64,000 bases of DNA from Halpernia humi (GTDB lineage Bacteria; Bacteroidota; Bacteroidia; Flavobacteriales; Weeksellaceae). Below the pieces are notes generated by a model. The model was given only the letters and a program-made list of their open reading frames with translations, was not told the DNA's origin and did not search any database. Each line of letters starts with the position of its first letter. Position 1 is the first letter of the stretch. The position numbers and the translations under genes are program-made. This document shows positions 1-64,000 of the stretch, in pieces. Location: positions 620,001-684,000 of the forward strand of contig NZ_FNUS01000001.1 of the NCBI RefSeq assembly GCF_900108025.1, read 5' to 3'.

Positions 1-256
1 GACCAGTTGGCAGGTTTTGCTTATAACCTTGTTCATTTACAATTTTAGATTTCACAAATTTTTTAATAAAAAACTTCGCAATCGCATTTGTTTTTTTATG
101 CTTTTGAGGTTCGTAAACCAATTCATAAGAAACATTGCAATGCGCTAACATTTGATCCACACTCATTCTCCCCCATTTTCCTTGGCTCTTGGGCGTTAGA
201 TTATTGATTCTATCAATATAAGTTTGCGCATCTTTTGCGTCGAAAATATTTTGCAT
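1..256 (-). CDS. DUF1569/DinB-like protein, partial (C-terminus outside window)
   Basis: The minus-strand frame opens with ATG at 256 and stays open to the window edge, giving 85 residues that begin MQNIFDAKDAQTYIDRIN. The segment 'GRMSVDQMLAHCNVSYE' contains a histidine in the position typical of DUF1569 proteins of the DinB-like four-helix fold, which often bind a divalent metal through histidines. No substrate is known for most members and none can be deduced here. It lies downstream of the alpha-2-macroglobulin gene, with the palindrome array between them. The family call rests on the N-terminal pattern only. Confidence 0.7.
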   Translation of the reverse strand, partial: MQNIFDAKDAQTYIDRINNLTPKSQGKWGRMSVDQMLAHCNVSYELVYEPQKHKKTNAIAKFFIKKFVKSKIVNEQGYKQNLPTG

Positions 257-305
257 GGTTATTAGTTTTATCAAATTTATTAATTTTCCAAATAACTTTA
301 AAAAA

Positions 306-487
306 AACTTTGTCAAAGTTACTATTGTAATGCTTTAAAACTTTGACAAAGTGGAGAAAAAATAAAAAATTAAGTGAAATTGAAATTAATGCAAAACTTT
401 GTCAAAGTTACTATTTTTACGCTTTAAAACTTTGACAAAGCGTGAAGTAAAAAAACTTTGTCAAAGATTTTTAAACTTTGACAAAGT
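306..487. repeat. Three stem-loop units built from ACTTTGTCAAAGT palindromes
   Basis: AACTTTGTCAAAGTT starts at 306, 395 and (shorter) 454. Each copy is followed by its reverse complement AACTTTGACAAAG, starting at 339, 428 and 474. Each pair can form a hairpin with a stem of up to 14 bp. The loops of units 1 and 2 share an ACTATT...GCTTTAA core. The array fills the gap between the alpha-2-macroglobulin stop and the next minus-strand gene. It may act as a terminator or be a flavobacterial REP-like element. It is the A/T-rich counterpart of the CCTTGTCAAGG repeats near 59.2 kb. Confidence 0.85.
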
Positions 488-490
488 AAA

Positions 491-3400
491 TTATTTTTCC
501 AGAATTTCGACTTTTGTTCCCTGCGTTCTCGCATTCATTTCTGGGGCGTAATAATTTTGCAAAGTGGTAATTCCGTTGCTGAAGGTTCCCGCTGCATTGC
601 AAATATAATCGTACTCAAAAACGTATTTTCCTTTCGGCATTTGCTCAATGTAGAAGTTTGTGGAAGCATCTTTTGTGCTTTGATAATAGCCGAGATTATT
701 TTTCCATCTGTAGCCAGAAATCACATTTACAGGTTCAAATCCTGCAGCGCGCATATCTTTTAAATGGATGAATTCCATTGGTCGGTCGGTGTTCAAAATC
801 ATCCGAACTGTTACACGATCGCCAATTTTTAACGGTGAATTTTCATTAATTTTTTGCAATTCTTCGCCGTTTACAGTTTTCACTTTTTTATATAATTCTT
901 TGGTGATAGAAATAAAATTTTCAGAAGATTTTATTTTATCTAAATCTTCATAATATTGCCAAAATAAACCACCTTGCACAATTCCTGCGCCAGGTTTTGT
1001 GATGGTAACTGTTCCTAATTTTTTATTTAAAACATCGGATTTTACAGTAGATTTCACATAACCTGTTGCTTTGGTATCAGGATTTTTCAATTCTTTTCCG
1101 CCCCAAACGATTGTTGATTTGTCTGAATCTGAACTCGTCCAAGATTGCCCAGAATTTAAAATCGTAAAAATAACTTCCGCCGTTCCGCGAGAGGTTTCCC
1201 AAGAATTAACTTTTTTCTGTGTGATCAGCCAAATTTTCATTTCTTCAATAAATTTTTGGTCTTCTGGTTTTAATTGGTTAAACGCATCCAAAGCGCCTGC
1301 TTCGTTCACAACTTTAGAAGAAAACCAACCCCAATCGCTGAAATTTTGTTTCCAATAAACGCCTTGAGTTTCGCTTTGGGTGGAAGTTTCTTTTAAATAA
1401 GTTAATAATTTATCCGATAAAGATTTCAATCCATATTCATTAAATAAAAGCGCACTTCTGTGCAAACCAAAAAAGGTAAAATCTTTGATATCAGCAGTTT
1501 TCGCTTTTTCTATCATCAATTTTTTTAATGCTAAACCTTTACCAGAAAGCGGGAAATCTTTTTCCCAATAATGTCGGGCATCCAAATAATCTAAATTGGC
1601 GTTACTCCACGGTTTGGCTTCTCTGATGTCATAATAACGCTCCATTTCGCCATCTACATAAGTTACCAATTTTTTCACCATTTCTTTTTGCTCAGAAGAC
1701 TGGTAATCTTGTAAATTTCCTTTCAACCAAACATTAATTTTACCAAGATTTTTTAAAATGTAAAGTGATGAATAATAGGAACTTGGATAGCCAGAATACC
1801 AAGAAAATCCGCCATCTGGATTTTGCAATTTTTGCAGATCTGTCCAATCGTCGTTTATGGAATTTCTCATGGTGTTCGCATCAAAAAGTCGCGCTAATTT
1901 TTCCATTTGTTCGGTTTCATTTTTGGCGTCTAAAACCCACGGTGTCTCTTCTAAAAGCAATTGTTTTAATTCCTGATTTTTCTCTAAATTACTTTTTAAT
2001 AGACCTTTAGATTGGTATTCTTCGAAAACCGTTTTCAATTTTGGGTTGGCCTTAAAAATTTCACTTGCCAAAACATCGGCAAACCATTTATTAAAAACCA
2101 CATCTGCGGAAAGATTGCTATCGTTTTTCAAACTTGGCAACGCAAACATAATTTCCCAAATTGGGTTGGTTGTTAATTCCAACGTATTTGAAACATTTTG
2201 CGCCGTTTTAGAAGTGTTATTTTTTAAAGCATCCAACACAAAAGTTTTGGTTTCGCCTTGTTTTACAAAAATCGGAACGGCATCTGTAACGAGCATTCTG
2301 TTTGGTAAAATGGCAATTGCTTTTTGTTCTCCATCAGAATACGAAGTATTCAAAGTCCCCATAGTCCCCTTTAGGGGATTTAGGGGCTCGGTTTTCGCAA
2401 CCACTTTTAAAATAATTGAAGACACATTATTCGGAACTTTTAAAGTCCAGTTTACGACACCATTTCCATTTTCTTTTAAACTAAATGGTTTTTGAGTTTC
2501 ATTTAAATTAAATTGATTTGAAATGTCTTCATTCGTAAAAGCGTCTAAAATCTGCAACTGCGCTACTCCACTTAAAGGTTTATCGACCAAACTCGACAAT
2601 TTTGTTTGTAAAATCAGTTGATCACCTTCTCGCAAAAACCGTGGATAATTTGGCGTTACTGAAAATTCTTTTTGAGTAACCACAGATTTTTCTAAATAGG
2701 CAGATTCTGCATTTTTGGTATGCGCTAGAAACATCACTTTCCATTGAGTTAATGCTTCCGGCGAGGTAAATTCGAAAGAAATATTGCCATCTTTATCGGT
2801 TCGTAATTGCGGATAAAAAAACGCGGTTTCGTTTAGATTTTGGCGAACTGGAATATTATCTAAATTTTCTGCAGGCGCTTTTACTACTTTTTTTCCATAT
2901 CCAACTTGTACAACTTCTTCAATATTTTTATCTGTAGTAATTGAATCTTTTCTAACAGCCATATATTTTGCAACTGGAGCCGGCATCGCCCGCTGAACAG
3001 AAACTCCTGGAGCTTCACCAACTAAAAAATTACTAGCATTACCTTCACTATCATAAACTGCTGATTCATAAATTAAAACACCATCAAACCATTGAAATTG
3101 CGGCATCATTATATAATTGCGCTTCAAATACGGCAATCTTTTGCTGTAACTTCTATTTTCTAAATATTGATTTTCAGTGTAATAATTGAAACTCGAATAA
3201 TCTCTTTTTAGACTTTGCCAATCATAAGAATTAACTGCAAATTGATCGAGAGATTGGTCGTACATATTGGCCAAAACTTCTGCATTTACGGCATCTTTTC
3301 CATCGCCAAGAATTTTTAAAGTCCATTTTTCTTTTGCGCCGGGTTCTAATTTATCCCGAAAAGTGGTGGTTTCTATGCGCAAAGGTTTTTTATCTGATTT

Positions 3401-6400
3401 AATAATTAAATTAAAATTTTCAGTTTTCACATCATTAAAAGCAACCAATTGCACTTGAACATTTAAGGAATTTATGCTTTCATCTTTCGGCAAAGAAATT
3501 TCATATTTTAAAACCCCATTTTTTAAAGTTTTCTGCTCCATTTTTTGAGGAGATTTTCCGTCTTGCACAAAAATATTAACCACAGCATTTGGAATAGCAG
3601 AATAAATATAAATTTCCGCTTTCTCATTTCTATCCAATTCTTTGGTTGGATTTAAAACTTCTAAAAACGGCTTTTGATTTTTGGCTAAAAACTTTTGACT
3701 AAAGACTTCAAATGTTTTTTCGGCTTTAATGGTGTCGCTTCCTTCAATATTATAAAGTTCGAGTTTATATTTTCCAGCTTTCAAAGAGCCAAGATTTAGG
3801 ATTTCAGAATCAAGATTTATTGCGCCATCATTTTGGTTTTTTGTTCTTGGCTCTTGAATCTTCTCTGAAATTACCATTTCAACTTTATCTTTCAATTCTG
3901 ATTTATCATAATAATCGTGCGGAAATTTTTTGATAAATTCTTCCTTAGAAAAAACGGGCGCATCTTGATTTGCATTTTTGAAATTACTTCTAATCACGCG
4001 GTTTTCAGGTTCAATCTTAGACAATTTTACATGATAAGATTTATCTAAATTTTGATCGTTGTAGTTTTTAGTCGCCACTTTTACTTTAATATTTTCATCT
4101 GCAAAACTGTTTGGAATGTCTGCTAAATCAATATAATGTGAAACTGAAGCGACTTTAAAATTTTCTGTGGCAGATTGCGTTTCGCCATTAATGTCGGTTA
4201 CGCTTGCTTTAATTTCAAAATTATCTATTTGTATGCCTTCTAATTTTTCATCTTTTTTAAGGTCTAGTTTTATGCTAAACTCTCCTTTTTCATTGGTTTT
4301 TACTTCGCCCAAGATAGAATTTTCATTATCATTTCCGCGCGGATACCACCAGAAATACCGCCATCTGATGTTTTGTTTTTTAATCTCATAATTCACGGTT
4401 ACATTGCTCAAAGCGACACCCGAAAACATCATCGCTTTTCCCTTCACTTCAACTGTTTCGCCGTATTTGTATTCGCCTTTTATCGGCTCGAAATTCACTT
4501 CAAATTTCGGACGTTTGTATTCTTCAACTTGGAAATTTTTATCGCCTTCAATTATATAATCCGTCATTTCATCATCATCGTTATCAACTTCTATAGAAAA
4601 CCGACCATTAAGTTTGCCTTTCGGAAGCGTAAAACTACCATTAACAGAGCCAAAATCATTTGTCGTCAAAGTTTGTTTGTCAATTTCTTCATAATTGGCA
4701 TCATTCAAAACAATGTTTAATTTCACTTTCTTGGCAACAATTTCCTGGTTAGTTTCTCCGCTATAAGCCGTCGCAATTACCTTATAATAAACGGTTTGCC
4801 CAGGTCTATAAATGGCTCTATCTAAAAATATTTGCGCCATTTCCTGATCTTTATTTTTTGGATTTACATAATTTCTATTCCCATAAACTGAAATTAAATC
4901 TACATCATTCGTTTTCGGATCGTTCACCAAATAAGTGCGGTAATAATCATTTGAAGTAGATTTTGGAAATTTAAAATTTCCATCGGAATCAGTCATTAAA
5001 TCAGACTTTATGAGATTTCCATTATTTGTAAATTCATAAAGTTCTAGTTTTCGATTTGTAAGATTTTCACCCGTATTTCTATCTACTAATTTTAAAATTT
5101 TTCCTGAACTTTGGCTTTTATCTGCATAAATAATTCTTGAATTCGTGGCAATAAAAGAAAAACGTTGCGTAATTTCACCATTCACCACATATTCTACCAC
5201 ATAAATTCCACTTGGCAACGGTTTGATTTCCAAAGCGGTAGAATGATTTTTATAATCGTCAAATTTTGGTAAATTGAACTGCTCTTTTCGTACTAATGTT
5301 TTTTTAATCTGCTGAAATAAATTTTGCTCATAAGATCTTTGGGTGTAATTTAAATAATTTTGAAAATCACCATTAACTTTATAAATATTTAATGAAAATT
5401 GGTCTAAATTTTTCGCATTTGCAAGCAATTGAATCGGCTTGTCGGCAAGTGTTTTCTTATCATATTTAATATTTAAAGAAGGCTGTGTAATTTGGTTTTT
5501 TAGCGCTTCAATATTATTACTAAATAACGAATTTGGAAAAGCCAGGTTTACTTTATCAATCCAACTTAAAGCCGTCTTAAATTCCTGCTTTTCCATATAT
5601 TTTTGAATAATACTTTCCGCAATTAAAACCTTAAAATCTCCATTTTCAGGAGAGTTGTAAAGGTTTTCTAATTGTTCTAACTGGTTTTTACAAGCGGAAA
5701 AATCGCATTCATAATTTAATTTTAAAAACTGAAATTGCAATTTTGCATTTCCAGAATTATTTGCAATTAAAGCATTGTAAATCTTCAAAATTTCTTCATG
5801 ATTATCCTTAATTTCATCTTTAGTGAAAAAATCGGCATTTTTTAAAAAATTTATTTCATTAATGGAATTCCAATCTGCCAAAGTTGGGTAATAATTTAGA
5901 TTTTCAGTATCTTGAAAAATCTTTTGGTAAGGCTTTATTTCTACCTTTTCTAATAGACTTTTTTGTGCATTTCTATCTTTAAAATATTGGCTTAAATAAT
6001 TTTTAAAACCCAATCTACTCCAAGTCTCAATTTGTGAAAAATCTTGATTATCTACATTTGTTCTTCCTCTAATTTCCCACGAATGTTCGCTGTAATAATC
6101 TTGGAAAAACTCTCCCAATAATACTTGAAAAATCAACTTTCCATCGCCAGAAAGACTCAGTTCTATGATTTTTAATTTTTCAAAAAATAGGCTTGCTTCA
6201 TTATTTTTTGTATCGTCGTGCGTTTGGTTTAGAATGCTAAATTCTGCCTTTAATGAGCGGATGAGTTGCACAGCATTATTGTCTTTCATTGCTTCTTTTT
6301 GTATTTCTAAAATGATAGGTAAATTAGATTTATATTGCCCGCTTTTATAATTTTCAGAAATTTTATTCCATTGTAAATCGTACTTTTCTTGACTGAAAAA

Positions 6401-6457
6401 GTGAGAAAAAGTCAGTATTAAAAGTAATACTGAGAAAACTTTGGTAAGTATTTTCAT
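491..6457 (-). CDS. Alpha-2-macroglobulin family protein lacking the thioester motif
   Basis: This is a 1988-residue exported protein with an N-terminal signal peptide (hydrophobic residues about 7-21). The middle holds the MG2-type bait/macroglobulin region ('DRAIYRPGQTVYYKV', near residue 550). The A2M domain core follows ('FFYPQLRTDKDGNISFEF', near 1220), then an alpha-helical C-terminal part. Bacterial members are thought to trap or inhibit proteases at the cell envelope. The CxEQ thioester expected just after the 'LPSL' turn near residue 1445 is absent: the region reads SADVVFNKWFADVLASEI with no cysteine. Any trapping would therefore be non-covalent. A SusC-like string, EEVVQVGYGKK, lies near residue 1180. 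Start chosen at the ATG that precedes the signal peptide. Confidence 0.92.
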   Translation of the reverse strand: MKILTKVFSVLLLILTFSHFFSQEKYDLQWNKISENYKSGQYKSNLPIILEIQKEAMKDNNAVQLIRSLKAEFSILNQTHDDTKNNEASLFFEKLKIIELSLSGDGKLIFQVLLGEFFQDYYSEHSWEIRGRTNVDNQDFSQIETWSRLGFKNYLSQYFKDRNAQKSLLEKVEIKPYQKIFQDTENLNYYPTLADWNSINEINFLKNADFFTKDEIKDNHEEILKIYNALIANNSGNAKLQFQFLKLNYECDFSACKNQLEQLENLYNSPENGDFKVLIAESIIQKYMEKQEFKTALSWIDKVNLAFPNSLFSNNIEALKNQITQPSLNIKYDKKTLADKPIQLLANAKNLDQFSLNIYKVNGDFQNYLNYTQRSYEQNLFQQIKKTLVRKEQFNLPKFDDYKNHSTALEIKPLPSGIYVVEYVVNGEITQRFSFIATNSRIIYADKSQSSGKILKLVDRNTGENLTNRKLELYEFTNNGNLIKSDLMTDSDGNFKFPKSTSNDYYRTYLVNDPKTNDVDLISVYGNRNYVNPKNKDQEMAQIFLDRAIYRPGQTVYYKVIATAYSGETNQEIVAKKVKLNIVLNDANYEEIDKQTLTTNDFGSVNGSFTLPKGKLNGRFSIEVDNDDDEMTDYIIEGDKNFQVEEYKRPKFEVNFEPIKGEYKYGETVEVKGKAMMFSGVALSNVTVNYEIKKQNIRWRYFWWYPRGNDNENSILGEVKTNEKGEFSIKLDLKKDEKLEGIQIDNFEIKASVTDINGETQSATENFKVASVSHYIDLADIPNSFADENIKVKVATKNYNDQNLDKSYHVKLSKIEPENRVIRSNFKNANQDAPVFSKEEFIKKFPHDYYDKSELKDKVEMVISEKIQEPRTKNQNDGAINLDSEILNLGSLKAGKYKLELYNIEGSDTIKAEKTFEVFSQKFLAKNQKPFLEVLNPTKELDRNEKAEIYIYSAIPNAVVNIFVQDGKSPQKMEQKTLKNGVLKYEISLPKDESINSLNVQVQLVAFNDVKTENFNLIIKSDKKPLRIETTTFRDKLEPGAKEKWTLKILGDGKDAVNAEVLANMYDQSLDQFAVNSYDWQSLKRDYSSFNYYTENQYLENRSYSKRLPYLKRNYIMMPQFQWFDGVLIYESAVYDSEGNASNFLVGEAPGVSVQRAMPAPVAKYMAVRKDSITTDKNIEEVVQVGYGKKVVKAPAENLDNIPVRQNLNETAFFYPQLRTDKDGNISFEFTSPEALTQWKVMFLAHTKNAESAYLEKSVVTQKEFSVTPNYPRFLREGDQLILQTKLSSLVDKPLSGVAQLQILDAFTNEDISNQFNLNETQKPFSLKENGNGVVNWTLKVPNNVSSIILKVVAKTEPLNPLKGTMGTLNTSYSDGEQKAIAILPNRMLVTDAVPIFVKQGETKTFVLDALKNNTSKTAQNVSNTLELTTNPIWEIMFALPSLKNDSNLSADVVFNKWFADVLASEIFKANPKLKTVFEEYQSKGLLKSNLEKNQELKQLLLEETPWVLDAKNETEQMEKLARLFDANTMRNSINDDWTDLQKLQNPDGGFSWYSGYPSSYYSSLYILKNLGKINVWLKGNLQDYQSSEQKEMVKKLVTYVDGEMERYYDIREAKPWSNANLDYLDARHYWEKDFPLSGKGLALKKLMIEKAKTADIKDFTFFGLHRSALLFNEYGLKSLSDKLLTYLKETSTQSETQGVYWKQNFSDWGWFSSKVVNEAGALDAFNQLKPEDQKFIEEMKIWLITQKKVNSWETSRGTAEVIFTILNSGQSWTSSDSDKSTIVWGGKELKNPDTKATGYVKSTVKSDVLNKKLGTVTITKPGAGIVQGGLFWQYYEDLDKIKSSENFISITKELYKKVKTVNGEELQKINENSPLKIGDRVTVRMILNTDRPMEFIHLKDMRAAGFEPVNVISGYRWKNNLGYYQSTKDASTNFYIEQMPKGKYVFEYDYICNAAGTFSNGITTLQNYYAPEMNARTQGTKVEILEK

Positions 6458-6475
6458 AAAGTTTATTTTTGAAGA

Positions 6476-7234
6476 ATGAATGTTTTAAAATTAAGCAAAA
6501 AATATCTAATTGACAGCCAATTGTATGTCTCGCTGATGGGCACTTGTTTAGCCATTTTTTTTATGCTGAATCAAAACATATTCCGCTTTCCAACTTTGCT
6601 GCTAATTTTTATAACTTATTTCAGCGGTTACATTTATACAAAATACCAAAATAATAAAAAAATTTTATTTAAAGTATTGATTTTCAATTGTATTTGTGGC
6701 TTTCTTTCAATTTTTCTCATCATCTATGATCAACATTTTGAAAGGCTTTGGAGATGGGGAATTATCGTTTTTATAGGTCTTTTATATGATAGTTTTTTCT
6801 TAAAATATTTTATCAGAAAAATTCCACTTTTTAAAGTTTTTTATGTGGGTTTAACTTGGGCGCTAATTAATGGCTGGCTTATTTTACCAGAAATGAATTG
6901 GCCAATATTTTTCATTAGTTGGCTGTTTATCACCGCTTTAGTGCTACCATTTGACATTAGAGATATGAAAGTAGATGATGTGGTCACCTTTCCGCAACTT
7001 ATTGGAATTCAGAATACAAAATATTTCGCTTATTTGTTGGTTTTCAGCAGTTTATCAATATCAATATCGTACTTGCAGCCAATTTATAGTTTTGCTTTAT
7101 TTTTAACAAGCATTTGCACCTTTATTTTAATCTATTTCTCCGAAAATGATAACAAAGAATCTTATTTTTCTTTTTGGGTAGAAACTTGCAGCGCTTTGCC
7201 TCTATTGTTTTTAATTTTACTACAATATTTTTAA
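6476..7234 (+). CDS. UbiA-like prenyltransferase family membrane protein
   Basis: A 252-residue protein with about seven to eight hydrophobic helices spread along its length. Near residue 160 it has FDIRDMKVDD, which matches the second aspartate-rich motif (DxxxD) of UbiA-superfamily prenyltransferases, followed by an 'IGIQNTKYFAYLL' stretch as in that family. The first NDxxDxxxD motif is not evident; the equivalent place reads LLYDSFFLKYF. It may be a divergent or inactive member. It is divergent from the alpha-2-macroglobulin gene with only 18 bases between starts, and lies upstream of recF. The substrate is unknown. Confidence 0.6.
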   Translation: MNVLKLSKKYLIDSQLYVSLMGTCLAIFFMLNQNIFRFPTLLLIFITYFSGYIYTKYQNNKKILFKVLIFNCICGFLSIFLIIYDQHFERLWRWGIIVFIGLLYDSFFLKYFIRKIPLFKVFYVGLTWALINGWLILPEMNWPIFFISWLFITALVLPFDIRDMKVDDVVTFPQLIGIQNTKYFAYLLVFSSLSISISYLQPIYSFALFLTSICTFILIYFSENDNKESYFSFWVETCSALPLLFLILLQYF

Positions 7235-7354
7235 AAAACATTAACTTTACTAAAATTTGCAAGATGGAAAACTTTGAAGAAATTAAAAATAAATTGGTTC
7301 GCGCATTTGGGACAGAAGACAAAATCCTGAAAAATTAAAAAATATTTTAGGAAT

Positions 7355-8434
7355 ATGATCATCCAAAAACTTCAAATTATTAATTTCAAAAACCATACAC
7401 AGAAAAATTTTGATTTATCGCCACAAATCAACTGTTTTGTGGGAAACAATGGCGCCGGGAAAACCAATATTCTCGATGCTTTGCACTATATTTCTGTTGG
7501 GAAAAGTTTTTTAGGAAATTCAGATTTTAATAACATCAAACACGATGAAGATTTTTTCAGTCTAGAAGCGGAAGTTTTAGGAAATGAAAAAACAGATATT
7601 ATCAAGATAATTTTACCTAAAGAAAGTAAAAAATCGATCAAAAAAAACGAGAAAACTTACGACCGTTTATCTGAACATATCGGTTTTTTGCCGAGCGTGA
7701 TTATTTCTCCTTACGATTCTAATTTAATTTCAGACTCTGGAGAAAGCCGCAGAAAATTTATTGATGCGATGATCTCGCAAACAGATTCAGAATATCTTTA
7801 TAATTTAATTCAATATCAAAAAACACTTCAGCAGAGAAATGCTTTGCTTAAAATTTTTGCTAAAAACAGATATTTTGATGCTGAAAATTTGGAAATTTAT
7901 AACGAACCTTTAAGCAAATTTGGAACGGAAATTTTTAACAAAAGAAAATCTTTTTTAGCCGAACTTTTACCTTTTGTGCAGCATTATTACGAAATAATTA
8001 GTGGTGCAAAGGAAGACATTAACTTAATTTACCACTCTGATTTACACGAAGATCATTTTAAAAATATTTTACAAAAAAATCTAGAAAAAGACCGAATTTT
8101 AACTTACACCAGTCGCGGAGTGCACAAAGACGATTTATGGTTTGAAATGAACGGAAATTTAATTAAAAAAATAGGTTCGCAAGGCCAGCAAAAATCTTTT
8201 TTGATTGCGCTGAAATTATCACAAATGAGCAGAATAAAAAAATTAACGGGTAAAACACCAATCCTTTTGTTGGATGATATTTTTGATAAACTAGATGATT
8301 TGCGCGTTTCACAACTTATTTCATTGGTAAATCAGGAAAATTTTGGGCAAATATTTTTGACGGATACCAGCCGAGAACGAACCGAATCTATCGTAAAAAG
8401 GATTAATGAGGAAAGTAAAATTTTTGAATTGTGA
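7355..8434 (+). CDS. recF: DNA replication and repair protein RecF
   Basis: 359 residues, normal for RecF, an SMC-like ATPase that helps load RecA at single-strand gaps. Visible motifs are Walker A GNNGAGKTN (about residues 30-38), the signature region 'GSQGQQKSFLIALKLSQ' and Walker B 'ILLLDDIFDKLD'. The N-terminal 'LQIINFKNH' strand is typical of RecF. It is followed after 84 bases by the DUF721 gene, an arrangement common in Bacteroidota (recF next to a DciA-like gene). The spacer contains a CGCC...GGCG inverted repeat but no T-tract. Confidence 0.96.
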   Translation: MIIQKLQIINFKNHTQKNFDLSPQINCFVGNNGAGKTNILDALHYISVGKSFLGNSDFNNIKHDEDFFSLEAEVLGNEKTDIIKIILPKESKKSIKKNEKTYDRLSEHIGFLPSVIISPYDSNLISDSGESRRKFIDAMISQTDSEYLYNLIQYQKTLQQRNALLKIFAKNRYFDAENLEIYNEPLSKFGTEIFNKRKSFLAELLPFVQHYYEIISGAKEDINLIYHSDLHEDHFKNILQKNLEKDRILTYTSRGVHKDDLWFEMNGNLIKKIGSQGQQKSFLIALKLSQMSRIKKLTGKTPILLLDDIFDKLDDLRVSQLISLVNQENFGQIFLTDTSRERTESIVKRINEESKIFEL

Positions 8435-8518
8435 AATCGCCATTAACAAGTTTGCAAACCAACACCGATGAAGACTAAGGCGATAACATATGATCTTTAA
8501 AAAAATAGAAATCTAAAT

Positions 8519-8809
8519 ATGAAAAAGAAAAGAGAATATCAAAGTTCAGAATTGGTAAAATCCTTTGCAAGATTGAACGGTTTCGAAGATAAATTGCGCG
8601 CGCTTCGTGTAAAAAGTTTTTTGGAAGATTATTTGGATGAATCCCTTTTCAAAGAAGTAAAAAGCATAAATTTAAAGGAAAAAGTTTTAGTTTTACGCAT
8701 TAATTCTTCCATGTTTCGGAATGATTTAAGGCTTAGAAAAAGTTTTTTTCTGAAAAAAATGCAAGAATTAGAAGGCGAAGAACATATTAACGATCTTTTG
8801 ATTTTATAA
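8519..8809 (+). CDS. DUF721 (DciA-like) protein
   Basis: A basic 96-residue protein: a charged N-terminal helix (KKKREYQSSELVKSFA) followed by an alpha/beta segment with 'LVLRINSSMFRNDLRLRKSFFLKKM'-like spacing, as in DUF721. Proteins of this family include DciA, the ancestral helicase loader that works with DnaB. Bacteroidota versions are short like this one. Its position directly after recF supports a role at the replication or repair fork. The exact function in this organism is inferred. Confidence 0.8.
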   Translation: MKKKREYQSSELVKSFARLNGFEDKLRALRVKSFLEDYLDESLFKEVKSINLKEKVLVLRINSSMFRNDLRLRKSFFLKKMQELEGEEHINDLLIL

Positions 8810-8817
8810 TTTAAAAT

Positions 8818-9468
8818 TTATTTTAAAACAACATTATTCATTTGCCGCATAATCCAATTGTGTTTTTTTGAAAGGTAAGTTGATGGGTTTTTTGGATCAT
8901 ATTTCTGCGGATTTGGCAAAATCGCTGCAATCCAAGCTGCTTCACTTTTCGTAAGATTTTTTGCTGATTTTTTAAAATAATATTGGCTCGCTGCTTCTAC
9001 ACCAAAAACGCCGCGACCCATTTCTATTGAGTTTAAGTAACGTTCTAAAATTACATCTTTTCCCCAAACCAACTCAATTGCGAAAGTATAAACCGCTTCT
9101 AAACCTTTGCGAACCCAACTTCTACCCTGCCAAAGAAATATATTTTTTGCCGTTTGTTGTGAAATTGTACTTCCGCCGCGCACCGTTTTTCCTTTCTCAT
9201 TGTGCTTTAAAGCTTTTTCAATTGCTGCATAATCAAATCCGTTGTGCAAATAAAATTTTTGATCTTCAGATGCAATCACCGCTTTTTTCACATAAGTTCC
9301 CATTTCATCGGCGTTTATATAGTCGCGTTCTAATTTTCCGTATTCAATTAAGCCACCAATTTGCGTTAAAGTAATGGGCGGATTAAAAAATTTCCCCCAA
9401 AAAATAAATAAAATATTGGCAAGAATTAAAACGTAAATTATTCTTTTAATTGTTTTCCACATAGTCAA
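8818..9468 (-). CDS. mtgA: Monofunctional biosynthetic peptidoglycan transglycosylase
   Basis: 216 residues: one N-terminal transmembrane helix (about residues 9-25), then a GT51 glycosyltransferase domain that polymerises lipid II into glycan strands on the periplasmic side. The catalytic-glutamate motif ASEDQKF, the 'RGGSTISQQTAKN' motif and 'ERYLNSIEMG' are all present. There is no transpeptidase domain, so this is MtgA and not a bifunctional PBP. It converges with the DUF721 gene, only 8 bases apart, and no separate terminator is visible there. Confidence 0.95.
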   Translation of the reverse strand: MTMWKTIKRIIYVLILANILFIFWGKFFNPPITLTQIGGLIEYGKLERDYINADEMGTYVKKAVIASEDQKFYLHNGFDYAAIEKALKHNEKGKTVRGGSTISQQTAKNIFLWQGRSWVRKGLEAVYTFAIELVWGKDVILERYLNSIEMGRGVFGVEAASQYYFKKSAKNLTKSEAAWIAAILPNPQKYDPKNPSTYLSKKHNWIMRQMNNVVLK

Positions 9469-9580
9469 AATTGAAATACAAAAATAAGGAAATTTTGGCG
9501 AGTATTATTTAAGAACTCGCCTCCAAATGAATTCATTTTTTTTGTAAAATTTGGGCAAACCGTCAATTTATAAAATAAAA

Positions 9581-10627
9581 TTATCTCAATTTTTTCATGT
9601 AAGTCAATTGATATTTTGGAAATAATTTGGGATGAAAAATTTTGATGTAATCTTTCAAAACCAGATCTGCACGCACCACACCGCTTTCAAAATAATCATT
9701 GCTTTGACCTCTAATTTTACCCGTGATAGAATACATTTCGCCATTTTTAAAGACCTTCATTTTCGCGTAAGAAGCATTGATCTGCAATAATTCATTCTTA
9801 CTTAAATGATTACCTACATTTACCCAATAATCTGCGTTTTTAGACTTTACAAAAACTTCTTCAAAACTCAACGGAATGGCTTTGCTTTCGCCATTATTTC
9901 CAAAAATATAATGCGCATTTGCATCGGTGATCAATTGCGCAAAATTAGATTTTCCACCAGGCAAAAACCACTGATTTCCGTACATTTCATTCGCTAAAAC
10001 ATTTGGTTTATTATTAATTTTCGCCGCCATTTTAATTAAAGTTTCATAATTATTTTTTACGGTCTCAAAAACGTTTTCACTTTCTTTTTGTTTTCCTAAA
10101 AGTTGGCCAAATACTTTAATGTAAGCCGATTTTTTTAAAGGATTTTGCTCTAAATATTCATCAAAAAATAAAATTTTAATGTGGTTTTTTCTTAGAAGTT
10201 CGTAAGTGTTTTCAAAATTCGGGACATAGTTAGTGACAATTGCGTCTGGTTTCAAACTGATGATTTTCTCAATATCATATTTTTGTTCATCTCCAACATT
10301 TTTAATCGCCCCACTTTTAACTAAATTTCTAATTTTTTCATTGAAAATATATTCAGGGCTAGAAACACCGACGATTAAATTTTCTGCATTTAAAGCTTCA
10401 AAATAGCCGAGCAAAGAAGAATTTAGCAAAATTATTTTTTTTAATGGTAAATCGGCATTTTTTATTTTAAAACTAAATTTCCCTGATTTTATATTAAAAT
10501 AATCTTTATCTTTTTGATATTTAAGGTTTTGCGAAATTACAACCCAATTTCCGGAAGTTGATGGTGTGTTTTTTTTACAAGAAAAAATAAAAAAAAGCGA
10601 AAAAAGTGCAAAAAAGTAATTTTTCAT
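9581..10627 (-). CDS. Periplasmic binding lipoprotein (BtuF/FepB-like, metal chelate or B12)
   Basis: A 348-residue lipoprotein whose lipobox FIFSC puts the lipidated cysteine at about residue 17. Two alpha/beta lobes joined by a long helix match the Peripla_BP_2 fold used for siderophores, haem and cobalamin. Typical segments are 'ENLIVGVSSPEY', 'KIISLKPDAIVTNY' and the late 'MYSITGKIRGQSNDYFESG'. No permease or ATPase gene is adjacent, so the partner transporter must be elsewhere and the ligand cannot be named. The start is 25 bases upstream of a promoter-like box that serves the divergent tRNA gene. Confidence 0.85.
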   Translation of the reverse strand: MKNYFFALFSLFFIFSCKKNTPSTSGNWVVISQNLKYQKDKDYFNIKSGKFSFKIKNADLPLKKIILLNSSLLGYFEALNAENLIVGVSSPEYIFNEKIRNLVKSGAIKNVGDEQKYDIEKIISLKPDAIVTNYVPNFENTYELLRKNHIKILFFDEYLEQNPLKKSAYIKVFGQLLGKQKESENVFETVKNNYETLIKMAAKINNKPNVLANEMYGNQWFLPGGKSNFAQLITDANAHYIFGNNGESKAIPLSFEEVFVKSKNADYWVNVGNHLSKNELLQINASYAKMKVFKNGEMYSITGKIRGQSNDYFESGVVRADLVLKDYIKIFHPKLFPKYQLTYMKKLR

Positions 10628-10651
10628 TTCCCAAAGGAAATAAAAAAGTAT

Positions 10652-10659
10652 TATATTTG
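10652..10659 (+). promoter_or_regulatory. -7 box of the tRNA-Arg promoter
   Basis: TATATTTG matches the Bacteroidota sigma-A -7 consensus TAnnTTTG. It lies 15 bases before the mature tRNA 5' end, which gives a short 5' leader. No convincing -33 TTG is visible. Confidence 0.6.
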
Positions 10660-10673
10660 CAAACCGAAATAAA

Positions 10674-10747
10674 GGCCTCGTGGCGCAACTGAATAGCGCA
10701 TCTGATTACGGCTCAGAAGGTTACTGGTTTGAATCCAGTCGAGGTCA
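10674..10747 (+). tRNA. tRNA-Arg (anticodon ACG)
   Basis: A full cloverleaf can be folded by eye. The acceptor stem is GGCCTCG with CGAGGTC (one G-T pair), followed by discriminator A. The D arm is GCGC/GCGC. The anticodon stem TCTGA/TCAGA encloses loop TTACGGC, so the anticodon is ACG (arginine CGN codons, with A34 normally edited to inosine by TadA). The T arm is ACTGG/CCAGT with loop TTTGAAT. CCA is not encoded and must be added after transcription. A strong terminator follows within 10 bases, so this is a single-gene transcript. Confidence 0.96.
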
Positions 10748-10754
10748 CTTTTAA

Positions 10755-10784
10755 AACCGAAAAATTATATTTTTCGGTTTTTTT
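10755..10784 (+). terminator. Rho-independent terminator of tRNA-Arg
   Basis: AACCGAAAAA (10755-10764) pairs with TTTTTCGGTT (10770-10779) around a 5-base loop and is followed by a run of T. It sits directly behind the tRNA. Confidence 0.9.
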
Positions 10785-10882
10785 ATGGAATATTAAACCA
10801 TTTAAAATGACAGGAAAATAATAAAATTTAGATTTAATATTTTACTTATTTTTACGTTTTATCATTAAATAATTTCAAAATT

Positions 10883-11584
10883 ATGGCTTTAGAAATCATC
10901 AATCTTACAAAAACATTTGGTGCGCAAACTGCTTTAAATGCTGTAAATATTTCTATTAAAAAAAATGAAATTATAGGACTTCTAGGTCGAAACGGCGCAG
11001 GTAAATCTACATTAATGAAAACCATTGTGGGCGCTTTAAATATTGAAGAAGGCCAAATTTTATTTGATGGAGAAGATATTACTTTAAATGAAACAAGTGT
11101 AAAGAAAAAAATAGGATTTTTACCGGAAGATAATCCGCTTTACAAAGATATGTATGTAAAAGAATACTTAAATTTTGTTGCAGAACTACATCAAATACCA
11201 AAAGAAAAAGTTGATATTATTATTGAAAATGTAGAAATTACGCCCGAAAAATCAAAAATAATCAGTCAACTTTCTAAAGGTTATCAACAACGAGTAGGAA
11301 TTGCACAAGCCATTCTTCACAAGCCAGATTTACTTATTTTAGATGAGCCTACCAACGGTTTAGATCCCAATCAAATTATAGAAATTCGCAATATTATTAA
11401 AGAAATTGGGAAAGAAAAGACTGTAATTTTGAGTACACATCTCATGCAAGAAGTGGAAGCATTATGCACAAGAGTGATTTTAATTGATAATGGAAATATA
11501 TTGCAAGATTGTGCTGTGGAAGAATTTCGAGGTAAATTTGGAAGTTTAGAAGAGGCGTTTAAAAAGGCTACAACAAAAAAATAA
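10883..11584 (+). CDS. ABC transporter ATP-binding protein, GldA-like
   Basis: 233 residues forming a single ABC ATPase domain. Walker A is GRNGAGKST (about residues 36-44), the signature is QLSKGYQQRVGIAQA, Walker B is LLILDEPTNGLDP, and the switch histidine is in ILSTHLMQE. The N-terminal 'IINLTKTFGAQTALNAVN' and 'IGFLPEDNPLYKDMYVKEYL' segments resemble GldA, the ATPase of the flavobacterial gliding-motility exporter GldAFG. It is shorter than GldA (about 300 residues), and no gldF/gldG gene is adjacent. It is therefore safer to call it a GldA-like exporter ATPase. Confidence 0.85.
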   Translation: MALEIINLTKTFGAQTALNAVNISIKKNEIIGLLGRNGAGKSTLMKTIVGALNIEEGQILFDGEDITLNETSVKKKIGFLPEDNPLYKDMYVKEYLNFVAELHQIPKEKVDIIIENVEITPEKSKIISQLSKGYQQRVGIAQAILHKPDLLILDEPTNGLDPNQIIEIRNIIKEIGKEKTVILSTHLMQEVEALCTRVILIDNGNILQDCAVEEFRGKFGSLEEAFKKATTKK

Positions 11585-11602
11585 CCTCTTTAAAAGAGGT
11601 TA
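11582..11602. terminator. Perfect 9-bp hairpin overlapping the ABC ATPase stop codon
   Basis: TAACCTCTT (11582-11590) and AAGAGGTTA (11594-11602) form a tight stem with a 3-base loop. The stop codon TAA is part of the left arm. Only a weak T-tract follows, so it may serve as a transcript end or stabiliser and not as a strong intrinsic terminator. Confidence 0.5.
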
Positions 11603-11736
11603 CTTTCAATTTTCATCATCTGTGTTTGATCCCTTTTTGAAAAATCTAATCTGAAAATTTTTGAATTGTGTTGAGACAAATGTATAACTGTTGAGAGTAA
11701 ATTATTACAGGAAAAACACCTTTTTTTTAAATTATG

Positions 11737-13218
11737 TTAGAATAAAACACTTTCTTCTCCTTTTTTCACGGGATAGATTTCGGTGAAACAGCCAAAACAA
11801 TGTTGTGGAGAGCCTAAAATTTCAATTAAATTATTCACACTCAAAAATTCTAAAGAATCTACGCCCAAATAATCTTGGAGTTCTTTCACAGACATATTCG
11901 CGGAAATAAGATCGTCTTTTGAAGGCGTATCAATACCCAAAAAGCAAGGCGCAATAATTGGTGGTGACACACTTCTGAAATGTATTTCTTTCACGCCACA
12001 ATCTCTTAAAATCTTCACCAAGCGCTTCGCAGTTGTGCCGCGAACAATAGAATCATCAATTATTACAACCCTTTTTCCTTCAATTTCAGATTTTATGGGG
12101 TTTAATTTCAGATTTACGATTCTTTCACGCATTTCTTGTGTTGGAACTATAAAAGATCGACCAATATATCTATTTTTAATTAATACGGGCCGAAAAGGAA
12201 TGCCGCTTGCTTTAGAAAAACCAATCGCCGCCGGAACGCCAGAATCTGGTACGCCAATTACAATATCTGCTTCTACGGGCGCTTGTTGCCAAATTTTTTC
12301 ACCAGATTTTTCACGAATTTCATGAACACTAATGTTTTCTAAAGTAGAATCGGGACGGGCAAAATATATATATTCAAAGGCGCAAATTTTATTTACGCAA
12401 TTTTCTTTAACTAAAAACGATTTTAAGCCTTTTTCATTTTCACTAGTATAAACAATTTCGCCAGGCAAAATATCGCGCACATATTGTGCGCCAATTGCGT
12501 CTAAAGCGACACTTTCAGAAGCGCAGGCAAATGTTTTTTCATCAATTGCGCCTAAAACTAAAGGTCTAATCCCATTAAAATCTCGAAACGCAAAAAATTT
12601 ATTTCTCGTCATTCCAACCACAGAATAAGCGCCTTCAATTTTTTCCATCGTCGCTTTTATAGCCCCGCGCAATCCTAAATCTAAATGTTTTTGAATTAAT
12701 CTTAAAATCACTTCAGAATCTGAAGTGGCCCGAAAAACCACGCCTTCTGCTTCTAATTCTTGTTTTAATTCATGCGCGTTCGTTAAATTTCCATTGTGTG
12801 CAATTGACAAAATAATTTGGTCGTACTCATTTTTCGCATAAAAGGGCTGAAAATTATATTTCTTTTTATCGCCGGCGGTGGTATATCTTGTGTGGCCAAT
12901 AACCGAATTTCCCATAAAAGATTCTGGTTCGCGAATGCTTTTAAAAACATCTAAAACCAAACCTTCATCTTTAAAATTCACTATTTTACCACCTTTGAGT
13001 ACAGAAATTCCGCAGGCTTCTTGCCCGCGATGTTGCAGGGCAAAAAGGCCAAACTGCGAGAGCGAAAAAGTATCTATTGCATTTTCTGAGTAAAGACCAA
13101 AAATCCCGCATTCTTCTGTGGGAGAATCTGTAGAATCTTTTTTTAAGACATTCCTGAAATATGACCTTTCTTTAAATTGCTTTAAAAAATCTTTTTTATA
13201 TTTTTCGTGGATTGACAT
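11737..13218 (-). CDS. purF: Amidophosphoribosyltransferase
   Basis: 493 residues. It catalyses the first committed purine step, PRPP plus glutamine to phosphoribosylamine. The class II glutaminase domain should begin at Cys37 (EECGIFGLY), so about 36 residues form a propeptide to be removed or an extended N-terminus. The phosphoribosyltransferase domain carries the PRPP loop VVIIDDSIVRGTT. Cysteines near the C-terminus ('CFLGID', 'HCFGCFTE') correspond to the iron-sulfur type of PurF. It is the last gene of the minus-strand purine cluster, 40 bases downstream of purC. Confidence 0.97.
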   Translation of the reverse strand: MSIHEKYKKDFLKQFKERSYFRNVLKKDSTDSPTEECGIFGLYSENAIDTFSLSQFGLFALQHRGQEACGISVLKGGKIVNFKDEGLVLDVFKSIREPESFMGNSVIGHTRYTTAGDKKKYNFQPFYAKNEYDQIILSIAHNGNLTNAHELKQELEAEGVVFRATSDSEVILRLIQKHLDLGLRGAIKATMEKIEGAYSVVGMTRNKFFAFRDFNGIRPLVLGAIDEKTFACASESVALDAIGAQYVRDILPGEIVYTSENEKGLKSFLVKENCVNKICAFEYIYFARPDSTLENISVHEIREKSGEKIWQQAPVEADIVIGVPDSGVPAAIGFSKASGIPFRPVLIKNRYIGRSFIVPTQEMRERIVNLKLNPIKSEIEGKRVVIIDDSIVRGTTAKRLVKILRDCGVKEIHFRSVSPPIIAPCFLGIDTPSKDDLISANMSVKELQDYLGVDSLEFLSVNNLIEILGSPQHCFGCFTEIYPVKKGEESVLF

Positions 13219-13258
13219 TTATTTTATTTTTATTAAACCTTGAAAAGATTCAAAATTT

Positions 13259-13978
13259 TTATTTATTTAAAGCCGTTTTCAATCGATCATAAATTTCTAC
13301 ATAGGCTTCGGTTACGTCCCCTAAATCACGTCTAAATCTATCTTTGTCTAATTTTTTCATGGTATCTTTATCCCAAAGTCGGCAAGTATCCGGTGAAATT
13401 TCATCTGCTAAAATAATTTTTCCGTCAGAAGTTTTTCCAAGTTCAATTTTAAAATCAACTAAAATAATATTCATTTTATCGAATAATTCTTTTAAAATTT
13501 CATTGATTTTATTGGTTAAATGATACATTTCATCTAATTCTTCTCTAGTCACCAAACCGAGAAATAATACGTGAAAATCATTTATTAACGGGTCGCCAAG
13601 CGCATCTTCTTTTAAACATAAATCAAAAATCGTGATGGGTGATTTAATTCCTTCTTCAATACCCAATCTTTGCGCCATACTTCCTGCAGAATAATTACGC
13701 ACCACCATTTCGATAGGAATAATTGACACTTTTTTTACCAGTTGTTCTCTGTCATCTAACTTTTTAATGAAGTGCGTTTCAATTCCTTTTTCATTTAAAT
13801 ATTCGAAAATAAGCGTTGTTATGGCGTTGTTCATTTCGCCTTTTCGGTCAAAACTTCCACGTTTTTGGGCGTTAAAAGCCGTCGCGTCATCTTTAAATTT
13901 TACGATAACTTCATCTTCTTTTTCGGTTGCGAAGATTTGTTTTGCTTTTCCCTCATAAAGCATTTCCCCTTTTTGCAT
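13259..13978 (-). CDS. purC: Phosphoribosylaminoimidazole-succinocarboxamide synthase
   Basis: 239 residues, the usual bacterial size. It joins aspartate to CAIR with ATP in step 7 of purine synthesis. Recognisable segments are '[10 protein letters not shown]' (nucleotide-binding N-terminus), '[14 protein letters not shown]', and '[15 protein letters not shown]', which contains the catalytic acidic cluster. It lies between purF and the DUF3307/SatD pair on the same strand, so it is probably co-transcribed with both sides. Confidence 0.97.
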
Positions 13979-13996
13979 TTTTTTAATTTTATTTAT

Positions 13997-14698
13997 TTAA
14001 AAAATATTTACGATAATCCCTGTTATTACGGCAATTCCGAAACTTAATAAAGTTCCTATTAAAACGTATTCCGTTAATTTTCTTTGTTTTGCTTCCGCCA
14101 AATCGCTGAATCTGAAAACGGATTTTGCGGCTATCATAAATCCGACGCCTTCCCAATGATTGATAATTATGAAAGTAAAAACCAAAAGTCGCTCTAAAAT
14201 CCCGATGTATTTCCCTGCATTTACGAGAGAATCCGTTTGAATTTTGCTGTGTTCTATGGTTATTGGCGACCAAGTTGTTAATAAATTTTTGATAAAAATA
14301 GAAGTTGGAACAGTTAAAAAAACTGCGGCTACTATATATTTTAAGAAAACAGGATTTTGTAAAAAATTAAAATTGATTTCTTGAAAGTAAAATGAGATTG
14401 CAAAAATGACGGCAAAATGTAAAAACTGATCTAGGAAAAACCATAATCTTTTCGTCTTTCTTGTTTGGAAATATAATTTCGCGACATCAATTAAATAGTG
14501 TGAAACGCCGATTATGAGGGGAATATACCACAAACTTAAATCCCATAAAAATAGAAAAACGAGACCGATATGTTGTAAAACATGAAAATACAAATACTTG
14601 CTTTTGATTTTTTTTTGTTCCTTATTAATGACCCATTTATCCGGCTGGAAAAGGAAATCCCCAAATAAATGCGCTAATATGAGTTTCAAAAAAATCAT
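13997..14698 (-). CDS. DUF3307 membrane protein (partner of SatD)
   Basis: 233 residues with about six hydrophobic helices. The start 'LKLILAHLFGDFLFQPDKW' and the following H-x-LQH segment ('FHVLQHIGLV') are characteristic of DUF3307, an integral membrane family of unknown activity. The ATG overlaps the satD stop by four bases (ATGA type), so the two are translationally coupled. The SatD-DUF3307 pairing recurs in many bacteria, and the membrane protein may be the effector controlled by SatD. Its substrate is unknown. Confidence 0.85.
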   Translation of the reverse strand: MIFLKLILAHLFGDFLFQPDKWVINKEQKKIKSKYLYFHVLQHIGLVFLFLWDLSLWYIPLIIGVSHYLIDVAKLYFQTRKTKRLWFFLDQFLHFAVIFAISFYFQEINFNFLQNPVFLKYIVAAVFLTVPTSIFIKNLLTTWSPITIEHSKIQTDSLVNAGKYIGILERLLVFTFIIINHWEGVGFMIAAKSVFRFSDLAEAKQRKLTEYVLIGTLLSFGIAVITGIIVNIF

Positions 14699-15303
14699 AA
14701 TTCTGCTAATTTTTTTCTGAAATACTGATCGGTTTCCATTAGTAGGCCAAAATTAGCCCTTTTAAATCTTTGACTTACTGATGATTGTGATATATCTAAT
14801 TTTTTCGCCAGTTCTTCTTGTGTTAAATTTTTATTCGTTAAAAGTTCAAATACGGTCTCAGCGACAGGCGGCGTCCAATTATCCATTGTTTCGGAAGCCC
14901 ATCTGAAAATTAAATTTAAATCATCATCAAAATTCTTATTCCCAGAATTCACTATCAAATTAATTTTCTCTTTTTTCAAATTCTCAAAGTTTCTACCGGA
15001 ATTCACGAAAGCGCTTCCGTTGGAAAGCGAGACTTTGTTCATGGCTAAATCGCGTGTTCCAAATCCCACAGACATTCTTATATCCAAATTTTTAATCATT
15101 TTTATTTGCGATTTTATCTTCAAAATAATCAAGAAAACCTCTTTTGCGTCTTCTATATAGTATTGAAATTCGTCGCCCCGAAAAATTTCCCACTTTTGCT
15201 GATTTTTAAAATCGTCCCCAATCGCAACTTCCAATGCCTTTAGCCAAGTTTTAGAATTTGCTTTTTGAGAATTTACAATATCGCCTGTTATAACTGCTTC
15301 CAT
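14695..15303 (-). CDS. SatD family protein with C-terminal helix-turn-helix
   Basis: 202 residues. The N-terminus MEAVITGDIVNSQ is the SatD hallmark and is followed by 'FRGDEFQYYI', a pattern reminiscent of nucleotide-binding or cyclase-like folds. A helix-turn-helix occupies about residues 163-187 (TQEELAKKLDISQSSVSQRF). It could therefore sense a ligand and bind DNA. The streptococcal sat locus was linked to acid tolerance, but the biochemical role is unknown. Three evenly spaced palindromes lie immediately upstream (15321-15398) and are probable autoregulatory operators. The gene splits the purine cluster between purL and purC. Confidence 0.85.
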   Translation of the reverse strand: MEAVITGDIVNSQKANSKTWLKALEVAIGDDFKNQQKWEIFRGDEFQYYIEDAKEVFLIILKIKSQIKMIKNLDIRMSVGFGTRDLAMNKVSLSNGSAFVNSGRNFENLKKEKINLIVNSGNKNFDDDLNLIFRWASETMDNWTPPVAETVFELLTNKNLTQEELAKKLDISQSSVSQRFKRANFGLLMETDQYFRKKLAEL

Positions 15304-15320
15304 AATTCAAAAATACAAAA

Positions 15321-15398
15321 ATATAAGTTAATAACCTTATATTTTAAATTATAAGTAAATATGCTTATAATCTGTTTTATAATATGTATCGCTTATAC
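15321..15398. promoter_or_regulatory. Array of three 7-8-7 palindromic operators upstream of satD
   Basis: Site 1 is ATATAAG-N8-CTTATAT (15321-15342), site 2 is TTATAAG-N8-CTTATAA (15349-15370), and site 3 is TTATAAT-N8-CTTATAC (15377-15398). The centres are exactly 28 bases apart. Sites 1 and 2 are perfect palindromes; site 3 has two mismatches and touches the purL stop codon. Site 1 overlaps a minus-strand TATTTTTG -7 box (15316-15323). This is the geometry expected of cooperative repression by the HTH protein encoded next to it. Confidence 0.75.
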
Positions 15399-18300
15399 TA
15401 TCTAAAATACTCCACACCATTTTTAAAAATGTTATGATAATTAGCATCCACATTATTTTTCATTAAACCATCCGTGTATCTTTCTGGATGTCCCATTCTA
15501 CCAAATATTTTTCCACTTTCGCTGGTAATTCCCTCAATTGCGAAAAGCGATTGATTTGGGTTAAACGGCATTCCGTGCGCAATATTTCCTTCAAAATCAA
15601 CATATTGCGTTGCGATTTGTCCGTTTTTATATAAATCTTCTAATATTTCTTTCGAAGCCATAAAACGCCCTTCCCCATGAGAAACCGGAATTGTATAGAT
15701 TTTATCTTTCATCCCGCGCAACCAAGGTGATTTATCATTAACAACTTTCAAATTTACCATTTGGGAAATATGTCTTCCAATTGCATTGTGGGCTAAAGTT
15801 GGTGCATTTTCATCTAAATTTTTAATTTCTCCAAAAGGCAATAAACCAGATTTAACAAGCGCTTGAAAGCCATTACAAATTCCTAAAAGCAAACCATCTT
15901 TCTCTAAAAATTCGTGAACAGCGTCTTTCATTCTGCTGTTCTTTAAAACATTCACCATAAATTTTGCAGAACCATCTGGCTCATCACCCGCAGAAAATCC
16001 ACCGGAAAAAACTAAAATCTGCGACTGTTTAATTTTTCTTACCCAATTTTCAATAGACTCTTCCATGCTTTGATGGCTAAGATTTACAAAGGGTAAACTC
16101 TCAACTTTCACGCCTTCTTTTCGGAAAGCATTTTGGGTTTCATATTCACAATTTGTTCCTGGAAAAAGAGGTGCAAAAACTTGCGGCATTCCAATTTTAT
16201 GTGAAATAATATTAATCGTTTTCTGATTAATTCCTTCTAAATTTTCATCTAAATTTATAATTACTTTCTCTTTTTCAACAGTAGGAAAAACACTTTCGAA
16301 AGTTGATGTATTTATTTCAAGTAAATTTTCAATATTAAACTCTAAATAATTGATTTTCAATACTAAAGTATTTTTAACTTCACCTATAAGTTTAAGTAAA
16401 TTAAAATCTAGTTTTTCTGAACTTTCAATTAAAAAACTACCAATATTTTTAGATAAAAGTAAATCATTATCTAAATTAATTTCTGCTCCCAAAAAGTTTC
16501 CAAAAGACATTTTTGCAAGTGCAACCGCAACACCGCCATCTTTAATTGTTTTAACAGAAACTATTTTTTTCGTAGAAATATTGGCAAAAACAAAATCAAA
16601 AATTTCAATTAATTGATCATATTTTGGCAAGCCATTTTCATCATATTCTGCATTAAAATGATAGATAAAATTTCCCGCCTGTTTAAATTCTGGTGAAATA
16701 ATATTTTCAATAGTTCCATTCGCACAAGCGAAAGAAATTAATGTCGGCGGAACGTTTATATTTTGAAATGTTCCGCTCATAGAATCTTTTCCGCCAATTG
16801 CAGCCAAACCTAATTTCATTTGAGCGTCGTATGCACCCAGCAAAGAAGAAAGTGGTTTTCCCCACTTTTCTGGATCAGTTCCTAATTTTTCAAAATATTC
16901 CTGAAAACTCAAACGGATATTTTTATAATTTCCGCCCATTGCTACGATTTTTGCGACGCTTTCTACAACGGCTAAACTCGAACCGATCAAAGTATTTTGA
17001 GAAGAAATTTCAGCATCAAAACCCCAACTTGCCAAGGAAACCGTTTTTACATTTGTTGAATTCAGAACCGGCAAAGTCTGCACACTTCCTTCCATTTCCG
17101 TATTTTGAAATTTTCCGCCCAAAGGAAGCATTACCGTTGTTGCACCAACTGTAGAATCAAACATTTGTTGTAAGCCTTTTTGTGAAGCCACATTTTTTTC
17201 GGCTAATTTTTTGTAAAAATTCGCTTCGTTAAAAGTTAAATTATTTAAGTTAATTTCCTTTAAATGAGAAACTTGCACGTCCTGTTTCTTAGCACAACCA
17301 TTGGTTTCTAAAAAATCTCTACTTAAATCTACAATGATATTATTTTGCCAAAAAATCTGCATTCTTCCAGAATCCGTCACATTTGCAATTTCTACTGCAA
17401 TCAAATTTTCGGCTTCACAAAGTTGGATGAATTTATTTTTATCTTTTGCCTCAATCACAACTGCCATTCTCTCTTGCGATTCTGAAATGGCGAGTTCTGT
17501 TCCGTTTAAACCTTCATATTTTAGATGCAAATTATCGAGGTTAATTTCCAGTGAATCAGCAATTTCCCCGATTGCAACAGAAACACCGCCCGCACCAAAA
17601 TCATTACATTTTTTAATTAATTTTGTCACTTCTGGATTTCGAAATAAACGCTGAATTTTTCGTTCTTCCACAGCATTTCCTTTTTGAACTTCAGTAGAAA
17701 GTTGATGAATAGCATTTTCATCTTGCTCTTTGGAACTTCCAGTAGCACCGCCTACTCCATCACGTCCAGTTGCGCCGCCTAAAACAATAACTAAATCGCC
17801 ATTTTCAGGCTTTTCACGCCGAACCCAATCTTTTGGAACTGCGCCAACTACAAAACCCACTTCCATTCTTTTGGCTTTGTAACCTTCGTCATAAATTTCA
17901 TTAACCAAAGTTGTGGCTAAACCGATTTGATTTCCATAGGAAGAATAACCATTTGCGGCTTTTTTAGAAATAATTCTTTGCGGTAGTTTTCCGACTAAAG
18001 TTTCTGAAACCGGCTCTAAAATATTTCCTGCGCCCGTTAAACGCATCGCTTGATAAACAAATGCTCTTCCTGACAAAGGATCGCGAATTGCGCCGCCAAT
18101 ACATGTAGAAGCACCACCAAAAGGTTCTATTTCAGTAGGATGATTGTGCGTTTCGTTTTTAAATAATAAATACCAAGGTTCTTTTTTGCCGTCGTATTCT
18201 ACTTCAATTTCGATGGTGCAAGCGTTGATTTCATCTGTAATGACGAGATTATCTAATTTTTCGGTTTTATGAAAATATTTGCCGCAAACGGTTGCCAAAT

Positions 18301-19087
18301 CCATTAAGGAAATCGGTTTTGCTTCTCTTCCTAAAAACTTCCTTTTATCTAAATAATCATTAAAAATAGCATCTAAAGTTTCTTTAAAATCGCCTTCAAA
18401 TTGAATATCAGTCAGTTCGGTTTCAAAAGTCGTGTGGCGACAATGATCACTCCAGTAAGTATCTAGAACTTTCAATTCTGTTTCTGTAGGATTTCGCTTT
18501 TCTGATTTAAAATAATCTTGGATAAATTGTAAATCATCAAAGCCGAAAGAAAAACCATTAGAATTATATAAAGCCTCTAATTCATTACTATTTAAATCAT
18601 TAAAACTTTCATAAACAGGAACTTTTGTCGCTACATTTTCTGTTGGAATTTCTAAAATATCAAGATTTTTTTCTTGAGATTCTACTTTATTAATAAAATT
18701 ATCTTTAATTTTTTTTAAATCAAACTCATTTATTTCTGGCAAAACGATGAGTTTTCCACTTCTTATCTTGACTTTATTATCACCAGTCAATAAAGCGCTG
18801 CATTGCTCTGCAGAATCTGCTCTTTGGTCATATTGTCCGGGTAAAAATTCTACTGCGAAAAAAGTGCTTTTTGCGGGATTTTCTAAATGTAAAATGTCGG
18901 TAACAGGATCGCATAATGTATTTTGCACAAATTCTTGAAAGAAATTTTCTTCAATATTAAATACATCATAAATATTATAAACCTTGATGTTTGAAACTGA
19001 AGGAACAATGTCATTAATTTCCGACAAAGTTGCGGCGCTTTCTACATCAAATAATCCTTTTTTTTCTACAAAAATTCTTTTGTCCAT
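15398..19087 (-). CDS. purL: Phosphoribosylformylglycinamidine synthase (large fused form)
   Basis: 1229 residues, the single-chain PurL type that converts FGAR to FGAM using glutamine and ATP. The linker and synthetase domains contain 'YWSDHCRHTTF' (near residue 210), 'KNETHNHPTEIEPFGGAST' and 'GDLVIVLGGATGRDG'. The C-terminal class I glutaminase has its catalytic Cys in LGICNGFQ and the His/Glu pair near 'GRMGHPERY'. It lies between purB and satD on the minus strand. The spacer to purB carries a hairpin terminator, so purL may also have its own promoter. Confidence 0.97.
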   Translation of the reverse strand: MDKRIFVEKKGLFDVESAATLSEINDIVPSVSNIKVYNIYDVFNIEENFFQEFVQNTLCDPVTDILHLENPAKSTFFAVEFLPGQYDQRADSAEQCSALLTGDNKVKIRSGKLIVLPEINEFDLKKIKDNFINKVESQEKNLDILEIPTENVATKVPVYESFNDLNSNELEALYNSNGFSFGFDDLQFIQDYFKSEKRNPTETELKVLDTYWSDHCRHTTFETELTDIQFEGDFKETLDAIFNDYLDKRKFLGREAKPISLMDLATVCGKYFHKTEKLDNLVITDEINACTIEIEVEYDGKKEPWYLLFKNETHNHPTEIEPFGGASTCIGGAIRDPLSGRAFVYQAMRLTGAGNILEPVSETLVGKLPQRIISKKAANGYSSYGNQIGLATTLVNEIYDEGYKAKRMEVGFVVGAVPKDWVRREKPENGDLVIVLGGATGRDGVGGATGSSKEQDENAIHQLSTEVQKGNAVEERKIQRLFRNPEVTKLIKKCNDFGAGGVSVAIGEIADSLEINLDNLHLKYEGLNGTELAISESQERMAVVIEAKDKNKFIQLCEAENLIAVEIANVTDSGRMQIFWQNNIIVDLSRDFLETNGCAKKQDVQVSHLKEINLNNLTFNEANFYKKLAEKNVASQKGLQQMFDSTVGATTVMLPLGGKFQNTEMEGSVQTLPVLNSTNVKTVSLASWGFDAEISSQNTLIGSSLAVVESVAKIVAMGGNYKNIRLSFQEYFEKLGTDPEKWGKPLSSLLGAYDAQMKLGLAAIGGKDSMSGTFQNINVPPTLISFACANGTIENIISPEFKQAGNFIYHFNAEYDENGLPKYDQLIEIFDFVFANISTKKIVSVKTIKDGGVAVALAKMSFGNFLGAEINLDNDLLLSKNIGSFLIESSEKLDFNLLKLIGEVKNTLVLKINYLEFNIENLLEINTSTFESVFPTVEKEKVIINLDENLEGINQKTINIISHKIGMPQVFAPLFPGTNCEYETQNAFRKEGVKVESLPFVNLSHQSMEESIENWVRKIKQSQILVFSGGFSAGDEPDGSAKFMVNVLKNSRMKDAVHEFLEKDGLLLGICNGFQALVKSGLLPFGEIKNLDENAPTLAHNAIGRHISQMVNLKVVNDKSPWLRGMKDKIYTIPVSHGEGRFMASKEILEDLYKNGQIATQYVDFEGNIAHGMPFNPNQSLFAIEGITSESGKIFGRMGHPERYTDGLMKNNVDANYHNIFKNGVEYFR

Positions 19088-19138
19088 TCTAAATTTTACA
19101 ATTATGAGATTTACTTTTTCTATTTAATTTAACTAAAA

Positions 19139-19161
19139 AATGCAGCCAAAAAGACTGCATT
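19139..19161 (-). terminator. Hairpin terminator between purB and purL
   Basis: Read on the minus strand, AATGCAG pairs with CTGCATT and is followed by a run of T. It lies just after the purB stop and 52 bases before the purL start, so part of purB transcription should end here. Confidence 0.65.
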
Positions 19162-19164
19162 ATT

Positions 19165-20592
19165 TTATACTTTAAGTTCTGATTTTAAACTAATTAAGTG
19201 TTTGTATTTATCCAACACGGGTTTTATTTCTAATTTTATAAATTCCTCAGTTTGTATGGGCGCAAAACCGACAAATTTATGCGGATCTAGACCTTCCAAT
19301 AGTTTTGATTTTTCTAATTTTAAACTGGTATCATTTATAATCCTGCTGATCAAATCATTTTCTAAACCTTCTTCTTTCACCTTTTTACTGGCTTCCATAG
19401 AATGAACACGGATTATTTCGTGAATTTCCTGGCGATTTCCACCTGCTTTTACTTCTTCCATAATAATATATTCCGTCGCCATAAAAGGCAATTCTTCTTG
19501 AATATGCTTATTAATTCTGTTCGGATAAACCACCAAACCATTCATAATATTATCCCAGATTAAAAGAATGGCATCAACTGCTAAAAAGCCTTGTGGAATG
19601 GTTAATCTTTTATTTGCAGAATCATCTAAAGTTCTTTCAAACCACTGTGTTGCAGCAACCATCGCAGAACTGGAAGATAAAGACATTACAAATTTTGAAA
19701 GCGCGCCAATTCTTTCACTTCGCATCGGATTTCGTTTGTAAGCCATTGCTGAGGAACCGATTTGATTTTTCTCAAAAGGCTCTTCTATTTCCTTTAAATT
19801 TTGAAGTAATCTCAAATCGTTGCTAAATTTATGTGCAGATTGTGCAATATTTGAAAGCAAAGACATTACTTTCGCATCAATTTTTCTATCGTAAGTTTGT
19901 CCGGAAACGCCGAAAACATTAGAAAATCCAAAACGTCTGGATAATTCTTTATCTAAATGTTTCACTTTGCTGTAATCGCCATCAAATAATTCAAGAAAAC
20001 TGGCGGCCGTTCCAGTCGTTCCTTTTACGCCTCTAAAACGCAAAGTATCAATAAAAAATTCTAATTCTTCAAAATCTAAAAGCAAACTTTGAAGCCATAA
20101 AGTAGCGCGTTTTCCAACAGTTGTTAATTGCGCTGGTTGAAAATGTGTGAAACCTAAAGTTGGCAAATCTTTATATTCTAAAGCAAAAGTTGAAAGTGAA
20201 TTCATCACAGAAATCACTTTACTTTTTAAAATATTTAAACCATCGCGAATTTGAATTAAATCTGTATTGTCGCCTACAAAAGCCGAAGTAGCGCCTAAAT
20301 GAATGATCCCGTGTGCGGAAGGTGCAACATCACCAAACGTGTGAACGTGCGCCATTACATCATGTCGGAATTTTTTTTCATAATCCGCCGCAACTTTATA
20401 ATCAATATTTTCAATATTATTTTTAAGTTCAGAAATTTGTGCGTCGGTAATATTTAAGCCCAAATCTTTTTGGATCTCCGCTAAAGCGACCCACAATTTA
20501 CGCCAAGTTTGAAACTTGTTATCTGGTGAAAAATTAAAAAGCATTTCTTCACTTGAGTATCGCTCTTCAAGTGGATTTTTGTAAGAATTCAT
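19165..20592 (-). CDS. purB: Adenylosuccinate lyase
   Basis: 475 residues. It acts twice in purine metabolism, cleaving SAICAR to AICAR and adenylosuccinate to AMP, each time releasing fumarate. Fumarase-superfamily signatures are 'AHVHTFGDVAPSAHGIIHLGA', 'TLGFTHFQPAQLTT' and the flexible catalytic loop 'GSSAMAYKRNPMRSERI'. It is the first gene of the minus-strand purine cluster. A TAAATTTG -7 box lies upstream, and a hairpin terminator separates it from purL. Confidence 0.97.
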   Translation of the reverse strand: MNSYKNPLEERYSSEEMLFNFSPDNKFQTWRKLWVALAEIQKDLGLNITDAQISELKNNIENIDYKVAADYEKKFRHDVMAHVHTFGDVAPSAHGIIHLGATSAFVGDNTDLIQIRDGLNILKSKVISVMNSLSTFALEYKDLPTLGFTHFQPAQLTTVGKRATLWLQSLLLDFEELEFFIDTLRFRGVKGTTGTAASFLELFDGDYSKVKHLDKELSRRFGFSNVFGVSGQTYDRKIDAKVMSLLSNIAQSAHKFSNDLRLLQNLKEIEEPFEKNQIGSSAMAYKRNPMRSERIGALSKFVMSLSSSSAMVAATQWFERTLDDSANKRLTIPQGFLAVDAILLIWDNIMNGLVVYPNRINKHIQEELPFMATEYIIMEEVKAGGNRQEIHEIIRVHSMEASKKVKEEGLENDLISRIINDTSLKLEKSKLLEGLDPHKFVGFAPIQTEEFIKLEIKPVLDKYKHLISLKSELKV

Positions 20593-20620
20593 TCTTTTTA
20601 ATTTGAATTATTTTAAAATG

Positions 20621-20628
20621 CAAATTTA
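20621..20628 (-). promoter_or_regulatory. -7 box of the purB promoter
   Basis: On the minus strand the bases read TAAATTTG, a perfect TAnnTTTG match, 28 bases before the purB start codon. The -33 element is not clear. Confidence 0.55.
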
Positions 20629-20725
20629 AGATTTTTTTGACGAAGGAATTAAATAAAGCACATTAAATATTAATAAAAATTATATTTACATAAAACAAAA
20701 AAAGAAGCGAAGGAAAAAATGTTTT

Positions 20726-21289
20726 TTGTCGTCTAATATTAAAATAAAAAATCTGGAAAATAATAAAGTGAGTTTTAAAGAGATTTTTTTTCTATATCAA
20801 AAAATGGTGTATAATTTGGCTTTGCAATATTCACAAAATGTGGAAGATGCGGAAGAAATTACGCAAGATGTTTTTGTAAAAATATCAGATAAATTTGAAT
20901 CTTTTAAAAATCAATCTAAACTTAAAACTTGGATTTATAGAATTGCCATTAATCAATCTTTAGATTTTATCAAAGCAAAAAACGCTCAAAAAAGAATTTT
21001 TTTCAGTTCAATATTTAGGATTGGTGATGAAAAGAATTTTTACCAACCCGTAAATTTTGATCATCCAGGTGCGGTTTTAGAACAAAAAGAAGATATTCAA
21101 GAAATTTTTAAAGCCATAAACAAACTTACAGCGCAACAAAAAACAGTAATTATTTTGCTAAAAATTGAAGGCAACTCTCAATCTGAAACTTCAGAAATAA
21201 TGGAATTGAGTGAAAAAGCGGTGGAATCTCTTTTCCAAAGAGCAAAAAAAAATCTTGAAATAATTTTAACTAAAAACAAAGGAAAGTGA
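20726..21289 (+). CDS. ECF-type RNA polymerase sigma factor
   Basis: About 187 residues. Region 2 runs from about 18 to 85 ('YNLALQYSQNVEDAEEITQD', 'LKTWIYRIAINQSLDFI') and region 4 from about 128 to 180 ('LTAQQKTVIILLKIEGNSQ', 'ESLFQRAKKNLE'). The open frame has no upstream ATG. It begins at TTG 20726, or possibly at GTG 20768. An ATG at 20719 behind a GAAGG ribosome site reads only five codons in the wrong frame. Deleting one T from the following run of six would join it to the sigma frame. The next two genes look like its anti-sigma protein and periplasmic sensor. Confidence 0.88.
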   Translation: MSSNIKIKNLENNKVSFKEIFFLYQKMVYNLALQYSQNVEDAEEITQDVFVKISDKFESFKNQSKLKTWIYRIAINQSLDFIKAKNAQKRIFFSSIFRIGDEKNFYQPVNFDHPGAVLEQKEDIQEIFKAINKLTAQQKTVIILLKIEGNSQSETSEIMELSEKAVESLFQRAKKNLEIILTKNKGK

Positions 21290-21555
21290 TGGAAAACTCG
21301 TCTAAACAAAATATGGAAGAAATCTTTACTCTTTTAAGCCAAATAAAAAAAGTGGAACCAGATGAAAAATTATTCGCAAACACTTTAGAAAAAATACATC
21401 AAAAAAATACAGTTTCAATGTTTTGGGTAAGCGCGGTCGCTTGTGGAATTCTTCTTTTAATTAGTACAGAATTTTTTATGGTTTTAAATAAAAATAATAT
21501 GAATACTTACTCTAAAATGATACCTGAAACCAATAATATTTTATACCATGAATAA
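21289..21555 (+). CDS. Short anti-sigma-like membrane protein
   Basis: 88 residues from the ATG at 21289, which overlaps the sigma-factor stop by one base (TGATG). A soluble N-terminal part of about 45 residues is followed by one transmembrane helix (about 47-68, 'FWVSAVACGILLLIS') and a short periplasmic tail. No domain is recognised. Size, topology and coupling fit a single-pass anti-sigma factor of the CnrY type, holding the sigma factor at the membrane until a periplasmic signal arrives. Function is inferred from context. Confidence 0.65.
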   Translation: MENSSKQNMEEIFTLLSQIKKVEPDEKLFANTLEKIHQKNTVSMFWVSAVACGILLLISTEFFMVLNKNNMNTYSKMIPETNNILYHE

Positions 21556-21991
21556 AACAAAATTTTTAATAGCCATTATTATTGGATTACTGATTTCGCA
21601 CGCAGTCTTATTTTTCTTGCATTTCAACGGACCAAATTCGGAAGGAAATCCTAGACATTTGATTATTAGAAAACTTCATTTTGATAAAGATCAAGTTCAA
21701 AAATATGATTCAATTATAAAAATCCATAGAAATTTGGTGAGAGAAAATGAAATGCTGATCAATCAATATAGAAATAATCTGTATAAAGAACTCGATAAAA
21801 AACAAGACAGCGCAAAAATAAATTTAATTATCAAGAAGATTGGTTTGCAACAAGAAAATGCAGAAAAAATTAATTATAAACATTTTTTAGAGATTAAAAG
21901 TATTTGCAAACCTTCTCAAGAAAAGGATTTTTCGGAATTAACACAAGATTTGGCAAAATTATTTTCAGGAAAAATAAGAAAACCTAATTAA
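21548..21991 (+). CDS. Membrane-anchored Spy/CnrX-like periplasmic sensor
   Basis: 147 residues: an N-terminal signal anchor (about 6-24), then a helical periplasmic domain ('LHFDKDQVQKYDSIIKIHR', 'YRNNLYKELDKKQDS') with the spacing of Spy/CpxP/CnrX proteins. The LTxxQ-like motif is degenerate. The start overlaps the anti-sigma gene by 8 bases. In CnrX the periplasmic domain senses metal and relieves the anti-sigma factor. The same sensor role is proposed here, but the ligand is not known. Confidence 0.65.
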   Translation: MNKTKFLIAIIIGLLISHAVLFFLHFNGPNSEGNPRHLIIRKLHFDKDQVQKYDSIIKIHRNLVRENEMLINQYRNNLYKELDKKQDSAKINLIIKKIGLQQENAEKINYKHFLEIKSICKPSQEKDFSELTQDLAKLFSGKIRKPN

Positions 21992-22031
21992 CTTTTTAAA
22001 AAAAATTAAATCATAATTAAAACTAATAAAA

Positions 22032-23234
22032 ATGATAAAGCCACTAAAAATTCTCGCCTTTGTTTGCCTTGCAGTAGTATTTTCCTTTTATTCTTGCTCT
22101 TCGGATACTTCAATTGAAGGAACGCCTGTAACTGCGGAAACTTACCCGAATGTAACCGCAACTTTTGGAAATAATATAAATCTAAATGCTTTGGAAAATT
22201 ATGCTAACCAAACAAAACCGGCTTATATTAATAAAGATAACACGACAGTAAACCCGATTACAGATAAAGGTGCAACACTTGGACGCGTACTTTTTTACGA
22301 CAAAAATCTTTCAAAAAACAATACAATTTCTTGCTCAAGTTGCCATAAACAAGCATTGGCTTTTGGCGATACTGATATTGCAAGTTCTGGTGTGAATGGC
22401 AATACCACAAGACATTCTATGCGATTAGTAAATGCAAGATTTAGCAACGAAGTAAAATTTTTCTGGAATGAACGCGCAAGTTCTTTAGAAGCACAAACTT
22501 CAATGCCAATACAAGATCACAAAGAAATGGGCTTTAGCGGAACTGATGGTGATGAAAACATTTCAGCACTTTTAGCAAAACTTCAAAATATTGGTTATTA
22601 TCAAGAACTTTTTAAATTTGTTTATGGCGATTCTACGGTGACACAAGATAGGATTCAAAATGCTTTGGCGCAATTTGTAAGAAGTATTCAATCTTTTGAT
22701 TCTAAATATGATGCAGGAAGAGCGATTTCACCAAATGATCAGGCAAATTTTTCGAATTTTACAACACAAGAAAATCTAGGAAAACAATTATTTTTGGCAG
22801 CGCCTATTTTTGATGCAAATAGTAGCAGAATTGGCGGCGGTCTTGGTTGCGCTGGTTGCCACGCCGCACCAGAATTTTCCATAGATCCAAATTCTAAAAA
22901 CAACGGAATTATTGGGATTATTGCGGCAACAGGAATTGATATTGACAATACAAAAGCCCCAAGTTTAAGAAACGTTACAAAACCAGACGGAACAGAAAAC
23001 GGCCCATTTATGCATACCGGAAATTTAGCAACTTTGCAAAATGTAATTGGGCATTACGGAACCATAAATATTGCGCCAGGAAACACCAATCTCGATCCTA
23101 GACTTGCACCAAATGGAATTGGGCAAAAATTAAATTTAACAGCAACAGAAATAAATGCAGTAATTGCATTTCTTAAAACGACCGCAGGAAACGACGTTTA
23201 TACCAACAAAAAATGGGGAAATCCTTTTCCTTAA
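22032..23234 (+). CDS. Di-haem cytochrome c peroxidase, lipoprotein
   Basis: 400 residues of the bacterial CcpA/MauG family. The lipobox FYSC puts the lipidated cysteine at about residue 22, anchoring the protein in the periplasm. Two c-type haem sites are visible, CSSCH in the N-terminal half and CAGCH in the C-terminal half. Between them is a helical domain with 'RHSMRLVNARFS'. It would reduce hydrogen peroxide with electrons from small cytochromes, although MauG-like oxidation of another substrate is possible. It follows the sigma/anti-sigma/sensor genes after 40 bases and is the likely target of that switch. Confidence 0.93.
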   Translation: MIKPLKILAFVCLAVVFSFYSCSSDTSIEGTPVTAETYPNVTATFGNNINLNALENYANQTKPAYINKDNTTVNPITDKGATLGRVLFYDKNLSKNNTISCSSCHKQALAFGDTDIASSGVNGNTTRHSMRLVNARFSNEVKFFWNERASSLEAQTSMPIQDHKEMGFSGTDGDENISALLAKLQNIGYYQELFKFVYGDSTVTQDRIQNALAQFVRSIQSFDSKYDAGRAISPNDQANFSNFTTQENLGKQLFLAAPIFDANSSRIGGGLGCAGCHAAPEFSIDPNSKNNGIIGIIAATGIDIDNTKAPSLRNVTKPDGTENGPFMHTGNLATLQNVIGHYGTINIAPGNTNLDPRLAPNGIGQKLNLTATEINAVIAFLKTTAGNDVYTNKKWGNPFP

Positions 23235-23258
23235 AAAACACAAATTTTAAATATTTTA

Positions 23259-23285
23259 AAACGCAGCATTCAACTGCGTTTTTTT
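23259..23285 (+). terminator. Terminator after the peroxidase gene
   Basis: AAACGCAG (23259-23266) pairs with CTGCGTTT (23274-23281) around a 7-base loop and is followed by T residues. Confidence 0.85.
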
Positions 23286-23379
23286 GGGTTAAAAAAGATA
23301 TTTTAAACTTTTGAAAACCAACAATTTTTGTAATAAGAATTAATATAAAATTGTAACTTTAAAAAATTAGTTTAAAAAA

Positions 23380-24978
23380 ATGAAGCCAGATTTTATAATT
23401 ATTGGTGCAGGTTCATCAGGAAGTGTTTTGGCAAATCGATTGAGCAAAAATCCTGAAAATTCTGTTTTGCTAATCGAAGCCGGCGGAAAACCGAGTTTTT
23501 TCTCGAAAATTCCTGGTTGGTATAGTTTGTTGAACCGTCGTAAAATGGATTGGGCGTTTTCTACGGAACCTCAAACGTTCGTGAATAACCGAAAAATTTT
23601 TATTCCCAGAGGAAAATCTTTGGGCGGTTCTAGCGCGACAAATGCAATGGCTTATGTGCGCGGAAATGCAAAAGATTATAATTCTTGGGCGAAAATGGGA
23701 AATATAAGTTGGGATTACCAATCTGTTCTTCCCTATTTTAAAAAATCTGAAAACAACCATTCTTTTAATGACAAGTTCCATGGAAAAAATGGCGAATTAA
23801 ATGTTTCATTGAGAAAAGAATATCACAAATCTACTTATGCTTTCATCGAGGCATGCAAAGAAAATGGTTTAAATTTTAATGAAGATTACAACGGCTCAGA
23901 ACAAGAAGGAACTTCTTTTTTACAATTCACGATTGATAAAAATGTTCGACAAAGTACTTTTGAAGCCTTTTTGAAACCAATTTTGAGAAGAAAAAATTTA
24001 GAAATAAAAACTAAAACTTTTGTAAAAAAAATTTTAATTGAAAACGGAAAAGCGATTGGTGTTGAAATTTGGACAGGAAAAAATTCTTCAGAAAAAATAT
24101 TTTGCAATAAAGAAGTGATTCTTTGCGCAGGCGCAATTCAATCGCCGCAACTTTTAAAAGTTTCGGGAATTGGTCCAAAAGAGGAACTGAAAAAATTTAA
24201 TATTGCTTTAATAAAATATTTGCCCGCAGTTGGCGAAAATTTAAAAGACCACGTTTGGTCGGGAACGAGTGATTTTAGCAAGGTAAACGGTTTAAATAAT
24301 ATTATTAAAAAAACAGGGTTTATTAATCATTTATTCCAATATTTTAGAAAAAAAGAATCTTTGCTCAATCATTCTATTATTGAGACCACTTCATTTTTAA
24401 AATCTTCAGAAGATAAAGAAATCCCAGATTTGCAGTTTCATTTTTCACCTTTACACATGGGAAATGATTATAAAGCAGACCTTTACAATCCATTTTCTCT
24501 TCCTACGACAAATGGTTACACTATTTTAGCGATTTTACTTCATCCTGAAAGTTCTGGTTTTATTGGTTTAAAATCTAATGACAGCCGTGATGCGCCAATT
24601 ATTCAACCTAATTTTTTATCAAAAGAAAATGACATCAAACGTTTATTGATAGGTTTAAAAAAAGCAATGGCAGTGATGGATTCTACGAGTTTTGATGAAG
24701 TAAGAGCAAAAAAAATGAATTGGCCACCAAGAAATGCTTCAGATGAAGTCTTGGTTGAACATATCAAAAAAACACTGGAAACGCTTTATCATCCTGTGGG
24801 AACTTGCAAAATGGGAAATGATGAAAATTCTGTGGTAAATGACAAACTACAAGTTCATGGCATTGAAAATCTTCGGGTTGCAGATGCTTCGATAATGCCC
24901 GATATTATTTCAGGAAACACGAACGCGGCATGCATTATGATTGGTGAAAAAGCGGCAGATTTTATACTCAGTCGATAA
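23380..24978 (+). CDS. GMC family FAD-dependent alcohol/choline oxidoreductase
   Basis: 532 residues. The N-terminal FAD Rossmann motif is IIGAGSSGSVLANRL. GMC signature 1 is 'GKSLGGSSATNAMAYVRG' and signature 2 is 'GAIQSPQLLKVSGIGP'. The catalytic histidine is in LYHPVGTCKMG, with the final 'GNTNAACIMIGEKAADFIL'. It resembles choline dehydrogenase and long-chain alcohol dehydrogenase AlkJ and has no signal peptide. The next gene, 45 bases on, is an aldehyde dehydrogenase, so the pair probably converts an alcohol to the acid via the aldehyde. The substrate is not determined. Confidence 0.93.
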   Translation: MKPDFIIIGAGSSGSVLANRLSKNPENSVLLIEAGGKPSFFSKIPGWYSLLNRRKMDWAFSTEPQTFVNNRKIFIPRGKSLGGSSATNAMAYVRGNAKDYNSWAKMGNISWDYQSVLPYFKKSENNHSFNDKFHGKNGELNVSLRKEYHKSTYAFIEACKENGLNFNEDYNGSEQEGTSFLQFTIDKNVRQSTFEAFLKPILRRKNLEIKTKTFVKKILIENGKAIGVEIWTGKNSSEKIFCNKEVILCAGAIQSPQLLKVSGIGPKEELKKFNIALIKYLPAVGENLKDHVWSGTSDFSKVNGLNNIIKKTGFINHLFQYFRKKESLLNHSIIETTSFLKSSEDKEIPDLQFHFSPLHMGNDYKADLYNPFSLPTTNGYTILAILLHPESSGFIGLKSNDSRDAPIIQPNFLSKENDIKRLLIGLKKAMAVMDSTSFDEVRAKKMNWPPRNASDEVLVEHIKKTLETLYHPVGTCKMGNDENSVVNDKLQVHGIENLRVADASIMPDIISGNTNAACIMIGEKAADFILSR

Positions 24979-25023
24979 TTAACAATTAGTTTTAAACTAA
25001 ATTTACTTATAAAATTAATAAAA

Positions 25024-26385
25024 ATGAATTTTCAAGAAATATTAAACAGTCAAAAGAAATTTTTCAGAACACAAAAAACAAAAGATATTAAGTTCCGAAA
25101 AGACAATTTAGAAAAATTAAAAAAATTGCTTTCTGAAAATGAAAAACTTCTATTAGATGGTATTTTCAAAGATTTCGGAAAATCTAAATTTGATACAATT
25201 TTAACGGAAATATCTTTCGTGAAAAAAGATATTGATTATTATATTAAAAATTTAAACGCACTTTCAAAACCAAAAAACATCTGGACAAATATTGTAAATT
25301 TACCTGGAAGCAGTAAAATTTATCCTGAACCTTTGGGAAATACTTTCATCATTGGTGCGTGGAATTATCCCTACCAATTGTCTCTTTCGCCGATGGTTGC
25401 TGCGATGGCGGCAGGAAATACCTGCATTTTAAAACCCAGCGAAATTTCATTTCATTCTTCTAATGCGATGGCAAAAATTATTAATGAAAATTTCCCGTCA
25501 GAATATTTGTTCGTTGCGGAAGGCGGCGTTCCGGAAACTACAGAATTATTAAAACTAAGATTCGATAAAATATTTTTTACCGGTTCTACAGCAGTTGGCA
25601 AAATTGTGTATGAAGCCGCAGCCAAAAATCTCACGCCTGTTACTTTAGAATTAGGTGGAAAATCGCCCGCAATTGTTTCAAAAAAAGCAAATTTAGATAT
25701 TGCTGCAAAACGAATTGTTTGGGGGAAATTTTTGAATGCCGGACAAACCTGCGTCGCCACAGATTATATTTTAGTTGAAAATTCTGTGAAAGATGAGTTG
25801 ATTAATAACATTAAAAATTATTTAGAAAAATTTCAATACAATGAAGGTTCTGAGCAATACACACAAATTATTAATGACAAAAATTTTGAACGATTAACAA
25901 AATTAATTGATGCTAAAAAAGTAATTTATGGTGGAAAAACGGATGCTTCAAAACGATTTATTGAACCGACTTTAATGGATAATGTCACTTGGGAAGATGC
26001 TGTAATGAAGGAAGAAATTTTTGGTCCAATCTTACCCATTCTCACTTTTACAAAATTTGAAGACGCTTTAGAAATAATTGCCGACCATGAAAAACCTTTG
26101 GCGGCTTATTTATTTACCGATAATGAATCTGAAAAAGAACTTTTTACGCAAAGAATTTCTTTTGGTGGCGGCTGCATCAATGAAACGGTGATGCATTTGG
26201 GAAATGATAATCTACCTTTTGGCGGTGTTGGAAATTCTGGAATGGGACATTATCACGGGAAATTTGGATTTGATGCTTTTTCACATCAAAAATCTGTTTT
26301 GTCTAAATCCACTTGGGGCGAACCAGATTTAAAATATCCGCCTTACACAAAGGAAAAATTGAAATGGATAAAAAAATTAATGTAA
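25024..26385 (+). CDS. Aldehyde dehydrogenase, class 3-like
   Basis: 453 residues, shorter than the usual 490-500 and typical of the ALDH3/fatty-aldehyde branch. The cofactor and substrate motifs are 'GAWNYPYQLSLSPMVAAMAA' and FFTGSTAVG. The general-base glutamate is in TLELGGKSP, and the catalytic cysteine is in NAGQTCVATDY. 'EEIFGPILPIL' follows near residue 335. It is downstream of the GMC dehydrogenase and would oxidise that enzyme's aldehyde product with NAD(P). A bidirectional terminator follows. Confidence 0.95.
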   Translation: MNFQEILNSQKKFFRTQKTKDIKFRKDNLEKLKKLLSENEKLLLDGIFKDFGKSKFDTILTEISFVKKDIDYYIKNLNALSKPKNIWTNIVNLPGSSKIYPEPLGNTFIIGAWNYPYQLSLSPMVAAMAAGNTCILKPSEISFHSSNAMAKIINENFPSEYLFVAEGGVPETTELLKLRFDKIFFTGSTAVGKIVYEAAAKNLTPVTLELGGKSPAIVSKKANLDIAAKRIVWGKFLNAGQTCVATDYILVENSVKDELINNIKNYLEKFQYNEGSEQYTQIINDKNFERLTKLIDAKKVIYGGKTDASKRFIEPTLMDNVTWEDAVMKEEIFGPILPILTFTKFEDALEIIADHEKPLAAYLFTDNESEKELFTQRISFGGGCINETVMHLGNDNLPFGGVGNSGMGHYHGKFGFDAFSHQKSVLSKSTWGEPDLKYPPYTKEKLKWIKKLM

Positions 26386-26389
26386 ATAA

Positions 26390-26419
26390 AAATCCCGAAA
26401 AATAATTTCGGGATTTTTT
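26390..26419. terminator. Bidirectional terminator between convergent genes
   Basis: AAATCCCGAAA (26390-26400) pairs perfectly with TTTCGGGATTT (26406-26416), with T on the right and A on the left. It serves both the aldehyde dehydrogenase and the convergent thioredoxin-like gene. Confidence 0.9.
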
Positions 26420-26423
26420 GTTT

Positions 26424-27005
26424 CTAAGATTTCGGTGCGAAATCTGAAAAGAATTTCTTTACTTTTTCTAAACTGTAGCCTTTTCCACTTTCCAAAACTG
26501 AACTGTCTTGCGTGTGAATTTGCTTTCCATTTTGATCTAAAACTATGAAAACTGGATAACCGAATTTTTTTCCTGGATCACCGTATTTTGCGAAAACTTT
26601 TTCATTTTTCACTTCTGGTGAATAATTCAAATGGTAATAAACGTAATTTTTATCAACCAAATTTTTAAGTTCTGGAGTAGTTTGCACGTAATTATTAAAT
26701 CTCAAACACCAAATACACCAATTTCCGCCAGCCTGAATCATCACGTTTTTATTTTCTTTTTTTGCTAGTGCAACTGCTTCAGAAATTTTTTCTTCTGCAT
26801 TATCTTCTGGGTGATATGGTTTTGGTAAAGAAGCGATTTCAGTTTTTGCAGCCGCTTCCTTTTCTGCCATAATTGTGGCACTGTCCTTTACAATTGCAGA
26901 ACTATCAATTTTATTGATTGCGATTTCTGTTTTACTTTTATTGCAAGAAACAGTTGCTAAGGCACAAAATATAAAACTGAAAAACAGTAAGTTTAATTTT
27001 TTCAT
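26424..27005 (-). CDS. Thioredoxin-family lipoprotein
   Basis: 193 residues with signal and lipobox ATVSC (cysteine at about residue 21). A Lys/Glu/Ala-rich linker is followed by a thioredoxin fold carrying the redox motif WCIWC near residue 97 and cis-proline segment 'YPVFIVLDQNGK'. The 'GGNWCIWCLRFNNYV' context resembles DUF255/YyaL-like and DsbD-gamma-like thioredoxins rather than TlpA. It probably acts in disulfide exchange in the periplasm. The substrate is unknown. Confidence 0.88.
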   Translation of the reverse strand: MKKLNLLFFSFIFCALATVSCNKSKTEIAINKIDSSAIVKDSATIMAEKEAAAKTEIASLPKPYHPEDNAEEKISEAVALAKKENKNVMIQAGGNWCIWCLRFNNYVQTTPELKNLVDKNYVYYHLNYSPEVKNEKVFAKYGDPGKKFGYPVFIVLDQNGKQIHTQDSSVLESGKGYSLEKVKKFFSDFAPKS

Positions 27006-27059
27006 TTTTTTTTAGTAAATATAATATATTTTTAATAATTAAAATTTAAGTGTAATGAT

Positions 27060-27067
27060 TAACTTTG
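27060..27067 (+). promoter_or_regulatory. -7 box upstream of the lipid A acyltransferase gene
   Basis: TAACTTTG is a perfect TAnnTTTG match, 10 bases before the ATG at 27078, so the leader would be only a few bases long. Confidence 0.5.
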
Positions 27068-27077
27068 CGAAATACTT

Positions 27078-27953
27078 ATGAAATTTCTATTTAAAATAAT
27101 TTTACTTATTTCCCGATTACCATTGCGAATTCTTTATTTATTTGCAGATATCATCTTTTTCGTAAGTTACTATGTTGTCGGATATCGCAAGAAGGTCGTT
27201 ACTAAAAATTTGAAGACGGCTTTTCCTGAAAAATCAAATACTGAAATTAAAACCATAAGGCGAAAATTTTATAAAAATTTTTCAGATTATATGGCTGAAA
27301 CTATAAAATCTTTTACCATCTCTGACAGAGAATTACGAGTGCGAATGCAGCATTTGAACCAAGATGTTTTTCGACAAGCGAAAGAAGAGAAAAAAAACGT
27401 GATTTTATTGGCTGGCCATGTTTTTAATTGGGAATGGATAACGCCTTTAGCAACCATTATTCCGCAAGAAAGTTGTCATCCCGTTTACAGAAAAGTAAAC
27501 AATAGTTTTTGGGAAGATAAGGTGAAAATTATTAGAAATAAATTTGGAAATAAAGCAATAGAAGCCAAAGAAGTTATTCGGCATATTTTGCGAAATCCAA
27601 ATGATGGAAATTCTGTTTATATGTTTGTGGCAGACCAAACGCCGCATTCTAGCGAAGTGAATTTTGGCATAAATTTTCTAAATCAACCGACGCCCGCTTT
27701 TATAGGATACGATAAATTGGCCACCCGAATGGATATGATTTTTGTGTATTGCGAAATGAAAAAGGTGAAACGTGGCTTTTATCAAGTCAATTACTATAGA
27801 ATTGAAGCAGATGGAGAAAAATTTCAAGAATTTGAAGTCGTAAAAAAATTTCATAAATTACTAGAAAACACGATCAACAAAAGACCAGATAATTGGCTTT
27901 GGTCTCATAGAAGATGGAAATATGCGCATTTAATTAAAACATTTGAAAAATAA
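27078..27953 (+). CDS. Lipid A biosynthesis (lauroyl/myristoyl) acyltransferase
   Basis: 291 residues of the LpxL/LpxM (HtrB) family: an N-terminal membrane anchor (about 3-35), then the HX4E motif in 'LAGHVFNWEW' and 'FVADQTPHSSEVNFGINFL' typical of these inner-membrane enzymes. They transfer a fatty acyl chain from acyl-ACP to lipid A precursors. It heads a tight plus-strand group with a glycosyltransferase (15 bases on) and an exonuclease, so an envelope role is supported by context. The acyl chain and position cannot be read from sequence. Confidence 0.92.
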   Translation: MKFLFKIILLISRLPLRILYLFADIIFFVSYYVVGYRKKVVTKNLKTAFPEKSNTEIKTIRRKFYKNFSDYMAETIKSFTISDRELRVRMQHLNQDVFRQAKEEKKNVILLAGHVFNWEWITPLATIIPQESCHPVYRKVNNSFWEDKVKIIRNKFGNKAIEAKEVIRHILRNPNDGNSVYMFVADQTPHSSEVNFGINFLNQPTPAFIGYDKLATRMDMIFVYCEMKKVKRGFYQVNYYRIEADGEKFQEFEVVKKFHKLLENTINKRPDNWLWSHRRWKYAHLIKTFEK

Positions 27954-27968
27954 TTTGGTTTTAAGAAA

Positions 27969-28934
27969 ATGAAAATCAGCATTGTAATTTTAAACTGGAA
28001 TGGAAAATCTTGGCTAGAAAAATTTTTGCCTAATGTATTAGAAAATTCAACTAATGCGCAGATTTTTATAATTGATAATGCATCGACCGACGATTCTGTT
28101 GAGTTTTTATATAAAAATTTTCCTACAATTTCTATCATTAAAAATTCAGAAAATTTAGGTTTTGCGGGCGGTTATAACGAAGGTTTAAAGCATATTTCAG
28201 GTGATATTTTTTGTTTATTAAATTCTGATGTGGAAGTGACGGACAATTGGTTGCAACCCATTGAAAATCTGTTCAATAAGGATGCGAATATTGCCGCCAT
28301 TCAACCAAAAGTTTTAGATTTTAACAGGAAAAATTATTTTGAATTTGCAGGTGCCGGTGGCGGATTAATAGATAATCTGGGATTTCCATATTGCAGAGGT
28401 AGAATTTTTGAAGATTTGGAAAAAGATGAAGGACAATATGACGATGAAGCAGAAATTTTTTGGGCTTCAGGTTGTGCGCTTTTCATACGAGCAGAAGAAT
28501 TTAGAAAAATGAATGGTTTTGATGAACGCTTTTTTGCGCATCAAGAAGAAATAGATCTTTGTTGGCGCTTAATAAATGCTGGAAAAAAGATCTATTATTG
28601 CGGAAAATCTACGGTTTATCATGTTGGCGGTGGTACTTTAAATAAGCAATCGCCACGAAAGACTTTTCTAAATTTCAGAAATAATTTGAGTATGCTGCTA
28701 AAAAATTTGCCATTGAAATCACTCTTTTGGATTTTGCCTTTAAGATTAATTTTAGATGGTTTTGCGGGTATTTATTTAGGTTTAAAAAACGGTTTTCCGC
28801 ATTTAATGGCTGTTTTGAAAGGACATTTTGGCTTTTACAGTCAAATTAGTGGTACTTTAAAAAGACGTGGAAATCATCAAACAAAAAGATATTATCAAAG
28901 TAAATGGCTTATTTTTAAACATTTTTTTAAATAA
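27969..28934 (+). CDS. Family 2 glycosyltransferase
   Basis: 321 residues of the GT-A fold. The nucleotide-sugar site is in 'VILNWNGKSWLEKFLP' and 'IIDNASTDDSVEFL', and the DxD-type metal motif is in LLNSDVEVTD. 'MNGFDERFFAHQEEIDLCW' and 'YHVGGGT' match the rhamnosyl-transferase-like branch of GT2. The C-terminal hydrophobic stretch (about 255-285) may attach it to the membrane. It probably adds a sugar to lipopolysaccharide, capsule or another envelope glycan. The donor and acceptor are unknown. Confidence 0.92.
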   Translation: MKISIVILNWNGKSWLEKFLPNVLENSTNAQIFIIDNASTDDSVEFLYKNFPTISIIKNSENLGFAGGYNEGLKHISGDIFCLLNSDVEVTDNWLQPIENLFNKDANIAAIQPKVLDFNRKNYFEFAGAGGGLIDNLGFPYCRGRIFEDLEKDEGQYDDEAEIFWASGCALFIRAEEFRKMNGFDERFFAHQEEIDLCWRLINAGKKIYYCGKSTVYHVGGGTLNKQSPRKTFLNFRNNLSMLLKNLPLKSLFWILPLRLILDGFAGIYLGLKNGFPHLMAVLKGHFGFYSQISGTLKRRGNHQTKRYYQSKWLIFKHFFK

Positions 28935-28937
28935 AAT

Positions 28938-29495
28938 ATGATAGATTTTTGCGCCATAGATTTTGAAACAGCAACGAATGATAGACATTCAGCCTGCGAA
29001 TTGGGGATTTGCATCGTAGAAAATGGCGAAATTGTAGAAACAAAAAATTGGCTTATAAAACCGCCAAGTTATCCTTATTTTAATCCTTATAATGTGGCTG
29101 TTCATGGAATTGAACCTTCTGAAGTTGCCGATGCACCAACGTTCGCGGATATTTGGTATGAAGTGGAAGAATTGATGTATGGTAATTTAATGCTTGCTCA
29201 CAATGCAGGTTTTGACGCAGGTGTTTTACGAAGTTGTTTGGATTATTATGGTCTTTTTAAACCAAAATTAAATTATTTATGTAGTATTTCTATTGCAAAA
29301 AAATCTTGGAAAATGTTGCCCAAATATGGTTTGAGTTCTTTGGCAGAATTTCATAATATTAAATTTAAACATCACAGAGCAGGCGCTGATGCGGAAGTTT
29401 GTGCAAAAATTGCACTTTTGGGTTTTGAAAAATTAATTGTTACTAGAAATGATGAAGTGAAAGAAGTTTTTAAGAAAAATTTGAAAGTTTTGTGA
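28938..29495 (+). CDS. DnaQ-like 3'-5' exonuclease (DEDDh)
   Basis: 185 residues. Exo I is DFETATND near residue 8, Exo II is 'LMLAHNAGFDAGVLRS', and Exo III is HHRAGADAEVCA with the catalytic histidine (DEDDh type). It matches proofreading-type RNase T/DnaQ exonucleases. As a free-standing single domain it could trim DNA or RNA ends. It starts four bases after the glycosyltransferase stop, so it is probably co-transcribed despite the unrelated function. Confidence 0.92.
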   Translation: MIDFCAIDFETATNDRHSACELGICIVENGEIVETKNWLIKPPSYPYFNPYNVAVHGIEPSEVADAPTFADIWYEVEELMYGNLMLAHNAGFDAGVLRSCLDYYGLFKPKLNYLCSISIAKKSWKMLPKYGLSSLAEFHNIKFKHHRAGADAEVCAKIALLGFEKLIVTRNDEVKEVFKKNLKVL

Positions 29496-29520
29496 TATTT
29501 CTCGCTGATTAATTAAAACT

Positions 29521-29907
29521 TTAATTGCTCAAAACTTCGGCTAATAAACTAAATTTTGGGATTTCTAATTCTAAAACTTCATCTGTCAAAATATTATTTA
29601 TGAAGAAAATTCCGTTCATATTTCCGACGCCAGAACGCAGCACTACGTTACTAAAATAATTGAAGGTTTCTCCTCTTAAAAGTGTTGGCGTTAAACCAAT
29701 CACGCCATCGCCCAAAACTTCGGTAAAACCAAAGCCCACGTCATAAATAGTCCATTTACGGCGCATAATTTTAATATTGAGGTTTGAGTTATTGATAATT
29801 TCGATATTATACCGAAACACAAATCTATTTTCGGAGGGAAAACTATTCTTCACATCATATTCTGGCTGAACATTGATGGTAATTCCGTGGGTAGTTTTAG
29901 TAAACAT
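29521..29907 (-). CDS. apaG: ApaG protein (DUF525)
   Basis: 128 residues, the normal ApaG length, forming a single all-beta ApaG/FBA domain: 'GITINVQPEYD', 'RYNIEIINNSNLNIKIMRR' and 'EVLGDGVIGLTPTLLRGETF'. Gene disruptions in enterobacteria link ApaG to Co2+/Mg2+ efflux phenotypes, but its molecular function is not established. It is convergent with the exonuclease gene, 25 bases away. Confidence 0.93.
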   Translation of the reverse strand: MFTKTTHGITINVQPEYDVKNSFPSENRFVFRYNIEIINNSNLNIKIMRRKWTIYDVGFGFTEVLGDGVIGLTPTLLRGETFNYFSNVVLRSGVGNMNGIFFINNILTDEVLELEIPKFSLLAEVLSN

Positions 29908-29956
29908 TTTTTGTATTTTTAAAAATTATAGCAAAAATCCCGCCTTTTTTAAGCAA

Positions 29957-29982
29957 AAAATCCCAGTAAAAACTGGGATTTT
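29957..29982 (-). terminator. Terminator of the 2-oxoglutarate dehydrogenase genes
   Basis: AAAATCCCAGT (29957-29967) and ACTGGGATTTT (29972-29982) form an 11-bp stem with a 4-base loop. Read on the minus strand it ends in T residues and lies just downstream of the E2 stop codon. Confidence 0.88.
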
Positions 29983-30005
29983 AAATATATTAAAAAAATA
30001 TATTT

Positions 30006-31241
30006 TTATAATTCCAGTGCTTTTCTTTCGTCGCCGTTCATCAAAATCTCAACAGGATTATCAATTCCCTCTTTCACAGCTACTAAAAATCCTACAGATT
30101 CTTTTCCATCAATTATTCTGTGGTCATAAGACAGTGCAACATACATCATCGGACGAATAACTACTTGATTATCAATAGCCACAGGTCTTTGCAAAATATT
30201 ATGCATTCCTAAAATTGCAGATTGTGGTGGATTAATAATTGGTGTAGAAAGCATTGAGCCAAAAGTTCCCCCATTGGTTATCGTAAAAGTTCCGCCTGTC
30301 ATTTCATCAACAGTGATGTTTCCTTCTCTTGCTTTTATTGCTAAATCTTTAATTGATGCTTCAATATTTCTAAATGACAAATTTTCAGCATTTCTTACCA
30401 CGGGAACCATTAAACCTTTCGGCCCAGAAACCGCTATTGAAATATCACAAAAATCGTAAGAAACCATTTGGTTTCCATCTATCATTGAATTTACTTCAGG
30501 GTACATTTGCAAGGCTCTTACAACTGCTTTTGTAAAAAAAGACATGAAACCTAAACCAACGCCGTGTTTTGCGGCAAATTCTTCCTTATATTGTTTTCTT
30601 ATGCGGAAAATTTCGCTCATATCTACTTCGTTAAAAGTAGTCAACATTGCTGTTTCATTTTTAACTGACACCAATCTTTCCGCTACTTTTCTGCGTAACA
30701 TTGATAATCTTGAAGTTGTAGAGCCTCTAGAACCGCCGTTATGAGAAACACCCATCGGCGCAACTGAGGCTTGTTCTGCATCATTTTTGGTAATTCTACC
30801 ATCTCTTCCGCTTCCTGAAACTTGCGCAGGACTTATGCCTTTTTCATCTAATATTTTTCTTGCAGCAGGCGAAGGTGTATTTGCAGCATAAGAAGTATTT
30901 TCAACTTTTGCAGGTTCAGGTTTTTTCGCCTCAACTTTTGGTGCTTCCACTTTTACTTCAGGTGCTTTTTCATCAGTTTTTGCATCTCCGCTTGGTTTAG
31001 CAGCATCTCTATCAATTAAACAAACCACTTGCCCTACTTCTACTACATCGCCTTCTTCGGCTTTCAAAGTAATCACGCCACTTTCTTCTGCAGGCAATTC
31101 TAATGTTGCTTTATCAGAATCTACTTCTGCAATTGGTTGGTCTTTTTCTACGTAATCGCCGTCTTTCACAAGCCAACTTGCGATTTCTACTTCGGTGATG
31201 GATTCGCCTGGCGAAGGCACTTTCATTTCTAATATAGACAT
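30006..31241 (-). CDS. sucB: 2-oxoglutarate dehydrogenase E2 (dihydrolipoyllysine succinyltransferase)
   Basis: 411 residues. The lipoyl domain (1-75) has the lipoylated lysine in DSDKATLE. An Ala/Pro/Lys/Glu-rich linker follows. The E1/E3-binding domain is about 115-155 ('[20 protein letters not shown]'). The catalytic acyltransferase domain ends with [11 protein letters not shown], which contains the active-site His and Asp. It passes the succinyl group from the E1 product to CoA in the TCA cycle. It lies 54 bases downstream of the E1 gene in one operon, with a strong terminator after it. The E3 gene is not in this window. Confidence 0.97.
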
Positions 31242-31295
31242 TTGTTTATTTTTTAGATATCGTTTTTAATTATTTGATATTAATTACTTAAAATA

Positions 31296-34094
31296 TTAAG
31301 CAGTTAAAGGCTTCTTGGTTGGTGCATCGGATGTTGAAAAAACACGGTTGATTATATCATTTTGCATAATTTCAAACTTTTTATGGCTTCCTGGTGCGGG
31401 GCTTCCACTTGCAATAGGGGAAATCACCTGAATATTTTGATCGCGGAAATGTCTTAGCATAAAACTCCACGCACCCATATTTTCTGGCTCTTCTTGCGCC
31501 CAGATAAATTCCTTTCTATTTTTATATTTTTCTAAAATTTCTTCAATATGATTCATTTGCAAAGGATAAAGTTGCTCAATACGAACTAAAGCGACTTTTT
31601 CATCATTTATTTCTTCTTTTTTGGCTAATAAATCATAATAAATTTTACCTGTGCAAAATACTAATTTTTCTACTTTATTTACATTTGATGAAGCATCATC
31701 TAAAATTGGTTGAAATTCACCATTTGCCATTTCTTCAAAAGTAGAAACCACTTTAGGGTGTCTCAAAAGCGACTTTGGCGTCATTACTACCAAAGGTTTT
31801 CTAAAAGGAAATTTTTGCTGTCTTCTTAATAAGTGGAAGTAATTTGCTGGCGTTGTACAATTTGCGACAATAATATTTTCATTGGCTGCTAATGTAAGGA
31901 AGCGCTCTAATCTTGCAGAAGAATGTTCTGCACCTTGTCCTTCAGAACCGTGTGGCAAAAGCATTACCAAACCATTTTGGCTTTTCCATTTGTCTTCTGC
32001 GGCTACTAAATATTGGTCGATAATAATTTGTGCACCATTTACAAAATCCCCGAATTGGGCTTCCCAAATGGTTAAAGTCTTTGGAGAAACCATTGCATAT
32101 CCATAATCAAAACCTAAAACTGCGTATTCTGATAAAAAGGAGTTGAAAATATCAAATCTTTGTTTTTCGGTTACATGTTTTAGTGGCACATATTCTTCTT
32201 CAGCATCTTCGGTTTTTACAACTGCATGCCGATGCGAGAATGTCCCTCTTTCTACGTCTTCACCAGAAATTCTAATATTATTGCCTTCCACTAAAAGTGT
32301 TGCATAGGCCAAAAGTTCACCTTGTGCCCAATCTAATGTATCAGTCTCGACTTGTTTCAAACGATTTTCAAACAAGCGCGAAATTTTTCTAATGAATTTT
32401 TTATCCTCGGGTAAAGTGGCAATTTCTCTGGCCAATTTTTTTAATTCTTCAATATTAAATTTAGTATTATAAACTTTCAAAACATCGCCTGGTTTGTCCA
32501 TAGGAAAATCCTTCCAATCTTCTTCCATGAAAACGTCCATCGTATTTCTTTCAATTTGTTTAGACGCATCAAAATTCTCATCCAATAGGGATTTGAACTC
32601 ATTTTCCATTTTATCTAAAACTTCAGTAGAGAGTGTTTTATTCTCTATCAGTTTATTTTTATAAATTTCTCTGGGGTTCGGATGTTTTGAAATAAGATTG
32701 TAAAGTTGCGGCTGGGTAAATCGTGGCTCATCTCCTTCATTGTGACCATATTTTCTATATCCTAAAAGGTCGATATAAACATCTTTTCCAAATTGTGAAC
32801 GAAAATCTGCGGCGAATCTCACAGCGTGCACCACTGCTTCTACGTCATCGGCATTTACGTGCATCACGGGAGAATCCGTTACTTTTGCAATATCTGTGCA
32901 ATAAGTTGAACTTCTAGCATCTAAATAGTTGGTGGTGAATGACACTTGATTATTCACAACAATATGAACCGTACCACCCGTTTTGTAACCATCCAAATTC
33001 ATCATTTGCGCTACTTCATAAACGATTCCTTGTCCTGCAATTGCGCCATCACCATGAATTATTATTGGTAAAACTTGGCTGAAATCTCCTTTGAAGTCAT
33101 TATCTACTTTTGCGCGGCAAATGCCTTCTACCAAAGCAGCGACTGTTTCTAAATGCGAAGGATTTGGGGTTAAATTTATTCTAACCTCTTCACCAGATTC
33201 GGTTGTAATTTTTTTTGATGCGCCTAAATGATATTTTACATCCCCAGAAAAAACATCTTCTTCAAATTCTTTTCCTTCAAATTCGGAAAATATTTGTTTA
33301 GATGATTTCTGAAATATATTTGTTAGAACATTTAATCTCCCACGATGTGCCATTCCTAAAACCACTTCATTAACACCCAATTTTGAAGCTCTAGAAATCA
33401 GTTGATCTAAAGCGGGAATTAGCGATTCATTACCTTCCAAAGAAAATCTTTTTTGGCCTACAAATTTTGTATGCAAATAATTTTCAAAGGCAACAGCTTG
33501 GTTTAATTTTTTAAGAATTTCAACTTTTTCAGCGTTGGATAAATCGGCGTGATTATCATTAATTTGAATCCAATCTCGGATATATTGTTTTTCTTCTACA
33601 TTGTGAATGTGCATATATTCTAAACCTATAGAATCACAATATATCTTTTCTAGGTGGTTGATTAATTCCTGCAAAGTGGCAGGTTTGCTCATTCCTGTTT
33701 CTGTGGCACAATTAAAAACTTTCTGTAAATCGGAAGAATTTAAGCCAAAATTCTCAATATCTAAATTGGGATAATAATGCCTTCTTTCTCTTACAGGATT
33801 GGTTTTTGTAAATAAATGCCCTCTACTTCTGTAGGCCTCAATGAGGTTGATTACGAGGAATTCTTTTCTAATATCTTCTGGCATTTCACCAGAAGTGAAA
33901 TTTTGCGCCACATAATTTGAAGGTGTATTATTTTCAGAAGTAATTTCATCGGAATAATTTTCCAACGCAAAATCAAAGCCTTGGAAGAAAGACTTCCACG
34001 ATGGTTCTACGGAATCTGGAAAAGTGAGATATTGCTGATAGAGATCATCAATGAGTTGAGCGTGTGAGGCATTCAGGAATGAAAATTTGTCCAT
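31296..34094 (-). CDS. sucA: 2-oxoglutarate dehydrogenase E1 (thiamine diphosphate)
   Basis: 932 residues, typical of E1o. It decarboxylates 2-oxoglutarate using thiamine diphosphate. Key segments are the N-terminal E2-binding region 'FLNASHAQLIDDLYQQYL', 'GMAHRGRLNVL', the ThDP/Mg motif 'HGDGAIAGQGIVYE...NNQVSFTT', and the C-terminal transketolase-like domain with 'LLPHGSEGQGAEHSSARLER'. It is the first gene of the E1-E2 operon. A minus-strand TAAATTTG box at 34141-34148 is the likely promoter, 46 bases before the start. Confidence 0.97.
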   Translation of the reverse strand: MDKFSFLNASHAQLIDDLYQQYLTFPDSVEPSWKSFFQGFDFALENYSDEITSENNTPSNYVAQNFTSGEMPEDIRKEFLVINLIEAYRSRGHLFTKTNPVRERRHYYPNLDIENFGLNSSDLQKVFNCATETGMSKPATLQELINHLEKIYCDSIGLEYMHIHNVEEKQYIRDWIQINDNHADLSNAEKVEILKKLNQAVAFENYLHTKFVGQKRFSLEGNESLIPALDQLISRASKLGVNEVVLGMAHRGRLNVLTNIFQKSSKQIFSEFEGKEFEEDVFSGDVKYHLGASKKITTESGEEVRINLTPNPSHLETVAALVEGICRAKVDNDFKGDFSQVLPIIIHGDGAIAGQGIVYEVAQMMNLDGYKTGGTVHIVVNNQVSFTTNYLDARSSTYCTDIAKVTDSPVMHVNADDVEAVVHAVRFAADFRSQFGKDVYIDLLGYRKYGHNEGDEPRFTQPQLYNLISKHPNPREIYKNKLIENKTLSTEVLDKMENEFKSLLDENFDASKQIERNTMDVFMEEDWKDFPMDKPGDVLKVYNTKFNIEELKKLAREIATLPEDKKFIRKISRLFENRLKQVETDTLDWAQGELLAYATLLVEGNNIRISGEDVERGTFSHRHAVVKTEDAEEEYVPLKHVTEKQRFDIFNSFLSEYAVLGFDYGYAMVSPKTLTIWEAQFGDFVNGAQIIIDQYLVAAEDKWKSQNGLVMLLPHGSEGQGAEHSSARLERFLTLAANENIIVANCTTPANYFHLLRRQQKFPFRKPLVVMTPKSLLRHPKVVSTFEEMANGEFQPILDDASSNVNKVEKLVFCTGKIYYDLLAKKEEINDEKVALVRIEQLYPLQMNHIEEILEKYKNRKEFIWAQEEPENMGAWSFMLRHFRDQNIQVISPIASGSPAPGSHKKFEIMQNDIINRVFSTSDAPTKKPLTA

Positions 34095-34140
34095 TTAGAT
34101 ACAGATTACCTGTTTTTTTATTGATACTTATTTTAATTTA

Positions 34141-34148
34141 CAAATTTA
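34141..34148 (-). promoter_or_regulatory. -7 box of the sucAB promoter
   Basis: On the minus strand the bases read TAAATTTG, matching TAnnTTTG, 46 bases before the E1 start codon. The -33 element is not distinct. Confidence 0.5.
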
Positions 34149-34302
34149 ATAAAAATATGTGATTATTCTGTTGCAAAAAAGGGTTAAAAATACCTTAAAA
34201 TATAGAAAAAATTATAAATTTTAACCAATTCTTAAACTCAACTTTGTTCGGATTAAAATATTACACTTTGGTACTTAAGAATAATGTTAGACTGCTGCTA
34301 AA

Positions 34303-35337
34303 TCACAAAATTTCTAAAGCTAATTTTAAGGTTTCTTCACCAGTTTCTGAAGGATTTTCTAAAAATGTTTCGTGCAATTGACCCGTCCGCAATTCTTGCT
34401 TCTTGGCTTCAGTATTTAATTTTTGAATGGCTCGTAATCGACCAAAATAATCACCTTTGTAATAGATAACCAATTGTTTTTGGGTAGATAAATATCTATA
34501 AATAAAATTATTATCAGAGATATTCACTTTTTTTGAAAGTGGAAATCCAATGAAATAAGAAATATCTTTGCTTTTTAAATTATTAGGATCTGTAATGATA
34601 ATTGGAAACCCAAATTCATCAGATTCTTTTTGTAGATCAGTTTGCAGGTAATTTTTTACTTTGTTATAATTGAGAACAATGTTTTTTATAAGTGCATCTT
34701 TTTTGTTTGAGGTACTTACATTAATACCTAAAAGTATGGCATTAGATTGGTTTTCCACCATTACACTATCAAATTTCAAGCGCGCTAATCGCTTTTCCTT
34801 ATCTACTTTATTACTTAATAAATTAGAAAGATTAGCCAAACTAGAACTAATATTTTCTGTGAAAAATTTTTCTGAAACCACATGAAAGGGACGATACAAA
34901 ACTGGAACTTTTGGTGTTTTTACCAGATATGAAATTGACGTTTTGTCGGTCGAAATTTTTTTAAACTTCACTTCAATCACCGTGGGAAAATTTTCATTAG
35001 GCCGAAACCAAAAATACCTTATGGCTTTGTTTGGTTCAGAAAATTTAATGGAGAGGTCGCCCTCATTTTTGCCATTTTCATTAGCCCAAGAAAGTGTACT
35101 ATTTAGCCCTTCATAAGGTGTAAAAAAAGAATATTTAAGGTTTTTTTGATCTTTAAAAAAGGAATTCCAGTTTTTGAAATTTTGCAGATTATTATATTGT
35201 GGAAATACTTTTTCTATAGGATAATTTATTTCTTTTTGGTAGGTATAAGTTTTACTATCTTGCATATAAGACGCTGAAATATAATAAATTCCGAAAGCTA
35301 AAACAGCAAATATTATAGTAAATTTTAAGAAACGCAT
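34303..35337 (-). CDS. Membrane-anchored SRPBCC/GyrI-like hypothetical protein
   Basis: 344 residues. One N-terminal transmembrane segment (about 5-22) is followed by a SRPBCC (START-like) domain ('QKEINYPIEKVFPQYNNLQNF', then 'KYSFFTPYEGLNSTLSW'). The C-terminal half resembles the GyrI-like/effector-binding fold. This combination is common in Bacteroidota and has no assigned function; binding of a hydrophobic ligand is a reasonable guess. It stands alone between sucA and glgC on the same strand. Confidence 0.65.
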   Translation of the reverse strand: MRFLKFTIIFAVLAFGIYYISASYMQDSKTYTYQKEINYPIEKVFPQYNNLQNFKNWNSFFKDQKNLKYSFFTPYEGLNSTLSWANENGKNEGDLSIKFSEPNKAIRYFWFRPNENFPTVIEVKFKKISTDKTSISYLVKTPKVPVLYRPFHVVSEKFFTENISSSLANLSNLLSNKVDKEKRLARLKFDSVMVENQSNAILLGINVSTSNKKDALIKNIVLNYNKVKNYLQTDLQKESDEFGFPIIITDPNNLKSKDISYFIGFPLSKKVNISDNNFIYRYLSTQKQLVIYYKGDYFGRLRAIQKLNTEAKKQELRTGQLHETFLENPSETGEETLKLALEIL

Positions 35338-35402
35338 ACAGCAGAAATTTTAAATAAATCTAATTAAAAGTAAAAATTTTTGCAAATGTAGAGATTTAAA
35401 AA

Positions 35403-35433
35403 AAAATGGACTAAAATAAATTTAGTCCATTTT
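35403..35433 (-). terminator. Terminator after glgC
   Basis: AAAATGGACTAAA (35403-35415) pairs with TTTAGTCCATTTT (35421-35433), a 13-bp stem with a 5-base loop. It lies immediately downstream of the glgC stop and is symmetrical enough to work in both directions. Confidence 0.88.
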
Positions 35434-35445
35434 AAAAATTTCAGT

Positions 35446-36714
35446 TTAAAAGATTTGCGTTCCGTCGGGAATTATAGCGCCTTTTTTAACAACAACAATG
35501 CCTTCTTTTACCGAATGATTTTCATAATCACCATCTTGCATGTGTTTACCGCCGATAATTTTCACGTGGTTTCCGATATGGCAATTTTTATCAAGAATTG
35601 CATTTTCTATGTGGCTATATTCGCCAATACCCATATTTGGAATATTATTATTGATGTTATCAATTTTTGTTTCATTACTTTCATAGTAGTCCGCTCCCAT
35701 CATATAGCAATTTTTCAAACTTGTGCCTCTTTCTATACGACAGCGATTTCCTATGATTGAATTTTCAATTTTATCGGCCAAAACAATGCAACCATCGGCA
35801 ATTATGGCTTTGCTCACAAAAGAACCGTTTACTTTAGACGGCGGTAACATTCGCGCTCTGGTATAAATTGGCGAGGATGAAAACAGGTTAAATTGAGGCA
35901 TTTCTTGTGTAAGATCCATATTGGCTTCAAAGAATGATTCTATAGTTCCTATGTCTGTCCAATAACCATCAAATTGATAACTTAATACTTTGTGATGGCC
36001 AATGGCATTTGGAATAAGTTGCCCACCAAAATCGTCTCCAGCATCTTCTTTAAACATATTTTTTAGAACATTTTTCGAAAACACATAAATACCCATTGAG
36101 GCTAAATATTCTTTACCTGCACCTTTGCTTTTTTCTGAAACTTCACTTTTCCAGTCTCCAAGCATATCTTCGCTTGGTTTTTCTATAAATGATGTAATTT
36201 CTCCCTTTTCGTCTGATTTTAAAATACCAAAACCGGTTGCATCCTTTGAGTTTACCGGAATGGTTGCAATAGTAATATCACCTTCATTTTCACGATGAAA
36301 GTCTATCATTTCACGGAAATCCATTTGGTACAATTGGTCACCAGAAAGAATCAAAATATAATCATAATCATATTTTTCTAAATGCTTCATAGACTGTCTC
36401 ACGGCATCCGCAGTTCCTTGGTACCACTGTTCATTTTCTACATTTTGCTCGGCGGCTAAAATATCTACAAAACCCTTGCTGAAGATATCAAAATGGTAAG
36501 AATTTTTGATATGAGAATTTAAAGATGCAGAATTATATTGCGTTAAAACTAATATTTTGTTATAACCAGAATTAAGGCAATTAGAAATAGGAATATCTAC
36601 CAACCTGTATTTACCCGCAATTGGAACAGCCGGCTTTGAACGCGAAAATGTGAGGGGAAATAAGCGGCTTCCTTTTCCACCGCCTAAAACAATGGAGATA
36701 ACTTGGTGTTTCAT
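35446..36714 (-). CDS. glgC: Glucose-1-phosphate adenylyltransferase
   Basis: 422 residues. It makes ADP-glucose, the committed step of bacterial glycogen synthesis. The N-terminal nucleotidyltransferase domain has VLGGGKGSRLFPLT and 'SKPAVPIAGKYRLVDIPIS', and 'GTADAVRQS' lies near residue 100. The C-terminal left-handed beta-helix contains 'IIGNRCRIERGTSLKN'. It is the third gene of the glgB-glgA-glgC group, 140 bases after glgA. The family is normally allosterically controlled, but the effector cannot be read here. Confidence 0.97.
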   Translation of the reverse strand: MKHQVISIVLGGGKGSRLFPLTFSRSKPAVPIAGKYRLVDIPISNCLNSGYNKILVLTQYNSASLNSHIKNSYHFDIFSKGFVDILAAEQNVENEQWYQGTADAVRQSMKHLEKYDYDYILILSGDQLYQMDFREMIDFHRENEGDITIATIPVNSKDATGFGILKSDEKGEITSFIEKPSEDMLGDWKSEVSEKSKGAGKEYLASMGIYVFSKNVLKNMFKEDAGDDFGGQLIPNAIGHHKVLSYQFDGYWTDIGTIESFFEANMDLTQEMPQFNLFSSSPIYTRARMLPPSKVNGSFVSKAIIADGCIVLADKIENSIIGNRCRIERGTSLKNCYMMGADYYESNETKIDNINNNIPNMGIGEYSHIENAILDKNCHIGNHVKIIGGKHMQDGDYENHSVKEGIVVVKKGAIIPDGTQIF

Positions 36715-36854
36715 ATAATTTAATGATTTTGAATTTTGATTTTAGTTTAGAAAGATAAACTTCAAATTATTAATTAGTTATAAAGTTACATTTTTTTGAG
36801 ACAATAGAAATGTTTTTTTTAATAATTTTAAAAATTATAGTTATAATTTGATTT

Positions 36855-38261
36855 TTAATTTTGATATAAATCAATATATTTCTGGGCCGAAATTTCCCAA
36901 GAAAAATCTTTTTTCATGTTGGCTTCAACAAGGGTTTTCATTAAATCTTTTTGGCTATAAATATGCATCGCACGATCCATATTATGAATAATTGCATCTA
37001 CGCTTGCTTCGGCAAAATTAATTCCGCAACCGCCAGTAGAAATATCTTCAACCGTATCTTTTAGCCCTCCAATGTAGCGCACCAAAGGAATTGTGCCATA
37101 CCTCATTGCATACATTTGGTTTAAGCCACAAGGTTCTACACGAGATGGCATTAGCAGAAAATCTGAAGAAGCATAAATTTGATGAGAAAGATATTCTTTA
37201 TAGCCTAAATCTAACGCAAAATTTGTAAAAGTATAATTCAAATTTTGTAATTCGCCTTCCAGATGGCTGTTTCCAGAACCCAAAATAATAATATTGAAGG
37301 CACCGTGCATTTGTTGAATACCTCTTTGTACTAATTCTGGCAATAAATCTGCGCCTTTTTCGGTGGCAAACCTTCCAATAAACCCAAACAATGGCAAATC
37401 TGGATTCAAACCATACACTTCACAAAGTGCTTTTTTATTCTTTAATTTTCCTGTGACAGCATTTTTTAAATTAAAATTATAAGTCAACATTTTGTCGGTT
37501 TTAGGATTCCAAACTTCGGTGTCGATTCCATTTATAATGCCGTGCGCTTTTTGGTGCTCTGCTCGAACCAAACTTTCTAAACCTTTAAAATCATGATATA
37601 ATTCTTCCAAATATCCTCCAGAAACGGTTGTGAAAGCAGTGCAACATTTCAACAGACACGCCAAAGGATTGATGTAGCCATCCCAATCCAAAAGCCCCCA
37701 TTTCCATCCATCAAAACGCGGAATGTAATTGCTCATTTCCCATTTCATTTGTCCTTGGTATTCGCCATTGTGGATGGTACCAATGGTTTTCACACCTTTT
37801 AAATAAGAAAAATCTGGGCAATTTTCTATCATAAATGGCACCAAACCTGTATGATAATCGTGGCAATGCAAAATATCTGGCCGAATCTGCATTGCACTCA
37901 ACCAATGCAAAACGCCGTGCTGAAATGCTAAAAATTGCTGACTTTCATCCCAGTAGCCGTAAACATCGTTTCTATCTAAAAGCCCAGGAATCATTACCAA
38001 ATACAATTCAAAACCCAAAGAATTGTGCTTTTCTTTCATCACTTTAACTTGGTACATATTAAAAGATTGGTGAATCCATCCATCAAAAACCACTTCAAAT
38101 TCGTGGTCGTAAAAAAAACTTTTATTGTACCAAGGCATCACAACTTTCGCATCAATGCCTTCTATTTTATTTTGATATTTCGGCAAAGCGCCCACAACAT
38201 CAGCCAATCCACCGACTTTCGCCACTGGATAACATTCCATTGAAAGATGATAAATCGTCAT
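36855..38261 (-). CDS. glgA: Glycogen synthase (ADP-glucose type)
   Basis: 468 residues of family GT5. The N-terminal ADP-glucose site is KVGGLADVVGALPKY. 'GTIHNGEYQGQMKWE' and 'ASSDFLLMPSRVEPCGLNQMY' carry the catalytic-domain residues, including the glutamate of the E-x7-E motif. It elongates alpha-1,4-glucan from ADP-glucose made by the neighbouring glgC product. Its ATG lies 3 bases after the glgB stop, so the two are tightly coupled. Confidence 0.97.
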   Translation of the reverse strand: MTIYHLSMECYPVAKVGGLADVVGALPKYQNKIEGIDAKVVMPWYNKSFFYDHEFEVVFDGWIHQSFNMYQVKVMKEKHNSLGFELYLVMIPGLLDRNDVYGYWDESQQFLAFQHGVLHWLSAMQIRPDILHCHDYHTGLVPFMIENCPDFSYLKGVKTIGTIHNGEYQGQMKWEMSNYIPRFDGWKWGLLDWDGYINPLACLLKCCTAFTTVSGGYLEELYHDFKGLESLVRAEHQKAHGIINGIDTEVWNPKTDKMLTYNFNLKNAVTGKLKNKKALCEVYGLNPDLPLFGFIGRFATEKGADLLPELVQRGIQQMHGAFNIIILGSGNSHLEGELQNLNYTFTNFALDLGYKEYLSHQIYASSDFLLMPSRVEPCGLNQMYAMRYGTIPLVRYIGGLKDTVEDISTGGCGINFAEASVDAIIHNMDRAMHIYSQKDLMKTLVEANMKKDFSWEISAQKYIDLYQN

Positions 38262-38264
38262 AAA

Positions 38265-40253
38265 TTATTTATTTTTTGGGTTTTCTGGTGTTTTTGTCTT
38301 TAATAATTCTTTTTTGATATTTACATTTTTTTTAGGTGGTTTTTTTAGTAATTTTTTCTGTTTTAAAATTATTACAGACAAAGCAGGTAATTTTAAAATA
38401 ATAGCATTTGCGCGGTTCATCCAATGTTCATCTTCTTCATCTACAATTTCGGCTTCTACTCCGCTTCCACCATATTTTTCATCATCAGAGTTTAAAATAA
38501 CCTCCCAAGAAGTGCCTTCGTTCACACCAATTTTATAATCAAAAACACGTGGTGTTAAATTTAAAACCACCATAATGACTTCTTTGTCGTGTTTAGATTT
38601 TCTTAAATAAATATAAATAGAATTGTCTTCGTCATTCGCTTCAACCCATTCAAAACCTGTAACATCAAACTGATTTTCATAAAGTGCTGGTTGGGTTTTA
38701 TATAATAAATTTAATTCTTTTACAAAATTTTGCAAACCTTTATGAACCTTGTGTTCGAGCAAATGCCAATCTAGAGATTGTGTGAAATTCCATTCATTGG
38801 TTTGGCCAAATTCGTTCCCCATAAAGAGCAACTTTGCGCCCGGATGCGTGTACATATAGCCAAAAAGCGCGCGTAAGTTTGCAAACTTTTGCCATTCGTC
38901 TCCTGGCATTTTATATATTAAACTACTTTTTCCATGCACTACTTCATCATGAGAAAGTGGCAACATATAATTTTCATTATACATATACATAGAAGCAAAA
39001 GTAAGTTTATGATGGTCTGATCTTCTGTAAATGGGATCGTTTTTAAAATATTTCAAAGTATCGTGCATCCAACCCATCATCCATTTCATGCCAAAACCAA
39101 TGCCACCATGATGAACTGGTTTAGTTAAAAGCGGAAAATCTGAACTTTCTTCGGCGATTGTAATAATATCTGGAAAGTCTTTATAAACAGCCGTATTAAA
39201 ATCTTGTAGAAATTTTTTGGCTTCTAAATTTACATTTCCACCAAAAATATTGGGTTCCCATTCGCCTTCATTTCTAGCGTAATCTAAATATAGCATAGAA
39301 GTTACGGCATCTACACGCAATCCATCCGCATGAAAACGATCTAGCCAAAAAATAGCGTTTGAAATTAAAAAAGATTTTACTTCAGGGCGTCCATAATTAA
39401 AAATATAAGATTTCCATTCTGGGTGAAAGCCTTTTCTTGGATCTTCATGTTCATATAAATAAGTTCCATCAAAACAATGCAATCCGTTTGCGTCTCCTGG
39501 GAAATGTGATGGTACCCAATCTAAAAAAACACCGATATTATTTTTATGCAATTCATCAATTAAAAACATCAAATCTTGTGGCGATCCAAAGCGAGAATTT
39601 GCAGAATAAAATCCTGTGATTTGATAGCCCCAACTCGGGTCGTACGGAAATTCCATTACCGGCATAAATTCTACGTGCGTAAAATTCATTTCTTTTAAGT
39701 AAGGAACTAATTTTTCAGCTATTTCTCTATAAGAAAAAAACTTTTCTGGTTCATCTGTTCCGCGCATCCAAGAACCGAGATGCATTTCATAGACGGATAA
39801 TGGCGCGGAAAGTGAATTGTTTTTATGTCTATTTTTTTGCCAATCTTCATCCTTCCATTCAAACCAAGTGGAAGTTACAACAGAGGCTGCTTGAGCACTT
39901 TGTTCCATACTAAATGCAAAAGGATCACTTTTTTCTAGCAAAATATTGTTCTTTGTTAAAATACCATATTTATAAGTGGTTTGCAAATTTACTTCTGGTA
40001 TAAAACCTTCCCAAATCCCCGATTGATCCCACCGGGGAAACAAAGGATGGCTATAAGAATTCCATTGGTTAAAATTCCCAATAACAGTAACTAACTTTGC
40101 GTAAGGCGCCCAAACAGCAAAATAAATCCCTTTTACACCGTTCAATTCTGCCTCGTGAGAACCAAATTTTTCGTATAATCTAAAATGTTGTCCTTCTTTA
40201 AACAAATAAATATCATGTTCCGTGAAAAGTGAAAACGGCGCTACTTCTTGCAT
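38265..40253 (-). CDS. glgB: 1,4-alpha-glucan branching enzyme
   Basis: 662 residues. An N-terminal CBM48-type beta-sandwich ('VTVIGNFNQWNSYSHPL') is followed by a GH13 barrel with nucleophile Asp in 'GLRVDAVTSMLYLDY', acid Glu in TIAEESSDFP, and 'LPLSHDEVVHGKSSLIYK'. A beta-rich C-terminal domain comes next, then a Lys/Pro-rich tail of about 28 residues that looks unstructured. It introduces alpha-1,6 branches into glycogen. It is the first gene of the minus-strand glycogen group and is divergent from the CBM48-esterase gene, with 186 bases between the starts. Confidence 0.96.
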   Translation of the reverse strand: MQEVAPFSLFTEHDIYLFKEGQHFRLYEKFGSHEAELNGVKGIYFAVWAPYAKLVTVIGNFNQWNSYSHPLFPRWDQSGIWEGFIPEVNLQTTYKYGILTKNNILLEKSDPFAFSMEQSAQAASVVTSTWFEWKDEDWQKNRHKNNSLSAPLSVYEMHLGSWMRGTDEPEKFFSYREIAEKLVPYLKEMNFTHVEFMPVMEFPYDPSWGYQITGFYSANSRFGSPQDLMFLIDELHKNNIGVFLDWVPSHFPGDANGLHCFDGTYLYEHEDPRKGFHPEWKSYIFNYGRPEVKSFLISNAIFWLDRFHADGLRVDAVTSMLYLDYARNEGEWEPNIFGGNVNLEAKKFLQDFNTAVYKDFPDIITIAEESSDFPLLTKPVHHGGIGFGMKWMMGWMHDTLKYFKNDPIYRRSDHHKLTFASMYMYNENYMLPLSHDEVVHGKSSLIYKMPGDEWQKFANLRALFGYMYTHPGAKLLFMGNEFGQTNEWNFTQSLDWHLLEHKVHKGLQNFVKELNLLYKTQPALYENQFDVTGFEWVEANDEDNSIYIYLRKSKHDKEVIMVVLNLTPRVFDYKIGVNEGTSWEVILNSDDEKYGGSGVEAEIVDEEDEHWMNRANAIILKLPALSVIILKQKKLLKKPPKKNVNIKKELLKTKTPENPKNK

Positions 40254-40439
40254 ATGAATTAGTTTATGGAATGTTTTTGTAAATATTTAGACCAAATTAG
40301 GGAATATTATTCTTATTTCATCTAAATGAGACAAAAAATATTAAATAAAAAATTGATGTTTTCAGAAAAACTACTTTTAGCAAAAGATATTTTCTTTAAA
40401 TTTAGCCGATGAAACTGAATACAATGAAAAAAGTAGAGA

Positions 40440-41543
40440 ATGAAATTTAATTTAGAAACTTCTGAAGAAGATGGCCGATCCATCTATCTTACAGGAAATT
40501 TCAACAAATGGAACCCCAAAGACGACAATTATAAACTCCATAAAGTAGAAGAATCCAAATATGAAATTGTGGTAAATGACGAAGTTTTACCCGATAAAAT
40601 AGAATATAAATACACAAAAGGTGGCTGGGAAAGCGTAGAAATAGATAAGTACGGCAATATAATGCCCAATCGAAAAATTGCAAAATCTAAAGCAAAAACA
40701 AATGATTTCGTGCAGAAATGGCGATTGAATTGGGGGCCTTTTAAAGATGAATTTTTCCCAATTGCAGAAGTGATTTCAGAAAAATTCTATATTCCGCAAC
40801 TAGAAAAATACCGAAAGGTCTGGGCACTTTTGCCTTATGATTACTATACTTCTACCAAAACCTACCCCGTTTTGTATCTACAAGATGCCCAAAATTTATT
40901 TAATGAAGGTGCAGAATATGGCAACTGGGAAATTGATAAAAAATTAGCTCTTTTAGCAGAATACAATCGTGGAGACGTGATAGTTATCGCCATAGAACAC
41001 GGCCACGAAGAGCGCATAAAAGAATATATTTTTGATAATGACACTGTCATAAAAAATGCAGAAGGCAAAAAATATATTCGCTTTATTACCGATACTTTGA
41101 AGCCTTTTGTAGACGAAAAATACCGCACTAAAAAAGACCGCGATAATACAGGAATTGGCGGTAGTTCTTTGGGTGCGTTAATCAGTATTTATAGTGGCTT
41201 TCTCTACCCCGAAGTTTATTCTAAATTAATGCTTTTTTCGCCGTCACTTTGGGTAGAACCACAAAATAATTTCCCGATGTTGAACTTTAAACATCCTTAT
41301 AAGATGAAAATCTATTTGTACGGTGGCGGAAAAGAGGGATCAAAAATGGTAAAAAGAATAAATAAATTTTCCAAGTCATTAAATCAATTAGAAATTGATA
41401 AAGTTTATGATTTTGAAACTAAAATTAATATTAATCCCGATGGGCAACATCAGGAGTTTTATTGGTCGCAAGAATTTCCACGCGCTGTGGAATGGCTGTA
41501 TTATGATTTATTGGTAGATCCCACAAAAAAAATTAAAAAGTAA
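40440..41543 (+). CDS. Alpha/beta-hydrolase (esterase D-like) with N-terminal CBM48-like domain
   Basis: 367 residues. Residues 1-75 resemble a glycogen-binding CBM48/AMPK-beta module ('SIYLTGNFNKWNPKDDN', 'KIEYKYTKGGWESVEID'). Residues 110-360 form an esterase D/enterochelin-esterase-like hydrolase with nucleophile elbow GSSLG (Ser243), a likely acid near 'YLYGGGKEGS', and histidine in 'NPDGQHQEFYW'. It has no signal peptide. It is divergent from glgB and 7 bases upstream of the aminopeptidase, opening the ligase cluster. It could hydrolyse an ester or peptide-like product, possibly at a glucan surface. A 14-codon reading frame (40409-40450) overlaps its start. Confidence 0.8.
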   Translation: MKFNLETSEEDGRSIYLTGNFNKWNPKDDNYKLHKVEESKYEIVVNDEVLPDKIEYKYTKGGWESVEIDKYGNIMPNRKIAKSKAKTNDFVQKWRLNWGPFKDEFFPIAEVISEKFYIPQLEKYRKVWALLPYDYYTSTKTYPVLYLQDAQNLFNEGAEYGNWEIDKKLALLAEYNRGDVIVIAIEHGHEERIKEYIFDNDTVIKNAEGKKYIRFITDTLKPFVDEKYRTKKDRDNTGIGGSSLGALISIYSGFLYPEVYSKLMLFSPSLWVEPQNNFPMLNFKHPYKMKIYLYGGGKEGSKMVKRINKFSKSLNQLEIDKVYDFETKININPDGQHQEFYWSQEFPRAVEWLYYDLLVDPTKKIKK

Positions 41544-41550
41544 AATTAAA

Positions 41551-42966
41551 ATGATAAAAATATATCCAGAATCTGAAAACCAAGTTTCCCAAAAATTCCA
41601 TTTTATTTCAGAAAAAGATTGGGAAAGCGAACAAGAAAATTATCCGAAAAATACTGGGCATTTCTTTTCAGGAAAAAAGAAAGAAATTTTTGCAATTAAT
41701 AAAGATAATTCTACAGTTTATATAATTGGAACTGGAACGCTTTCTGAAGATGTAGATTATCAAGAAATTGGAAATTATTTTGCGCAATCTCAAAAGAAAA
41801 ACTTGCAGGCAACAAGCACTGAAATTATTTCCGAAGGATTGAATTTTAATCAAACTTATGAATTGATAAAAGGACTATTTCTAGGCACCTACAACTACCC
41901 TTTTAATTCTGAACATCCATTCTGGCAAGACGGATTTAATTTAATTATCAAAAATTTTTCAACTGAAGATCTTAGTAAAATTGCATCGGAAACAGCTGCG
42001 CTTTGCAAAGGACAATTCGCGTGTATGGATTGGCTGAATAAACCAGCCAACTTTAAGCGAGCACCGATGATTACTAATTATTTAAAAACTTTAGCCGAGA
42101 AATATGGGCTTGAACTGGAAATATTTAATAGAAAACAATGTGAAGAAAAGGGCTTAAATGCTTATCTTTCTGTGAACCAAGGTAGCGCGGAAGAAGCGGC
42201 ATTTTGTATCATTAAATATAAATCTACTAATGCAGAAAAAAACCTCGGTTTAGTAGGAAAATGTGTGGTTTTTGACACCGGTGGAATTTCCATTAAAGGC
42301 AATGCAAATTTACACTACATGAAAAGCGATATGGGCGGCGCAACGGCAGTTATCGGCACTATAATTACCGTTGCAGAAAGAAAATTACCAATCAATATTA
42401 CCGTCATTTTACCAATCACAGACAATGCGGTTTCTAACAAGTCTTATTTGCCGAGCGACGTCATAAAAGCCTACAACGGGAAAACTATCGAAGTTATTGA
42501 TACCGATGCAGAAGGAAGAATGACATTAGCAGACGGACTATCTTATATGGTGAAAAATTATAAGCCCGATATTTTGATAGATTTGGCCACTTTAACGGGA
42601 AGTGCCGTTCGACTTCTAGGAAATACGGCAGGCGCACTTTTTGGAAATAATGAAGATTTGATAAAAAATCTGGAAAAATCTGGTATTTCAACCAACCAAA
42701 AATTATGGAATTTACCGATGTGGGACGTTTGGCGAGAAATGCTTTCCACAGATGTCGCGGATATTAAAAATTTACCGTCATCGCCCGTTGGTGGCTGTAT
42801 TACGGCTGCAAAATTTTTAGAAGAATTTATAGAAAAGCATCCGAATTGGGCGCATTTAGACATCGCAGGCGTTGCTTTCGGAAAAGTAAATTATGCAAAA
42901 GAATATGCGGCAACCGGATACGGCGTTCAATTGTTGATAAATTATATCGAAAAAATTTGCAAATAA
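41551..42966 (+). CDS. Leucyl aminopeptidase family protein (M17)
   Basis: 471 residues. The C-terminal catalytic domain keeps the M17 two-metal ligands and catalytic residues: Lys237 and Asp242 (VGKCVVFDTGG), Lys249, Asp260 (KSDMGGA), Asp319, Glu321 and Arg323. The usual NTDAEGR signature reads DTDAEGR (Asp317 for Asn). M17 enzymes remove N-terminal residues from peptides, and some cleave dipeptides. Placed second in the ligase cluster, it may trim or recycle the cluster's product or may be a general peptidase. The spacing of 7 bases argues for co-transcription with the esterase. Confidence 0.92.
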   Translation: MIKIYPESENQVSQKFHFISEKDWESEQENYPKNTGHFFSGKKKEIFAINKDNSTVYIIGTGTLSEDVDYQEIGNYFAQSQKKNLQATSTEIISEGLNFNQTYELIKGLFLGTYNYPFNSEHPFWQDGFNLIIKNFSTEDLSKIASETAALCKGQFACMDWLNKPANFKRAPMITNYLKTLAEKYGLELEIFNRKQCEEKGLNAYLSVNQGSAEEAAFCIIKYKSTNAEKNLGLVGKCVVFDTGGISIKGNANLHYMKSDMGGATAVIGTIITVAERKLPINITVILPITDNAVSNKSYLPSDVIKAYNGKTIEVIDTDAEGRMTLADGLSYMVKNYKPDILIDLATLTGSAVRLLGNTAGALFGNNEDLIKNLEKSGISTNQKLWNLPMWDVWREMLSTDVADIKNLPSSPVGGCITAAKFLEEFIEKHPNWAHLDIAGVAFGKVNYAKEYAATGYGVQLLINYIEKICK

Positions 42967-43076
42967 CGAAATTTAGAGAATACACAGATTCTTTGAATTT
43001 TCAATAAAAAACCCTTTAAATAGTTGCATTTTAATTTAAAATAATTTAAAATTGTAGTAGTATAAAAATTATTACA

Positions 43077-44282
43077 ATGGAGAATACATTTGTTTGCATA
43101 TCTTGTTACTATAAAGGCAGTGAGTTTTTGGAAGAATTAAAACATTTGGGCAACAAAGTCATTCTCATCACGTCCGAAAATTTAAAAAATAGAAAATGGC
43201 CGTGGGATTCTATTGATGAGGTTTACTATATGCCAGAAATAAAACCAGCGATTTGGAATCTCGAGCATTTGGTGCAAGGCTTTAGCCATCTAATGAAAAT
43301 TCACCAAATAGATGCTGTAGTCGCACTAGATGATTATGATGTAGAAAAAGCAGCAATGCTTCGCGAAACTTTCAGAATTCCTGGGATGGGGCAAACCACA
43401 CATCGGTATTTTCGAGATAAACTTGCCATGCGCCAAATGGCAAAAGATTCTGGCATAAATGTACCTGAATTTTGCTCCGTTTTTAACGATGTTAAATTAA
43501 CTGATTTTTGTGATAAAAATCCTGCGCCTTGGGTTTTAAAACCTCGGTCTGAAGCCTCTGCTAGTGGTATTCAAAAAATTAATTCTAAAAAAGAATTGTG
43601 GGAAGCATTAGATAAATTAAAAGAAGAACGCTATCTTTTTCTTTTAGAAACTTACAAGCCAGGCCGTGTTTTTCATGTGGATAGTTTGGTGTATAATAAA
43701 GAAATTGTATTTACTTCTGCCGCACAATACCTTTCTCCACCGATGAATGTCGCACACGATGGTGGTGTTTTCAGAACCCGAACTTTAGGCCGATATTCTG
43801 ATCATTTTAAAAATCTAGAAATAGAAAACAGAAAAGTTTTAGAAAATTTTGGTTTAAAAAATGGCGCCACGCATACCGAATTTATTTTGGGAGATGATGG
43901 AAAATGGTACTTTTTGGAAACTTCTTCCAGAGTCGGCGGTGCGCATATTCCAGATCTAATTGAAGCATCTAGTTCTATAAATATTTGGCACGAATGGGCA
44001 AAAATTGAAACGGCTTTATTACGAAATACAAAATATGAAGTACCAAAACCGACGGGTTTTTACGCAGGCTTAATTGTTTCATTAGCAAAGGAAAAAAATC
44101 CAGATATTACAGAATTTCAATGTGATGAGGTGTATAAATTTAAAGATTTAGACTATCATATCGGAATCGTATATAAATCTGACAAAGAAGAAATCATTCA
44201 AAAAAAATTAGATGAAGCGACAGAAAAAATTATTGATCACGTGCTAAATATTATCCCGCCACAATCTAAACCAACCAGTTAA
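43077..44282 (+). CDS. ATP-grasp ligase (biotin-carboxylase-like fold)
   Basis: 401 residues. The N-terminal pre-ATP-grasp domain starts 'VCISCYYKGSEFLEELKHLG'. The ATP-grasp core has 'YFRDKLAMRQMAKDSGINVP' (near 120), the ATP lysine in PWVLKPRSEASASGI (near 155), and the metal-binding carboxylates in 'WYFLETSSRVGGAHIP' (near 280). It is cytosolic. The closest architecture is that of the L-amino acid ligase/carbamoyl-phosphate-synthase-like enzymes that join a carboxylate to an amine via an acyl phosphate. The substrate is unknown. It is preceded by a 110-base spacer and followed 17 bases later by an esterase. Confidence 0.88.
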   Translation: MENTFVCISCYYKGSEFLEELKHLGNKVILITSENLKNRKWPWDSIDEVYYMPEIKPAIWNLEHLVQGFSHLMKIHQIDAVVALDDYDVEKAAMLRETFRIPGMGQTTHRYFRDKLAMRQMAKDSGINVPEFCSVFNDVKLTDFCDKNPAPWVLKPRSEASASGIQKINSKKELWEALDKLKEERYLFLLETYKPGRVFHVDSLVYNKEIVFTSAAQYLSPPMNVAHDGGVFRTRTLGRYSDHFKNLEIENRKVLENFGLKNGATHTEFILGDDGKWYFLETSSRVGGAHIPDLIEASSSINIWHEWAKIETALLRNTKYEVPKPTGFYAGLIVSLAKEKNPDITEFQCDEVYKFKDLDYHIGIVYKSDKEEIIQKKLDEATEKIIDHVLNIIPPQSKPTS

Positions 44283-44299
44283 AAAATTAAATAAAATAT

Positions 44300-45010
44300 A
44301 TGCCAAAAATAGAGCACACAGATTATTATTCCCATATTTTGGGTAAAAGTTTAAAGGTAGAAGTCACGGGACATTTCGGCTATCCGATTATTATGTTTCC
44401 TACCTCAAAAGGACAATACACGCAAAATCATGACTTCCATTTGAATGGCAGCATTGATTGGTTTGTGGATCAAGGAAAAGTAAAATTATTCAACATAGAA
44501 ACAATTGATGAAATAAGCCTTTATAATAAATCCGTTTCGCCAGAAGAACGAATTAGAAGATATGATTTATATGTTCAATTTTTAATTCAAGAATTTATTC
44601 CTTATATTCAAAAAATACATCAAACACATCGTGTTGCAGTTGCAGGCGCAAGTTTTGGTGGCTATCACGCCGCGAACTTTGCTTTTAGGTTTCCAGATGT
44701 AGTGTCGCATTTATTTTGCCTTTCTGGTGCATTCACCATCAGAGATTTTATGGACGGCTTTGAAAGTGATAAAGTCTATTTTAATTGTCCGAGAGAATTT
44801 GTAAAAAATGATGAGGCCTGGAAGTATAAACACATGCACATTGTTTTAAGCACTTCAGACCAAGATATATGCTTGGCTCAAACAAAAGAAATGGCAGTTA
44901 TTTTAGCCCAAAAAGGCATAAACCATTGGTATGATGAGCAAAAATGGATCAACCACGACTGGCCACTTTGGCGCATGGTTTTCCCAATATTTATCGGGAG
45001 ATTTTTCTAA
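44300..45010 (+). CDS. Esterase-family alpha/beta-hydrolase
   Basis: 236 residues, single domain. The nucleophile elbow is GASFGG (Ser118), and the charge-relay histidine is probably in 'WINHDWPLWRM' near the C-terminus. The aspartate is likely in 'STSDQDICLAQ'. It resembles the putative-esterase (PF00756) family and lacks a signal peptide. It sits between two ATP-grasp ligases and is the second hydrolase of the cluster, so a role in releasing, transferring or editing an acylated product is plausible. The reaction is unknown. Confidence 0.85.
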   Translation: MPKIEHTDYYSHILGKSLKVEVTGHFGYPIIMFPTSKGQYTQNHDFHLNGSIDWFVDQGKVKLFNIETIDEISLYNKSVSPEERIRRYDLYVQFLIQEFIPYIQKIHQTHRVAVAGASFGGYHAANFAFRFPDVVSHLFCLSGAFTIRDFMDGFESDKVYFNCPREFVKNDEAWKYKHMHIVLSTSDQDICLAQTKEMAVILAQKGINHWYDEQKWINHDWPLWRMVFPIFIGRFF

Positions 45011-45051
45011 CAAAACACAACAATATTAATAAAACATAAACAAAAAACATT

Positions 45052-46026
45052 ATGGCTAAAAATGAAGATAAAACAGTGAAAAAAGTCGGAATTTTATTCG
45101 GGATGGAAGATACATTTCCGTGGGCTTTTATAGATAAAGTAAATGAAATGGGAAATGGTGAAATCGTTGCAGAAGCCGTAACGATTGATAAATTAGAACA
45201 AGGCGCAGATTCTGGTTATGCCGTGATAATTGACCGTATTTCGCAAGATGTTCCATTTTACAGAGCCTATCTAAAAAATGCTGCCGTAAGCGGAACTTAT
45301 GTCATTAACAATCCTTTTTGGTGGAGCGCAGATGAGAAATTTCTAAATAATGCATTAATGACAAAAATTGGAATTCCGCTTCCAAACACCGTTCTTCTGC
45401 CATCAAATGATCGGCCGACGAACACTTCTGAAACCTCTTTTAGAAATTTAAAATTTCCTTTAGATTGGGAATATATTTTTGAATACATCGGATTTCCCGC
45501 GTATATGAAACCACATGATGGTGGCGGTTGGAAAAACGTGTACCGCGTAGAAAGCCCAGAAGATATGTGGGAAAAATTAGGCGAAACCGAGCAATTGGTA
45601 ATGATGCTACAAGAAGAAATTGTGTTTGATGACTATTACCGTGTTTATTGTTTAGGTCAAAAATATGTTCATATCATGCCTTATGAACCAAGAAATCCGC
45701 ATCATTTGAGATATGTGACGGAATCTAAATATTCTGGTAAAAAATTAGAAGACATTCTAAAAGTAATCCACGATTATACGATAAAAATGAATGAACATTT
45801 GGGATACGATTTTAATACTGTAGAATTTGCAGTAAAAGACGGCATTCCTTACGCAATAGATTTCTGTAATCCTGCGCCAGATGCAGATAAAAACTCAGTT
45901 GGCGAAGAAAATTTCGCTTGGATTGTGGAGCATTCAGCAAAATTAGCCATCGAAAAAGCAAAAGAATACGTGCCAGGAAAAGTCAATATTTCATGGGGTA
46001 ATTTTGTAAAAAATTCTATTAAATAG
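45052..46026 (+). CDS. ATP-grasp ligase, RimK/glutathione-synthetase-like
   Basis: 324 residues. The Rossmann-like N-terminus is 'KKVGILFGMEDTFPWAFID'. ATP-grasp elements are 'YIGFPAYMKPHDGGGWKNV' (ATP lysine, near 160), 'MMLQEEIVFDDYYRVYCLG' (near 188), and the magnesium-binding 'GIPYAIDFCNPAPDAD' (near 265). The N of the usual E-x-N motif is kept, but the acid is Asp (DFCN). It is a predicted carboxylate-amine ligase of unknown substrate. It is flanked by the esterase and the YbdK-type ligase, all on one strand with gaps of about 40 bases. Confidence 0.87.
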   Translation: MAKNEDKTVKKVGILFGMEDTFPWAFIDKVNEMGNGEIVAEAVTIDKLEQGADSGYAVIIDRISQDVPFYRAYLKNAAVSGTYVINNPFWWSADEKFLNNALMTKIGIPLPNTVLLPSNDRPTNTSETSFRNLKFPLDWEYIFEYIGFPAYMKPHDGGGWKNVYRVESPEDMWEKLGETEQLVMMLQEEIVFDDYYRVYCLGQKYVHIMPYEPRNPHHLRYVTESKYSGKKLEDILKVIHDYTIKMNEHLGYDFNTVEFAVKDGIPYAIDFCNPAPDADKNSVGEENFAWIVEHSAKLAIEKAKEYVPGKVNISWGNFVKNSIK

Positions 46027-46062
46027 AAAAAAATGTAAGGTGAATAATTAAAAAACACAAAT

Positions 46063-47169
46063 ATGAATCATATATTCACAATCGGTATCGAAGAGGAATA
46101 TCAGATTATTGATCTTGAAACCCGCGATCTGGTTTCCCACGTTTCTAAAATTATTGAAGGCGGCAAAGCAGTTTTAAGTGAAAATTTAAAACACGAAATG
46201 CACGAATCTATGGTAGAAATGGAAACGGGTATTTGCCAAAATATCAAGCAAGCAAGACAAGAACTGACGGACTTGCGCCGACATTTAATAAAAACTGCAC
46301 ACGAACAAAATTTGCGCGTTGCTGGTGGAGGAACTCATCCATTTTCTAATTGGAAAAACAATACTATAACGCAGCAAGACAGATATAGCAAAATAGTAAG
46401 CGATATGGGCGATGTGGCACGTGGAAATTTAATTTTCGGTCTGCACGTTCACGTAGGAATTCCAAACCGAGAGGAAGGCGTGAGAATTCAAAATGTAATG
46501 CGGTATTTCTTACCTCACGTTTACGCGCTTTCTACCAATTCACCCTTTTGGATTGGCAGAAATACGGGCTTTAAATCTTACCGTCAAGAGGTTTTTGTAA
46601 AATTCCCAAGAACCGGAATTCCTAGTTTTTTCAATAGTTTAGGTGAATTTGATAGTTATGTAGAACTTTTAGTAAAAACAGGAACTATTGATAACGCAAA
46701 GAAAATTTGGTGGGATTTGCGAGTACATCCATTTTACCCAACCATAGAATTCCGTATTTGTGATATGCCGATGCGATTAGACGAAACCGTTTGCCTCGCA
46801 GCGATTATGCAATGTTTAGTAGCAAAAATATACAAACTTCATCAGCAAAATTTAAGTTTTCGCTCCTATCGAAGATTACTATTAAATGAAAATAAATGGC
46901 GCGCCGCAAAAGACGGAATTAACGCTCTTTTAATTGATTTCGGTAAAGAAGAGCAAATTCCATACGTTGATTTACTTAAAGAATTACTAGAATTTATTGA
47001 TGATGTTGTGGACGAATTAGACTGCAGAAAAGAAGTAGAATACGCTTGGGAAATTATGAAAAATGGCAGTGGCGCAGACCGTCAATTGCGCATATTCAAA
47101 GAAACTGGTAGTTTAGAAAAAGTCGTTGATTATATGATTACTGAAACTGAACATGGAATTAATTTATAA
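46063..47169 (+). CDS. Carboxylate-amine ligase, YbdK/GCS2 family
   Basis: 368 residues of the glutamine-synthetase fold. The metal-binding glutamates are in GIEEEYQIID (Glu10-12) at the N-terminus. 'MVEMETGICQN', 'AGGGTHPFSNW', 'FGLHVHVGIPN' and 'WWDLRVHPFYPTIEFRICD' follow, as in glutamate-cysteine ligase 2. It makes an amide bond through an acyl phosphate. E. coli YbdK has weak glutamate-cysteine ligase activity, but the native substrate of most relatives is not known. It is the only non-ATP-grasp ligase in the cluster. Confidence 0.93.
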   Translation: MNHIFTIGIEEEYQIIDLETRDLVSHVSKIIEGGKAVLSENLKHEMHESMVEMETGICQNIKQARQELTDLRRHLIKTAHEQNLRVAGGGTHPFSNWKNNTITQQDRYSKIVSDMGDVARGNLIFGLHVHVGIPNREEGVRIQNVMRYFLPHVYALSTNSPFWIGRNTGFKSYRQEVFVKFPRTGIPSFFNSLGEFDSYVELLVKTGTIDNAKKIWWDLRVHPFYPTIEFRICDMPMRLDETVCLAAIMQCLVAKIYKLHQQNLSFRSYRRLLLNENKWRAAKDGINALLIDFGKEEQIPYVDLLKELLEFIDDVVDELDCRKEVEYAWEIMKNGSGADRQLRIFKETGSLEKVVDYMITETEHGINL

Positions 47170-47184
47170 AAATTTAAATATTAG

Positions 47185-47192
47185 TACTTTTG
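47185..47192 (+). promoter_or_regulatory. Possible internal -7 box in the ligase cluster
   Basis: TACTTTTG matches TAnnTTTG, 20 bases before the amidotransferase start. It could give the last two cluster genes their own promoter. No -33 partner is evident. Confidence 0.4.
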
Positions 47193-47212
47193 TGCTTTAA
47201 AATTAGAGATTT

Positions 47213-48043
47213 ATGAAAGAGATTAGAATCGCACTTTTGGATATGAATTACAATCATGTAAACCAAGGGATGCGAAATATAAAAGAAATATCCGAACGCT
47301 TCAAAGAATATAATGAAAACACCGTAAACATCACTTATTTTGATGTTCGCTACAAAAATGAAATGCCTAATGTAAAAGATTTCGACATTTTTCTTTCTTC
47401 TGGTGGACCAGGAAATCCGCACAAAGAAGGTTACGAATGGGAAGCCAAATATTCAACTTTTCTAGATGAACTTTGGAATCATAATAAAAAAAATGAGCAG
47501 AAAAAATATGCCTTTTTAATTTGTCATTCTTTCCAGATTGCTTGTATTCATTGGTCTTTAGGAAATATTTGCAAGAGAAATTCTTATTCTTTCGGCGTTA
47601 TGCCAATTCATAAAACCGACGAAGCAAAAAAATATTTTCTTTTTGAAAATTTACCAAATCCTTTCTACGCCGTAGATTCCCGCGCCTATCAATTTATCGA
47701 GCCCAATGTGGAACGCTTTGAAGAACTCGGAATGGAAATAATGGCTTTAGAAAAAATGCGGCCACACATTCATCGTGAACGCGCTATAATGGCCGTTAAA
47801 TTTTCAGAAGAAATTTTTGGTACGCAATTTCATCCAGAAGCAGACCCATTCGGAATGATGGAAAATTTGAAAGATGAAACCAACAGAAAAGCCATGATTG
47901 ATAATTACGGCATGGAAAAATACTTAGAAACTATCGACAGGATGAATGATGAAGATAAAATTATTTTAACACAAGCCCAGATTTTACCAAGATTCCTCAA
48001 TTTTGCATCCCAACAAATTTTAAAAGAAGTTAGCCTTTGCTAA
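47213..48043 (+). CDS. Class I glutamine amidotransferase-like protein
   Basis: 276 residues. The catalytic triad is visible as Cys104 (FLICHSFQ), His207 and Glu209 (GTQFHPEAD), with the oxyanion strand 'FLSSGGPGNPH' near residue 61. It should release ammonia from glutamine. It is unfused, so the ammonia must go to a partner, presumably one of the neighbouring ligases. A C-terminal helical extension of about 60 residues (216-276) may mediate that contact. GAT-I proteins can also act as peptidases (for example gamma-glutamyl hydrolases), which would fit the cluster too. Confidence 0.9.
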   Translation: MKEIRIALLDMNYNHVNQGMRNIKEISERFKEYNENTVNITYFDVRYKNEMPNVKDFDIFLSSGGPGNPHKEGYEWEAKYSTFLDELWNHNKKNEQKKYAFLICHSFQIACIHWSLGNICKRNSYSFGVMPIHKTDEAKKYFLFENLPNPFYAVDSRAYQFIEPNVERFEELGMEIMALEKMRPHIHRERAIMAVKFSEEIFGTQFHPEADPFGMMENLKDETNRKAMIDNYGMEKYLETIDRMNDEDKIILTQAQILPRFLNFASQQILKEVSLC

Positions 48044-48050
48044 ATTTATT

Positions 48051-49235
48051 ATGATAAAAAAATACAGAGACCAATTCAATTTGGAATTTACAGCAGAAAA
48101 ATATGCCGAAGTTCATCAACTTTTAAATGAAAAATCTGGCATAGATGTCGCTTTTCGCTTATCAGAAAGTCCGATTTTTTTACCTAAATCCTTTCAGGAA
48201 AAATTATTAGATGCATCAAAATCCATCATTTCACAGGTAAAAAAGATGTCGCCAGAAGAATTGGATAAAGCCATTCCAGATAGTTGCCGTGTTCCAAATG
48301 ATACCGCAAAACCACATTTTTTAGCCATAGATTTTGGTATTTGTAAAACAAATGATGGCGAAATCGCTCCTCAATTAATTGAATTACAAGCCTTCCCAAC
48401 ATTGTATGCTTTTCAAAAAGTATATGATGATATTGTGACGGAAGTGTATCCTTTTTTAAAAGACGTAAAAAATCCGCCGAGCAAGGTAGATTATGTGCAG
48501 ATTTTAAAAGATGTCATTGTTGGCGACGAAAATTCTGAAAATGTAATCTTATTAGAAATTTATCCCGAAAAACAAAAAACCGCAGTTGACTTTGCATTAA
48601 CAGAGAAATTTTTAGGAATTAAAACGGTTTGTTTAACAAAGATTAAAAAAGAAGGCAAAAAATTATTTTACGAAAATGATGGAAAATTAATCCCGATTAA
48701 TCGTATTTATAACCGCGTTATTTTTGATGAATTAGAAAATCTTCCAGACTTAAAAACCGAATTTGATTTCCGTGAAGAAGTCGATGTAAAATGGATCACG
48801 CATCCGAATTGGTTTTTTAAAATTTCTAAATACATTTTGCCAAAATTAGTACATGCATACGTACCAAAAAGTTATTTTTTAAATGAATTTCCAACGGATG
48901 AAAATTTAGAAAATTTTGTATTGAAACCATTATTTTCTTTTGCTGGCGCAGGTGTAAATCTAAATCCAACGCAAGAAGTGATCGATAAAATTTCTGATAA
49001 AGAAAATTATATTTTACAAAGAAAAGTAACTTACGAACCTTTATTTAAAGACATTAATGGCGATTTTTCTAAAGCAGAAGTTCGACTTTTATACTTATGG
49101 AAAGAAGATGAAGCCGAACCAATTTTAATGGACAATCTTGTGAGAATGACGAAAGCCGCGATGGTAAACGTAGATTTTAATAAAAAAGACGCCATCTGGA
49201 TTGGAAGTTCTAATGCGTTTTTTGCTGAAGATTAG
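48051..49235 (+). CDS. ATP-grasp-like protein, apparently circularly permuted
   Basis: 394 residues, family not firmly recognised. A metal-site-like segment 'PQLIELQAFPTLYAFQ' occurs early (near 127). ATP-binding features occur late: 'FVLKPLFSFAGAGVN' (near 288), 'YILQRKVTYEP' (near 325), 'EVRLLYLWKED' (near 345) and 'NLVRMTKAAMVNV' (near 365). This reversed order is that of circularly permuted ATP-grasp enzymes such as the glutathionylspermidine-synthetase group. It ends the cluster, 7 bases after the amidotransferase, so it is probably another amide-forming ligase. A copy of its last ~25 bases recurs at 49691. Confidence 0.6.
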   Translation: MIKKYRDQFNLEFTAEKYAEVHQLLNEKSGIDVAFRLSESPIFLPKSFQEKLLDASKSIISQVKKMSPEELDKAIPDSCRVPNDTAKPHFLAIDFGICKTNDGEIAPQLIELQAFPTLYAFQKVYDDIVTEVYPFLKDVKNPPSKVDYVQILKDVIVGDENSENVILLEIYPEKQKTAVDFALTEKFLGIKTVCLTKIKKEGKKLFYENDGKLIPINRIYNRVIFDELENLPDLKTEFDFREEVDVKWITHPNWFFKISKYILPKLVHAYVPKSYFLNEFPTDENLENFVLKPLFSFAGAGVNLNPTQEVIDKISDKENYILQRKVTYEPLFKDINGDFSKAEVRLLYLWKEDEAEPILMDNLVRMTKAAMVNVDFNKKDAIWIGSSNAFFAED

Positions 49236-49313
49236 AACAACAAACTCAATTTTTTCTTATTTCAATTTTGGTTAATTTACATTTGCTACATCTAATTCTG
49301 AATTTTATTTAAA

Positions 49314-49670
49314 ATGAAAATATCCGTTTTTTTGTTAATTTTATGTACTTTTATTTTGAATAGTTGCTATGTTTATAGACCTGAAGAAATAAAAAAAGGA
49401 GAAAAGCCACTTACAATTCAGGAACAATTGAAGCCAAATAATATTTACAAAATTGATGTCAATAATAAAACTTACTTAATAAAAGCCTTAAAATGGGACA
49501 AAGATTCTCTCTCTGCTCAAATAAATTTAAAAAAAGACATCAGAAAGAATTTTGCAGCCAACCAAATTACCAACGTTAGAGAGCGCAAATTTTCAGATAG
49601 TCGCTCAAATTTCCTTACGGTAATTTCTTATATTGCAGTTGGCGTTGGGGTTTATTTATTGGTAAAATAG
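49314..49670 (+). CDS. Small lipoprotein of unknown function
   Basis: 118 residues with signal peptide and lipobox LNSC (cysteine at about residue 18). A short charged domain follows, with 'IYKIDVNNKTYLIKALKW' suggesting beta-strands, and a C-terminal hydrophobic stretch ('FLTVISYIAVGVGVYLLV') that could be a membrane anchor. No family is recognised. It lies between two copies of a 15-base sequence, one of which is the tail of the preceding gene, which suggests it was inserted there. Confidence 0.7.
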   Translation: MKISVFLLILCTFILNSCYVYRPEEIKKGEKPLTIQEQLKPNNIYKIDVNNKTYLIKALKWDKDSLSAQINLKKDIRKNFAANQITNVRERKFSDSRSNFLTVISYIAVGVGVYLLVK

Positions 49671-49739
49671 ACGGCAATTTGTAATGAAAGTCTAATGCGT
49701 TTTTTACTGTGGATTTAAAAATATTTACACTCAAAAAAA

Positions 49740-50237
49740 ATGAAAATAAATATCTTCTTAGCCCTACTTTTTTTCTTGCCTAATATTATTTTAAGCCAAG
49801 ATTTGGATGATTTCACCAATGCAAATACAAATACAGGAAACGTAAAAATACCTGGAAAGTGGGAGAAATTAAATAAAAGTGATGATTCTGGGCAAATATT
49901 TTTTAAAAACAAAGAAGGAATAATTATTGCAATTGCGAAAAATCCTAAGAACGCTTACCCTTTCTATCAAAAGGAAAAATCTGACTTTGAAAATGTGCAA
50001 GAATTTTATAAATGGGATTCAGATTATATTAAATCAAATAATATTGATACTGAAAAACTTAAGGAAAATTCTGAAAAAAAATACATTATTTGGAAATACA
50101 ATGATAAAAAATCAGATAATGTATTTCTTCTTGGTTCTGTGGCAAACAATTTTATCAATTTACTTATCTATACAGATATTTGGCCGGAAGATAAGAAAAT
50201 TGAATTTTTAGAAAATTTATACCAAATTAATAAATAA
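49740..50237 (+). CDS. Secreted hypothetical protein
   Basis: 165 residues with a cleavable signal peptide (about 1-20, ending ILSQ). The rest is a soluble, Lys/Asn-rich domain with 'VKIPGKWEKLNKSDDSGQIF' near the start and a hydrophobic C-terminal strand 'VANNFINLLIYTDIW'. No family is recognised. It is the last plus-strand gene before a bidirectional terminator and the convergent cphA. Confidence 0.65.
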   Translation: MKINIFLALLFFLPNIILSQDLDDFTNANTNTGNVKIPGKWEKLNKSDDSGQIFFKNKEGIIIAIAKNPKNAYPFYQKEKSDFENVQEFYKWDSDYIKSNNIDTEKLKENSEKKYIIWKYNDKKSDNVFLLGSVANNFINLLIYTDIWPEDKKIEFLENLYQINK

Positions 50238-50259
50238 TTAAAGAAAATTATATAAAAAT

Positions 50260-50290
50260 AAGCCGTTCCGATAATCCTCGAAACGGCTTT
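50260..50290. terminator. Bidirectional terminator before convergent cphA
   Basis: AAGCCGTT (50260-50267) pairs with AACGGCTT (50282-50289) around a 14-base loop, with T after it and A before it. It separates the plus-strand gene ending at 50237 from the minus-strand cphA ending at 50303. Confidence 0.8.
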
Positions 50291-50302
50291 TAATTTTTAA
50301 CT

Positions 50303-52927
50303 CTAACCCTGCGTTTCCTGCATTTCCTTCAACTGATATTGTTGCACCAATTCAATCGCATTTGATACCACATCGCTCAAAGCCGTGATATAAGTGCCTT
50401 CTTCTGCCATGCTCATCGCGTGTTTTAAGGCTTCAATTTCAACAGGGATGATTTCGTAGGATACTTCTCTACCAGAACTATTTATCCCATCGATGATTAA
50501 AGCATTTATTTCTTCTTCGGCTCTTCCGCGTAAATGTTTTTCATTTCTGATTATTATATTGTCAAACATTCTCCCTGCAATTTTCCCACATTCGCGGATG
50601 TCTTCATCTCTCCTATCACCCACGCCAGAAATTATGCCTATTTTTTTGGTGGCATCTACAGATTTCAAATAGTCTTCGATGGCCTCATAACCTGCAGGAT
50701 TATGAGCAAAATCTATTAAAACTTTAAACTTTTTGAAATTAAATACATTTAATCTTCCCGGTGTAAGTTCTGCACTTGGCACGAAAGTCTTTAAGGCCAA
50801 AGAAATATCTTCTATTTTAAAACCATAAAGAAAACAAGCCAAGGTCGCTGCCAAAACATTAGAAATCATAAATTTAGCCTTTCCTTCCATCGTGATTGGC
50901 ACTAAAATGGCGCGTTCAATTCTAATTTTCCAGTCGCCTTTTTTGATCGTGATAAAGCCCTCTTCGTAAACGCAAGTTGTTTTCCCTTCTTTTGCGGCTT
51001 TCTTAATATGCGGATTTTTTTCATCTAAACTAAAAAGCGCGACTTTGCAATGTAAATCTGTCGCAATTTTCATAGAATACTCATCATCTGCATTTAAAAC
51101 CGCCCATCCAGATTTTTTTATACTATCTAAAACAACCCTCTTTACTTTGGTTAAATCTTTCAACGAATGAATATCATTTAAACCCAAATGGTCTTCTTTA
51201 ATATTAGTCAAAACCCCGATATCACAAGTGTTAAATCCTAAACCAGAACGCAAAATACCGCCGCGAGCAGTTTCCAAAACCGCAAACTCAACGGTTGGAT
51301 CTTTCAGCACAAATTCTGCCGAAATTGGGCCAGTTGTATCACCTTTGCTCAACATTGTATTTTGGATATAAATACCGTCAGACGTCGTAAAACCGACTCT
51401 GTAGCCATTATTTTTTACAATATGGGAGATTATTCTGGTCGTTGTAGTTTTTCCGTTTGTCCCAGTTACTGCAATAATCGGTATTCTAAATTCTTTGCCT
51501 TGCGGGTAAAGCATATCCACAATTGGTGCGGCAACATTTCTTGGTAAACCTTCAGACGGCGCCAAATGCATTCTAAAACCTGGCGCGGCATTTACTTCTA
51601 AAACTGCGCCGCCACTGTCTTTCAAGGGTTGCGTTAGATTTTCTGCCATAATATCAATTCCACAAACATCCAAACCTATAATTCTTGAAATTCTTTCCGC
51701 CATCATAATATTTTCGGGATGCACCATTTCGGTAACATCGATAGAAGTTCCGCCAGTAGAAAGGTTTGCAGTAGATTTTAAATAAATTATTTCACCTTTT
51801 TGAGGAACTGTTTCAAGGGTGTAATTCAATTTTTCTAAAAGTTCTTTGGTATCTTTTTCAACTAAAATTTCTGTTAAAACATTTTCGTGACCATAGCCTC
51901 TGCGTGGATCTGTGTTTTCTAGATCTATTAATTCTTGAATATTTTTTGTGCCATCACCTACAATATGTGCAGGAACGCGCCTTGCAGCGGCAACCATTTT
52001 ATGATTGATCACTAAAATTCTAAAATCGTAACCTGTGATGTATTTTTCAACGATAACCTTTCGGCCGTATTGCTGTGCGTGTTCTAAGCCCACTTTTGCC
52101 GTTTCAAAATCGTTGACGTTAATAGAAGAGCCTTTTCCGTGATTTCCATCTAAAGGTTTAATCACAATTGGGTAGCCAATTTTTTTTATTACCCTTTCTA
52201 AATCTTCTTGATCCACAACCAAATCTCCTGTAGGAACTGGAATGGCTGCTTCATCCAACATATTTTTTGTAAGTTCTTTATTACAAGCAATATCAACTGC
52301 TATAGAACTTGTAAGACCTGTAATAGTCGCTTGAAACCTTTGCTGATTTTTGCCATAACCTAGTTGCACCAAAGAATTTCTACCCAGTCTGATCCAAGGG
52401 ATATTTCTAGAAACCGCTTCTTCCACAATACTTCCTGTGGATGGCCCCAATCTTTCGCGTTCTCTTATTTCTTTTAATTTATGAATGCAAGCATCAATAT
52501 CGTACTCTTTCGCCTCGATAAGCGCTTCTGCTATCTTTACGGATTCTTCCGCCGCAAAAACACCCGCTCTCGCTTCTAAATAACTAAAAACTACATTGTA
52601 AACACCTTTTGTTTTTGTTTCGCGAGTTCTTCCAAAACCAGTATCCATGCCTGCTAAAGTTTGGATTTCCAAAGCAATATGTTCAATCACATGCCCCATC
52701 CAAGTTCCCATTTCTATTCTTGAAAAAAAACCACCTTCTACGCCTTCAGAACATCTATGTGTAATTAACGAAGGAATTAGGGCTTCAATCCTTTCCCGAA
52801 AACCTTCAATTTTATTGGTGGGAAAATCTTCCAATTCTTCCAAATCCAAGCGCATTTGGATGAGTTTAGGGCGTCGGATACTCCAAATATTTGGACCTCT
52901 TAAAACTTGGATTTTTTCAATTTTCAT
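50303..52927 (-). CDS. cphA: Cyanophycin synthetase
   Basis: 874 residues, the standard length. The N-terminal domain ends near residue 160. The ATP-grasp domain follows, with 'YPIVIKPLDGNHGKGSSIN' and metal-site segment 'AVLEVNAAPGFRMH'. The Mur-ligase-like domain begins with Walker A GTNGKTTTTRI near residue 487 and has 'LIDFAHNPAGYEAIEDYL'. CphA adds Asp to the backbone and Arg to the side chain, building the multi-L-arginyl-poly-L-aspartate nitrogen store. cphB and an isoaspartyl peptidase lie divergently next to it. Confidence 0.95.
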   Translation of the reverse strand: MKIEKIQVLRGPNIWSIRRPKLIQMRLDLEELEDFPTNKIEGFRERIEALIPSLITHRCSEGVEGGFFSRIEMGTWMGHVIEHIALEIQTLAGMDTGFGRTRETKTKGVYNVVFSYLEARAGVFAAEESVKIAEALIEAKEYDIDACIHKLKEIRERERLGPSTGSIVEEAVSRNIPWIRLGRNSLVQLGYGKNQQRFQATITGLTSSIAVDIACNKELTKNMLDEAAIPVPTGDLVVDQEDLERVIKKIGYPIVIKPLDGNHGKGSSINVNDFETAKVGLEHAQQYGRKVIVEKYITGYDFRILVINHKMVAAARRVPAHIVGDGTKNIQELIDLENTDPRRGYGHENVLTEILVEKDTKELLEKLNYTLETVPQKGEIIYLKSTANLSTGGTSIDVTEMVHPENIMMAERISRIIGLDVCGIDIMAENLTQPLKDSGGAVLEVNAAPGFRMHLAPSEGLPRNVAAPIVDMLYPQGKEFRIPIIAVTGTNGKTTTTRIISHIVKNNGYRVGFTTSDGIYIQNTMLSKGDTTGPISAEFVLKDPTVEFAVLETARGGILRSGLGFNTCDIGVLTNIKEDHLGLNDIHSLKDLTKVKRVVLDSIKKSGWAVLNADDEYSMKIATDLHCKVALFSLDEKNPHIKKAAKEGKTTCVYEEGFITIKKGDWKIRIERAILVPITMEGKAKFMISNVLAATLACFLYGFKIEDISLALKTFVPSAELTPGRLNVFNFKKFKVLIDFAHNPAGYEAIEDYLKSVDATKKIGIISGVGDRRDEDIRECGKIAGRMFDNIIIRNEKHLRGRAEEEINALIIDGINSSGREVSYEIIPVEIEALKHAMSMAEEGTYITALSDVVSNAIELVQQYQLKEMQETQG

Positions 52928-53126
52928 GGGAAATATATCGCTTTTAGAATATTAATGATTATTTATTTTCAAATATAGTGTAAAGCTTTGAAAAACGAAA
53001 CAGTGTTTTTATAAAAATTATGTACTAATGTTACGGAAATATTGAAAATTTGAAAAATGTGATATTTATACTAATATTTACGAGTTTTAAACAAATCTTT
53101 TTCTAAAATTAATTAAATTTGCTGTC

Positions 53127-54014
53127 ATGAATCCAAAGGGAAAATTAATCGTCATTGGTGGCGCAGTCAACAAAGGAAGTTTCGCAGAAGTAGATTTCGA
53201 ACAAAACGTAGAACAAAATCTCAATTTTTTTGAACGTGGTATTTTACGCAAAATTATAGATGAATCTAAATTTAAAAACGATTCTGTAATAGAAATTTTA
53301 GCGACTGCTTCCCAGATCCCACAAATTGTTGGCCCAGAATATAAAAAAGCCTTTGAATATTTAGGTGCAAAAAATGTAAATATTTTAGATATTAAAAACC
53401 GTGAGCAAGCCAACAGCGATGAAATTGTCGATAGAATAAATGGCGCAGATGTTGTGATGTTCACAGGTGGAGATCAACTGAGATTAACTTCAATTTTGGG
53501 TGGAACACGCTTCCACGAAGCACTTTTAGAGAAGTATGAAAATGAGGATTTTCTCTACGCAGGAACTTCAGCCGGCGCTGCAGCTGCCTCAGAAAATATG
53601 ATTTACCAAGGCACTGCGCACGAAGCCCTTTTAAAAGGTGAAATAAAAACCACACAAGGTTTGGGTTTTATAGATGACGTTATTATTGATACCCATTTTG
53701 TGCAGCGCGGCAGAATCGGTAGATTATTTCAATCTGTGGTTAATAATCCAAGAACTTTGGGTATTGGTCTCGGCGAAGACACCGGCTTATTTATACACAA
53801 TGAGACGATGACGACAATTGGTTCTGGACTTGTAATTATTGTAGACGGCCGTTTTATTAAAGATACAAATTTGACGAATATTGAACTTGGACAGCCAATT
53901 TCCATAGATAATTTAGTGGTTCACGTCATGTCATTAAATGATTCTTATGATCTAAAAACCAAAGAATTAACTATTAATAATTCACAATACTCTCCTATTC
54001 CAAACGTAAAATAA
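53127..54014 (+). CDS. cphB: Cyanophycinase
   Basis: 295 residues of the S51 serine peptidase family. The nucleophile is Ser148 in GTSAGAAAASE, 'FTGGDQLRLTSILGG' lies at 112-126, and 'IDTHFVQRGRIGRL' and 'GLGEDTGLFI' provide the rest of the site. It cleaves cyanophycin to beta-Asp-Arg dipeptides. It has no signal peptide, so it acts in the cytosol on stored polymer. It is divergent from cphA with 199 bases between starts, an arrangement suited to opposite control of synthesis and breakdown. Confidence 0.95.
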   Translation: MNPKGKLIVIGGAVNKGSFAEVDFEQNVEQNLNFFERGILRKIIDESKFKNDSVIEILATASQIPQIVGPEYKKAFEYLGAKNVNILDIKNREQANSDEIVDRINGADVVMFTGGDQLRLTSILGGTRFHEALLEKYENEDFLYAGTSAGAAAASENMIYQGTAHEALLKGEIKTTQGLGFIDDVIIDTHFVQRGRIGRLFQSVVNNPRTLGIGLGEDTGLFIHNETMTTIGSGLVIIVDGRFIKDTNLTNIELGQPISIDNLVVHVMSLNDSYDLKTKELTINNSQYSPIPNVK

Positions 54015-54047
54015 TTTTTTTACTTAAAAATTTTCTACCTTTAAAAA

Positions 54048-54821
54048 ATGAGAAAATTAGGTATTATCGGTTGTGGTTGGTTAGGAGAAAAAATTGCAAA
54101 ATCAGCTTCTTCAGAATTTGAAATTTTTTGCACCACAACTTCTAAAAGAAAATTGAATATTTTTGAAAAAGACAATTATCATCCATCTTTAATCGAATTT
54201 TCAGATACGAAGGAAGACAATTATCAAAATTTATTTAAAAATTGCGACATAATTATTATTACCGTTCCATTTTCGCAAAGAACAGCATTAACCATTCTAA
54301 ATCAACGATTTAGAAATATTATAAATTTTTTAGGCGATTACAAAAACCAACTTTTTCTTTGCAGTTCCACAGGGGTTTACCCACAAATTGATGAATTAAT
54401 TTCCGAAAATTCACTTTCAGAAAATCAATTAAATCAAAATATATTTAGCATTGAAAAATTGATGCGTGAAATCTATCCACATATCAATATTTTACGATTT
54501 GGCGGCTTAATGGGCGAAGACAGATTTTTTTCTAAATATTATCAAAACAAAGAAATTGCAGAACCCAATCAATCTGTAAATCACACGCATTTTGAAGATA
54601 TTTGCAAAGTCATTTTAAAATTAATTAAAGTAAAAATTAAAGGAGAACTATTTAATGTAGTTGCACCAAAACATCCTTCAAAGCTGGAAGTTTTTAAGTG
54701 CCAAACACAAAATGATTGCGAAGAAATTACCGCTCAAAAGACAGGAAAAAGAGTGTCTTCGGAAAAATTAATTGAAACTATCAATTATAAATTCATTCAT
54801 CCAAATCCTGCAAAATTTTAA
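54048..54821 (+). CDS. NAD(P)-binding protein, YeeZ-like short-chain reductase/epimerase fold
   Basis: 257 residues. A Rossmann nucleotide site at the start (GIIGCGWLGEKIA) is followed by 'LFLCSSTGVYPQIDE' and 'ILRFGGLMGEDRFF', as in the YeeZ-type extended SDR family, whose substrate is not known. It lies between cphB and the isoaspartyl peptidase on the same strand with small gaps (33 and 60 bases), so it may be co-expressed with cyanophycin breakdown, although no role there is known. Two copies of TCTAACGTCTCAAA, 21 bases apart, sit in the spacer after it (54833-54867). Confidence 0.75.
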   Translation: MRKLGIIGCGWLGEKIAKSASSEFEIFCTTTSKRKLNIFEKDNYHPSLIEFSDTKEDNYQNLFKNCDIIIITVPFSQRTALTILNQRFRNIINFLGDYKNQLFLCSSTGVYPQIDELISENSLSENQLNQNIFSIEKLMREIYPHINILRFGGLMGEDRFFSKYYQNKEIAEPNQSVNHTHFEDICKVILKLIKVKIKGELFNVVAPKHPSKLEVFKCQTQNDCEEITAQKTGKRVSSEKLIETINYKFIHPNPAKF

Positions 54822-54881
54822 AATAAGTTGAATCTAACGTCTCAAATCTAATATCTAACGTCTCAAAATCTAGCATTAAAA

Positions 54882-55727
54882 ATGAGTAAAATAATAATTC
54901 ACGGCGGTTTTTTTTCTGAAAGCGACCAAAGCCGCGAAGTAAAAATTGCAAAGCAAGAATCTTTAAAGAAAATCGCGAAATTATCCTGGGATTTTTTGCA
55001 AAATCACACCGCCTTAGAAACCGTTTCTTACTCAGTTTCTTTGCTTGAAAATGATGAACTTTATAATGCTGGAACGGGCTCACAAATACAAAGTGACGGT
55101 GTAATCCGAATGAGCGCTGCAATAATGGACGGCGAAAGTCAAAAATTTTCTGGCGTTATTAATATTGAAAATGTGAAAAATCCGATATTGGTTGCGCAAA
55201 AACTTTTAAGTGAAGAAGATCGCGTTTTGGGCGATATTGGTGCAAAAAATTATGCCACAGAAAAAGGTTTTAAAGATTATTCTACAGAGATTCCGCAACG
55301 CAGAAAAGAATATTTGGCAAAAGTAGAAAGTTTGAGAAAAGGAACTGTTGGTTGTGTGGCTTTGGATAAATCGGGGAAAATTGCAGCGGCAACTTCCACT
55401 GGCGGAAAAGGTTTTGAAATCCCTGGAAGAATTTCAGATTCTGCAACAGTTGCTGGCAATTTTGCCAATGAATTTTGCGGCGTAAGTTGCACCGGCGTTG
55501 GCGAAGATATAGTGAGCAATGCGACTGCAGCAAAAATTGTAATCCGCGTTTCTGACGGATTTTCACTTGAAAAAGCGTTTGAAAAAACTTTTGAAGAATT
55601 AAAAAAAATTGATGGTTTTGCGGGTGCAATTGCCATTGATAGCAAAGGAAATATTTTTCACCAAGATTCTTATCCTACTATGGTTTTTGCGAGTTTTGAT
55701 GGAGAAAATTTTGAGGTTTTTGATTAA
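54882..55727 (+). CDS. iaaA: Isoaspartyl peptidase / type 2 asparaginase
   Basis: 281 residues of the Ntn-hydrolase T2 family. Self-cleavage is expected before Thr155 (RKGTVGCVALD), giving alpha and beta chains. 'AATSTGGKGFEIPGRISDS' carries substrate-binding residues. It is shorter than E. coli IaaA (321), with a compact linker before Thr155. It hydrolyses beta-aspartyl dipeptides, including beta-Asp-Arg in organisms that use cyanophycin, and some asparagine. Its place after cphB completes the route from polymer to free Asp and Arg. Confidence 0.92.
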   Translation: MSKIIIHGGFFSESDQSREVKIAKQESLKKIAKLSWDFLQNHTALETVSYSVSLLENDELYNAGTGSQIQSDGVIRMSAAIMDGESQKFSGVINIENVKNPILVAQKLLSEEDRVLGDIGAKNYATEKGFKDYSTEIPQRRKEYLAKVESLRKGTVGCVALDKSGKIAAATSTGGKGFEIPGRISDSATVAGNFANEFCGVSCTGVGEDIVSNATAAKIVIRVSDGFSLEKAFEKTFEELKKIDGFAGAIAIDSKGNIFHQDSYPTMVFASFDGENFEVFD

Positions 55728-55756
55728 GATTGTAAAATTTTGTTGATATTTTTTAA

Positions 55757-55817
55757 TCTCACAGATTGCGCAAATTTTGCCCATTAAATACATTAAAAAT
55801 CTGCAAAATCTGTGAGA
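55757..55817. repeat. Long inverted repeat between convergent genes
   Basis: TCTCACAGATT (55757-55767) and AATCTGTGAGA (55807-55817) are perfect 11-bp arms separated by 39 bases, with further partial pairing inside. The element sits between the isoaspartyl peptidase and convergent pheS, and it may end both transcripts or be a dispersed palindrome family. Confidence 0.65.
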
Positions 55818-55831
55818 AATATTTTTTTGAA

Positions 55832-56842
55832 TTACAAACTTTTAAATTGTTCTAACATTCGTTTATCATTCTCAAAAAACATTCTAATATCGCCCATTTG
55901 ATGAAGCAACATCACAATTCTTTCAATGCCCATTCCGAATGCAAAACCGCTGAATTCATCCGGATTTATGTTTACGTTTTGCAAAACTGCAGGATCGACC
56001 ATTCCGCAACCCATAATTTCTAACCAACCGGTTCCTTTCGTGATTCTGTAATCTGTTTCTGAGTTTAAACCCCAGTAAACATCAACTTCAGCGCTTGGTT
56101 CGGTGAAAGGAAAATAAGAAGGTCGTAATCTAATTTTAGATTTTCCAAATAATTCTAACGTGAAAAACTGCAAGGTTTGTTTTAAATCTGCATAACTCAC
56201 ATTTTTATCGATATAAAGTCCTTCAATTTGGTGGAAAATACAGTGAGAACGCGAAGAAATTGCCTCATTTCGGAACACTCTTCCAGGTGCTAAAATCCGA
56301 ATTGGCGGCTCATTTTCTTCCATATACCGAATTTGTACCGAAGAAGTATGCGTTCTTAGCAAAACATCTGGATCTTTTTCTATAAAAAAAGTATCTTGCA
56401 TATCTCTTGCTGGATGGTATTCTGGTAAATTTAAAGCGGTAAAATTATGCCAATCATCTTCAATTTCTGGCCCGTCTGCAACCGCAAAACCAATGGATTT
56501 AAAAATATCTATAATTCTATTTTTTACCAAACTAATTGGGTGGCGAGAACCATATTCTAGCGGAAAACCTGGCCGCGTTAAATCTTCTTCTGCAGAAACA
56601 ACTTCAGTTTTAGTTGCATTTTTCAACTCATCATATTTCTGCTGAAAGGCTTGCTTTAGCGCATTTATTTTTTGCCCTGCTTCCTTTTTATGCTCATTGG
56701 GAATTTGCTTAAAAGCCTCAAACAATTCACTTAAAACGCCTTTTTTACCATTAAATTTTAGACGGAATTGCTCAATTTCATCTTTGTTGGTAGATTTAAA
56801 TTGTGCCACTTCATCTAACAATCCTGCGATATTCTCTAACAT
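55832..56842 (-). CDS. pheS: Phenylalanine-tRNA ligase alpha subunit
   Basis: 336 residues from the ATG at 56842 (MLENIAGLLDEV). An in-frame upstream ATG at 56935 would add 31 hydrophobic residues and cross the promoter box, so it was rejected. The N-terminal coiled coil (1-85) contacts tRNA. The class II catalytic core has 'HPISLVKNRIIDIF', 'DTFFIEKDPDVLLRTHTS', 'VFRNEAISSRSHCIFHQIEG' and 'GFAFGMGIERIVML'. It works with PheT, whose gene is not in this window. Confidence 0.96.
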   Translation of the reverse strand: MLENIAGLLDEVAQFKSTNKDEIEQFRLKFNGKKGVLSELFEAFKQIPNEHKKEAGQKINALKQAFQQKYDELKNATKTEVVSAEEDLTRPGFPLEYGSRHPISLVKNRIIDIFKSIGFAVADGPEIEDDWHNFTALNLPEYHPARDMQDTFFIEKDPDVLLRTHTSSVQIRYMEENEPPIRILAPGRVFRNEAISSRSHCIFHQIEGLYIDKNVSYADLKQTLQFFTLELFGKSKIRLRPSYFPFTEPSAEVDVYWGLNSETDYRITKGTGWLEIMGCGMVDPAVLQNVNINPDEFSGFAFGMGIERIVMLLHQMGDIRMFFENDKRMLEQFKSL

Positions 56843-56861
56843 ATTTACTTTTAATAAGCCA

Positions 56862-56869
56862 CAAAAATA
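56862..56869 (-). promoter_or_regulatory. -7 box of the pheS promoter
   Basis: On the minus strand the bases read TATTTTTG, a perfect TAnnTTTG match, 19 bases upstream of the ATG at 56842. It supports that start over the upstream in-frame ATG. Confidence 0.6.
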
Positions 56870-56949
56870 CAATATTTCTGCTAAAATTAAAGCCAACAAA
56901 AAAGTCTGTTCCAAATTAGAAACAGACTTTGCCAAATTTTAATTTAACA

Positions 56950-57609
56950 CTATTTTTTTTCGGTCGCATTTACCACAATTTGAACGGTGATATCATCTTT
57001 TATCAGGCCATTTGCCACAGGCATTTGGAATTCTACGCCAAACTCTTTTCTGCTAATATCTTTCGGCTGTGTTGCAATCATCACATTTGCTCCGTTAATT
57101 TTTACGTTTGCGTTGAATTGAACAGGTTTTGTAATGCCTTTAATCGTTAGATTTCCATCTAAAACTGTGTTGTAATCGCTTCCTTCTGGCGCATCAGAAA
57201 CTTTTGTAATTTCGTAGGTTGTAGTAGGATATTTTTCCACATCAAAGAAATCAGCGCTTTTGAGATGACCATTTAATTTATTCAGATTTTCTGCATCATC
57301 TTTTAAGTCAACACTTGTAAGCGTTGCCATATCTGCAACAAATTTTCCGCTTTCTAATTTATTATCCTTTATCGTAACTTCACCACTTTGTAGGTCAATA
57401 GTTCCAATGTGGCTTGTGTTGTCGCTTTTAACCACTTTGTAGCCTTTCCATTCAATCTTACTTGTTGCGTTATCAACTGTAAAAACTTTACCATTTTTTG
57501 TTGTAGAAACTGCAGAAATTTCACTTTCAACTTTTTTATCTTCCTTGCAGGCATAAATTGTGAGAAGCGAAAAACTCGCCGCAAAAAGAATAGAATTTTT
57601 AAATTTCAT
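56950..57609 (-). CDS. YceI family lipoprotein
   Basis: 219 residues. The lipobox IYAC puts the lipidated cysteine at about residue 21, followed by a Ser/Glu-rich linker. A YceI lipocalin-like beta-barrel then begins with 'FTVDNATSKIEWKGYKV', with 'GNLTIKGITKPVQFNANV' later and a closing 'VQIVVNATEKK'. YceI proteins bind isoprenoid or other lipophilic chains in the periplasm; the ligand here is unknown. A two-box promoter lies upstream at 57639-57670. Confidence 0.93.
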   Translation of the reverse strand: MKFKNSILFAASFSLLTIYACKEDKKVESEISAVSTTKNGKVFTVDNATSKIEWKGYKVVKSDNTSHIGTIDLQSGEVTIKDNKLESGKFVADMATLTSVDLKDDAENLNKLNGHLKSADFFDVEKYPTTTYEITKVSDAPEGSDYNTVLDGNLTIKGITKPVQFNANVKINGANVMIATQPKDISRKEFGVEFQMPVANGLIKDDITVQIVVNATEKK

Positions 57610-57638
57610 ATTTAATGTTTTTGTGTTTTTATGAGTAG

Positions 57639-57670
57639 CAAAATTAACGTTTTTTATATCATCTACAAAA
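57639..57670 (-). promoter_or_regulatory. Complete Bacteroidota promoter of the YceI gene
   Basis: On the minus strand TTTTG (57666-57670), a 19-base spacer, then TAATTTTG (57639-57646). Both boxes and the spacing match the -33/-7 consensus. The -7 box is 29 bases before the YceI start. Confidence 0.75.
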
Positions 57671-57686
57671 GTCTTATTTTTGCAAT

Positions 57687-58622
57687 ATGCTTTTAGAAAT
57701 TAAAAATCTGCACTTTTCGCATCAGCCCGAAAAAAAACTCTTTCAAAATCTAAATTTAAAGATAGAAAAGGGCAAAATAATCGCTTTGGCTGGTGAAAGT
57801 GGCTGTGGAAAATCTACCTTACTCAATATTATTTATGGCCTTTTGCAGTGGGAAAAAGGAGAGATAATTCTTGATGATGTTCAGCTTTTCGGCCCTAAAA
57901 AAAATATCGTTCCAGGTGAGGCTGATATCAAAATGGTAGCACAAACCTATGATTTAATGCCATTTGCAACCGTCGCCGAAAATGTAGGAAAATTCTTGTC
58001 TAATATCAATTTAAAGGAGAAAAAAGAAAAAGTGCGGCAACTTTTAGAAGTAGTCGGGATGACTGAGTTTTCTGAAACTTTACCAAAATATTTAAGCGGA
58101 GGACAGCAGCAGCGCGTGGCGATCGCGAGAGCATTATCTCAAATGCCAAAATTATTGCTTCTAGATGAGCCTTTTAGCAATCTAGATTATTCGCGAAAAA
58201 TAGAATTGCGTGAGAAATTATTCACTTATGTAAAAGAAAACCAACTATCTCTCGTCATTTCCACGCACGAAATTCAGGAAATTATGCCGTGGACCGACCG
58301 ATTAATTATCTTAATGGAAGGCCGATTAATACAAAATGACGATCCAAAAGAAACATATCAAAACCCTTATAATGAGTATGTTGCAAAATTATTTGGTGAA
58401 GTAAATGTTTTTTTGAACGAAGAAAAAGAAAATTTTAATCTCAACAAAAATTTCTATTTTCCGCAAGAAATAAAAATTGCAGAAAATGGATTGGAAGCAG
58501 AAGTTTTAGATAGTCGTTTTGCAGGAAATCATTATTGGAATAAAGTAAAATTAATGGGAAAAAATTTAGTGATTTACTCCGATCAAAAATTAAATGGAAC
58601 TATATTTTTAGAATTTCCTTAA
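57687..58622 (+). CDS. ABC transporter ATP-binding protein
   Basis: 311 residues. The ATPase domain (1-225) has Walker A GESGCGKST, signature LSGGQQQRVAIARAL, Walker B LLLLDEPFSNLD and switch histidine ISTHEIQE. The C-terminal 80 residues form a beta-rich extension that looks like a TOBE-type regulatory domain, as in importers of the spermidine/ferric-ion (PotA/FbpC) group. No permease or binding protein is adjacent. A TATTTTTG box ends only 4 bases before the ATG, so the message may be nearly leaderless. Confidence 0.9.
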   Translation: MLLEIKNLHFSHQPEKKLFQNLNLKIEKGKIIALAGESGCGKSTLLNIIYGLLQWEKGEIILDDVQLFGPKKNIVPGEADIKMVAQTYDLMPFATVAENVGKFLSNINLKEKKEKVRQLLEVVGMTEFSETLPKYLSGGQQQRVAIARALSQMPKLLLLDEPFSNLDYSRKIELREKLFTYVKENQLSLVISTHEIQEIMPWTDRLIILMEGRLIQNDDPKETYQNPYNEYVAKLFGEVNVFLNEEKENFNLNKNFYFPQEIKIAENGLEAEVLDSRFAGNHYWNKVKLMGKNLVIYSDQKLNGTIFLEFP

Positions 58623-58784
58623 ATATTTTGCGATTTTTTTTTAACCACAAATTCACAAAGAATTTCTAAAAAAATGAAAAAGAAAAGTCTATAAAGATTA
58701 ACATCGAAACATTTTTACATGCTTTATGTTCTTTTTGATTTTCTAAGTTTGGAAATGATACTTTGTAATTTTGTGATAATAAAA

Positions 58785-59117
58785 CTACGCTTTCTTTACA
58801 AACTCAGATTTTAAAGCCATCGAACCGAAGCCATCAATTTTGCAATCTATGTTGTGATCAGAATCTGGGCGAAGTCTAATATTTTTTACTTTCGTGCCGG
58901 CTTTCACTGGTTTTGGCGCGCCTTTCACTGGTAAATCTTTCACTACAACTACAGAATCGCCATTTTGCAATTCGTTTCCATTGGCATCTAAAATTTTATC
59001 TTCTTCAGACGTTTCACCTAGTTTCCATTCGTGGAAACATTGGGAACAAACCATTATATCGTCTTGTTCGTAAGTAAATTCTGATTGGCATTTCGGGCAA
59101 ATAATTGGGTCGCTCAT
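58785..59117 (-). CDS. PhnA/YjdM-type zinc-ribbon protein
   Basis: 110 residues. An N-terminal zinc ribbon with CPKC and CSQC pairs (about 8-27) is followed by the PhnA/YjdM SH3-like domain ('[19 protein letters not shown]', 'GTKVKNIRL'). Despite the PhnA name, members are not phosphonatases in general, and the physiological role is unclear. A TACTTTTG -7 box lies at 59140-59147 on the minus strand. Confidence 0.92.
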
Positions 59118-59139
59118 GGTTTTGGTTGATAGTTGACAA

Positions 59140-59147
59140 CAAAAGTA
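59140..59147 (-). promoter_or_regulatory. -7 box upstream of the zinc-ribbon gene
   Basis: On the minus strand the bases read TACTTTTG, matching TAnnTTTG, 22 bases before the start codon. Confidence 0.5.
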
Positions 59148-59191
59148 TGAAAATTTTTTATTTTGAAAATTTAAGATTTTGGATGTGAATT

Positions 59192-59577
59192 AACCTTGTC
59201 AAGGTTTTGAACCTTGACAAGGATAGTTGCGTGAGATTTTAAAGTCTGTTTTTTCTATTTGTTGATTCTTTTCAGAACCTTATCAAGGTTGTGAACCTTG
59301 ACAAGGATAGTTGCGTGAGATTTTAAAGTCTGTTTTTTCTATTTGTCGATTCTTTTCAGAACCTTGTCAAGGTTTTGAACCTTGACAAGGATAGTTGCGT
59401 GAGATTTTAAAGTCTGTTTTTTCTATTTGTTGATTCTTTTCAGAACCTTGTCAAGGTTTTGAACCTTGACAAGGATAGTTGCGTGAGATTTTAAAGTCTG
59501 TTTTTTCTATTTGTTGATTCTTTTCAGAACCTTGTCAAGGTTTTGAACCTTGACAAGGATAGTTGCGTGGGATTATT
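59192..59577. repeat. 84-base tandem repeat, about 4.6 copies, with CCTTGTCAAGG palindromes
   Basis: AACCTTGTCAAGGTT starts at 59192, 59276 (one variant), 59360, 59444 and 59528, exactly 84 bases apart. Each unit holds AACCTTGTCAAGGTT, then AACCTTGACAAGG, and a constant tail (GATAGTTGCGTGAGATTTT...TTGATTCTTTTCAG). Copies differ at only a few bases. The array lies in an 857-base stretch without a gene (59118-59974) and codes for nothing recognisable. Confidence 0.95.
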
Positions 59578-59763
59578 TCCGAGAACTTTGTGAGGGTTTT
59601 TTTCATTTTTATTAACGATTTCATCCATAAACGCGCATTAGAGACGACGTTAAAATTTTAGATAAAATTGGTTTTCGCGAAAAATTAAATTCTGAATTTA
59701 ACTCTGATAAAGTTCTAAACTAAAGTAAAGTTTTAAAAAATTCTGTTGAAAATTGCGATAAAC

Positions 59764-59830
59764 CGCGCCCCGACCTGAGTGGAGCTCTCCGCCGCGGCGG
59801 AAGCGGGAACGGAGGGCGGAAAAGGCGCCC
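59764..59830. repeat. GC-rich palindromic element (REP-like)
   Basis: A short GC-rich island in AT-rich DNA. TCCGCCGCGGCGGA (59788-59801) is a perfect 14-base palindrome, flanked by GCGCC (59765-59769) and GGCGC (59824-59828) outer arms, with 'CCCGACCTGAGTGGAGC' on the left. Its composition and form resemble the dispersed palindromes common between flavobacterial genes. The rest of 59578-59974 shows no gene, only AT-rich leader and TTTAAAATT repeats before the next start. Confidence 0.75.
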
Positions 59831-59974
59831 AAAAAAAATAGTAAATAACCATTCTACGAATTCAAAAACGCATGAAAATAATAAAAATTAAAGCCGTATT
59901 TTTGCAAAAATTTTGATATTATTAAGTCTTATTCTTAATTTAAAATCTAAAATTTAAAATTTAAAATTCAAGAA

Positions 59975-61177
59975 ATGGAACTTATACACAGAAATTTACT
60001 CATAGGAATTCACGATGCTTTGCAGGAAACCTTTTTTGGCGAAAGAAAATACGCCGATAAAGTGATTGAACGCCTTTTAAAATCTCATAGAAAATGGGGA
60101 AGCGCCGATAGAAAAGTGGTTTCGGAGATTTTTTATAACATTATCCGCTGGAAAAAAAGGATAGAATATTATATGGGCGAAAATGCAAAACCCGATAATA
60201 TTTACAAAATGATTATCGCCTATTGCCTTTGGAGCAAAACGCATTATAAAAAATTTGAGGAATTTGATGGCATAAAAGTAGCGGACGTTCTAACTAAATT
60301 AAAGAAAGGAAAAGTGCCTTCCAAAGCCTTTGAACACTCCATTCCTGATTGGTTGGTAGAAACTTTCGAGATGGAATTGGGTGCAAATTGGGAACGCGAA
60401 ATGACGGCACTGAACGAACAAGCACCCACGGTTTTACGTGCCAATACGCTTAAAACTACGGCAAAAGAATTAATTTCGGATTTAAAAGATGAAGAAGTGA
60501 TTGCTTTTTCGATTAAAAATTATCCGGATGCGGTGCAATTGGAAGAGAAAAAAAATGTGTTTTTAACGACCGCTTTTAAAGATGGTTTGTTTGAAGTTCA
60601 AGATGCTTCTTCGCAAAAAATTGGTGAATTTTTAGACGTTCAAGAAGGTCAAAGAGTGGTAGATGCTTGCGCCGGAGCGGGTGGAAAAACATTGCATTTG
60701 GCTTCTTTAATGAAAAATAAAGGTCAGATCATCGCTTTGGATATTTATGCTTGGAAATTGGCAGAACTTAAACGCCGCGCCAGAAGAGCAGGCGCACAAA
60801 ACATTGAAACACGCTTGATTGAAGACACAAAAGTCATCAAAAGATTACACGGAACTGCCGATAGATTGCTGATTGACGCGCCATGTTCTGGTCTCGGAGT
60901 TTTGAAAAGAAACCCAGATTCTAAATGGAAACTCGACCAAGATTTCTTAGACAGAATCAAAAAAGAGCAGCAACAAATTTTGCAGGATTATTCTAAAATC
61001 ATCAAAAAAGGCGGAAAAATGATTTACGCAACTTGCTCAATTTTACCTTCTGAAAACCGCGAACAAGTGGATTTATTTTTGAAAAATAACGCTGATTATG
61101 CTTTGGTAAAAGAAGACAAAATAATGCCTTCGCAAGGTTATGATGGGTTTTATATGGCTTTGATAGAGCGGAAATAG
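59975..61177 (+). CDS. RsmB/NOP2-family RNA m5C methyltransferase
   Basis: 400 residues. The N-terminal NusB-like/RsmB-type helical domain (1-150) is followed by a Rossmann methyltransferase. The SAM site is DACAGAGGKTLHLA (near 230), motif IV is DAPCSGLGVLKRNP (near 307, resolving cysteine), and the catalytic cysteine is in YATCSILPSENREQ (near 350). It methylates cytosine C5 in rRNA; which base is modified cannot be told. It is preceded by the repeat-rich non-coding stretch. Confidence 0.93.
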   Translation: MELIHRNLLIGIHDALQETFFGERKYADKVIERLLKSHRKWGSADRKVVSEIFYNIIRWKKRIEYYMGENAKPDNIYKMIIAYCLWSKTHYKKFEEFDGIKVADVLTKLKKGKVPSKAFEHSIPDWLVETFEMELGANWEREMTALNEQAPTVLRANTLKTTAKELISDLKDEEVIAFSIKNYPDAVQLEEKKNVFLTTAFKDGLFEVQDASSQKIGEFLDVQEGQRVVDACAGAGGKTLHLASLMKNKGQIIALDIYAWKLAELKRRARRAGAQNIETRLIEDTKVIKRLHGTADRLLIDAPCSGLGVLKRNPDSKWKLDQDFLDRIKKEQQQILQDYSKIIKKGGKMIYATCSILPSENREQVDLFLKNNADYALVKEDKIMPSQGYDGFYMALIERK

Positions 61178-61222
61178 TAGATTCAACTTTAAGGAAATGA
61201 ATTAGAATTGAATTAAAATAAT

Positions 61223-61636
61223 ATGAAAAACAATTGGGACGAAAAATTAACTGAAGATGAAGTTGTAAAAATACTTTCTGAACAATTAGAAAAAGAAGGT
61301 TGGGAAATCATTAATCAATGTTTTGGTCAGACAAAAGGACACGATATTGAAGCAGAAAAAAATGGGAAAACATTAATAATTGAAGCAAAAGGTGCAAAAG
61401 CCAATTCTTATTCGCCCACCAAGAAAAGAGATTTTTTTGATAGTAACCAAATAAAATCTCATTTTGGAAGAGCATTAGTGAAAATTATGTCCGATTTAAA
61501 TAAAAATCCAAAAAATATTTACGGAATTGCGCATCCAGATGACGAATTGATAAAAAAAACAATTGGAAATATTGTTCCACAATTAGGTAAGTTAAATATT
61601 AACCATTATTGGGTAAAAAAGGATGATAAAATATAG
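61223..61636 (+). CDS. PD-(D/E)XK nuclease-like protein
   Basis: 137 residues. The restriction-endonuclease-like core is visible as Asp41 (KGHDIEAE) and Glu54-x-Lys56 (LIIEAKG), the D-x12-ExK pattern, after a winged or helical start ('VVKILSEQLEKEGWEII'). It is small for a restriction enzyme and could be an Mrr-like or repair nuclease. It overlaps the following AlbA_2 gene by 14 bases, so the two are coupled. Base composition is visibly more AT-rich than the housekeeping neighbours, which hints at transfer. Confidence 0.7.
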   Translation: MKNNWDEKLTEDEVVKILSEQLEKEGWEIINQCFGQTKGHDIEAEKNGKTLIIEAKGAKANSYSPTKKRDFFDSNQIKSHFGRALVKIMSDLNKNPKNIYGIAHPDDELIKKTIGNIVPQLGKLNINHYWVKKDDKI

Positions 61637-62678
61637 GGTTAAAGGAAATTTCTTATCTGAAAATAGGAAATATCAAGAAATTTGTTCTGAATATTTTACA
61701 GATGATAAAAATGTATTTGCTGCAAGGAAAAAAGCATATAATTATTTTAATAGTTTTATAAAATTATTGGTAGAAGATTTCAAAATTGATTTTAATAAAA
61801 CTTTTCAAAATGAAACTTCTATTATCGTAAATAATGAAACAATTGATTTAAAATTTAATTATGGTTTAGCGATTCAATTTACTTTTGATGAAATTGAGTT
61901 TTATGAAATTGATTATTTTGGAATTTATGATTCAAATTTCTATGATGCAATTGCATTAGGATTGTCAATGGAAATGGAATTTTATAAAGAAAGTAAATTT
62001 GATATAGAAAATCCAAAAACAATAACATATTGTAATAAACAAGAATGGGAAGAAGGTTACACGGAAGACGAGCCAACTACTTTTGATATTTTAGAAACTT
62101 CTTTTGATTTTAGTGATAAATCAGACGCATATTGGTGGTTAACTTTTAAAGAAAAAGAAGATTTAATTAAAGAAAAAGATTTAATTAAATCTTCCTTTAA
62201 ACAAGGCGAAAATTCTTTTGTAGAATATAAACCGGCATTATTATATAACTTTAAAACAAATTCAGCATCAATTGGAGTAAAAAATATTATTGCAAAAGTA
62301 ATTTGTAGTTTTCTAAATTCTAATGGTGGTATTTTATTTATTGGCGTAAATAATGAAGGAGAAATAGTAGGATTAGATGATGATTTTTCATTGAGTAATA
62401 AAGAAGATAAATTTGATTTTTTCAGATTAGAGTTTGAAAATTTATTATTTCAATTTTTTGATAAAAGCGTATATAATTACATAATTGCAGATTTTAATTT
62501 CGATTATGAAAAACCATTTTTTTCAATAAAAGTAAAACCAAGTGATGTTCCGTTTTTTTTATTAAATAAACGAGATGAAAAAAAAGAATTTTATATCCGC
62601 ACAATAACATCAAGTGTATTAATAGAGGATCTACAAGAATTAGTTAATTATTGCTTAATTCATTGGAATAAGAATTAA
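61623..62678 (+). CDS. Schlafen/AlbA_2-like domain protein
   Basis: 351 residues. Residues 1-190 are acidic, aromatic-rich and not recognised. Residues 195-340 match the Schlafen AlbA_2 domain: 'SFVEYKPALL', 'ICSFLNSNGGILFIGVNNEG', 'IVGLDDD' and the late 'FYIRTITSSVLIE'. This domain occurs in nucleic-acid-binding or nuclease proteins, several of them in phage-defence loci. There is no ATPase or HTH C-terminal to it. It overlaps the nuclease-like gene upstream and is strongly AT-rich. It is probably an accessory gene pair. Confidence 0.7.
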   Translation: MIKYRVKGNFLSENRKYQEICSEYFTDDKNVFAARKKAYNYFNSFIKLLVEDFKIDFNKTFQNETSIIVNNETIDLKFNYGLAIQFTFDEIEFYEIDYFGIYDSNFYDAIALGLSMEMEFYKESKFDIENPKTITYCNKQEWEEGYTEDEPTTFDILETSFDFSDKSDAYWWLTFKEKEDLIKEKDLIKSSFKQGENSFVEYKPALLYNFKTNSASIGVKNIIAKVICSFLNSNGGILFIGVNNEGEIVGLDDDFSLSNKEDKFDFFRLEFENLLFQFFDKSVYNYIIADFNFDYEKPFFSIKVKPSDVPFFLLNKRDEKKEFYIRTITSSVLIEDLQELVNYCLIHWNKN

Positions 62679-62743
62679 ATATTTTAAAATATAAATTCTA
62701 ACGTAATACATAAAAATAAATTTTCATTTCTCCTTTGTAATTG

Positions 62744-62751
62744 TAAATTTG
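62744..62751 (+). promoter_or_regulatory. -7 box of the asnB promoter
   Basis: TAAATTTG is a perfect TAnnTTTG match, 35 bases before the asnB ATG. No clear -33 element. Confidence 0.5.
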
Positions 62752-62786
62752 CAACTTAAAATTAAGAATAAATAGAATAAATAGAT

Positions 62787-64000
62787 ATGTGCGGAATTGT
62801 ATGCTTGTTTGATGCAAAGCAAAAAACAGAAAGTCTAAGACCTCAGGTTTTAGAAATGTCAAAAAAAATTAGACACCGTGGTCCAGATTGGAGCGGGATT
62901 TTTCAAAATGAAAAAACTATTTTTTCCCATGAAAGATTAGCAATCGTAGATCCTACTTCTGGGAAACAACCTTTATTCACAAAAGACGGAACTGTAGTTT
63001 TAGCCGTAAATGGCGAGATTTACAATCATAAAGAATTACGAAAAGAATTTCCTGATTATGAGTTTTTAACCGAATCTGATTGTGAAATCATTTTGGCTTT
63101 ATATAAAAGAGACGGCAAGGATTTTTTAGATAAATTAAACGGAATTTTCGCCTTCGCACTTTATGATACCGAAAAAGATATTTACTTAGTTGGAAGAGAT
63201 CACATGGGAATTTGCCCATTATATCAAGGTTGGGATAAAAACGGAAATTATTTTGTCGCTTCAGAACTAAAAGCGTTAGAAGGCGTTTGCAAAACGATCG
63301 AAACATTTTTACCAGGACATTTTCTTTACAGCGAAGATGGTTTTGAATTGCAGCAATGGTACAAAAGAGATTGGGAAAATTACGACAATGTAAAAGATAA
63401 TGTTACGGATATTTCTGCAATCAGAAAATCTTTGGAAGACGCCGTTCACAGACAATTGATGAGCGACGTTCCTTACGGCGTGTTGCTTTCTGGTGGTTTA
63501 GATTCTTCAATTATTGCCGCAGTAACTGCAAAATATTCCCGAAACAGAATTGAAAGTGGCGACACTCAAGAAGCGTGGTATCCGAGATTACATAGTTTTG
63601 CGGTTGGTTTAGAAGGTTCACCGGATTTAGTTGCCGCGCAAAAAGCAGCCGATCACATTGGTTCTGTTCATCATGAAGTTCACTTCACCGTTCAGGAAGG
63701 TTTAGATGCAGTTCGTGATGTGATTTATTATTTAGAAACTTACGATGTTACGACTATTCGTGCTTCTACGCCGATGTATCTTTTGGCGAGAGTGATTAAA
63801 TCTATGGGAATTAAAATGGTACTTTCTGGTGAAGGCAGTGATGAACTTTTTGGTGGTTATTTGTATTTTCACAAAGCACCAAACCCGCAAGCATTTCATG
63901 AAGAAACAGTCAGAAAATTAGGAAAATTACATTTATACGATTGTCTTCGTGCCAATAAATCTTTGATGAGTTGGGGAATTGAAGGCCGCGTTCCGTTTTT
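62787..64000 (+). CDS. asnB: Asparagine synthetase B (glutamine-hydrolysing), 3' end outside window
   Basis: 404 codons are present and the frame is still open at the window edge. The start ATG-TGC places the glutaminase nucleophile at Cys2 (MCGIVCLFD), as required after Met removal. The class II glutaminase domain includes 'KIRHRGPDWSG' and 'LAVNGEIYNHKELR'. The synthetase domain has the PP-loop SGGLDSS (235-241) and 'LSGEGSDELFGGY'. It makes asparagine from aspartate, glutamine and ATP. The full E. coli enzyme has 554 residues, so about 150 are missing. Confidence 0.96.
   Translation, partial: MCGIVCLFDAKQKTESLRPQVLEMSKKIRHRGPDWSGIFQNEKTIFSHERLAIVDPTSGKQPLFTKDGTVVLAVNGEIYNHKELRKEFPDYEFLTESDCEIILALYKRDGKDFLDKLNGIFAFALYDTEKDIYLVGRDHMGICPLYQGWDKNGNYFVASELKALEGVCKTIETFLPGHFLYSEDGFELQQWYKRDWENYDNVKDNVTDISAIRKSLEDAVHRQLMSDVPYGVLLSGGLDSSIIAAVTAKYSRNRIESGDTQEAWYPRLHSFAVGLEGSPDLVAAQKAADHIGSVHHEVHFTVQEGLDAVRDVIYYLETYDVTTIRASTPMYLLARVIKSMGIKMVLSGEGSDELFGGYLYFHKAPNPQAFHEETVRKLGKLHLYDCLRANKSLMSWGIEGRVPF

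Follow-up and report, generated by a model that had tools for sequence, protein, structure and literature searches.

Gene content of the locus

The window, that is the whole stretch of 64,000 nucleotides of Halpernia humi DNA that was analysed, contains a cluster of eight intact genes, all on the plus strand. The ORF check found them where the first-pass annotation had placed them, with intergenic gaps of 7, 110, 17, 41, 36, 43 and 7 bases in order. The genes are as follows.

40440..41543, plus strand: E1, Fes/esterase-D-type serine esterase (PF00756, 3.7e-24)
41551..42966, plus strand: M17, leucyl-aminopeptidase-type metallopeptidase (PF00883, 3.8e-103)
43077..44282, plus strand: AG1, ATP-grasp_4 ligase of the amino-acid ligase type (PF13535, 5.1e-09)
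44300..45010, plus strand: E2, small alpha/beta-hydrolase, core (PF00756, 9.6e-09)
45052..46026, plus strand: AG2, RimK/LysX-fold ATP-grasp ligase, core (alignment and predicted model, RimK Z 21.9)
46063..47169, plus strand: YbdK-type carboxylate-amine ligase (GCS2), core (PF04107, 4.5e-66)
47213..48043, plus strand: GAT, class I glutamine-amidotransferase-fold protein, core (PF00117, 9.9e-10)
48051..49235, plus strand: AG3, YgiC/Gsp-synthetase-fold ATP-dependent ligase, core (predicted model, YgiC/Gsp Z-scores and BLAST)

The family and fold matches agree with the first-pass annotation in that several carboxylate-activating amide ligases lie together. It also holds that the gaps of 7 to 110 bases contain no precursor peptide gene of the RiPP or graspetide kind, as they leave no room for one. 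Two ORFs downstream of the cluster (118 and 165 aa) had no Pfam match and no homologue among the first 40 loci clustered, and the 186 bases separating glgB and E1 gave no match to a flavobacterial promoter consensus. None of the eight proteins matched a PADLOC anti-phage model at 1e-05 and a defence role was therefore rejected. As had been supposed, the literature listings searched, which did not extend to Iyer et al. 2009, showed no account of this cluster. That work reportedly predicted ATP-grasp/GCS2 peptide-ligase neighbourhoods, which resemble the cluster in combining peptidases with peptide ligases that differ in fold.

Conservation and co-occurrence of the core genes

All eight genes occurred together in 29 of 32 Chryseobacterium-group loci and in none of the 48 others among the 80 named loci, which are the best matches listed and lean to close relatives. 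M17 was absent from all 48 named loci beyond this group. AG1 had few exceptions outside it, including fetched loci of families f16 and f5. E1 is an esterase with BLAST similarity to E. coli Fes (4e-05 across 56 residues), as first described, while the CBM48 assigned to its N-terminus stayed below threshold (AMPK1_CBM, E 0.0057; CBM_20, E 0.0072), and the homologues from fetched loci that aligned with this domain all came from the Chryseobacterium group. The full set of eight genes is thus a lineage feature of the Chryseobacterium group. The conserved core, E2-AG2-YbdK-GAT-AG3, is broader. AG2, YbdK and AG3 kept their order and strand in 66 out of 66 loci holding all three among the 80 best matches listed, and core genes were clustered in Verrucomicrobia as well.

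Across 148 Bacteroidota genomes, E2 was present in 63, AG2 in 58, YbdK in 52, AG3 in 49 and GAT in 40, and 28 contained all five. Presence was scored at 1e-60 for YbdK, 1e-30 for GAT, 1e-15 for E2 and 1e-40 for M29; a 26-residue AG3 fragment of G047 was excluded from the counts, and AG2 matches of two genomes, G007 and G087 (33-34% identity), were left out of the co-occurrence counts and kept in the cphA comparison. AG2 and AG3 occurred together in 48 genomes (Fisher 1e-27), AG3 was found in 40 of 45 AG2 genera, and E2 in every one of the 58 genomes with a strong AG2. When presence was shuffled within families, none of 5000 shuffles reached the observed agreement for any of the ten core-gene pairs. 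E2, AG2, YbdK and AG3 were accompanied by no GAT at threshold in 18 genomes, and 12 genomes had E2, AG2 and GAT yet lacked YbdK, AG3 or both.

Co-occurrence far above chance, also in the within-family shuffles, together with the clustering in Verrucomicrobia strongly supports that the core genes act in one pathway. For these genes this is the opposite of the outcome by which the first-pass annotation was to be refuted. Its proposal of one functional unit stands for the core and not for the eight-gene set, since the N-terminal domain of E1, M17 and mostly AG1 belong to the Chryseobacterium group; taken as a whole, the earlier interpretation is partly supported.

Core co-occurrence can hold without linkage, as in genome G031 with GAT on one contig (C3) and AG2, YbdK, AG3 and an E2 on another (C56). 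Many of the weaker E2 matches (E 1e-58 to 1e-80) were unlinked and may be paralogues. In E2 itself, Ser118 and His219 were nearly invariant and Asp189 was invariant in 13 aligned rows; we assign them as a putative catalytic triad. The recurrent neighbours K10 (SDR), K11 (ABC ATPase) and K25 (TrpS), named from our own reading of their sequences, look generic.

Ligases of the core

AG2 had no Pfam match and scored 27.8 bits against NCBIfam rimK_fam (TIGR00768), under the family cut-off of 143.4. Its predicted model (pLDDT 86.7) matched the RimK fold with a Z-score of 21.9 over 264 residues at 3.0 A. The nearest folds were RimK and the LysW-dependent LysX/ArgX (Z 20-22), with Ddl at Z 19.1. AG2 shares this fold with RimK, LysX and ArgX, but it differs from them in lying far under the rimK_fam cut-off and in that no LysW-like carrier was recognised. 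The mean column identity was 55% in 17 aligned rows, and the other 16 rows were 50-85% identical to the window copy, which seems high for a secondary-metabolite enzyme.

YbdK exceeded both NCBIfam cut-offs, NF010039 with 537.1 against 371 bits and TIGR02050 with 307.6 against 176.4 bits, like other YbdK ligases. It was 28% identical to E. coli YbdK across 353 columns in BLAST. In E. coli, unlike in the window cluster, neither an ATP-grasp nor a GAT gene is annotated in the 16 kb around ybdK.

AG3 had been called an apparent permuted ATP-grasp protein; it is better described by the fold of YgiC, Gsp synthetase and eukaryote-type glutathione synthetases. Its predicted model (pLDDT 90.0) matched YgiC (Z 25.9, 341 residues, 3.4 A) and Gsp (Z 25.4, 344 residues, 3.7 A) over the full length, and the eukaryote-type glutathione synthetases came to Z 23.8-24.5, homoglutathione synthetase with 24.5 nearly equalling YgiC and Gsp. 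The Pfam family GSP_synth was sub-threshold (20.5 bits against a gathering score of 29.3, E 3e-4), and BLAST aligned AG3 with YgiC at 29% across 93 columns (3.5e-04). The comparison with Gsp covered its RxD-motif Arg together with Asp, Glu and Asn (positions 316-332). In one MAFFT alignment, Asp94 and Glu111 align with the Gsp Asp and Glu, and Arg316 of Gsp is replaced by Ala92 or another residue and Asn332 by Gln113. Because of these changes, binding of a glutathione-like peptide or polyamine by AG3 cannot be taken for granted, and the protein is a relative in fold and sequence that is not classed as a glutathionylspermidine synthetase. In genome G125 (locus L157), the reading frame of AG3 continues that of a preceding sodium:solute symporter (PF00474). 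No second symporter of that kind was present among the ORFs in the fetched loci, and no inference is drawn from this single fusion.

GAT and the gene preceding AG3

Cys104, His207 and Glu209 of GAT were invariant in 14 aligned rows. The gene directly 5' of 115 AG3 ORFs was GAT in 86 cases, an M29 peptidase in six, YbdK in six, an amidohydrolase in four and another gene in eight, with none in five. The ORF labels behind this count missed GAT in L122 and L126, where tblastn recovered it, and did not include L157, whose AG3 is contained in a longer ORF. By lineage, with the named loci sorted by record title and kept as groups separate from the f-numbered families, the slot is held by M29 in f17, f28 and the Verrucomicrobia and Ignavibacteria loci, and by an amidohydrolase in f22 and f25. 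The genomes with M29 (G055, G093) or an amidohydrolase (G027, G043, G059, G101) before AG3 all lack GAT. They make up six of the 19 AG3 genomes without GAT; six others (G001, G023, G079, G125, G128, G137) have neither beside AG3, so that 12 of the 19 were covered. The neighbour of an unlinked AG3 is often generic (TrpS-like, aminotransferase, M16, MiaE). M29 was rejected as a general replacement of GAT, as that M29 reached E 1e-40 in only two of the 148 genomes; it is one among several replacements.

That an M29 peptidase or an amidohydrolase takes the GAT slot in some lineages suggests that GAT hydrolyses an amide; in other lineages an unrelated gene occupies this place. A similar arrangement is the Puu gamma-glutamyl-putrescine pathway, in which a ligase adds a gamma-glutamyl group that PuuD, a hydrolase of class I GAT fold, removes. 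PuuA is of the glutamine-synthetase type, unlike the cluster ligases, and BLAST of GAT against PuuD was not significant.

Proposed pathway and alternative explanations

In many Bacteroidota and some Verrucomicrobia the core genes tend to be inherited together, and thus a small peptide-like compound is probably made and recycled. Specifically, E2-AG2-YbdK-GAT-AG3 may form one pathway for the synthesis and turnover of a small gamma-glutamyl-type peptide of non-ribosomal origin, a reading to which we give a probability of about 45%. From the established folds, gene content, order, co-inheritance and conserved candidate catalytic residues we infer its substrates, its order of steps, the polyamine and the hydrolysis by GAT. 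YbdK would join a glutamate-like carboxylate to an amine, and AG2, in this lineage likewise AG1, would extend the product by an amino acid. AG3 would activate the free carboxylate and attach an amine, perhaps a polyamine, as a cap. An amide bond in the product would be cleaved by GAT or, in some lineages, by the M29 peptidase or amidohydrolase. Removal of acyl groups or trimming of fragments could fall to E2 and E1, joined by M17 in the Chryseobacterium group. Hydrolase and AG3 would then work like the fused Gsp amidase/synthetase, built from unrelated hydrolase parts. AG3 resembles Gsp and YgiC/YjfC in its full-length fold, the aligned Asp/Glu and an amide hydrolase that often adjoins the ligase. 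E. coli Gsp differs in having its amidase fused to the synthetase, where the cluster has a separate hydrolase of the class I GAT, M29 or amidohydrolase family, and in Arg316 and Asn332, which AG3 does not keep. YgiC and YjfC are cited as peptidylpolyamine synthetases in PMC12568646.

A different role for GAT, implied by the word "amidates" in the first-pass annotation, would be to feed ammonia to AG3, the pair amidating the carboxylate of a small molecule. Its frequent position directly 5' of AG3, the four-base overlaps of both genes in six loci (L034-L037, L039, L040) and the invariant Cys, His and Glu would fit this role too. It is nevertheless rather unlikely, as the 18 genomes mentioned above have the other four core genes and no GAT, and the peptidase or amidohydrolase in the slot points more to hydrolysis; neither family is known to release ammonia from glutamine. 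Moreover, the solved fold relatives of AG3 couple peptides or acids to amines (PMC12568646).

Modification of a protein, with the RimK-like AG2 adding amino acids and the hydrolases removing them, is improbable despite the closeness of AG2 to RimK and LysX/ArgX, since its rimK_fam score is low and Ddl, a small-molecule ligase, is close in fold too. No carrier or target gene was recognised among the recurrent neighbours viewed (ORFs of at least 80 aa), and the window gaps are too short for one. It is quite improbable that the product is a second glutathione-like thiol besides bacillithiol, with YbdK as gamma-Glu-Cys ligase, AG3 as a glutathione-synthetase-like enzyme, GAT and M17 in degradation and E2 as S-acyl-thiol hydrolase. 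The GCS2 membership of YbdK and the match of AG3 to eukaryote-type glutathione synthetases favour it, but Gsp Arg316 is not kept, and BshC, a marker of bacillithiol, occurs in 147 of 148 genomes whether or not they have the module; there is thus no thiol gap to fill, which weakens a replacement thiol. Finally, cphA, cphB and an isoaspartyl peptidase gene adjoin the cluster. Among the best matches listed, cphA flanks 22 of 32 Chryseobacterium-group loci, and seven of eight Hymenobacter loci have cyanophycinase-like plus isoaspartyl-peptidase-like genes on the 5' side of the cluster; there is also a nominal association between GAT and cphA (10 of 17 cphA genomes, p 3.4e-03, uncorrected). Against a role as accessory of cyanophycin storage, cphA above cut-off is absent from 40 of 49 AG3 genomes and AG3 from eight of 17 cphA genomes (Fisher p 0.06). 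The cassette also occurs with neither cphA nor glgB in the retrieved stretches of three Epilithonimonas loci, L084, Elizabethkingia L102 and Kaistella L090, the last also lacking E1. With most AG3 genomes devoid of cyanophycin synthetase, this was rejected as the general function and is very improbable for the cluster.

The joint presence and absence of the core enzymes, with AG2 in 58 of 148 Bacteroidota genomes and always accompanied by E2, marks a real pathway. Possibly, and this is put forward tentatively, its product is a peptide-type metabolite not described so far and widespread in Bacteroidota and Verrucomicrobia, which RimK-fold, YbdK and YgiC/Gsp-fold ligases build and interchangeable amide hydrolases turn over. 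The system would then parallel the glutathionylspermidine cycle, and its conservation would resemble that of a cofactor or stress compound more than that of a secondary metabolite. Once named, the product would give functions to several uncharacterised ligase groups at once.

Gene content of the cluster

The eight plus-strand ORFs proposed in the first-pass annotation were confirmed at window 40440-49235 with inter-gene gaps of 7 to 110 bases. The locus is arranged as follows.

Genes in and around the cluster (window coordinates)
35446-40253, opposite strand: glgB, glgA and glgC, the glycogen side, upstream of the cluster (names from sequence reading)
40440-49235, plus strand: esterase E1, M17 aminopeptidase-type protein, ATP-grasp ligase AG1, esterase E2, ATP-grasp ligase AG2, GCS2 ligase YbdK, class I amidotransferase-fold protein GAT, ATP-grasp ligase AG3
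49314-50237: between AG3 and cphA, a pair of small ORFs of 118 and 165 aa, each with a hydrophobic N-terminus
50303-55727: cyanophycin synthetase cphA, cyanophycinase cphB and isoaspartyl peptidase, downstream of the cluster (peptidase name from sequence reading)

Pfam and NCBIfam searches upheld the labels esterase, M17, ATP-grasp_4, second esterase, YbdK (above curated cut-offs) and class I GAT, but gave no firm call for AG2 and AG3, whose sequences are too divergent for family assignment. Neither the 118-aa nor the 165-aa ORF matched a Pfam family or had a homologue in the 40 loci fetched first.

Conservation and co-inheritance of a five-gene core

With a cut-off of E 1e-3, AG2 was detected in 60 of the 148 Bacteroidota genomes sampled, though weakly in two, and the neighbourhoods of 40 of the 60 were fetched. 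Further loci were collected with an AG3 profile as the best 80 of at least 590 matches, in which close relatives are over-represented. Among these best 80, all eight genes were found in 29 loci, all within the 32 loci of the Chryseobacterium group; in the same group L073 (short contig) and L090 miss E1 alone and L103 keeps four genes. The eight families stay together inside this group (29/32) but not in the 48 loci outside it, of which 31 hold the core E2-AG2-YbdK-GAT-AG3. There, an E1-like esterase (cluster c5) occurred in 29/48, an AG1-like protein in one and M17 in none; AG2 was missing from the fetched stretch in 14/48, which a short contig explains in at least some cases. The Verrucomicrobia loci L116 and L142 carry E2, AG2, YbdK, an M29 peptidase and AG3.

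The strongest evidence that the core genes serve one function is their co-inheritance. E2 was present in 63, AG2 in 58, YbdK in 52, AG3 in 49 and GAT in 40 of the 148 genomes. All five genes occurred together in 28 genomes and all except GAT in 18, followed by E2-AG2-GAT (6), E2 alone (5), E2-AG2-YbdK-GAT (4), E2-AG2-GAT-AG3 (2), YbdK alone (1) and YbdK-AG3 (1). All core-gene pairs were still significant after collapsing to 83 genera (weakest 4.5e-06), and 0 of 5000 within-family shuffles matched the observed agreement for any pair. In some genomes, core members are unlinked, yet jointly present.

E2 matches with one in-frame stop were seen in G013, G034, G131, G079, G133, G125, G137 and the second match of G099; these may be either matches overrunning the natural stop or broken copies.

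In a variant found in five coded families, the neighbour of AG2 or GAT is an ATP-grasp protein of circularly permuted type (PF14403 in L066), and YbdK and AG3 are missing or located elsewhere. This protein (cluster c14) lies by AG2 and GAT in L065, L066, L068, L069, L185 and L186; some of the variant clusters carry another esterase and AG1. At L157:4637-7240 (+), AG3 follows a sodium:solute symporter (PF00474) in a single reading frame, in this one genome either a fusion, a lost stop or an assembly slip.

The gene preceding AG3

The same-strand gene immediately upstream was recorded for 115 AG3 ORFs, the named loci being from the best 80 of at least 590 matches. It was GAT in 86 (across nine coded families plus five named groups, with overlap possible between the two), an M29 peptidase in 6 (f17, f28, Verrucomicrobia, Ignavibacteria; Pfam), an amidohydrolase in 4 (f22, f25; Pfam), YbdK in 6, another gene in 8 and none in 5. 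The M29 proteins appear to retain their presumed metal ligands. GAT was absent from all six sampled genomes in which M29 or amidohydrolase adjoins AG3, which argues for a hydrolytic step. However, 12 of the 19 AG3 genomes without GAT were examined around AG3 and 6 have neither enzyme, and several of the other slot genes are generic (TrpS-like, aminotransferase, M16, MiaE, beta-helix protein).

A YtcJ-like amidohydrolase (PF07969) lies immediately 5' of AG3 in L152-L155 (median gap -4), in genomes without GAT; this family also occurs near GAT in L048 and L172.

Predicted folds of AG3 and AG2

The AG3 model (pLDDT 90.0) had glutathione synthetases and a putative glutathionylspermidine (Gsp) synthase as top Foldseek matches. 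VIA-align, where Z differences under 1 are ties, gave 25.9 for YgiC, 25.4 for E. coli Gsp synthetase/amidase and 25.2 for YjfC, then 24.5 for homoglutathione synthetase, with nearly the whole model covered; Cp1B reached 22.2. BLAST against E. coli YgiC gave 29% over 93 columns (3.5e-04). In a MAFFT alignment, AG3 Asp94 and Glu111 fell on Gsp Asp318 and Glu330, while Gln113 stands at Gsp Asn332 and Gsp Arg316 is not retained. The AG2 model (pLDDT 86.7) was nearest to RimK (Z 21.9), followed by ArgX/LysX (20.8) and Ddl (19.1).

Relation to cyanophycin

In the Chryseobacterium group, cphA lies beside the cluster in 22 of the 32 loci, and 21 have both glgB and cphA (best 80 of at least 590 matches). 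Cyanophycin as the general role of the cluster was rejected on the 40 of 49 AG3 genomes without cphA over cut-off. Over the 148 genomes, cphA passed its cut-off in 17, nine of them with AG3 and ten with GAT, the latter a nominal association (p 3.4e-03, uncorrected). Cyanophycinase was over its cut-off in 17/17 of these genomes. Differing from the Chryseobacterium arrangement, 7 of the 8 Hymenobacter loci among the best 80 of at least 590 matches (L104, L108, L113, L123, L128, L131 and L143) carry cyanophycinase-like and isoaspartyl-peptidase-like genes a few kb 5' of the cluster; the fetched stretch of these seven holds no cyanophycin synthetase.

Proposed function

Many ligase-peptidase operons were reportedly predicted by Iyer et al. 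2009 from amidoligase neighbourhoods. The cluster may be among those predictions. A literature search, with Iyer et al. 2009 outside its scope, found no paper on the cluster, and the parts consulted of PMC4431377 and PMC2922099 hold nothing on it. PMC12568646 cites YgiC and YjfC as peptidylpolyamine synthetases and describes the fold relative Cp1B as an ATP-grasp enzyme that forms a pseudodipeptide in E-64 biosynthesis; according to PMC12506659, YgiC lacks the activity of Gsp. The AG3-type fold therefore serves various acids and amines, and a polyamine as the capping amine of AG3 is a guess.

Because carboxylate-activating ligases have adjacent hydrolases, a small peptide would be built, capped and then cut again. 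Gsp builds and cuts its product with spermidine, which the proposed cap-and-cut cycle resembles. Taken as a whole, the analysis suggests that the enzymes of the cluster may run a make-and-break cycle on a small peptide.
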